33,681 nucleotides of DNA, taken from positions 1 through 33,681 of IMG/VR virus record IMGVR_UViG_3300028569_000100. One strand, 5' to 3'. The notes beneath the pieces are model-generated. The model saw only the letters and a program-made list of their open reading frames with translations. It was not told the origin of the DNA and searched no databases. A program made the position numbers and the translations under genes. Every line of letters begins with the position of its first letter. The first letter of the stretch is position 1. Shown here in pieces: positions 1 to 33,681 of the stretch. Source of the DNA: a virus.

Positions 1-2
1 CT

Positions 3-224
3 TATAAATTCAAGAATAATAATACAGGTGAAGAGTTTGAGAAGTGGATGTATATGGCAGAGAGATTACCATATCTTGATGCTAATCCACATCTAACTCA
101 GATGCCAACACTTCTACATGCTGTTTCTGAAGTAGGAAACTGGCAAAACAAAACTGATAGTGATTGGAAAACCATTGTCAATCGTGCTGCGGATCGTCCT
201 AATTCAATAGTGGATAGACTCTAA
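3..224 (+). CDS. C-terminal part of a small conserved phage protein (partial)
   Basis: An open frame enters from the left edge and stops at 222-224, one base before the phoH start. The 73 visible residues include TGEEFEKWMYMAERLPYLD near the front and end in NSIVDRL. The pattern (a short beta segment with GEEFE, then a helix with ER..YL..NPH) recalls the small FmdB-like proteins that lie close to replication genes in T4-like cyanophages. No zinc-ribbon cysteines are visible in the part present. Function is unknown. The start lies outside the window, probably only a few codons upstream if it has the usual length for such proteins. Family assignment is from memory of the sequence pattern and is tentative; that the frame is coding is more secure. 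Confidence 0.6.
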   Translation, partial: YKFKNNNTGEEFEKWMYMAERLPYLDANPHLTQMPTLLHAVSEVGNWQNKTDSDWKTIVNRAADRPNSIVDRL

Positions 225-225
225 C

Positions 226-981
226 ATGCCAGTAAGAACTCGTAAAGCAAAACAAATTAATTCTGTTGGAATGAATGCCAAGCAATTAAAAAGAAAAAAA
301 CCAATTAATTTTGATTTAATAACTGATATTGAGCCGCTTACCGAAAATCAAAGAAAATATTTTGAAGAATATGCAAAAAATAAAAACATGTTTGCATATG
401 GGTGTGCTGGCACAGGCAAAACATTTATCGCTTTATATCTTGCGTTAAAAGATGTGCTCAATGAGCATACTCCATACGAAAAAATATATATTGTGCGCTC
501 ACTTGTAGCAACACGAGAGATTGGTTTTCTTCCTGGTGATCATGAAGATAAATCAAGTCTCTATCAAATTCCATACAAAAATATGGTAAAATATATGTTT
601 GAGATGCCAAGTGATGACGAATTCGATAAACTATATTATAATCTCAAAGCACAAGAGACTATTTCTTTCTGGTCAACATCTTTTATTCGTGGCACAACAT
701 TAGATAATTGTATCGTTTTAATTGACGAAATGCAAAATTTAAATTTCCACGAACTAGACTCCATCATTACTAGAATTGGGCAAGACTCTAAAATCATCTT
801 CACTGGTGACGTTAGACAGTCTGATCTAGTAAGGACGCAAGAACGTAGTGGCATAATTGATTTTATGCGTATTATTGAGACAATGGAAGAGTTTTCTACT
901 GTTGAATTTCAAATTGAAGATATTGTGCGTAGCGGACTTGTGCGCAGTTACATAATTAGTAAAACGAATCTAGGACTTTAA
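226..981 (+). CDS. phoH: PhoH-like P-loop ATPase
   Basis: This 251-residue protein has the PhoH family layout: a basic N-terminus, an ENQRKYF Q-like motif before the P-loop, Walker A GCAGTGKT at residues 59-66, Walker B IVLIDEMQN with Asp167-Glu168, and a sensor-like IIFTGDVRQSDL that follows. PhoH proteins are predicted cytoplasmic ATPases linked in bacteria to phosphate starvation and RNA metabolism. They are very common in marine phages, where their role is unproven. The gene starts one base after the preceding stop and four bases before the exonuclease gene, so it is probably co-transcribed with both. No strong Shine-Dalgarno is visible. Identity as a PhoH-family protein is secure; the role during infection is not. 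Confidence 0.95.
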   Translation: MPVRTRKAKQINSVGMNAKQLKRKKPINFDLITDIEPLTENQRKYFEEYAKNKNMFAYGCAGTGKTFIALYLALKDVLNEHTPYEKIYIVRSLVATREIGFLPGDHEDKSSLYQIPYKNMVKYMFEMPSDDEFDKLYYNLKAQETISFWSTSFIRGTTLDNCIVLIDEMQNLNFHELDSIITRIGQDSKIIFTGDVRQSDLVRTQERSGIIDFMRIIETMEEFSTVEFQIEDIVRSGLVRSYIISKTNLGL

Positions 982-985
982 TAGA

Positions 986-1657
986 ATGCTTTTTAATCAT
1001 TTGCCTTTGACTCCAATTGAATTAGTTGCTGAGAATATAGACGGGCGCAGAGTTTATCCTGTGCCTTCTGGTGGTAAGTATCCCTCTATCACTACTGTCT
1101 TGTCTTGCAATCCAGAAAAGAAAGCTGGTATAATGAAGTGGAGAAAAAGAATAGGTGAAGAAAAAGCAAATCAAATTTCTACTCGTGCTGCATCACGCGG
1201 CACAACATACCATTCTATTGTTGAAGACTACCTAAATAATACATACGATGAAACTAAATTCAAAGACAAACATTTGCCTTTGATGATGTTTAAAAATTCT
1301 AAAAAAACACTGGACAGAATCAATAATATTTACGCTCAAGAAGCTGCATTATATTCAGATAATCTGGAGATTGCAGGACGAGTTGATTGTATTGCTGAAT
1401 TTGATGGTGAATTGTCTATAATTGATTTTAAAACATCTGCTGAAGAAAAAAAACTTGAGTGGATTCAAGATTATCTTATTCAAGAAACGGCATATGCATG
1501 TATGCTGTATGAAAGATACAAAATAAAAGTTAATAAAATTGTAACTATCATTGCTTGTGAAAGTGGAGACACTCAAGTGTTTGTAGAGACACCAAAAAAG
1601 ATATATCTTCAAAAATTAATTGGATACATAGACGAGTATAAAAAAACCTATGAATAA
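986..1657 (+). CDS. PD-(D/E)XK family exonuclease
   Basis: The 223-residue product carries the core of a RecB/Cas4/MGME1-like nuclease: GRVDCIAEFDGELSIIDFKT, giving Asp134 and the Asp147-Phe-Lys149 (D-x-K) active-site pair, then a QDYLIQETAYACMLYE helix of the kind that carries the conserved Q/Y in this superfamily. The N-terminal half has the PSITTVLS and SRGTTYHSIVEDYL motifs typical of the phage and mitochondrial exonuclease branch. By family it should degrade or trim DNA ends, using Mg2+. Its place between phoH and the gp33/gp32 genes fits a replication or recombination role, or degradation of host DNA. Its partner and polarity cannot be read from sequence. It lies four bases downstream of phoH. 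Confidence 0.9.
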   Translation: MLFNHLPLTPIELVAENIDGRRVYPVPSGGKYPSITTVLSCNPEKKAGIMKWRKRIGEEKANQISTRAASRGTTYHSIVEDYLNNTYDETKFKDKHLPLMMFKNSKKTLDRINNIYAQEAALYSDNLEIAGRVDCIAEFDGELSIIDFKTSAEEKKLEWIQDYLIQETAYACMLYERYKIKVNKIVTIIACESGDTQVFVETPKKIYLQKLIGYIDEYKKTYE

Positions 1658-1682
1658 AACTGAAATTTTAGAGGACAAATTT

Positions 1683-1901
1683 ATGACAAGTGCAAAATTC
1701 TCACAAGAAGTAGAGAAGATTGCATCATATAATGAAATAAATTATATTGATGCCATTCTACAGTATTGCGACACGAATAACATTGAAGTTGAAACAGTAT
1801 CAAAATTAATCACAAAACCATTAAAAGAAAAGTTAAAATGTGATGCACAGCATCTTAACTATATGAAAAAAACATCAAAGGCAAAACTAACACTGGTATG
1901 A
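1683..1901 (+). CDS. gp33: Late promoter transcription accessory protein gp33
   Basis: A 72-residue product with the gp33 core, EINYIDAILQYCDTNNIEVE followed by SKLITKPLKEKL. In T4, gp33 is a co-activator that bridges RNA polymerase (beta flap) and the sliding clamp for late transcription. The frame could start at ATG 1650, overlapping the exonuclease end, but ATG 1683 has a good Shine-Dalgarno (GAGGA at 1671-1675) about seven bases upstream and its MTSAKFSQEVEKI start matches the expected N-terminus, so 1683 is preferred. The stop overlaps the next ATG as ATGA, which suggests coupled translation. It is shorter than T4 gp33 (112 residues), as in other marine T4-like phages. Its presence agrees with the NATAAATA late promoters elsewhere in the window. 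Confidence 0.85.
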   Translation: MTSAKFSQEVEKIASYNEINYIDAILQYCDTNNIEVETVSKLITKPLKEKLKCDAQHLNYMKKTSKAKLTLV

Positions 1902-2233
1902 ACGACTTTTTCGACTCTGATATTGTGCAAAAAGAAGCAGAAGAATTAGAAAAGTTGAAACAACTAGCATACGAAATTATGTCTACTGGTGAAAATACTA
2001 AAGTAGATCAACTGAATTACATTTATACAGTAAGAGAGTTAATAGAAAAACAACAAATCTTTTATACACGTTTAAAACTTTCTGATGATCCTCGTGCTGT
2101 TGATATGTGTAATAGCATTGAAGAAGGAGCTCGTATGCTTTACGGTGCTTGGGATGCTGGTGATGTAATGTCTGTTATGACCAACATGCTAGACACATTA
2201 GAAAAATTCGAAGAATATGTAATCGAAGATTAG
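1898..2233 (+). CDS. DUF1825-like conserved protein
   Basis: This 111-residue acidic, helical protein begins MNDFFDSDIVQKEAEELEKL and has KQQIFYTRLKLSDDP in the middle. Both segments resemble the cyanobacterial DUF1825 family (FFDSEIVQ-EA; -RIFMKRFELSED-), which cyanophages also carry between gp33 and gp32. No biochemical function is known. It starts inside the gp33 stop (ATGA overlap), so translation is probably coupled to gp33. Its end abuts the -35 box of the gp32 promoter, so it is the last gene of the upstream transcription unit. Its presence is one of the better hints of a cyanobacterial host, but not proof. Confidence 0.75.
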   Translation: MNDFFDSDIVQKEAEELEKLKQLAYEIMSTGENTKVDQLNYIYTVRELIEKQQIFYTRLKLSDDPRAVDMCNSIEEGARMLYGAWDAGDVMSVMTNMLDTLEKFEEYVIED

Positions 2234-2235
2234 GG

Positions 2236-2264
2236 TTGACGCCTCCTATCTTCTGTGCTATAAT
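2236..2264 (+). promoter_or_regulatory. Sigma70-type promoter of gp32
   Basis: A -35 box TTGACG (2236-2241), a 17-base spacer and a perfect -10 TATAAT (2259-2264), preceded by TGC, which makes an extended -10. Predicted transcription start is near 2271. This is an unmodified housekeeping-type promoter rather than a T4 late promoter, so gp32 can be transcribed early by host polymerase, independently of the upstream operon. Confidence 0.85.
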
Positions 2265-2270
2265 AAAGAA

Positions 2271-2284
2271 GTGACAAGCGTCAC
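2271..2284 (+). promoter_or_regulatory. 5' leader hairpin of gp32 mRNA, possible translational operator
   Basis: GTGAC-AAGC-GTCAC forms a perfect 5-bp stem with a 4-base loop right at the predicted mRNA 5' end. It is followed by about 25 bases of A-rich, unstructured leader up to the Shine-Dalgarno AAGG (2308-2311) and ATG 2319. T4 gp32 represses its own translation by nucleating on a 5' leader pseudoknot and spreading along unstructured RNA. The layout here (5' structure, then A-rich tract over the ribosome site) is similar, but no pseudoknot pairing is seen. A role in mRNA 5' stability is equally possible. Confidence 0.45.
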
Positions 2285-2318
2285 ATAAACCAAATCCAAA
2301 AAAATCTAAGGTAATCCT

Positions 2319-3227
2319 ATGTCTTTTGCTGATCTCAAGCGTAAATCACAAGACTTCTCTTCTCTGACTAAAGAGTTGGAGAAAGCAAACTCTTCTTCTA
2401 ACGGCGATGATCGTTTCTGGAAACCAACTGTTGATAGTGCAGGTAATGGGTTTTCTGTTATACGTTTTCTTCCTGCTCCTGATGGCGAAGATAGTCATTT
2501 TGTTAAACTATATTCTCATGCGTTTCAAGGTCCTGGTGGTTGGTATATTGAAAACTCATTAACTACCAACGGCGGTAAAGATCCTGTCGGTGAAGTAAAT
2601 CGTAAACTATGGAATAGTGGTAGTGATCCTGATAAAGAAACTGCTCGCAAGCAGAAGCGTAAACTGTCATACACTGCCAACATTTATGTGGTAAGCGATA
2701 AAGCAAATCCAGAGAATGAAGGTAAAGTTTTTCTTTATAAATTTGGCAAGAAAATCTTTGATAAAATTATTGCAGCAGCTTCACCTGAATTTGAAGATGA
2801 AACACCCGTAAATCCTTTTGATTTGTGGGAAGGTGCTAACTTCAAACTGAAGATCACTAATGTTGCTGGTTACTGGAATTATGATAAGTCAGAGTTTGCA
2901 GCTCCTACGGCACTTTTATCTGATGATTCCGCACTTGAAGCTGTCTGGCACAAAGCACAATCTTTACAGGCATTTATGTCTGCTGACAACTTCAAATCAT
3001 ATGAAGAGTTGGAGGAGAGATTGAATCTAGTATTAGGAGTTACAAAAACTCCTGCCGTTTCTCGTGCTCAATACAATCGTCCTACTCTTGATGAAGAAAT
3101 CATTGATGAAGATGCTTATGCTCCACCTGCCAAACGTGAATCTGTTAAAGTAGCAGTCACTTCTGGTGGTGTAGAGGAAGAAGATGATGCTCTAAGTTAC
3201 TTCGCTCGTCTTGCTGAAGAAGATTGA
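2319..3227 (+). CDS. gp32: Single-stranded DNA-binding protein gp32
   Basis: A 302-residue gp32 homologue. It has an N-terminal basic/Ser region for cooperative self-interaction (LKRKSQDFSSLTKELEK), the OB-type core with KLSYTANIYVVSDKANPENE and GKVFLYKFGKKIFDKI (near-identical to the T4 signature), and a strongly acidic C-terminal tail (GVEEEDDALSYFARLAEED) that in T4 contacts replication partners. It coats single-stranded DNA during replication and recombination. The protein contains no cysteine, so the Zn site of T4 gp32 (His and three Cys) is absent; the equivalent loop reads SLTTNGGKDPVGE. It has its own promoter and a good Shine-Dalgarno (AAGG, seven bases before ATG), and is followed by a strong terminator. 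Confidence 0.95.
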   Translation: MSFADLKRKSQDFSSLTKELEKANSSSNGDDRFWKPTVDSAGNGFSVIRFLPAPDGEDSHFVKLYSHAFQGPGGWYIENSLTTNGGKDPVGEVNRKLWNSGSDPDKETARKQKRKLSYTANIYVVSDKANPENEGKVFLYKFGKKIFDKIIAAASPEFEDETPVNPFDLWEGANFKLKITNVAGYWNYDKSEFAAPTALLSDDSALEAVWHKAQSLQAFMSADNFKSYEELEERLNLVLGVTKTPAVSRAQYNRPTLDEEIIDEDAYAPPAKRESVKVAVTSGGVEEEDDALSYFARLAEED

Positions 3228-3253
3228 TTTTCAAAATCGCATACTAAAAACCA

Positions 3254-3288
3254 TTTTGGGCGGCAAAAAAACCGCCCAATTTTTTTTG
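3254..3288 (+). terminator. Rho-independent terminator after gp32
   Basis: An 8-bp stem TTGGGCGG (3256-3263) / CCGCCCAA (3272-3279) around an A-rich loop, followed by a run of T to 3287. It ends the gp32 transcript 30-60 bases after the stop. It lies between convergent genes (gp53 ends at 3299 on the minus strand). On the minus strand the same stem is followed by a poorer T-tract after an AAAATGG interruption, so it may only partly stop leftward transcription. Confidence 0.9.
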
Positions 3289-3298
3289 TTAAAAAAGT

Positions 3299-3946
3299 TT
3301 ACACACCCGATTTCTTAAGTTGACTATCAACATAGTTGGTAGATTTAGAATAGAAATTTTGTGCTTTAAATGTATTCACAAATTGTGCTATGTAATTTGG
3401 TTTTAATAAATAAATTTCTCTTTTAGCTTCATTTTCTAGTATTGCTTGATCTAAGTTTGTTACTAATTTTGTTATGATACTACCTACTCTACTTGTGTAA
3501 ATGAATGAAGGAGTTGATTTATCTAAGTAAACAAATGGTTGAGCAACAAATTTTTGATCTACAATAATTCCTTCTTTTAATACAACCACTCCTTCGCTGT
3601 TTTTTACTTCTAAAGTTTCGTAATGATGTATAGCGTCTGGATTTTCTGTTAAATCTCTTATTTGTGATTCTGATATTGGTAAATCAAAGTATGGATTGAT
3701 TATATTATTCGTTAATATAATAACCCAATCATATAATGCTGTGCCATAAGTTTTCTCTGCAATTAAATCTAAACGATCACCATCTTGTATAGCATAACGC
3801 TTGAAAAATACTGAGTAACTAAATCTATCTTCATCAATTTTGAAACGACGAAAGAAATTTTTAGCAACAACATAATCTGATTGAGAGAAAGGAAACTTGA
3901 CTGGTTTCTCGTCGTATTGTATGTCTGGTATGAGTGAGAAATACAT
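3299..3946 (-). CDS. gp53: Baseplate wedge protein gp53
   Basis: A 215-residue homologue of T4 gp53. The N-terminus MYFSLIPDIQYDE and the central LysM-like stretch (YAIQDGDRLDLIAEKTYG, then DWVIILTNNIINPYFDLP) are typical of cyanophage gp53. In T4, gp53 clamps the wedge complexes together around the hub during baseplate assembly. It is the last gene of the leftward operon; its ATG shares one base with the gp48 stop (TAATG), indicating coupled translation. Length is close to that of T4 gp53. It converges on gp32, separated by the gp32 terminator. Confidence 0.9.
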   Translation of the reverse strand: MYFSLIPDIQYDEKPVKFPFSQSDYVVAKNFFRRFKIDEDRFSYSVFFKRYAIQDGDRLDLIAEKTYGTALYDWVIILTNNIINPYFDLPISESQIRDLTENPDAIHHYETLEVKNSEGVVVLKEGIIVDQKFVAQPFVYLDKSTPSFIYTSRVGSIITKLVTNLDQAILENEAKREIYLLKPNYIAQFVNTFKAQNFYSKSTNYVDSQLKKSGV

Positions 3947-4872
3947 TAGTATGATGCTCCTTGCTCTGATAATTCGTCAGCATAAACCATTTTAATTTCT
4001 TGAAATTGAATTTTTATAGATGTTGCTACGGGAGATCCATCACCGTATGTTGCCCATGCTCCGTCTGGAGTATAGGAAACATCCAAATTTTTTATTACCG
4101 CTGGTTTATATTGACTTACCCATGGATTGTCTGTATTACCAGTTTTGAATGTAACATCTACTATTTGTGGTACTCTGACAAATGATGCATTTGTTGCATC
4201 TCCTGCGCCACCAAATCTAGGTAATGTTGCTGCTTTAAATACATGTATTATATTTTTTATTTCTATTGCTTCTTTCTTATTTTTAGGTGCCATTTTAAAA
4301 CTAAGAGAAAAATTTCTCATTTGTGGTCCTTTATATAATACTTCAGTATTTGGGTTTAATATTTGACCAGTTGTTGACCCAAAAATATCGTTTACTGTTA
4401 AAGAAGCAAAGTTTGCTTTATTTAAAGCGTCACTGATTACGTTAGTTATAAGTGTTCCTTTCGTAACTGCATTTTCTGTCGCTTTACCTAATGTCTCAGC
4501 AATAGTTTGAATTCCTTTGCCAATATCACCTGCAGCGGCAGCTCCAAAGGATCCAAGAGCTCCTTTTGCCATGTTACTTAGATTTGTATCTGTCCAACCA
4601 GCACCATATTGATTTTCAATGTCTTCTGGCATGTATAACAATACTGTTGCTTTTGCCCCACCTAATCCAGATGAAGCAGATGCATTATATGCATTTAACC
4701 CAAACAAACTTCCCGCTGCAACTTGAGATTGTTGACTAAATGGCGCTGAATAATCATGAAATGTAAATTGCACATAATCAGAATCAGATTGATATGCTAT
4801 ATCTGGATAGCGAAATCTTCCTTTAGCAGAAAGTGTTCCAGTTTTTGGTATAGTTACCTTCTTTGCTAACAT
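3946..4872 (-). CDS. gp48: Baseplate tail tube cap gp48
   Basis: A 308-residue product with features of gp48: an N-terminal RYPDIAYQSDSDYVQF beta segment, an Ala/Gly-rich helical middle (residues about 95-160) and a C-terminal tube-fold part with RNFSLSFKMAPKNKKEA, then FVRVPQIVDVTF and YTPDGAWATYGDG, ending in SIKIQFQEIKMV. gp48 sits on top of the hub and starts tail tube polymerisation together with gp54. Its order next to gp53 and upstream of gp4 on the same strand is the arrangement seen in marine T4-like phages. Its start shares one base with the neighbouring upstream gene's stop. Assignment rests on motif pattern and context. Confidence 0.8.
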   Translation of the reverse strand: MLAKKVTIPKTGTLSAKGRFRYPDIAYQSDSDYVQFTFHDYSAPFSQQSQVAAGSLFGLNAYNASASSGLGGAKATVLLYMPEDIENQYGAGWTDTNLSNMAKGALGSFGAAAAGDIGKGIQTIAETLGKATENAVTKGTLITNVISDALNKANFASLTVNDIFGSTTGQILNPNTEVLYKGPQMRNFSLSFKMAPKNKKEAIEIKNIIHVFKAATLPRFGGAGDATNASFVRVPQIVDVTFKTGNTDNPWVSQYKPAVIKNLDVSYTPDGAWATYGDGSPVATSIKIQFQEIKMVYADELSEQGASY

Positions 4873-5552
4873 TATTCTACATCCTCGATATCCGATGGTT
4901 TACCATAACCTTTAACGATTCTTCTCGCTTTAAATTTATTATAAAATTTTTCATTAGTTTTTTTCCATACTTCATCTGATTTGTATGAAAACAACTGTCC
5001 GTTTTTATTTTTTACAAAACTCTCTACTGGTAAAGCGATGGATGTTTCCCATTCAGCAGATGCCAAGTCTAGTAAGAATCCATTCACATGTTCTGTTATA
5101 TATTTATGAATAATACACGAAGGAACGTTAATCTTATCGTCTAATAAATCAGCAATTATTCGTAATCTTTTATTTGGATGCACGTAATGTAAATTCGCTG
5201 CAATAAAATGATCTTTATTTGCTTTTAATACATACGCTAACGGAAACTGATCATAATATGGAAGATACTTTGATATTGCTTTGTATTCAAAAAGAAATAA
5301 TCGTCCTTGTCTAGCGTATCTTCTTATTTCGTTTTTGTCTTGTATATCTTCATCTTGCACTCTATCTTTTTTTTCTTCTTTAATTGTTTTTTCTGGGTGT
5401 TTTTTGTAATCCAGTGCTATTGCTTTAACATGTTGACGATACCACGACCATGGTTTTTCTTCTCCACCTGAAAGATCTTGCACTCGCTCAAATATAGTTT
5501 TGTAATTTTTCCCCGAGTTTTTTTTATTTTTATCAGCAAATCCTTTAGCCAT
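4872..5552 (-). CDS. Conserved T4-like phage protein, probably structural or assembly
   Basis: A 226-residue basic protein. The N-terminus is Lys-rich and charged (residues 1-85, with many KK/KE/DK steps, likely helical or disordered). The middle carries a recognisable block, GRLFLFEYKAI, LPYYDQFPLAYVL and NLHYVHPNKRLRII at about residues 83-135, that recurs in proteins of T4-like marine phages annotated only as hypothetical or structural. No catalytic motif is seen. It lies between gp48 (one-base overlap) and gp4 (one base apart) in a morphogenesis operon, so a baseplate, neck or head-completion role is likely. I cannot match it to a T4 gene with confidence. Confidence 0.75.
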   Translation of the reverse strand: MAKGFADKNKKNSGKNYKTIFERVQDLSGGEEKPWSWYRQHVKAIALDYKKHPEKTIKEEKKDRVQDEDIQDKNEIRRYARQGRLFLFEYKAISKYLPYYDQFPLAYVLKANKDHFIAANLHYVHPNKRLRIIADLLDDKINVPSCIIHKYITEHVNGFLLDLASAEWETSIALPVESFVKNKNGQLFSYKSDEVWKKTNEKFYNKFKARRIVKGYGKPSDIEDVE

Positions 5553-5553
5553 T

Positions 5554-5988
5554 TTAAATTCCTAAATGATCTTCGGTGAGTATCATAAATTTCATTTGTC
5601 TATCTTCGCACCAATTTTCCGCTGCCTCCCATTTCGCTCTATTTTTCATATAAGTCATTATACTAGTGCGCCAAGTTTTTGTTCTTTTTGATGTCTCTGG
5701 TGGGGGAATAGTTTGTTTTTTCGGTTTGATTTCTATTAAATATTTCTTTGTTTCTCCATTGCGAGTGCATAATTTGATATTAAAATCTACAAAATAACGA
5801 TGCACTTTGCCATCAACAGGAGATCTATATGGTATAACAACTTCTTCGCTGCCCCATTGAAGTATATTTGGATTTCTGTCACAAAACACCATGAATTTTC
5901 GCTCCCATAAAGAACGATAGACAATATTGGTTGGATTGCCTCTATATTTTTGCGGGTTTTCTGGTTTGTATAATCCAGAATATGCCAT
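5554..5988 (-). CDS. gp4: Head completion protein gp4
   Basis: A 144-residue homologue of T4 gp4, which acts at the portal after DNA packaging and is required for head completion. Diagnostic segments are YRSLWERKFMVFCD, WGSEEVVIPYRSPVDG and HRYFVDFNIK, then YLIEIKPKKQ. These give an endonuclease-like constellation (Glu29, Asp69, Glu86-Ile-Lys88) consistent with the PD-(D/E)XK-type fold assigned to gp4/gp50 proteins; catalysis is inferred, not shown. It is the first gene of the leftward operon. Its start codon is only 31 bases from the divergent tube-like gene, and a late promoter motif lies just upstream. Confidence 0.9.
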   Translation of the reverse strand: MAYSGLYKPENPQKYRGNPTNIVYRSLWERKFMVFCDRNPNILQWGSEEVVIPYRSPVDGKVHRYFVDFNIKLCTRNGETKKYLIEIKPKKQTIPPPETSKRTKTWRTSIMTYMKNRAKWEAAENWCEDRQMKFMILTEDHLGI

Positions 5989-5993
5989 AAATA
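5986..5993 (+). promoter_or_regulatory. T4-type late promoter (rightward)
   Basis: CATAAATA matches the NATAAATA late promoter element used by marine T4-like phages. It ends 26 bases before ATG 6020; the start would be near 6000, giving a leader of about 20 bases. The first three bases are the complement of the gp4 start codon. Confidence 0.65.
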
Positions 5994-6012
5994 ATAGGTA
6001 ACAGTATATAGA

Positions 6013-6020
6013 TATTTAGA
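6013..6020 (-). promoter_or_regulatory. T4-type late promoter (leftward)
   Basis: Read on the minus strand from 6020 to 6013 the sequence is TCTAAATA, one mismatch from TATAAATA. It ends 24 bases before the gp4 ATG (5988) and would start transcription near 6007. Its first base is the complement of the A of the opposing ATG at 6020. Confidence 0.55.
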
Positions 6021-6649
6021 TGGCGGCGTTAACTGGGAAAACTGGTATAAACACTTTTCTGGGTGCCATCAAGAACGGTATGGCAATGTCCAATACCTTC
6101 GAAGTTAGATTTAACAAATTGCCAGCTAAGTTAACAAAAGCATTAACAGCTGCTGGGTTTGGGACCAATGTGATTGGTAGTGCTACAGATAATCTCACTT
6201 TGCTATGTGAAGAAGCTTCTCTTCCTGGAATAATGGCATCTACTGGACAAACCACTGGTGTGTTGATGGGAGAAGGGCAAATTAATTATGCACACACTAA
6301 ATCATATCAAGATATAACTTTGGGGTGGACATGTGATACAAATTTACTTCCATTAAGATTTTTAAATGCATGGACTGGTGTAATATTTGATGACGTGACA
6401 AAAGTAGGTGATGGTAGATATTCTCGTAATAGATTGTCATATCCAAACGATTATATGTGTCCAGAATTAATTATAACTAAAGGCGAAAGAAATAAAGATT
6501 CTACTCTAGGCAGAATAGGTGGAATATATACACTATATGATGCGTGGCCATACTCTATACAAAGCACTCCTGTGTCGTATGGTGCATCTGTTTTATTAAA
6601 AGTAACTGCATCATTCTATTATAGAAGATGGATATTTAAAAACAAATAA
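6020..6649 (+). CDS. Tail tube-like (gp19-fold) protein
   Basis: A 209-residue protein with the pattern of the gp19/gp54 tube family: NTFEVRFNKL in the first strand, LTLLCEEASLPGIMAST (the cysteine/Pro-Gly strand also present in T4 gp19 as FQCKATALPAG), KSYQDITLGWTCDTN, and a C-terminal LYDAWPYSIQSTPVSYG plus LLKVTASFYYRRW. It probably forms a ring of the tail tube or the initiating tube layer. The main gp19 tube gene of T4-like phages normally lies beside the sheath gene, outside this window, so this may be a paralogue acting at the tube base, a gp54 analogue. It begins the rightward late operon, 22 bases before gp26. Confidence 0.75.
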   Translation: MAALTGKTGINTFLGAIKNGMAMSNTFEVRFNKLPAKLTKALTAAGFGTNVIGSATDNLTLLCEEASLPGIMASTGQTTGVLMGEGQINYAHTKSYQDITLGWTCDTNLLPLRFLNAWTGVIFDDVTKVGDGRYSRNRLSYPNDYMCPELIITKGERNKDSTLGRIGGIYTLYDAWPYSIQSTPVSYGASVLLKVTASFYYRRWIFKNK

Positions 6650-6670
6650 AATTAATTAAATTGAAAAATT

Positions 6671-7387
6671 ATGGCATTACCAAAACCCACAGTCCCGACT
6701 TACGAATTGGAATTACCTTCTACAGGTAAGACAATTAAATATAGACCGTTTCTAGTAAAAGAAGAAAAACTTCTTCTGATTGCTACTGAATCAGCTGACG
6801 ATAAACAGATAAGAAATGCTATTGTTGAAATTCTAAAATCTTGTATTCTTACACGAGGAATAAAAGTAGAAGATCTTCCTATGTTTGACTTGGAATATAT
6901 TTTCTTACATATTCGATCTAAGTCTGTTGGTGAATTAATTGAGATGCTTTTTACTGCCAAAGATGATAATGAAACTAAACTTCCATATACTCTAAACCTT
7001 GAAGAAGTTACGTGTTTAAAACCAGAAGGACATGATAAAAAAGTTGCTTTTTCTGATGTAAGTGGATTGATCATGAAGTATCCAAGCATGGATCAGTTTA
7101 TAACTTCTCAAATCTTACAAAAAGATCAGAGCACTGAAGAAATATTTGATGAGATTATTAATTGCATTGATCAAATATATGATGGAGATGAAGTATGGGA
7201 AGCAAAAACCACACCTAAGAAAGAAATTAAAGATTACCTAGAAGGATTGACAAGCAAACAGTTTGAAGAAATTCAAAAATTCTATGCTACAATGCCAAAG
7301 GTTTCTCATACATTCTCTCTTATGAATCCAAATACTGGTGTTGCTTCTGAATATACCATTGAGGGATTGACAAATTTTTTCGGATAA
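6671..7387 (+). CDS. gp26: Baseplate hub subunit gp26 (T4_baseplate family)
   Basis: A 238-residue protein beginning with short Pro-rich residues and then ELPSTGKTIKYRPFLVKEEK, a clear signature of the T4 baseplate/gp26 family, followed by MFDLEYIFLHIRSKSVGE. The family acts in hub assembly and resembles tail assembly chaperones of other myophages. The 3' end runs into an A6-T6-type slippery sequence (7372-7381), and the -1 frame then stays open for another 64 codons. A minor 300-residue gp26-gp51 fusion is therefore plausible in addition to the 238-residue form. No clear Shine-Dalgarno precedes ATG 6671. Downstream are the tape-measure-like genes. Confidence 0.85.
   Translation: MALPKPTVPTYELELPSTGKTIKYRPFLVKEEKLLLIATESADDKQIRNAIVEILKSCILTRGIKVEDLPMFDLEYIFLHIRSKSVGELIEMLFTAKDDNETKLPYTLNLEEVTCLKPEGHDKKVAFSDVSGLIMKYPSMDQFITSQILQKDQSTEEIFDEIINCIDQIYDGDEVWEAKTTPKKEIKDYLEGLTSKQFEEIQKFYATMPKVSHTFSLMNPNTGVASEYTIEGLTNFFG
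7372..7381 (+). other. Putative -1 ribosomal frameshift site
   Basis: In the gp26 frame the end reads ACA AAT TTT TTC GGA TAA. Both A-AAT-TTT (7372-7378) and T-TTT-TTC (7375-7381) fit the X-XXY-YYZ heptamer for -1 slippage. The -1 frame opens only at 7363 (TGA at 7360-7362) and gp26 stops at 7387, so the whole overlap is 25 bases and contains the site. Slippage would give a 300-residue fusion ending at 7572. A possible hairpin ATCAGA (7418-7423) / TCTGAT (7434-7439) lies about 40 bases downstream and covers the alternative ATG. Confidence 0.6.
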
Positions 7388-7437
7388 GCCTCTTCCATGA
7401 AACTCTTGGCAATTTTTATCAGACTAATTTTAATCTG

Positions 7438-7572
7438 ATGTATTTTCATAAGTTTTCTCTCACTGAATTGGAAGAGATGCTGCCATGGGAAAGAGAAGTG
7501 TATGTTACTATGTTGATGAATCATTTAGAAGAAGAAAAAAACAATCAACAACAAAAACAGCAATTTAAATGA
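7438..7572 (+). CDS. gp51: gp51-like baseplate hub assembly protein (short frame, probably partly or wholly a frameshift extension of gp26)
   Basis: From ATG 7438 this encodes 44 residues, MYFHKFSLTELEEMLPWERE and on to LMNHLEEEKNNQQQK, a short charged helical protein. Its content and its place after gp26 fit the small gp51 (hub assembly catalyst) of marine T4-like phages. The open frame extends upstream to 7363 with coding-like residues (HETLGNFYQTNFNL just before the Met). ATG 7438 has no Shine-Dalgarno and sits in a small predicted hairpin, so translation by -1 frameshift from gp26 is an attractive alternative to independent start. The stop TGA overlaps the next ATG (ATGA, 7569-7572), which shows that translation through this frame is likely coupled to the large downstream gene. 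Confidence 0.65.
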   Translation: MYFHKFSLTELEEMLPWEREVYVTMLMNHLEEEKNNQQQKQQFK

Positions 7573-10500
7573 ATCCAGATAACTTACCACAACCACCGCA
7601 AGGAGTATTAGACCCAAAACAGCCATGGTGGCCTGGGAAGGTTGGTGAAAAAACTTGGATGGTACTTAAAGCCAAACTTACTGGTGGAGAAGCATTTGGC
7701 ACTGGGTATTCGTCAGCTGTAAATTTAACAAATGCCGACGCTGATACATTAATTGAAAATCTAAAGAAAGATCCTCGTGGTTATCCTCAGATGGATGATG
7801 GCGGCGGTGGTATGCGCCAGATGGAAAATATTATAAAATATCAGGAGTGGTTAAGAGAAGAGTATCTTGAGAAACCATTTAGAAAACAAGTAGATGCCAA
7901 GATAGAAGAAGCTGCTATTGAGTCTCGAATGAAAGAGATAGAGGCAGAAAGAAAAGAGAAAAAACCACCAAAAACAAAAGAAGAAGTTGTTGTTATACTT
8001 GAAGATAAAATAGAAGCATTAGAATCAATTTTAGAAGATGTAAATCCACCTCGCAGTGAGTATCAGGTATCCGATCCGTGGGAAGGTACTTATACAACTG
8101 GTGCACCACCTCCAGCTGCAAAAAAAACTAAGAAAAAAGGAAGACCCAAAGGCAGTAAAAATAAAGCTACAAAGAAAAAGAAAACTTCTCCAGCAGGTGG
8201 CGGCGGTGGAGATCAACCACCATCACCAAAAAAATCTTTTGCGACTAAGATGGGTGGTGGATTAAAAAATGTTGGTAAATCTTTAGGAAAAAGTTTGATA
8301 GATAAACTTGAGGGCGGTGCACCCTTAGGAGAAAACCAAGGTCCATCTGTATTATCTGCTGGTATTTGGATAGGCAAAAAAATTACTACAGCATTTGGAG
8401 ATGCTAAAAAACAACAGCAACGAGCAGCAGAAGCAGAAGAAAATGGTGCTGAAATACCACCAGAAATGAAAGAGAAAGGTTATTTTCTCAAAAAAGCATT
8501 GGGGTATCAATTTGGTGGAAAAGTATTAGATCAAACAGTTGGCGCATTCTTTGAAAATATTCCATCAAAACAATCAAGTAAAAAGGCGGGGTTTGGAGAC
8601 ACGTTTGGTTATGGAGACAAAGATCCCGAGAAGAAAAAACAACAAGCACAACAACAATCTGAAGTAAAAGATTTAGCATCAGGATTTAGAAACGTTACTA
8701 AATCTTTGGGTGGTATTAATCAGTCGATTAATCAACTGACACAGACAATGACTTCTCTAGTTGATCAAACAACACGAGTTGCTGATATACTAGAAGCGAT
8801 ACAAAATAGTATTGCTGGATCAATAGATGTAGAAATTAATTCTGAAAATGATGCCGCTGCTGTGGATACAGCATCTACTGGAGGAGACATCAACATAGGC
8901 GACATCAATCTTGGCGGTGATGATGAAGAAGGCGGACTTAATTTACTTGATATTCTTAGTGGTGCAGATGATATTTTAGATATTGCAAATCTCAGAAAAA
9001 AGAAAACGGGATTAGCAAGACAAAATCCATTATATAAAAAGGCAAGAAAAAAAGGTATGCCAAAAATGCCAAGAGGCAAAGGTATGCCTAAAGGTATGCC
9101 AAAAATGCCAGGTGGAATGGGTAAATTTGGTATGTTAAAAAATATTATGAATGTGGGAAGAACAGCACTTTCCGAAGGCACAGGACCAGTAGCAGGTTCT
9201 GTAAATGCTTTAGTTGGTGAAGCAGGACCTGAATTAATTACTGGAGCATCTCCTGATAAATCTGCAGACGGTGGAGCAGCATCTCCTGATAAATCTGCAG
9301 ACGGTGGAGCAGCATCTCCCAATAAACTCGCAGAAGGTGGAGTAACACAGGGAGCAGGTAGTAACATTTTAGCAACAGGTTTGGGTGCAGGTGCCAGTGA
9401 TTTAATGAAACTAGCGCAACCATTTGCTAATGTAATGGAGATGCCATTTAAAGTAATTGGTGCTCAAATATCTGGTGCTCTTGCTAGTTTAATAAGTGCT
9501 GCTGGACCTTTTAGTGGTGTGCTTGCTAAAATGTTTTCGCCATTACTTGGTGGATTAGCAACTACATTTGGATTAAAGAAAACTGCTTTTGCTGCTGAGT
9601 TAGATTCTGCTGCGATGACAGAAAAGCAAGGCGCTAAAGAGTTGAGTAAATTCTTTGCTAGTTTCTTTAAGTTGTTTGGTATTAACATTGGTGGAGGTGA
9701 TGATACTGAGGATACTGCGGATCCTCCAGGCGGATATGTTCCTATTGATTGGAAAAAAGACCCAGCATTTGGAGCAGCAGTTAATAAAGTAGCACAACAT
9801 TTTAATATTAATGCGGCAGATTTGATGGGATTGATGGCGTCTGAATCTGGATTGAGACCAGATGCAGATAACAAAGGTGGTCATGTTGGTCTAATTCAAT
9901 TTAGTGCTACCTCTGCTATAGCTGCTGGCACCACTCAAGCTGCTTTGAAAAAAATGTCAAGAGCAGAGCAGATGCCATACGTTCAAAAGTATTTGGAGAA
10001 TGCTAAACTTCCTAAGGGTGCTTCTGCTGGTCAATTATACACTGCAGTTTTCCTACCTGCATTTGTTGGAAAACCAGACGATTTTGTTGTAGCAAATAAA
10101 GGTGGCACTGAGCCAGCTGGTTATCCAGAATCTAAAAGTTGGTATAGCAGCAATAAAGGTTTGGATATGAATAATGATGGCAAATTAACCATCAGAGAGT
10201 TGGGCGAAAGGATACAGAAAAAGAAAAAAGAATTTGGTATACCAATGGCACGAGGTGGCGTAGAATCTACAACTTCTAGTTTTACTAATCAAATACGAGG
10301 AGTGTTTGAAATGGATGGACCTGATACAGGTTATCGAGTGCCAGAAGATTTAACGGGTGGGCAACCTGTCATAGGTCATGGTCTTGAGTGGTTAATTAAG
10401 ATGCAGAATAAATTTATCATTCTTCCTGGTATTAATAAAGAGTATAATGTTTATAGAGACCCAGCAAAAGCATTCACTAGATACGAGCAAATAGGAAGTA

Positions 10501-10955
10501 GAGGTGGGGTACAGGTTGATGGTTTAGTTGATGTAATGGGCAAAATAATATACAATGACCAATCACAAAACACTGAAGTTGCTGCAACCTATGGAGAAGG
10601 ATTTCCCAAGAAATCAGCTCCATCTTGGATGGATCAATTAGAAAAAGAGTATCAACGAAATATAGGAAGACCTCTTAATCCAGGAACTTCAAGACCTGGA
10701 AGAGGAGGGGCTGATACCTGGGAAGGACCTGTAAGAGGTGCATCACTACCAGAGGGTCAAATAACACCAATAGGTATTCCGAAAAATACTGGATCTGGCA
10801 CTATTGGCACCACTGTTATTGCTATGGTGCAACCAATGATTCAATACGTTCCTGTCTCTGTGCCTGGACCAACAACAGTTGAATATGTGCCAGCAAATCC
10901 ATTTACTGCTGCTAAAATTGGTAATGAAATGGTTTATTTACAAGGTCTATCCTAA
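7569..10955 (+). CDS. Giant tail/tape-measure-like protein with lytic transglycosylase-like domain and EF-hand loop
   Basis: 1128 residues. In order: an acidic/basic helical N-terminus; an AT-hook-like GRPKGSKNK at 191-199 within a Lys-rich stretch; a block from about 257 (GPSVLSAGIWIGKKI, then DAKKQQQRAAEAEE) shared with the next protein; a Gly/Lys/Met-rich linker (about 490-520); LVGEAGPELI near 547-556, a motif common in tape measure proteins; three 11-residue repeats (560-592); a hydrophobic Ala/Gly helix region (about 600-680); then a transglycosylase-like domain with MASESGLRPDAD and GHVGLIQFSAT (candidate catalytic Glu759). An EF-hand loop follows at 866-877 (D-x-N-x-D-G-x-L-T-x-x-E). 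It probably spans or caps the tail lumen and cuts peptidoglycan at entry. The T4 tape measure gp29 is about half this length, so the tape-measure role is inferred. Confidence 0.75.
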   Translation: MNPDNLPQPPQGVLDPKQPWWPGKVGEKTWMVLKAKLTGGEAFGTGYSSAVNLTNADADTLIENLKKDPRGYPQMDDGGGGMRQMENIIKYQEWLREEYLEKPFRKQVDAKIEEAAIESRMKEIEAERKEKKPPKTKEEVVVILEDKIEALESILEDVNPPRSEYQVSDPWEGTYTTGAPPPAAKKTKKKGRPKGSKNKATKKKKTSPAGGGGGDQPPSPKKSFATKMGGGLKNVGKSLGKSLIDKLEGGAPLGENQGPSVLSAGIWIGKKITTAFGDAKKQQQRAAEAEENGAEIPPEMKEKGYFLKKALGYQFGGKVLDQTVGAFFENIPSKQSSKKAGFGDTFGYGDKDPEKKKQQAQQQSEVKDLASGFRNVTKSLGGINQSINQLTQTMTSLVDQTTRVADILEAIQNSIAGSIDVEINSENDAAAVDTASTGGDINIGDINLGGDDEEGGLNLLDILSGADDILDIANLRKKKTGLARQNPLYKKARKKGMPKMPRGKGMPKGMPKMPGGMGKFGMLKNIMNVGRTALSEGTGPVAGSVNALVGEAGPELITGASPDKSADGGAASPDKSADGGAASPNKLAEGGVTQGAGSNILATGLGAGASDLMKLAQPFANVMEMPFKVIGAQISGALASLISAAGPFSGVLAKMFSPLLGGLATTFGLKKTAFAAELDSAAMTEKQGAKELSKFFASFFKLFGINIGGGDDTEDTADPPGGYVPIDWKKDPAFGAAVNKVAQHFNINAADLMGLMASESGLRPDADNKGGHVGLIQFSATSAIAAGTTQAALKKMSRAEQMPYVQKYLENAKLPKGASAGQLYTAVFLPAFVGKPDDFVVANKGGTEPAGYPESKSWYSSNKGLDMNNDGKLTIRELGERIQKKKKEFGIPMARGGVESTTSSFTNQIRGVFEMDGPDTGYRVPEDLTGGQPVIGHGLEWLIKMQNKFIILPGINKEYNVYRDPAKAFTRYEQIGSRGGVQVDGLVDVMGKIIYNDQSQNTEVAATYGEGFPKKSAPSWMDQLEKEYQRNIGRPLNPGTSRPGRGGADTWEGPVRGASLPEGQITPIGIPKNTGSGTIGTTVIAMVQPMIQYVPVSVPGPTTVEYVPANPFTAAKIGNEMVYLQGLS
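9246..9344 (+). repeat. Three tandem 33-bp in-frame repeats
   Basis: Two identical 33-base units (9246-9278, 9279-9311) and a third diverged unit (9312-9344) encode ASPDKSADGGA twice and ASPNKLAEGGV. They lie between the GEAGPE motif and the hydrophobic region of the large tail protein. The identity of two copies suggests recent slippage or duplication. Confidence 0.9.
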
Positions 10956-10978
10956 ATATCAAAAGGTAAGTAGATAGA

Positions 10979-13972
10979 ATGTCAGCAGGAACATCCACAC
11001 CAGTAGAAGCAGGTCAGGGTCCATCGGTATTGGGGATCGCTGCATCTATTGGTGCGAAAATTCGTGATGCTGCAGAAGATGCTAAGGAGCAAAGAGAAAA
11101 AGCAGCAGAGAAAGGAGAAACGCCTAAGAAAGGATCTTTATTTAAATCTGCTTTAGGTAATCAATTTAATCCAGTTAAATCAAAGAAAGCAAAGGCTAAT
11201 TGGTCTAAACAATTTGATTGGAATAAAACTTCAAAAAGTGATCAACAAGTCAAACCACCGTCTGGAGATGGCGGTGGAGATTCTAAAGGTAAATTAAAAG
11301 AATTTATTGCTGGTGGATTTACTGGGATTCTAAAAGACACTGGGTCAATGGACGCCAAATTAGGTGGCGTTAAATCATTAGCAGGTGCAAATTTATCAGA
11401 AGTTACTAGATCTTCTAGCACACTTGCCGTTATTAAAGATAGTATTGACGCGCAAACCGAATTAAGAAAAAAAGCACTAGAAGAAGCTAAGTTTGCTAGA
11501 GCAGAGAAACAGTTAGAAAAAACAAAAGATGTTGCTGGTGTTTCTAAATCCGAATCAGCAGATAAAGAAGATGAGGAAGGTGATGGAGACGGCGGTGGTG
11601 ATGGAGGTGATGATAAAGGAGGAGGATTTGATTTATTTGGCACTCTTCTAGGTGGACTCGATGCAGTCGAAAACATCATGCAAATTAGGACTTTGCTATC
11701 TGGTGGCAAGGCAGCTGCTAGTGTTGCTAGTGGTGTTAGTGGCGCTGCTGGTGCTGCTGGTGGCGCTGCTCAAACAGCTGGTAGCATAGGTGCTGGTGCA
11801 GGCGCTGCAATTGTTGGCGGTGTTGGTCTTGGCATATCTGCTCTTGGCGAAGGTATGTTTCAACTGGGAAAGGTGGGTGATAAGTCATTAAAAGATAGAA
11901 AAAAATCAATTGATGAAAAGAAAGCAAAAGGAGAGAATACTTTCTTAGATGAAGCACTTCAAGTTGGGCAGACTGGAGTTGGAGAAATAGGAAAAACTCT
12001 TGGCGTTGCTCTGGATGTGGGTGGAGCTCCATTTAGATATGCTATTGAAGCACTACGAAATCCATTCTTGAGTCCAGAGCAAAAGGAAGAGCAAGCAAAT
12101 AATCTTGCTAAGATGGATACACGAATCAGAGAACACTCTCGTGGATGGATGAATCGTATTGACTTCATGAATGTTATTCCAGACGAAAAAGGTGGTCTTG
12201 GTAATGTTTACGGCAGGGAAGGTGCTACAAAAGAGATGGCAGGTAAAATGTCAGAGGGCGGCATAGTACCACTATCAAAAGGTGGGTTGGCACCAGGACT
12301 GTATGACAATCCAACCAAAGGAATGCTATCTCCTGGTCAGAGTGTTATTCCTTTAAATCGTAGTGCTGGCAAAGAGATGCTTGGCAACTCAGGCGACAAA
12401 TCATCTGGTGGCACTCCAGAAGAAACCGCAATGAGTACTGTTGGTGCTATGATTCTTGGTGTGTCTGCTGGCATGTTGGGTAAAACTGATAGTGGCACGG
12501 TAGGAGACCAAGTAAAACAAGATATCAGAAAAGCATCTAAAAAATTTGGAATATCTAATCTCACCTTTACTTCTTCCATTGGAAGAGGACAGTTTGGTGC
12601 AGTTGATACTCAAAAAGATAGTAAAGATTTTATGATGTCTTTATTTGATGGTATGAAAATATCTGGCGGTAGCGGTGGGGGAGGAGGGAAAAATAAAAAG
12701 GGCGATGGAGATCCTCCAGGTGGCGCCCCAGCAGGGTTGAAAGCTGATTTAGAGGCAGATATTGGAAAAAACGCTAGTCAAATGAAAGAAGAAATTATGC
12801 AAAGTGGAGCAGGAGGAATTGTTGATCCGACTCAACAACCATGGTGCGCCGCATATGTTAATTCACAATTAAAAAGAAGTGGAATTATGGGATCTAATTC
12901 TGCTATGGCTGATAGTTATGAAAACTGGGGAGCACCAGTAGATAAAAACAATATTCAATATGGTGATGTATTGGTTGGTGACTACGGTGGTGGAAGTAGA
13001 TCTCATGTAATGTTTGCTGCTGGACCTGTTAAAAACGGAGTAGTAGAAATTATAGGTGGAAACCAAAGTGGCGTAGTTTCTAGGGGATCTATAGCAGTAA
13101 ATAAAATTGATTATGCTAGAAGAGCATCTTCGCAACCACCTGCATTACCAACAAGCACTAAGAAACCAGAACCAACAGCAAAAGCATCACCACCAAAACC
13201 AGCACCAAATCCAGATAACAGACAAGCAGCATTGCCAGAAGCAGAAAGCGTAACTCAAGTTGCTCAATCTGGAATGGTTGGTAAACCAAAACAAGCAGAA
13301 GACGGTAACTCGTTTAATATACTTAATCCATTTAGCTGGGGTAAAGCGATGGACGCTGGAGACAAGGCTAGAAAAGGACAAGGAGGATATAAAAAAAATA
13401 TGACTGGGAATATGTTGAATCGTAATGCAGCACTAGCAGAAGCGATGAAGAGTGCTGGCATGGCACGAGGCGGAACAGGGGGCGGAAAGGAAGATATTAT
13501 GAGACGTAATGCTGCTCAATTGAGATCACGGAGAGTAACAGAACAACGCACAAGATTAGGAGTCCAAAAAGTTGACGGTAGATATGTCAATATGGGGGTT
13601 AGCGACCAAGCAGTTGGTAAAAATCCATGGTGGAAAGGATGGAATAAAAAAAATGATCGTGTAGAAAGACAACAGAAACAAGAAGCATTATCTAAATCAC
13701 TTGCCGAAAGGTTAAATAGAGAGGAAGGATTAAACAAACCAAGAGCAATCCCACCTCCAGCAAGACCGTCTCCAGGAAGATCACCAGGGTCTGGTGGTGG
13801 CACAAGACCAACTTCTACTCAAGCAACATCTTCTGGTGCAATTGCGGTTATGCCATCAGCAGCACCCAAAGCACCGTCAGCATCAGCAGAAGGATCTTTT
13901 GGATCTGCTGTGCCAGTTGGTAAAACTAGCGCAATGGTATTTGCGGATTTCTTATATACAGATTTAGTATAA
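10979..13972 (+). CDS. Large tail protein with NlpC/P60- or CHAP-like peptidase domain
   Basis: 997 residues. The N-terminus (12-64) is paralogous to a block of the preceding protein (GPSVLGIAASIGAKI, DAKEQREKAAE, KSALGNQF). An Ala/Gly-rich hydrophobic stretch follows (about 240-300), then the tape-measure-like EGGIVPLSKGGLAPG and LSPGQSVIPLNRS region (about 425-465). A peptidase-like domain covers about 590-710: PWCAAYVNSQLKRSG (Cys623), GDVLVGD, SHVMFAAG (His676) and IIGGNQSG (Asn695), the order expected of C40/CHAP-type cell-wall hydrolases. The C-terminal third is Pro/Lys-rich and low in complexity. It likely cleaves peptidoglycan cross-links during entry and works with the upstream transglycosylase. 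Shine-Dalgarno AAAGGTAAG lies about 10 bases before ATG. Substrate is not readable from sequence. Confidence 0.75.
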   Translation: MSAGTSTPVEAGQGPSVLGIAASIGAKIRDAAEDAKEQREKAAEKGETPKKGSLFKSALGNQFNPVKSKKAKANWSKQFDWNKTSKSDQQVKPPSGDGGGDSKGKLKEFIAGGFTGILKDTGSMDAKLGGVKSLAGANLSEVTRSSSTLAVIKDSIDAQTELRKKALEEAKFARAEKQLEKTKDVAGVSKSESADKEDEEGDGDGGGDGGDDKGGGFDLFGTLLGGLDAVENIMQIRTLLSGGKAAASVASGVSGAAGAAGGAAQTAGSIGAGAGAAIVGGVGLGISALGEGMFQLGKVGDKSLKDRKKSIDEKKAKGENTFLDEALQVGQTGVGEIGKTLGVALDVGGAPFRYAIEALRNPFLSPEQKEEQANNLAKMDTRIREHSRGWMNRIDFMNVIPDEKGGLGNVYGREGATKEMAGKMSEGGIVPLSKGGLAPGLYDNPTKGMLSPGQSVIPLNRSAGKEMLGNSGDKSSGGTPEETAMSTVGAMILGVSAGMLGKTDSGTVGDQVKQDIRKASKKFGISNLTFTSSIGRGQFGAVDTQKDSKDFMMSLFDGMKISGGSGGGGGKNKKGDGDPPGGAPAGLKADLEADIGKNASQMKEEIMQSGAGGIVDPTQQPWCAAYVNSQLKRSGIMGSNSAMADSYENWGAPVDKNNIQYGDVLVGDYGGGSRSHVMFAAGPVKNGVVEIIGGNQSGVVSRGSIAVNKIDYARRASSQPPALPTSTKKPEPTAKASPPKPAPNPDNRQAALPEAESVTQVAQSGMVGKPKQAEDGNSFNILNPFSWGKAMDAGDKARKGQGGYKKNMTGNMLNRNAALAEAMKSAGMARGGTGGGKEDIMRRNAAQLRSRRVTEQRTRLGVQKVDGRYVNMGVSDQAVGKNPWWKGWNKKNDRVERQQKQEALSKSLAERLNREEGLNKPRAIPPPARPSPGRSPGSGGGTRPTSTQATSSGAIAVMPSAAPKAPSASAEGSFGSAVPVGKTSAMVFADFLYTDLV

Positions 13973-13976
13973 ATCA

Positions 13977-15383
13977 ATGGCACAAAACTCCAGACAATTT
14001 ACAGCAGAATCTATAATTCTGACTACTATAGACAAAAAAAGTTATGATATAACTTTACTTGTGTTGGAATTTTCTATCTATGAAAATATTAATAATCCTT
14101 ACATATTAGGTGAGATTATCATAGAGGATACCACAGCAAATCTTCTTGCTAATTTACCTATACAAGGCAGAGAATTATTGACTTTTAATATTAAAACGGA
14201 AACATTTTCCGAAACAACATATAAGTATTCTTTATCTGTTAGTGGCATTGATGTGCGAGTTATTTCTGGTAGACAGCAAGTATATAAATTAAATCTTATT
14301 AGTTATATCGGAATGGTTAATGAAGGATTGCGTATTGGTGGTGTGTTGAGTGGTAGTAATGATAAAATTGTTGAAGATATTTTAAAAAAATATTTGAAAA
14401 CTGATAAAAAATATGATGGCGAAAAAGCAAGATTTGAGCAGAAATGGTTGCCGTCAATAAAAAGACCATTTGATTTCATTTATCAATTAGCACCAATAAC
14501 AATTTCTTCTAATACACCTGGTGGCACTGGTGGCACTTCACAAGATAAATCTTCTGGTGAATCTACTGGCACTACAAGTTTGGATACCACAAATACAACA
14601 AAACTTTCTGGCACTGCTGGATATGTATTTTTTGAAACACATGATGCTTATGTTTTTAAATCTTTAGATTTGTTATGCTCTTCGGGAGAATCTCCTTATG
14701 GTGGTGATGCTCCAAAATATACTTATGACTACGGAATTGTAAACAGTGAAGGATCTGAAGCAGGCGCTCCTTTAAAAATTCTGGAATATACATTCGTAAA
14801 TGAATTCGATATACTCAAGCAGTTGAGACAAGGTTTGTATTCTACGATGTGTATTTTCTTTGATGTTAATAGTTGCGAATATCAAGAAAACATTTATAAA
14901 ATAGAAGATACATATGCTCAAATGTCTCATCTAGGATCAGCAACTAAAATACCAAAAGGTCAAAAAGATTTAGCGGGTCATGCTACTCGTGTTATGACTC
15001 AGATGGTTAATAATGAATTATTTCATGATGATCCAAAAACGGCAGGAAGTGATGGAGCAAGTTACAAAGATGTCTATAAGTATTCTATTGCTCAATCTAA
15101 TGCAAGATATAAATTAGCTTCTAATCAACAGCTAAATATTGTGGTCCCGCCAAATCTTACAATAAGAGCAGGGGATAAACTAGAATTGTTATTTCCTAAT
15201 ATGACTAGTGATGAAGATAGAAAAACTAATCCTTATGATGAAGAGCATAGTGGTAATTATTTGATAAAAGGTATAGGATATAATTTCATAATGAGAGGAG
15301 CACAACCACTTACTGGCACGACAAATATTAGTTTGATAAGAGATTCTTTTGGAAGAAAAAACACGACTAGCAAGATAAAATAA
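13977..15383 (+). CDS. gp27: Baseplate hub protein, gp27-like
   Basis: 468 residues of beta-rich sequence. Motifs FSIYENINNPYILGEIIIED near the start, GRELLTFNIKTE, VYKLNLISYIGMVNEG and a C-terminal GDKLELLFPNMTS with GNYLIKGIGYNFIMRGA match the order of tube-like hub domains in T4 gp27 and its marine homologues. gp27 forms the trimeric hub on which gp5 and the needle sit. A low-complexity Ser/Thr/Gly insert (about residues 178-210) interrupts the fold. It starts four bases after the previous stop with no Shine-Dalgarno, so re-initiation or coupling is likely. Similarity to T4 gp27 is structural in kind and weak in sequence, so the assignment leans on context before the gp5-like gene. Confidence 0.75.
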   Translation: MAQNSRQFTAESIILTTIDKKSYDITLLVLEFSIYENINNPYILGEIIIEDTTANLLANLPIQGRELLTFNIKTETFSETTYKYSLSVSGIDVRVISGRQQVYKLNLISYIGMVNEGLRIGGVLSGSNDKIVEDILKKYLKTDKKYDGEKARFEQKWLPSIKRPFDFIYQLAPITISSNTPGGTGGTSQDKSSGESTGTTSLDTTNTTKLSGTAGYVFFETHDAYVFKSLDLLCSSGESPYGGDAPKYTYDYGIVNSEGSEAGAPLKILEYTFVNEFDILKQLRQGLYSTMCIFFDVNSCEYQENIYKIEDTYAQMSHLGSATKIPKGQKDLAGHATRVMTQMVNNELFHDDPKTAGSDGASYKDVYKYSIAQSNARYKLASNQQLNIVVPPNLTIRAGDKLELLFPNMTSDEDRKTNPYDEEHSGNYLIKGIGYNFIMRGAQPLTGTTNISLIRDSFGRKNTTSKIK

Positions 15384-15400
15384 TATGAGACATATCAACT

Positions 15401-18394
15401 GTGGCATTTGAAACTTATGGTAATCGACCTACTAATTTTGTAGGAAAAGATGGCTTCCACTGGTGGGTTGGTCAAGTAGAAAAAACTGATGAAAATTTAA
15501 AAAATTCTAATCGCTACAAAGTTAGAATTGTTGGACACCACTTGGCAGATTGTGAAAATCAAGGCACCGATAGTTTACCGTGGGCAAACACAGTAGCACC
15601 AACAACAGATCCTTTTACTGCAGGTGGTGGAGTTACAACAAGATTATCATATGGTGATTGGGTTATAGGATTCTTTATGGATTCTGAGATGGCGCAACAA
15701 CCATATATTTTTGGAAGTATTGGATCTATTAGAAATTCTAGAGGAGATGAAGCTAAACCGATTATTCCATTCTTAAAAGCATCTCAAGAGGGATGTAGAG
15801 CATTTAAAACTTTTGCTCCAGGATCTATTGCGGGATCTCCTCAAGTAGCAACATCACTTAGCAAACCAGATGTGCAAGCTGCAGCACAAGGAGAGGTGCC
15901 AACAGCAGCTGCACCACCAGGCACTGCTACTAATCCAGAAAAAGGATTTGGGCAACCTTCTGCTGTGATGTATTCGCAATGCCCTGGCAGTGCTATGAAT
16001 GAGGCTGCTATTAAATGCACTATTATATCACAAGCAAATTGCCCTACAGGCAAAACTGCTTCGATGCTTGAGATTATTTTATCTGAAATGTTTAAAGCTA
16101 TTTCCGAATCTGGTGGACAAGTGGGGTCTTACTTAACAAGTAAGGTTACTGGATATGTCAGAGAAGGCGAAACATTTATTATGGGATATGTGAATAAAAT
16201 TATGTCAATAATTTTTCAAGGATTTAGTTGGTTAAAAGGATCACTGTATAGTTTGATGCAAGATGGTGTGCAGTATTTAATTAATACATTACTTGGTTTA
16301 ATTTCTGATAAAGGCAAAAGAAAAGATGCCAAACCGCCATACAATCCAAAGAAACCAGAAAAACTATTAGACAGAATACAAAAGTTTTTGGAGACACAAC
16401 TAGCAAAAATTGGTTGTAGTATAGAAAATCTTTATGATAGAATATTCAATTTTCTTACCAATTTTTTGTTTGGATTAGTAAATGATTTCTGGTCAGAAGC
16501 TCTTTGTGGCATTGAATCTATGGTGAATTCGTTAATGAATTCTTTGCAAGATTTTATCTCTAGTGCCATTGATGCTATTATACAACCATTATTGAGTATT
16601 TTGAGTAGTATTGCTGCTCCATTAAATGAAATATTTAAAAGCATATCACAAATTATGAGTTTTTTGGGTATTCAATGCACTGGATTACCTGCGGAATGTA
16701 AGAAAGTAATTCAAGATTGTGGAGAAGGTCCAAAAACAAAAGCAAAAGGATTAGCTGATGATTTGGATGCATTGCTTAATGCTATTTCTGCTGACACAAA
16801 AGGATCTCCAGCAGTTGTTAAGTGTGACGATGCATTATCTCCAGTAATACCTCTACTGAATGTTGCTATTACTGGAGGCACACAAATACCACCTGTTATT
16901 CCAACTACAACTACTACGCCAACAACAACTACTACGCCAACAACAACTATTACACCAACATTAGATATTATTATTGATCCTGTTGGAGCAACTAAAGATG
17001 TTGGTGATTCATATACCTTTACCGTAGTTGCATCAACTTCTGACGGTAGCCCAGTCAATTATCAATGGCAACAAACTGATCCTGCTGTTACCAGTTGGAA
17101 TGATATTGCTGGAGAAACTAATAATACGTTTACCATTAAATCTATAGCAATGACTGATGATGACACTGGATATCAATGTGTGTGTAGTTCACCTATTACT
17201 ATTCCATCAGAATTAATTTCAGATGAAGCATTTATTTCTGTCAATCCACCGTTAATCACAACACCGACAACAACTACATCACCAACAACAACTAATCCTC
17301 CACCAAATGCATTTTCTTATGCTGGATCTGCTACACTAACCTTTATTTCTTCTGCAAATGTAACTACTTTCTTGACTGGTGTGACTAAAGCTACGTATTC
17401 AAACAAACCAATTGTAACTTCTAGTAAAGATAGTAGTGCAACAACAATAAAAATCTCGGGAAAATCCACAGCGATATATACTCCAATAAATATTCCTCCA
17501 ATTGGATCTACTGGATCCAGTTATATGTTAACTGTTTCGAAATCTTTATTTTCTCCTGGAGAGACAGTAAAATTAACTTTATCTACAACGGGAATAGCAA
17601 ATGGCACTAAAGTTAATTATTTAATTTTTGGCACAAATCTTCAGTTATCTGATGTGGTTAGTGGTAGTTTTGCAGGTAGTTTTGTCATTGCTAACAACAA
17701 AGCAACTTCATTAATTACTATAAGCAAACCAGTAAGTTTTGTGCAAACAGAATTAGTTTATGCAGCATTGACTAATGGTGCTTCTGCTACTCAATTTGCT
17801 ATTGAAGGTAATCCTATAACAATTCCACCAATACCACCACCACCAGATCCACCAAAACCTCCTATTGCATGTCAACCTATAGTTTCTATTACAGGACAAA
17901 TTGTGAGTATACCTATTTGTGTACCTGGAGATCCTTACGTTGCTCCTCCTAAAATTTATGTGCAAGGAAATGGTATTGGATATGGAGCTTCTGCTGTTGC
18001 AGATTTAGATATTGATGGATATTTGCGACAGATAAGAGTAATGCGCCCTGGTAGAGGATATCCACCAAATCCACCAGATAATTTAGATTGTATTATTACT
18101 AAATTTAGTATTATCAAACCAGGATTTGGATATGATGTTGCTCCTGCCGTTTTTGTAGATGGTAGTTTAGATGTTGCTGAAGCTGTGATTTTGAATGGTG
18201 TTTTAGTAGATATAAACGTTAAAGATAAATCAAAAACTTTTACTGAGAATCCTACCATTAAAATAGTTGCAGTTTCTCAGGGTGTAGGCGCTATTGCTAT
18301 CGCAAACATTACGTGCCTAGATAAGAGAGATGTGAGAGATCTTGCAGAGATTGTTGGACCAACTCCTGTTGGTGAATATATTGATTGTCCGTAA
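15401..18394 (+). CDS. gp5: gp5-like baseplate hub OB-fold protein with inserted Ig-like domain
   Basis: 997 residues with a GTG start; an in-frame TGA at 15386-15388 leaves no ATG, and MAFETYGNRPTNFVGKDGFH is a typical N-terminus. The OB-fold region (1-110) has WWVGQVE, NRYKVRIVGHH, LPWANTVAPTTDP and YGDWVIGFFMD, as in T4 gp5. No T4-type lysozyme motif follows. The next part is a long helical region (about 210-430). A Thr/Pro linker (501-520) leads to an Ig-like domain (521-615) with YQWQ and DDDTGYQCVCSS, then a second Thr/Pro linker and beta domains. Residues about 850-997 hold GYGASAVADLDIDGYLRQIR-type repeats with GRGYPPN and GFGYDVAP. Length is far beyond T4 gp5 (575). The Ig domain probably faces outward and may bind cell-surface glycans. 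Confidence 0.75.
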   Translation: MAFETYGNRPTNFVGKDGFHWWVGQVEKTDENLKNSNRYKVRIVGHHLADCENQGTDSLPWANTVAPTTDPFTAGGGVTTRLSYGDWVIGFFMDSEMAQQPYIFGSIGSIRNSRGDEAKPIIPFLKASQEGCRAFKTFAPGSIAGSPQVATSLSKPDVQAAAQGEVPTAAAPPGTATNPEKGFGQPSAVMYSQCPGSAMNEAAIKCTIISQANCPTGKTASMLEIILSEMFKAISESGGQVGSYLTSKVTGYVREGETFIMGYVNKIMSIIFQGFSWLKGSLYSLMQDGVQYLINTLLGLISDKGKRKDAKPPYNPKKPEKLLDRIQKFLETQLAKIGCSIENLYDRIFNFLTNFLFGLVNDFWSEALCGIESMVNSLMNSLQDFISSAIDAIIQPLLSILSSIAAPLNEIFKSISQIMSFLGIQCTGLPAECKKVIQDCGEGPKTKAKGLADDLDALLNAISADTKGSPAVVKCDDALSPVIPLLNVAITGGTQIPPVIPTTTTTPTTTTTPTTTITPTLDIIIDPVGATKDVGDSYTFTVVASTSDGSPVNYQWQQTDPAVTSWNDIAGETNNTFTIKSIAMTDDDTGYQCVCSSPITIPSELISDEAFISVNPPLITTPTTTTSPTTTNPPPNAFSYAGSATLTFISSANVTTFLTGVTKATYSNKPIVTSSKDSSATTIKISGKSTAIYTPINIPPIGSTGSSYMLTVSKSLFSPGETVKLTLSTTGIANGTKVNYLIFGTNLQLSDVVSGSFAGSFVIANNKATSLITISKPVSFVQTELVYAALTNGASATQFAIEGNPITIPPIPPPPDPPKPPIACQPIVSITGQIVSIPICVPGDPYVAPPKIYVQGNGIGYGASAVADLDIDGYLRQIRVMRPGRGYPPNPPDNLDCIITKFSIIKPGFGYDVAPAVFVDGSLDVAEAVILNGVLVDINVKDKSKTFTENPTIKIVAVSQGVGAIAIANITCLDKRDVRDLAEIVGPTPVGEYIDCP
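16901..16960 (+). repeat. 18-bp tandem repeats encoding a Thr/Pro linker
   Basis: Three units of 18 bases (16901-16918, 16919-16936, 16937-16954) plus six more bases encode PTTTTT-type repeats. They form the flexible linker in front of the Ig-like domain. A similar, non-tandem Thr/Pro stretch lies on its other side near 17260-17309. Confidence 0.9.
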
Positions 18395-18406
18395 GAGGAA
18401 TTATAA

Positions 18407-19768
18407 ATGAGTTCTGACAAATATAAAGATTTAAGTTACGGAAATCCAGGTGCAACACCACTTCCAACAGGACTAACTTTTTCTGGAGAAATTGATTGGG
18501 AAGATACTGCTGCCTTATATTCTGTTGCTGGTTGTCAAGTCAGTTTAGTGCCACCATCTGCTGATGTCACGGTAAAGAATAATACAATATCATTCACTGC
18601 AGAAAATCCTTTTGGAGATAGTAGTTTCGGTACAATAACTAGTACTGGAGCGCATATAGCGATTGATGAAAAAGGCACTGTAAAAATTAAAGCAGCAAGT
18701 CCAGTTGCAGAAGATTTAACATGTGGGAGAATTGAAGTTGAGTCGCAATCTAACACTAGAATAAATGTTGGCACCTCATTATCAATTAACGTCAATACTA
18801 GTGGTCAACATGATGAAGACAACCCAGTAAGCAACTCTAGCACTCAATCAATAGACAAAAAACGATATCCAGCATTTTCTATTAACGTATCTAATGGTGG
18901 ATTGGATATAGAATGCAATGATGGTGATATTAATTTTAGTGGAAAAAATATTGTATTCCATGCAGCAGAAACTCTCAGTTTAAATGCTACAAGAGCAGTA
19001 AATATTCTTGCTGGATTTAGCGGCGCTGCAGTATTTGCTAAAGCAGCGGCAGGGTTATTTGGATTTGAATTGCCTGCATCTGGTGGTGGAGAGGTTGTAA
19101 TTAAAGCTGGTAAATTTATTAACGACAGTAATGTCTCAAGAACAAGCACATCACAAAGTAGCAGTAAGGTAGGAGCATCTAAAATAGACGAAACTGGGTC
19201 TTCTATGTCAACTGCTTCTGAAAGAACGGCGGGAGATAAAGTTATTGCTACGACTGGAAATGTTTTTATTCAAGCTGGGCAAAAAATGCGTATTGAGGCG
19301 CAGGGAAATATAGTTAACACCACTGGTCCAGCAACACCACCTGTGTGGGGAGTTTCTCAACAAGAAGCATTAGTTATTGCAGTAAATAAAAACAACACGC
19401 CACTAGAAACTGCTTTTAGAGTAGAAGTTGATAATGGAAATTACATTACATCTGTTTCTAAAATAGGAGCTTACGGATTAATTACTGAAACTGGATTAGT
19501 TGGCATTCTTGCTGGTGCAGGAAAACTTAAAAAATTTACAGGAAATGCAGGTGATATAGTTATTAAATCATATACAGGAAATATTCTGGGTAATGCTACA
19601 CAAGAAGCATCGTTATATGGTAAAGTAAGTGCTAAGATTGGAGTGTCAGCCGTAAAAAATGTTATTACTTTTGATTCATCTGGAGCTGAGTTAAAAGCGA
19701 CTGGAGTAGTTACTCTTACTGCAAGTGGTACGCTTACAATAAAAGCATCGACAATTTTCTTGAATTGA
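18407..19768 (+). CDS. Beta-rich needle/spike protein (gp5 C-terminal-like)
   Basis: 453 residues. The sequence alternates short beta strands with Gly/Asn turns, for example KGTVKIKAASPVAED, GGLDIECNDGDINFSGKNI, GNVFIQAGQKMRIEAQGNI and GVVTLTASGTLTIKAST. This rhythm is typical of the triple-stranded beta-helix of T4 gp5 and VgrG spikes. No metal-binding tip motif (HxH) is obvious. Following the OB hub gene by 12 bases, it is likely the membrane-puncturing needle made as a separate protein. Start ATG 18407 has a strong Shine-Dalgarno (AGAGGAA). Ends in KASTIFLN, possibly the needle apex. Function is inferred from rhythm and place. Confidence 0.65.
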   Translation: MSSDKYKDLSYGNPGATPLPTGLTFSGEIDWEDTAALYSVAGCQVSLVPPSADVTVKNNTISFTAENPFGDSSFGTITSTGAHIAIDEKGTVKIKAASPVAEDLTCGRIEVESQSNTRINVGTSLSINVNTSGQHDEDNPVSNSSTQSIDKKRYPAFSINVSNGGLDIECNDGDINFSGKNIVFHAAETLSLNATRAVNILAGFSGAAVFAKAAAGLFGFELPASGGGEVVIKAGKFINDSNVSRTSTSQSSSKVGASKIDETGSSMSTASERTAGDKVIATTGNVFIQAGQKMRIEAQGNIVNTTGPATPPVWGVSQQEALVIAVNKNNTPLETAFRVEVDNGNYITSVSKIGAYGLITETGLVGILAGAGKLKKFTGNAGDIVIKSYTGNILGNATQEASLYGKVSAKIGVSAVKNVITFDSSGAELKATGVVTLTASGTLTIKASTIFLN

Positions 19769-19844
19769 AATTTTAAGTTTGATTACAAAAACAACCGCAA
19801 AAAAATCGCTGTATTTTTTTTAGTAAAAACCTTTTAATCACCTC
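19769..19844 (+). terminator. Possible weak terminator in the gap after the needle gene
   Basis: The gap contains an A-rich stretch with short GC pairs and a T8 run (about 19813-19821) but no convincing strong stem. It may terminate the long tail operon weakly before the next promoter. Low confidence. Confidence 0.3.
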
Positions 19845-19873
19845 TTGACAATTTTTTGCTTATCTGTTATACT
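19845..19873 (+). promoter_or_regulatory. Sigma70-type promoter for the small gene and tRNAs
   Basis: A perfect -35 TTGACA (19845-19850), a 17-base spacer and -10 TATACT (19868-19873) preceded by TGT, giving an extended -10. Predicted start is near 19880, only about 13 bases before ATG 19893. Architecture matches the gp32 promoter closely. Confidence 0.85.
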
Positions 19874-19892
19874 ATATACAGACAAGCAAACT

Positions 19893-20075
19893 ATGATGAA
19901 AAACAATGAAAAATTGCTTGATAAAATTACAGTTGATCTATACAATAGAAAAATAATTCTTCGTAGTGAAGAAAACTCAGTAGTAGTTTTTAAATGCTCT
20001 TCTGTCAACTCATTAATTGAGTTAATACAAAAATGTAAAGATCTTCTTAAAACTGATAATATCCATTGTCGTTAA
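19893..20075 (+). CDS. Small protein of unknown function
   Basis: A 60-residue product, starting MMKNNEKLLDKITVDLYNRK and ending NIHCR. The frame also extends upstream into the promoter, but only ATG 19893 or 19896 lies downstream of the predicted transcription start, so 19893 is chosen. No Shine-Dalgarno is visible and the leader would be very short, so leaderless-like or weak translation is possible. The predicted secondary structure is a mix of short strands and one C-terminal helix (NSLIELIQKCKDLLK). It contains two cysteines, at about residues 34 and 48, plus a third near the end. I recognise no family. It shares a strong early-type promoter with the tRNA genes that begin four bases after its stop. 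Confidence 0.6.
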   Translation: MMKNNEKLLDKITVDLYNRKIILRSEENSVVVFKCSSVNSLIELIQKCKDLLKTDNIHCR

Positions 20076-20079
20076 TTTT

Positions 20080-20152
20080 GGGAGTGTAGTCCAGCGGCAG
20101 AGACAGTGGACTTAAAATCCATCCAGGGTGAGTTCGAATCTCACTACTCCTA
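20080..20152 (+). tRNA. tRNA-Leu (UAA) with short variable loop
   Basis: Cloverleaf: acceptor GGGAGTG / TACTCCT (G-U at 1-72 and 7-66), D-arm GTC / GAC, anticodon stem GTGGA / TCCAT with loop CTTAAAA giving anticodon UAA, variable loop of five bases (CCAGG), T-arm GTGAG-TTCGAAT-CTCAC, discriminator A. CCA is not encoded. Bacterial leucine tRNAs normally carry a long variable arm, which is missing here. The UAA anticodon would serve UUA codons, frequent in this AT-rich genome. Confidence 0.8.
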
Positions 20153-20153
20153 C

Positions 20154-20225
20154 GCCTTTGTAGCTCAGTGGTAGAGCAGGGCTTTTGTAAAGCTCAGGTC
20201 GCAAGTTCAAATCTTGTCGAAGGCT
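20154..20225 (+). tRNA. tRNA-Thr (UGU)
   Basis: A regular cloverleaf: acceptor GCCTTTG / CGAAGGC, D-arm GCTC / GAGC, anticodon stem GGGCT / AGCTC with loop TTTGTAA giving anticodon UGU, variable AGGTC, T-arm GCAAG-TTCAAAT-CTTGT, discriminator T. CCA is not encoded. It follows the Leu tRNA after a single base, so both must come from one precursor and need host end-processing and CCA addition. Confidence 0.92.
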
Positions 20226-20250
20226 TTCGTTATTATCAAAAACAAAATTA

Positions 20251-20274
20251 CCCCAGGATCCTCCTGAGGTTTTT
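20251..20274 (+). terminator. Rho-independent terminator after the tRNA genes
   Basis: CCCCAGGA (20251-20258), loop TCC, TCCTGAGG (20262-20269) with one mismatch, then TTTTT. It ends the small-gene/tRNA transcript just ahead of the late promoter at 20278. Confidence 0.8.
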
Positions 20275-20277
20275 CTG

Positions 20278-20285
20278 TATAAATA
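20278..20285 (+). promoter_or_regulatory. T4-type late promoter of the fibre operon
   Basis: A perfect TATAAATA, four bases after the T-tract of the terminator and 39 bases before ATG 20325. It should drive the giant structural gene and the collar genes late in infection with gp55/gp33-type factors. This is the best late promoter match in the window. Confidence 0.85.
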
Positions 20286-20324
20286 AATCAGAAGAAATAC
20301 CATATTTACGGGTAACTGAAGGAT

Positions 20325-23300
20325 ATGCCATTAACAAAATTAGAGAATCTGATTTCTAGTAAAACTGGAAGATATCTATATGTTTCACCAGATGATTTTA
20401 ATGCTTCAGATGCTTTAGATAACAGAGGAAATTCTTTAACTAGACCTTTTTTAACTATTCAAAGAGCATTCTTAGAAGTTGCTCGTTTCTCGTATGTTCC
20501 TGGTGCTGAAAATGATAGATTTGATCAATTCAGCATTATGTTGTTTCCTGGTAATCACTACATTGATAATCGTCCAGGAGTAGTAAACGCAGAAGAAATA
20601 GTACCGTTTGCGTTTAATCAAGCTAATGGTGAGTGGGAAGATAATTCAATTGTTGATTTAAAAAATCCAAATAATATTCTTTATAAATTTAACAGTGTTA
20701 ATGGTGGTGCTACTATTCCTAGAGGCACATCACTTATTGGTATGGATCTTCGCAGGACTCGTCTGCATCCTCTTTATGTACCAGATCCAGCAGACAAAGA
20801 TGTTGGTCGCACAACACTTTTTAACGTAACTGGTGGTTGTTACTTTTGGCAGTTTACTATTCTTGATGGAGACACTGCGGCAAGCTCTCCTCTTTATGAC
20901 ACACAAGAGCAAATTGGTAAAGTATATTCGCAACCAAATTCTACTGTCACCACAATTCCTTATTATTCTCACCACAAAATTTGCAATTTTGAATATGCTG
21001 ATAGAGATGATCTAGGATTACTTTATAGAAAGATTGCTCGTGCATTTTCTTTATTTCAACCAACAATTGATGATCCTGGTGAATTTGGGCAGAGACCACA
21101 AGAAAATAGAATCGTTGGTCCTTTACAGGATGCCATTCGCATTGATTCTATTGTAGTAACTGATGTTATTGGCACGAGTGCTCTTGATGTAACAGTAAAA
21201 ACTAAAACTAATCACGGATACTATGTTGGGCAAGCAGTTGCTGTTACTAACGTGCGCTCTACATTGCCTGTTGGAGCAACTGCTCGTATACCTTTAGCAA
21301 ATGATCCTTTAACGGGTGTTTTTGCAGTAAAAGAAATTAGCACAACTGATGCTAAAGAATTTACATATCGTGTAATCGGTAAGAATGCAGCTTCAATTGG
21401 TCTTGGCGATAGAGTTGGACAACCAATCACACCACCAGACCTAGATACAAACGCTGGAGTGCAAGCAGAAATTGATTCTGTTGAATCTGCATCACCATAT
21501 GTTTTTAACGTCTCTATTCGCTCTACGTGGGGTATCTGTGGTATTCACGCTGATGGTAGCAAAGCGACTGGTTTTAAGTCGATGGTTATTGCTCAGTATA
21601 CTGGTGTTTCGCTACAACGAGATGACAGATCATTTATTCGATATGACGAATTCAGTAATACTTGGAATCAAGCACCATTAACTGATGCGTTTGCTACAAC
21701 GACATATCACAATAAAGGTGATGCATTTTGGAAAGATGATTGGAGAAACTTTCACGTTAAAGCATCAAATGACGCTTTCATTCAAAACGTTTCTATCTTT
21801 GCTGTAGGTTTTGCTGATCACTTCTTGATGGAGAGTGGTGGCGATATGTCTATCACCAACTCCAACTCTAACTTTGGTAATACATCTATAAATGCTATAG
21901 GATATAAAGGATTTGCCTTTGCTCAAGACCAGGGTGGATATATTTCTCACATTATTCCGCCTAAAAAAGTTACTACCACTACCAAAAAATTACAATATTA
22001 TACATTCAATCAAGTTAAGTCTAGAAATAATTTTGCTCAAGAATTTGATGGACCTAATGGCACAACATCAATTACTACAAAATTGTATCTTGGACACGAA
22101 ACGGGAATTGATCCTTTAGTTAAACCTGCTACGGTTATTGGTGGATTTAGAATTGGTGCAAAAGCTAGAGACAAAATTTATGTTAAATTAGATACCGCAG
22201 TAGGATATAGTGGATCTATCAGAAGTGCTGAGATTGCACCATCTGGATATAGAAAATGGAATACTGCATTAACAACTTTAAGTCCTAGTATATCAGTTGG
22301 TATAAGCAACCAAGATCAAGATGCTGCTAATTTAATTGATCTTAATCGTGATTTTATCGCAGCAGAAACTTATGGTTATATTACACGTAAGTTTCCGTAT
22401 TTATTGGCTCGCACTAATATCACTATTACAAAGTGTAGACGTGACGTTGGTTATGTTTTAGAAGCAGTTGCTAATGACCTTAGAGTTGGTGGTAATGTAA
22501 ACAGTTTACAAGCAGGTCAATCATATTATGTTGGCACTGAGTTAAACTATATTAATGCAGAAAAAATAGAAACTTTAGACGCATTTAGTTATGCGAGAAG
22601 TCTTGCTGTTGCAGCAATGCGCAATTGGACTTTTTATATTAACAATTGCTCTACTATAATTAATCAATCAACAATAACCGTACCTTCTAGTATTACTACT
22701 ATTGGTATTGTTGAAGGAATGTTGGTCACTGCTACTGTGCCTACTGGGCAGACAAACCCTATTCCTGTAGGGTCTTATGTAAGAGAAATCCTAAGCACAA
22801 CACAATTTATTCTTGGTAATTCAAACGATACTGATAATATAAATGCAACTGCTACTATTTCTGCTAGTGGACTTATATCAGGTGGAGTAAGACTTAACTT
22901 TACTTTATCACAAGGAAAATTTGCTAGTTCTTCTGCTAGAAATTTTGATGCTGGTAACTTAATCACATTAAATAAAGATTTTATTGCAGAAGAGGCACTT
23001 AATCTTGCTAAAATTCAATATCCAACTACTGTTATCCCAGACGAAACAAAGTGTAAACGAGATATCAAACTAATTTTAGGTGGTGTTGTTGAAGATCTTG
23101 GTAATTTTGGAAATGCTGGTATTGTTTCTGCTGCAGAATCATATGTTGCTGCTCCAACTCGTTATCGTGATTCAAAAAACTTAATTCTTGCAAACAGAAG
23201 AGAAATCGTTGATAAAGCAGCTGCTCAACTTGCTATTGATTACCCAGACTTTTACTATGGTGGTAGTGGATTTACTAATGGCGGCGATGCACAAACAAAC

Positions 23301-26300
23301 GCATATTCTCGTTACAAAGATGCTTACAGATTAATTCAGCAAAATAAAGGTAGTATTATTAATACTGCTTATAATGCTTTAGTTGCTAGTGGATTACCCA
23401 ATCCAGCTCCTGCAGATTTAGAAGTTAAGTGTAAAAAGGATATTGGACTCTTTGTTGATGCTGTATCTACAGACCTAACGACTTTAGGAAATTCTTATGC
23501 TATAGATTTTACTCGTCAATATTTTATTGAGGGTAAAGTTAATGGAAAAATTCTGACATTTACTCACACCGCAGGCACACCTTTAATTTTACGAGCAAAT
23601 AGATCTTACAGTGGTGTTGCAACCACAACTACATCTGGTGGATCTAATGCTACTTTTGCAATTACTCGAAACGCTAGTGGTATTGTTTCTTCTGTACTCA
23701 TAACTACTAGTGGATTTAAATATGCTGTTGGAAATACATTAACTATTCCTGGTAGTGGTATTGGTGGCGCAAATATTGCTGATGATATTATTGTTACTGT
23801 AACTGGCGTTGAGCAAGCATGGATCACTGGTGCACTTCAGGGAGAAGAGGCAAAATCAATTTTTGCATTTACTGCAGCAATTGTAGAAATGAAAAAGGCG
23901 ATTAATAATCAATTAGCAATTAAAGATTTAACTATAACAGGAGATCCTGCACCTGGCACTACACAATCTGGTGTAAGCGTATTTGGCACATTCGGAAATA
24001 CTACTAATAATACTGACACACAGTCTTGCTCTAATGTGCAAGCAACTTTGGATACATTATCCAGCATCATTTATGCTAGAATTAATCAAGGTGATCTAGT
24101 AACTGGCACACAACAAAATCCATCACTTCCACCAATTAATTATGGATCGTCACCAGCACAACAAGAAAAATGTAAGCGTGATATTGGAATTATTGTAGAT
24201 GCTATCGCGGAAGATCTTTCTCTTGGTGGAAATTATAATATTATTAATGCAACTAAATCTTATTTTGATAGCACTGGCAATACATTAATTAGTAATGGAT
24301 TAACGGGTGAAATCTCTCAATCAGTTACCGCTTTTTCTACAGCAAAAGAGATTTGTTTCAAAGCAGTAACTAATCAATTAAATGTAAAAGATTTAGAAAT
24401 TCCTGAAGGACCAGCCGAACTTGGTGTTGCTGGTCCAAATATTCCTAACACTAATCCAAACGCTTTGTTGGATGTTAGGAATAAAATTAGTATATTATTT
24501 AATATTCTTATTACTAAACTACAAAATGGGTCTTACGTATATCCTAGTTTACAGTATAATGGTGGTGCTTTATATCTTGCAGGAGAACTTGATATAAGTG
24601 TTTACGCTTATCGTAAAGCAAGAGACCTTGCTATTCTAGCAATTCGTAATTGGATAACTGGAAATGGAGAATCTACTGATCCACTCTATACAAAATTAGT
24701 AAACACAACATTAAACTATCAACGAGATCTTACAATTACCAGTTCTTCTGCTGGTATACCTGTTTGTGCTGATGTTGCTTATAGTATTGCTACAGAATTT
24801 GATATTCTTTTGGGAGCATTGACAAATACACTACCACTACCACCAAAAACGTTTGGTAGTAATGAAAATGTTGAAAGACAAACCCCACAAGTTGATTCGT
24901 CGGTAACTGTTGATAATTCATCTAATCCATGCGCTAGCACAAAAGATGCTATCATCGAAAAAATGCGTGTTGTTGATAGTATTATTCGTAATGGAGTTGA
25001 TGCAGAACCTTTAATTTCTCAACTTGTAAATACTTCTTCTTTTGCTCAAAGAGCCACATTATTCCGTATTGCAGGATCTAATCCACACAATCTAGAAACT
25101 GGGACTCCAGTAAGATTGGTAGCAATTCCTAGAATAGATCCTGTAACAGGAAAACCTGTTGATGTTGATAAGCGTCTTGTAAGACTTCCTAGAGGATTTA
25201 CAAGCAATACCAAATATTTTGTTATTGCTCCTGGAAAAATTACTGCACCATACGATTATTCTTCTGGTGGAGCAACAGCACAATTTAATGATAACCAGGT
25301 ATTCATGCTTGCTACCAGCATAGAAAATGCAACAGCTGGCAACTACATTTACTCTTCAGAAACAAAAGGATTAAGTCCTGATATTCAAATTGAAGTGCAT
25401 CAGTATTTAACTGATGTAAACTATGACCTTCACAGATATACCTGTAAGTTATCTAGTTCGAGAGTATTCGAGACAACAACAAATCATATTTTTGATACTG
25501 GTATTGCGGGTGCACAAGTTCAAAAGGTTTATTTTTATCCATTAGAGGAGAATCTAGTAAATGGCACTGCTACTGGTGCTGCTTTAAATACTTTACCCGC
25601 TAAAACAGCTGGTGGTAGACTTGAAATCTCTAGATATTACTTTGTTGGGCGTCCAGCAACATATACTTCAAACACTCAATTTTCAATTTATTTAACAGCA
25701 GAAGATGCTATCAATAAATTAAATGCAGTACAGTTTAATTTCCCCTTCGCTTTTTCTTTCCAAGTATTTGCAAATAAAAAGAGAAGTCCTTTTGGATATG
25801 ATCCAATTCAATCTGGTTGGTTTGTAAGAACTTTATTGTCTACAAATGAAATTTACAGTAGATTAAATCTTAATGATATTAATCTTGGATCTTCATACGT
25901 AAACAAACCACCAAAAACTCCAGATGCGTTTCTTTACAGATCAAATGATCTTAGAACTTCTGCTGATAAAATCTATCGTTTCCGTTACGTAGTACCTAAT
26001 TATCGTGATGATGTAAGAGATCCTATTAATGGATTTGTTATAAAAGTTAGGACTGACGATACTAGAAAACTTTTACCACAAAGAATTTTACTTAAACCAA
26101 TTGCTGCTAATGATCCTAAAGATGCAACATTTTTTGAAGCAGGAGTACAAAATCCAAAAAGACTTGGGTTGCCTGTTTCCTCTAATCAAGCAGCAATAAC
26201 TTATGATCCTTACAATTCAACAAATAAAAAAAGAATTGCTGGTGTTAATATAGAATCAAATGTATCATTTACTATTCAATCTGCTAGAAAAGTTGGCGAT

Positions 26301-29300
26301 TATTTGGAAATGGTTGTATTCGATCACGGAATAGATGTTGAATCTCTTAAAGCAAAAAGATTTGTAACTATTAAAGTTTCTCAACCACAAGGCGGAAATG
26401 GTGAGTTTATAAAAGATGAAAAAATTAATTGGTATGGTGAATATCAAGGATCTGCAATTGTGCATTCTTGGTTTGGCACAGAGGCAGTTGAAGGTGGACA
26501 ACAAGTATTTAATTATTTGATATTGAAAGACGTAGAAGGCGAAATAGATTTTGATGAAAAAACACAAACCTTCTTTAGACAGATTATAGTTGGGCAAGCA
26601 GATGTAACGGCTGAGGTATTATCGAGACCAAATTTAGGCAAACAAGATAAAAAAGAATATTTGTATGGAGTAGATGCAGCAAATGTATATACTATAACAC
26701 CTGGAGATGTCATTACCGATGATGCCGCTCGTCAATATAGAATAGTAAGTGTTGAAGACGTAGAAGATTTGAGTAATAGTTACTACATCTATAAAATTGA
26801 CCAAATTCAAAGAAGAATTCCTAGACAACAAGATGGCGTATACTATTTGACAGCAGTTCGTGGTGATATTGCACCTCTACCTACAGGATCTGGAGTTGGA
26901 AACAACTTCCAGAAGTTTAAATTTAGTCAACCGATATCTAGATTGTATCCATTATCTTATAAAAATGATCCATTACTGTTTCAATATGATGGATCTGATG
27001 ATTTAGGTGGTAGTCAAAATACAAATATTATAGATCCACCATCTGCTATTTGCTCTGCTGATAATTATATTCATGGATCTGTTGTGATCAATGATGCTAA
27101 AAATTCATTAACTAAAGAAGCAGTTTTAGATTTTATTAAAGATCCTGGATCTGGAAATTATACATTCACAACTAATACAATTGAATCTAGAGCAGGAGCA
27201 GCTTCATCTGGTGCAGAAGAGCGTTTAATTCCTATTGCTGGAGATTCTGCATATCCACTAGAGCAAAAACTTTATGTTGAATTACGTAGACCATCTATTG
27301 CTCGTGCAGGTAATCACACGTTTGAGTATTTGGGATTTGGTCCAGGAAACTATTCAACTGGATTCCCAGCAAGACAAACAGTTATCTTAACTTCAACTCA
27401 AGATTATTATGCTCAAGCTAAAAAGCAAGATGCAGGCATTGTATTCTATACTGGTATTAACTCCAACGGTGAGTTGTATATTGGTAATAAGAAAATTAAT
27501 GCTATTACTGGCGAAGAGACATTTGTCGAAGCAATTATCTTAGATGAAGAAGAAGAAGATCCTGGTGATTTAGGAAGTTTAGTTACTGTATTTGAAGATC
27601 CAGTAACATTTGAGAATATTATTACGCTTAATGCTCCTCCAAATTTAAAAAACTTTTTCAATTCTCCTGTAGAAATTAACGTTGATCCAGAATTTGAAGG
27701 AGTGATGACCGCTTCTTCGTTGAAGGTTGTATCTAATCCAGGACAGCGTTTAGGAGTTTGGCCTGGTGATGATGATCCAAAGCTTGCATCTATTGCAGCT
27801 GGTGATGTCACTATTGATAAAAATAGAGTAAGAGCAGCGATATTCGATATGAATACTCGTGGCACACAACGTTATTCTTTCCGTACATCTATTCTTAATA
27901 ATACACCAAATCAAAATACGTCTGGATCAAAAGCACGACTTAGTGTAACACAAACATTATCTTTTGGGTCTACTTCACCTCTTTCTGGTGATATGATTCT
28001 TAAAGGTGCCGAGACAGGATTTTCTGGATCACTTGGTTGGATGTATGCTAATACTTTTTCTGCTTTTACTTTAAATTCATTATCAGATCCAACATTAATT
28101 GACATTACTACAGTGGAATTATTTTCAAATGTAAATGTAATTAAACTTATCTTCCAAACAGGAAAATCTAATACATCACTTGGAATTACTGTTAATTCGC
28201 AAATTAGAATTATTGGAGCTGTAGGTAGTTTAATTCTTCTGAATGGAGTACATTCTGTTTATAATAATGTTGCAATAGGATATCCATACGATGCAAGTAA
28301 TAATTTTGTTTATTTGATAGCTAGTAGAGCATCTGAAATTACTTTAACAGGAGCTCCTCCATATCTGTTTCCTGTAAGTAGCGGACCACAACCTTCAATT
28401 GAAATTGCGAGATCTAATTCGGAATGGAAAGAAGTTGGTGTAATAGGTGCAGAAGCTTTAAGAACAAAATCTGATAGTTACGGTGATTATAGATTAGGTA
28501 TTAATACTGTTTCCAGAACAAATTCTGATGATTGGAATGTTGGTTATGTAACAACCAAAACAGATCCTAGAGCAACTCTTGATGTAGTTGGAAATGCATT
28601 TATTAGTGGTAAACTACAAAATAATTTTAGTAATTTAGCTGTAAGCACTAATACAAATAAAGCATTTGTTGTTGGCGGTGATAGTTTAAACATAGATGAT
28701 ACTGCTACGTTTAGAATTTCTACAGTTCCTTTAATTTCGCCAGGATTAACTGCAAATTCTACTGGTGGTAAAATTGGTATCAACGTAAATGATGGTCTTT
28801 TAGATAAAAACTTAGTAATTTCTGGTGACGCTAGAATCACTGGAGATTTTACATTCCAAAGCAATATTGCTATCAATGGTGGTGGCATATCTACATCTGC
28901 TACTAGTTTTAATTTTGCAAATGGAATTAATACAAGCATATTAAATTTGTTTGGATATGGACGCAGTGTTAATTTATTTAATAGTGCCACTGCGGCACAG
29001 AGCATTAGTATTGGTAATTCTAGTATTTCACAAAATCTTTTTATCGGTAACTCGGCTATCGCAACTGAATTATTAATTCATACAAATTCTAAAAATGCAA
29101 TCGTTGATATTGCTACAGTTGTTGATACTAATATTTTGCCAACTGATAATGTCTCTTGTGACATTAGAATTGGGGGTGCATTCAATAACACAAATAGTAA
29201 AACACTTATTGGCACTAGAAATACTTCAATTGCTGGAGATCTTGAAATTGGTACTAAATTTGGAGCGGGATCTTCTTTTGCTAGTATTTCTACTCAATGT

Positions 29301-31370
29301 GATACTATAGACATTTTTAGATTACCTAGAGTAGTAAATTTTGCAAATGCCTCTTCCATACTTAGTATTGGCTCGGTAGGTGGATTTACTACTGTAAATA
29401 ATAGTCTTCGAGTACTTGCATCAGCAAACATAGAAGGCAACATTAGATTAAATGGTGGATTAAATGCTGGAAATGTTGAAATTAGTAGAGCGAGATTTAA
29501 TACTGCTGCTGATGTACATGTAGTTGGTAGTAATCTTAATCAAAATATTGATTTCTATAAGTATCAAGCAACAGGAAGAGTTATTGATACTCAAGGCGTT
29601 GCTTTGTGGGGATCAACCAATTTCTTGATTGCGGGTGGGCAAGTAGCTACATTTGTACAAGAAACTAATGATAATCCGCTTACGCGAACTGCCTCGGCAT
29701 ATAGTTTTATTGCTACTACTACTGCTGGTGCTGGACTAGGCGCAACCTTTACAATCACTGTAAATAATGATGCTACAAAAACCATTACTATTATTAATAA
29801 TAATCCAGGAAATGGTTATCTAATTGGTGATATTTTAACAATTCCTAATAGTAGTATTGGTAGCACTGCTGGAGGAAATCTTACAATTAGAGTATTAACT
29901 GTAAATTCTGTAGGCACTAATTACAATTTACCAATTACACTTCCAGGACAATTTGATTTTGCGATTGGTGATCTAATATTCCTTGATAGAGCGGATCCAC
30001 TTTCTCCAGCTCCTAATAATGAAGCGTTTAGTGAAATTCTCAAAGTTGTTGGATTAACAAATCTAACAAATCCAAATGATCCAAAAGGATTTAGAATTGA
30101 AGTACAAAGAGCACAAGACGGCACTACTTTGCGATCTGATCATCCAGATGGTTGTGTTATTGCTAAGTTTGTCAAGCAACCAAAAGCAAGTTATATTGTT
30201 TCTCCTCCTGGTGGTATTGGAGCAACAACAGCTAACGCTATAATTGGAGTAGCAGAATTTGGTGGAGTATTAACAACTAACGATTATTTACGATTATCAG
30301 AAAAAGAATTTGCTAAAGTTGTTACATTGATTTCAACGGATCCACAAGCATTGATAATTAATGATGGCGGATCTCCTGCTGCAACAACATTTCGAGTAGA
30401 TTCTACGACAGGAAATACCAGTATTTTAGGAAACTTAGGTGTTGGTATTGGATTTAATAGATTTACTGTTGCTGCGTCAACAGGAAACACAAATGTCGCA
30501 GGTACATTAACTACTGAAAATACATTAACAATTAATGGATCGTCAACTATAAATACTGAGTTTTTCCGAATTACAAACGGAGCAACTCCAGCAATTACTA
30601 CTTTTCAAATTGATACTGCTACTGGATCTATTATTACTAAGGGATCTATTACTAGTAATGGCGGAGATATGACATTCTTTGATGTTACTGGCACTACCCC
30701 TAGATTAACATTTGTTAATAGCTCTGGTGATTTCGCTACATATGGATCATTTTCTGCTTATGGCACTGGCACAAGTAAATTTGGTGGTGGTATTCAAATT
30801 GGTGGTGCTTTTGGATCAACTACTTTTCCTTTGCCTAATGTAAGTGCTGATCTAACAATTAATGGTGGCGATTTAACTATTAATTCTGGAGCAACTGAAA
30901 TATTTAAAGTTTCTAATACTGGAGCTTTAAAAGTTGCTGGAATTGATAACTATATTAGCAGAACAGGTGGACGAGAATGGGTATATCGTGGTGCTGGAAC
31001 TACAACTGGAGTAGCAAATAAAAATTATTTTGTTGCTGTATCTGCGAATACGTTATTTTTGTTGCCACAAAATGCTTTAATGGGTGATATGATTAGAATT
31101 ATTGATGTGAGTGGTAGTATGAATTACAACATAAGTTTGGTGGTTAGAGCGCCTGATGGAGTTAGAGTTCAAGGCAGTGTTGACAACACAGGACAAATTA
31201 TATTAGGAAGTGGTTTTTCAATACCTGCAGGATATGCTACTGGAGGAGAAATGGTAGTTCAAACTGCATATGCTTCATTTGGTCTTGTTTATGCTGGGGA
31301 TCTATTACCAAGTGGAGCTCAAAGTGGTTTGCCAAACACCCAACTTGGTTGGTATTTACTAGAGGTATAG
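20325..31370 (+). CDS. Giant virion structural protein, fibre/adhesin type
   Basis: 3681 residues, one third of the window. The N-terminus LISSKTGRYLYVSPDDFN and RPFLTIQRAFLEVARFSY starts a pectate-lyase-like beta-helix (to about 560, with FPGNHYIDN); this opening is shared with the very large VrlC-like proteins of cyanophages. Residues about 660-1500 contain four clear copies of a KCKRDIG-xx-VDAV-xx-DL motif (Cys at 704, 910, 1036 and 1283) and a degenerate one at 1481. A GATFT...GYxxGDxLTIP module occurs at about 1099-1160 and again at 3129-3192. The C-terminal 1000 residues are fibre-like beta repeats (e.g. NLVISGDARITGDFTF). No enzyme active site or self-cleaving chaperone is evident. It is likely a baseplate-attached fibre or host-recognition protein. 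Shine-Dalgarno AAGGA ends only one base before the ATG, unusually close. Confidence 0.8.
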   Translation: MPLTKLENLISSKTGRYLYVSPDDFNASDALDNRGNSLTRPFLTIQRAFLEVARFSYVPGAENDRFDQFSIMLFPGNHYIDNRPGVVNAEEIVPFAFNQANGEWEDNSIVDLKNPNNILYKFNSVNGGATIPRGTSLIGMDLRRTRLHPLYVPDPADKDVGRTTLFNVTGGCYFWQFTILDGDTAASSPLYDTQEQIGKVYSQPNSTVTTIPYYSHHKICNFEYADRDDLGLLYRKIARAFSLFQPTIDDPGEFGQRPQENRIVGPLQDAIRIDSIVVTDVIGTSALDVTVKTKTNHGYYVGQAVAVTNVRSTLPVGATARIPLANDPLTGVFAVKEISTTDAKEFTYRVIGKNAASIGLGDRVGQPITPPDLDTNAGVQAEIDSVESASPYVFNVSIRSTWGICGIHADGSKATGFKSMVIAQYTGVSLQRDDRSFIRYDEFSNTWNQAPLTDAFATTTYHNKGDAFWKDDWRNFHVKASNDAFIQNVSIFAVGFADHFLMESGGDMSITNSNSNFGNTSINAIGYKGFAFAQDQGGYISHIIPPKKVTTTTKKLQYYTFNQVKSRNNFAQEFDGPNGTTSITTKLYLGHETGIDPLVKPATVIGGFRIGAKARDKIYVKLDTAVGYSGSIRSAEIAPSGYRKWNTALTTLSPSISVGISNQDQDAANLIDLNRDFIAAETYGYITRKFPYLLARTNITITKCRRDVGYVLEAVANDLRVGGNVNSLQAGQSYYVGTELNYINAEKIETLDAFSYARSLAVAAMRNWTFYINNCSTIINQSTITVPSSITTIGIVEGMLVTATVPTGQTNPIPVGSYVREILSTTQFILGNSNDTDNINATATISASGLISGGVRLNFTLSQGKFASSSARNFDAGNLITLNKDFIAEEALNLAKIQYPTTVIPDETKCKRDIKLILGGVVEDLGNFGNAGIVSAAESYVAAPTRYRDSKNLILANRREIVDKAAAQLAIDYPDFYYGGSGFTNGGDAQTNAYSRYKDAYRLIQQNKGSIINTAYNALVASGLPNPAPADLEVKCKKDIGLFVDAVSTDLTTLGNSYAIDFTRQYFIEGKVNGKILTFTHTAGTPLILRANRSYSGVATTTTSGGSNATFAITRNASGIVSSVLITTSGFKYAVGNTLTIPGSGIGGANIADDIIVTVTGVEQAWITGALQGEEAKSIFAFTAAIVEMKKAINNQLAIKDLTITGDPAPGTTQSGVSVFGTFGNTTNNTDTQSCSNVQATLDTLSSIIYARINQGDLVTGTQQNPSLPPINYGSSPAQQEKCKRDIGIIVDAIAEDLSLGGNYNIINATKSYFDSTGNTLISNGLTGEISQSVTAFSTAKEICFKAVTNQLNVKDLEIPEGPAELGVAGPNIPNTNPNALLDVRNKISILFNILITKLQNGSYVYPSLQYNGGALYLAGELDISVYAYRKARDLAILAIRNWITGNGESTDPLYTKLVNTTLNYQRDLTITSSSAGIPVCADVAYSIATEFDILLGALTNTLPLPPKTFGSNENVERQTPQVDSSVTVDNSSNPCASTKDAIIEKMRVVDSIIRNGVDAEPLISQLVNTSSFAQRATLFRIAGSNPHNLETGTPVRLVAIPRIDPVTGKPVDVDKRLVRLPRGFTSNTKYFVIAPGKITAPYDYSSGGATAQFNDNQVFMLATSIENATAGNYIYSSETKGLSPDIQIEVHQYLTDVNYDLHRYTCKLSSSRVFETTTNHIFDTGIAGAQVQKVYFYPLEENLVNGTATGAALNTLPAKTAGGRLEISRYYFVGRPATYTSNTQFSIYLTAEDAINKLNAVQFNFPFAFSFQVFANKKRSPFGYDPIQSGWFVRTLLSTNEIYSRLNLNDINLGSSYVNKPPKTPDAFLYRSNDLRTSADKIYRFRYVVPNYRDDVRDPINGFVIKVRTDDTRKLLPQRILLKPIAANDPKDATFFEAGVQNPKRLGLPVSSNQAAITYDPYNSTNKKRIAGVNIESNVSFTIQSARKVGDYLEMVVFDHGIDVESLKAKRFVTIKVSQPQGGNGEFIKDEKINWYGEYQGSAIVHSWFGTEAVEGGQQVFNYLILKDVEGEIDFDEKTQTFFRQIIVGQADVTAEVLSRPNLGKQDKKEYLYGVDAANVYTITPGDVITDDAARQYRIVSVEDVEDLSNSYYIYKIDQIQRRIPRQQDGVYYLTAVRGDIAPLPTGSGVGNNFQKFKFSQPISRLYPLSYKNDPLLFQYDGSDDLGGSQNTNIIDPPSAICSADNYIHGSVVINDAKNSLTKEAVLDFIKDPGSGNYTFTTNTIESRAGAASSGAEERLIPIAGDSAYPLEQKLYVELRRPSIARAGNHTFEYLGFGPGNYSTGFPARQTVILTSTQDYYAQAKKQDAGIVFYTGINSNGELYIGNKKINAITGEETFVEAIILDEEEEDPGDLGSLVTVFEDPVTFENIITLNAPPNLKNFFNSPVEINVDPEFEGVMTASSLKVVSNPGQRLGVWPGDDDPKLASIAAGDVTIDKNRVRAAIFDMNTRGTQRYSFRTSILNNTPNQNTSGSKARLSVTQTLSFGSTSPLSGDMILKGAETGFSGSLGWMYANTFSAFTLNSLSDPTLIDITTVELFSNVNVIKLIFQTGKSNTSLGITVNSQIRIIGAVGSLILLNGVHSVYNNVAIGYPYDASNNFVYLIASRASEITLTGAPPYLFPVSSGPQPSIEIARSNSEWKEVGVIGAEALRTKSDSYGDYRLGINTVSRTNSDDWNVGYVTTKTDPRATLDVVGNAFISGKLQNNFSNLAVSTNTNKAFVVGGDSLNIDDTATFRISTVPLISPGLTANSTGGKIGINVNDGLLDKNLVISGDARITGDFTFQSNIAINGGGISTSATSFNFANGINTSILNLFGYGRSVNLFNSATAAQSISIGNSSISQNLFIGNSAIATELLIHTNSKNAIVDIATVVDTNILPTDNVSCDIRIGGAFNNTNSKTLIGTRNTSIAGDLEIGTKFGAGSSFASISTQCDTIDIFRLPRVVNFANASSILSIGSVGGFTTVNNSLRVLASANIEGNIRLNGGLNAGNVEISRARFNTAADVHVVGSNLNQNIDFYKYQATGRVIDTQGVALWGSTNFLIAGGQVATFVQETNDNPLTRTASAYSFIATTTAGAGLGATFTITVNNDATKTITIINNNPGNGYLIGDILTIPNSSIGSTAGGNLTIRVLTVNSVGTNYNLPITLPGQFDFAIGDLIFLDRADPLSPAPNNEAFSEILKVVGLTNLTNPNDPKGFRIEVQRAQDGTTLRSDHPDGCVIAKFVKQPKASYIVSPPGGIGATTANAIIGVAEFGGVLTTNDYLRLSEKEFAKVVTLISTDPQALIINDGGSPAATTFRVDSTTGNTSILGNLGVGIGFNRFTVAASTGNTNVAGTLTTENTLTINGSSTINTEFFRITNGATPAITTFQIDTATGSIITKGSITSNGGDMTFFDVTGTTPRLTFVNSSGDFATYGSFSAYGTGTSKFGGGIQIGGAFGSTTFPLPNVSADLTINGGDLTINSGATEIFKVSNTGALKVAGIDNYISRTGGREWVYRGAGTTTGVANKNYFVAVSANTLFLLPQNALMGDMIRIIDVSGSMNYNISLVVRAPDGVRVQGSVDNTGQIILGSGFSIPAGYATGGEMVVQTAYASFGLVYAGDLLPSGAQSGLPNTQLGWYLLEV
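22431..24840 (+). repeat. Protein-level repeat domain in the giant protein
   Basis: A helical unit recurs with a conserved CKRDIG-type motif starting at 22431, 23049, 23427 and 24168, and a weak copy at 24765. It is usually preceded by an NKxFIAxEA...YP helix and in the first and last units followed by YARxLAVxAMRNW. The DNA of the copies is well diverged, so these are old duplications rather than recent ones. Confidence 0.8.
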
Positions 31371-31373
31371 AAT

Positions 31374-32609
31374 ATGTTTTATCAAAGTTCTAAAACTGCT
31401 AGAGCTGCTGCGATTGGCACAATTATGCCGTGGACTGGTGGAATAGGAAATGTGCCAAATGGTTGGATAGTTTGTGAAGGATCGGTGCTAGCAGTTGAAT
31501 ATCCTCTTTTAGCGCAAGCAATTGGAGATACTTATAATGGAGGAGTTTCGACGTTTGCTGGTACTTTTCCTGCGTATACAGGTCAAATTAAATTACCTGA
31601 TTTAAATGATAAAACATTGATGGATATTGAGTCAAGTTATTTTGGCGGTTCTGCACCGAGAGTTATAGATCAATCGACAACTGCAGCAAACCTTATAACT
31701 CCTATTGTTGGGCAAGAAAGTGATAATATTGGTAGAGGAATAAGTAATGTTTTTAATGATAAATACACTGATATTATTTTTGATCTTTCACCAACTGATC
31801 GTCTCGGTTATAGTGGAAAAATTAAGGGTAATACTATAATTCCTGGAGAAGCGGAAAAAGTAGTATATGTTGCTCCTCGAAAATTATCAAGAAATCATCT
31901 AACAGCGCATAGTCATCCTGGATCATATCCTACAATTAGGTTAACGCCAGAACTTAGACCAGGAAAAGGAGTTATTCCTTACTCAAATATAACGCTTACG
32001 AGAACTTATACTTTTAGCACTACCACACAAGACAAAGTATTTCCTGGGTATTACCTTGTTTTAAATCCTCAAAGTCAAGGTGATGTAAACAAAAGTGGAT
32101 GGGGTATTGGGCAACCAGGAAGAACTGTGGCAGGATGTCTTAGAGAATCTCCTCCATATAATATGAAACCCCAAAATGTCGGCTCTACTCCTATTTCTAC
32201 TACATTACTTAGTCCTCGATTAACTGGTCCCACAACAGCAGGAGGTGTAGTAAATGTGCCATATGGTATATCTGGCGCTAATGTATCTGTTCCTGCGTTT
32301 ACAAAAAATTATTATGATGGATTCAGTCAGAATTTTAACATATTTGCTAATGTGGGGCAACAAGACATGACAAGAACATCTGCTCCTGGAGGATCAGATC
32401 CAACACTTGTAGTGGCTCATGATCATGATGAAATTCAAATTACTTTTGTGCAAGGAACTACTAAACCTGCTAGTACTCTAAATGTTGATTCCCTTGTCGT
32501 TTCTCCTAATTTAGTTTTGGGTAACGCCGAAAATAAAGGAGCATTACAAATCAATTTTAACACTTCTCAACCGTCGATGAGTTGCTTATACATAATTAGG
32601 GCTTACTAG
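31374..32609 (+). CDS. Phage tail collar domain protein (short tail fibre-like)
   Basis: 411 residues. The N-terminal 90 residues are a Phage_Collar domain: IGTIMPWTGG, PNGWIVCEGSVLAVEYPLLA, then GQIKLPDLNDKTLMD. Two histidine motifs, TAHSHPGS (about residue 182) and VAHDHDEIQ (about 347), resemble the metal-binding HxH sites at the tips of T4-type fibres (gp12, gp37). In T4 such proteins bind the cell surface irreversibly. The gene starts four bases after the giant gene with GAGG nine bases before ATG, so it is in the same late operon. Middle residues are Gly/Pro/Thr-rich loops, a likely receptor-binding and variable region. Confidence 0.8.
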   Translation: MFYQSSKTARAAAIGTIMPWTGGIGNVPNGWIVCEGSVLAVEYPLLAQAIGDTYNGGVSTFAGTFPAYTGQIKLPDLNDKTLMDIESSYFGGSAPRVIDQSTTAANLITPIVGQESDNIGRGISNVFNDKYTDIIFDLSPTDRLGYSGKIKGNTIIPGEAEKVVYVAPRKLSRNHLTAHSHPGSYPTIRLTPELRPGKGVIPYSNITLTRTYTFSTTTQDKVFPGYYLVLNPQSQGDVNKSGWGIGQPGRTVAGCLRESPPYNMKPQNVGSTPISTTLLSPRLTGPTTAGGVVNVPYGISGANVSVPAFTKNYYDGFSQNFNIFANVGQQDMTRTSAPGGSDPTLVVAHDHDEIQITFVQGTTKPASTLNVDSLVVSPNLVLGNAENKGALQINFNTSQPSMSCLYIIRAY

Positions 32610-32616
32610 GAGTAAA

Positions 32617-33516
32617 ATGGCAAATTACACTAAAGAAAAATCAAGATATGGTGGTTGTGCTGGATTAATACTAGTGCACAGCACCCCAGGTATAGGATCC
32701 ATCAATGATCCGCTGTCTTCCACTTTTAAAAATAAAATACCTGCTGGATATTTAAAATGTGACGGTAGTATAAAAAGTGCTAAAGAATTTTATGCGTTAT
32801 CTCAAATTCTTGGTGTTGGAGATGATTGTAGATTTAAAAAAGAAAATGTTACTTTGCGAAATGCTGATTTAACACAAAATGATTTAGGACAATTTCAATT
32901 ACCTGATCTCGGATCTAAAGTTATATTAGCAGGAAGAGATTCTGGAGTTTACACTGCAACTACTGTAGAATCTCAACAAACAGTAGCAGGAGCAAAACCA
33001 TTAAATAAAGTAGGCGCAGAAGTAGAAGTAGTTAGCAATATTGGCAATCGAGCTAATGTTTCTTATACAGGAAACTTTGACATCAGTGCTTCAGCTGACA
33101 AACTATTACAAGGTAATTCAAAATTTTTATATGATACAACTACTTCCTCCACAACTTTAGATATTGAAAATTTTCAATCACATGCGCATAATTCGGTTGG
33201 ACAGCAATATTTAACTTGGTCTGCTAATCATGCAACATATTCTGGTGGTGATGGATTAAATAATGGATTTACTGCTAATAGTGGTAGCGGCAATGAATTA
33301 GAAACTACATCTGTAAATACTACTAGACCATCTATACATAGACATAAAATTGCTAAACCAACTTTATATACGCAAACGTTTGCGTATCGTCATGAAGCAT
33401 TTACTGCATCTGCTGAAAACATAGTTTCATATATTGATTTAAAGTTAAGCAATGTCAAAAAATTAGATCAAGTAGTGACACCGTTTATATTAGTCGAATA
33501 CATAATTAAATTTTAA
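32617..33516 (+). CDS. Second tail collar-like protein
   Basis: 299 residues. Residues 1-115 repeat the collar pattern in a diverged form: IPAGYLKCDGSIKSAKEFYA, ILGVGDDC, then GQFQLPDLGSKVILAGRDSG. QSHAHNSVGQ (about 189-198) and IHRHKIAKP (about 240) give two HxH-type sites. It looks like a paralogue of the preceding gene, shorter and with a different central region. It probably forms another short fibre or fibre tip at the baseplate. Strong Shine-Dalgarno AGGAG lies six bases upstream, seven bases after the neighbour's stop. Confidence 0.78.
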   Translation: MANYTKEKSRYGGCAGLILVHSTPGIGSINDPLSSTFKNKIPAGYLKCDGSIKSAKEFYALSQILGVGDDCRFKKENVTLRNADLTQNDLGQFQLPDLGSKVILAGRDSGVYTATTVESQQTVAGAKPLNKVGAEVEVVSNIGNRANVSYTGNFDISASADKLLQGNSKFLYDTTTSSTTLDIENFQSHAHNSVGQQYLTWSANHATYSGGDGLNNGFTANSGSGNELETTSVNTTRPSIHRHKIAKPTLYTQTFAYRHEAFTASAENIVSYIDLKLSNVKKLDQVVTPFILVEYIIKF

Positions 33517-33521
33517 CTATT

Positions 33522-33681
33522 ATGGCAAGAGTAACGGCATCAGGCAGTCCTATAGGTGGTGGAATATTCCAAGTTGTTATACCTACAGGAGCCACAGATA
33601 TTCAGATCACTACTTCGGGATCTAGTGGTTACGATGGTGGGTCTGTTGGGTCTGTATCTGGTGGTAGAGGTGGAAATCCTA
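33522..33681 (+). CDS. Glycine-rich structural protein, N-terminal part (runs off window)
   Basis: ATG 33522 opens a frame that is still open at the window end (53 codons seen). It starts MARVTASGSPIGGGIFQVVI and then becomes Gly/Ser-rich (GYDGGSVGSVSGGRGG). This composition is typical of glycine-rich tail-fibre tip or adhesin proteins that follow collar genes in marine T4-like phages. No Shine-Dalgarno is visible; it begins five bases after the preceding stop, in the same operon. Function beyond a likely structural role cannot be stated. Confidence 0.6.
   Translation, partial: MARVTASGSPIGGGIFQVVIPTGATDIQITTSGSSGYDGGSVGSVSGGRGGNP

Follow-up and report, generated by a model that had tools for sequence, protein, structure and literature searches.

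In phage lambda, the tail assembly chaperones gpG and gpGT are a short protein and its -1 frameshifted long form encoded downstream of the tail tube gene, as is proposed for the locus described here; the lambda heptamer is GGGAAAG, unlike the T_TTT_TTC of our locus. In E. coli dnaX, an internal Shine-Dalgarno (SD) sequence lies about 10 nt upstream of a slippery heptamer that is followed by a stem-loop just downstream. The same parts recur here, the stem-loop in relatives of the locus but not in the locus itself. The dnaX heptamer is A_AAA_AAG with about 50% slippage, and the dnaX frameshift shortens the protein, whereas the frameshift proposed below would lengthen it. Among T4-like phages, frameshifting is reportedly conserved in several groups, while the T4 group is said to use two genes.

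Vladimirov, Gautam and Davidson (2022, Virology 566:9-15, PMID 34826709) assigned gp26 and gp51 the role of tail assembly chaperones in T4-like phages; the title of their paper emphasises a mechanism other than frameshifting. Poly-T -1 slip sites in the short chaperone (TAC-N) genes of T4-like phages are mentioned in PMC12846349, citing Vladimirov et al. 2022, and some T4-like phages are noted in PMC10885494 to carry instead a separate short gene and a fused long gene. A similar TAC locus is reported for Vandenendeviridae and Andersonviridae, where every genome has a -1 frame that continues beyond the TAC-N stop, along with a conserved poly-T run; these are, however, other phage families and the motif is GTTTTT (PMC12846349). 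Since the T4-like chaperone genes and frameshifting were described in 2022, the idea of a frameshift here is not new but known in kind. Judged against the title of the 2022 paper and the papers citing it, what was found here is an SD-like element, variable lineage-specific hairpins, and loci in which the -1 frame has no start codon.

The DNA analysed (the window) is a 33,681-base IMG/VR contig of a marine T4-like virus that carries a T4-like tail module, and the features of the chaperone locus (6020-10955) lie on its plus strand. A tail tube protein (6020-6649; PF23849, 8.9e-35) is encoded upstream of a gp26 homologue of 238 aa (6671-7387), the short tail assembly chaperone by its matches. The latter has a gp26-type N domain, matching PF12322 (T4_baseplate) at 6.2e-67 and phrog_150 at 1.1e-71. 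The AlphaFold model of gp26 had a pLDDT of 90, and the HK97 tail assembly chaperone 2ob9 took ranks 2 and 4 among PDB structures for this model, at a level that was not significant (E 1.3, TMt 0.40); PDB sequence searches with gp26 and with the extension gave no meaningful match. The next gene (7569-10955) encodes 1128 aa with matches to phrog_13530 and phrog_196 and an SLT domain. Other phages have their tape measure gene in this position, which makes the gene here a candidate by place only; similarity between T4 gp29 and this protein was not found. Directly 3' of it lies a gene for a 997-aa protein (10979-13972) with a weak CHAP domain match (1e-4), and a single open reading frame of 3681 aa (20325-31370) takes up a third of the contig. 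An in-frame A_AAA_AAC at 15356-15362, near the end of the tail gene at 13977-15383, is probably a chance occurrence, and the -1 frame adds about one residue there.

The 3' end of gp26 reads ACA AAT TTT TTC GGA TAA. It contains the slippery heptamer T_TTT_TTC at 7375-7381 (AAT TTT TTC in the 0 frame and TTT TTT CGG in the -1 frame), which has the X_XXY_YYZ form of canonical bacterial -1 sites, and the stop TAA at 7385-7387 follows one codon past the slip site. We compared the window with 80 IMG/VR viral contigs that encode a gp26 relative (49-79% identical). The in-frame T_TTT_TTC was found exactly 10 nt before the gp26 stop in all 80 homologues (81/81 with the window), with the same one-codon spacing to the stop, and the codon before the two Phe codons ends in T in every sequence. 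Since P values that assume independent sequences are overstated, a representative set and a tree are the safer measures. All 35 representatives (<75% nucleotide identity) had the pattern NNT TTT TTC nnn stop together with an open -1 frame. Neither Phe column of the heptamer had any synonymous change on the tree, as compared with a median of 13.5 for the 42 two-fold degenerate columns of gp26, and these two were the only columns of the 42 without change. TTC is the minority codon for Phe (25%), still it is invariant in its column, which ranks first of 234 for codon constraint. Because TTTTTTC occurs in frame only once among the 10,822 codons of the window's genes and is kept in 81/81 sequences, the heptamer is not a chance occurrence. 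The original prediction had pointed to two slippery heptamers at the gp26 end. Both are indeed in the 0 frame, but conservation was found only for T_TTT_TTC. The other, A_AAT_TTT at 7372-7378, is formally slippery; AAATTTT occurs in only 5 of the 81 sequences (the window, L003, L004, L011 and L058), and it was dropped as a working slip site and is probably incidental.

The -1 frame is open from 7363, just past a TGA at 7360-7362, to the TGA at 7570-7572. The limits of 7363-7572 first given for this frame were right, as were the 25-nt overlap with gp26, the 300-residue length of the fusion, and the overlap of the stop with the next start (ATG 7569) as ATGA. The decoded share of the frame would be 7381-7569 (63 codons). 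After a slip at T_TTT_TTC, the extension reads RISLFHETLGNFYQTNFNLMYFHKFSLTELEEMLPWERE... and matches phrog_634, 'baseplate hub assembly catalyst', at 1.5e-23, which bears out its description as coding-like. The -1 frame was open through the gp26 stop in all 81 sequences, with an extension of 55-63 aa (3 sequences run off the contig end), while the +1 frame extended by merely 4-21 aa. The very first codons of the extension are already conserved, with Arg in 33 of 34 representatives. As had been proposed, ATG 7438 is the only plausible start in the window and has no SD; no ATG, GTG or TTG was found in the -1 stretch upstream of it, and the residue it encodes is Met in 27/34 representatives and lies within the conserved domain. 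In 12 loci, the window included, there is no ATG, GTG or TTG from the opening of the -1 frame to extension codon 17. In the same 12 loci, extension codons 2-17 differed at 0.20, 0.21 and 0.52 for codon positions 1, 2 and 3, which is a coding pattern.

Comparison with T4 showed that its two proteins correspond to the two forms. T4 gp26 (208 aa) aligned with the short form only, ending at the FF motif (hhalign E 5.7e-20), while T4 gp51 (249 aa) aligned with the fusion across the junction over gp51 residues 13-243 (hhalign E 3e-11) and matched both phrog_150 and phrog_634. T4 gp26 is thus a homologue of the short form and T4 gp51 a homologue of the whole fusion of the window, and in the long form a gp51-type C domain (phrog_634, T4 gp51) is joined to the gp26-type N domain. 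In T4, genes 26 and 51 are separate and divergently oriented without a frameshift, whereas in the window the two frames overlap. Since T4 gp51 spans both domains, T4 makes the long form from a gene of its own, and this supports that the two frames of the window are one long protein.

Upstream of the heptamer lies a GAGGG element (7361-7365), a putative SD-like stimulator of frameshifting. Its GAGG (7361-7364) is 10 nt from the heptamer, and the spacing of 9-10 nt is within the 9-14 nt reported for -1 SD stimulators (PMC5009743). The GAGG is formed by a Glu codon before the conserved Gly of an EGL motif, and GAG makes up 65/73 Glu codons at this column against a 30% background. Of 234 columns, this one ranks second for codon constraint, with 4 changes on the tree (median 13.5). 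Anti-SD pairing at this position averaged -7.1 kcal/mol, as compared with a mean of -0.8 for the gene as a whole, and 200 synonymous recodings all fell short of -7.1 (best -6.0 kcal/mol). Judged from codon choice, the SD-like element is under synonymous-site selection. A literature search for internal SD sequences in phage tail frameshifts turned up no paper in which all the terms occur together.

On the downstream side, most representatives form structure in the 45 nt directly 3' of the heptamer (mean z -2.18, at this position only), and 60% of all representatives had an empirical p <=0.05 there, as opposed to 0-24% at 18 other offsets. The hairpin occupies at least three registers among relatives, and because of the different registers no consensus structure was found by alifold over 34 sequences. 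In a fixed register, hairpin pairing was 0.74-0.75 versus 0.26-0.58 when slid, a difference for which covariation is not claimed. A 3' stem-loop or pseudoknot, common but not obligatory at canonical -1 sites, is thus present in most relatives. On the other hand, no stimulatory hairpin at the right distance was found in the window; the downstream hairpin is missing there and in L002-L004, the three nearest relatives, with minimum free energies of -2.3 to -4.9 (-4.9 in the window). The small hairpin originally predicted around ATG 7438 is present at about 7417-7440, but it starts 35 nt past the slip site, which is further away than typical stimulators lie. We lean slightly towards the view that T4-like chaperone frameshifting uses a dnaX-like cassette of SD-like element, U6C and lineage-shifted stem-loop, and that the stem-loop was lost in the lineage of the window, where slippage would depend on the SD-like element and the stop codon close by.

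Taken together, the results make it very probable, as far as sequence comparison can tell, that a -1 programmed ribosomal frameshift makes a short (TAC-N) and a long (TAC-NC) chaperone, and that what reads as 'gp51' in the window (open frame 7363-7572) supplies the long form with its C-terminal domain. The conservation, the start-less loci and the homology of T4 gp51 all support the original prediction that gp26 and a 300-residue gp26-gp51 fusion could be the T4-like chaperone pair. We propose that most ribosomes would end gp26 at the TAA and release the 238-aa TAC-N, while a minority would be held, probably by 16S anti-SD pairing with the GAGG, and slip by -1 on T_TTT_TTC with Phe-tRNAs in the P and A sites. 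The slipped ribosomes would read CGG ATA AGC..., bypass the stop, and end at 7572 to give the 300-aa TAC-NC with its gp51-like domain. By analogy with lambda gpG/gpGT, both forms may cover the tape measure, and recruitment of tail tube subunits may fall to the long form, the rarer of the two.

Among other explanations, the one that survives best, though improbable, is that gp51 is a separate gene and the T run incidental, with translation starting at ATG 7438 or by termination-reinitiation once ribosomes have reached the gp26 stop. In 45 of 79 relatives, extension codon 3 is an ATG located 2 nt after the gp26 stop, database records place the gp51 annotation at the post-stop ATG, and an SD before a stop can aid coupled restart (PMC5009743). 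However, this ATG is absent in the window, the GAGG lies 25 nt from any post-stop ATG and so beyond the normal initiation range, and reinitiation leaves the invariant TTT TTC unexplained. Furthermore, in the 12 start-less loci the sequence ahead of codon 17 is conserved at the protein level despite having no start, and T4 gp51 has the gp26 domain in the same chain. Because of the post-stop ATG in those 45 relatives, reinitiation could add some free gp51 there, though not in the window, and in many cyanophage relatives it is a possible additional route. Still less probable is slippage of RNA polymerase on the T run, which would add one base to some transcripts and give the same fusion. The run is a homopolymer, six T long here and seven T long in Melnitz-2, pf16 and phiN3, but it is short, with its invariant C, beside the runs of nine A or T in reviewed cases (PMC5009743), and the ribosome is implicated both by the SD-like element, whose spacing is that of -1 sites, and by the structure 3' of the slip site in relatives. 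An assembly or sequencing error in one continuous gp26-gp51 gene, for which breaks at homopolymers are typical, is refuted because 80 independent contigs show the identical break, as do complete genomes of isolates from many laboratories.

The slip signal is also kept in distant phages. T_TTT_TTC at -10 was found in 12 isolate or single-cell phages (S-CAM1, DLP_6, MED4-213, LPCS28, phiWae14, D491s, nt-1, S-SSM7, P-SSM4, P-TIM40, AG-345-P14 and P-SSM2), among which LPCS28 and nt-1 are Straboviridae and AG-345-P14 is a single-cell virus. Four further phages carry variants, with the heptamer at -7 in Milchi and a run of seven T in phiN3, Melnitz-2 and pf16. The expectation that the heptamer and the open -1 frame would be conserved across marine T4-like phages thus held for all close and most distant relatives. 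The heptamer is not shared by the entire family, since five Ackermannviridae-type phages (SeKF_19, Madison, Ds16CZ, YC and K452) retain the -1 frame at a junction that lacks a canonical heptamer. In Salmonella phage SeKF_19 (L084, 3286-3469) and at the same place in Klebsiella phage Madison (L091), the conserved -1 extension reads FHLIFEIDLLSYF..., the junction GAG ATT TTC ATT TAA lacks a canonical heptamer, and no start codon lies close to the stop. The two frames would be joined there by a non-standard slip or by some other mechanism. In Ds16CZ, YC and K452 (L101, L093 and L094), the gp26 gene ends in a TAATG stop/start overlap, which makes coupling possible. With their relatives SeKF_19 and Madison, these phages may offer a natural series for a switch between frameshifting and reinitiation. 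In Stenotrophomonas phage IME-SM1 (L088, 1492-2334), the annotated gp26 overruns its usual end in another frame (GLEDFSADASGRQ...), possibly as a result of a homopolymer sequencing error at the slip site.

In the cyanophage records, including that of S-CAM1 (L082, 3215-3398), the gp51 frame is unannotated in many and a free gene in others, and the GenBank records of S-CAM1 and ACG-2014d have no feature at this frame. Because public records separate or omit gp51, one tail assembly protein would be wrongly described throughout a marine virus group of very high abundance. How the ratio of short to long form is set could be measured by mutating the SD-like element and the hairpins. The findings support the original claim that gp51 does not stand alone as a gene in marine T4-like phages. 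We suggest that one protein pair has two coding solutions, a frameshift in most of the T4-like lineages sampled and separate genes in T4.
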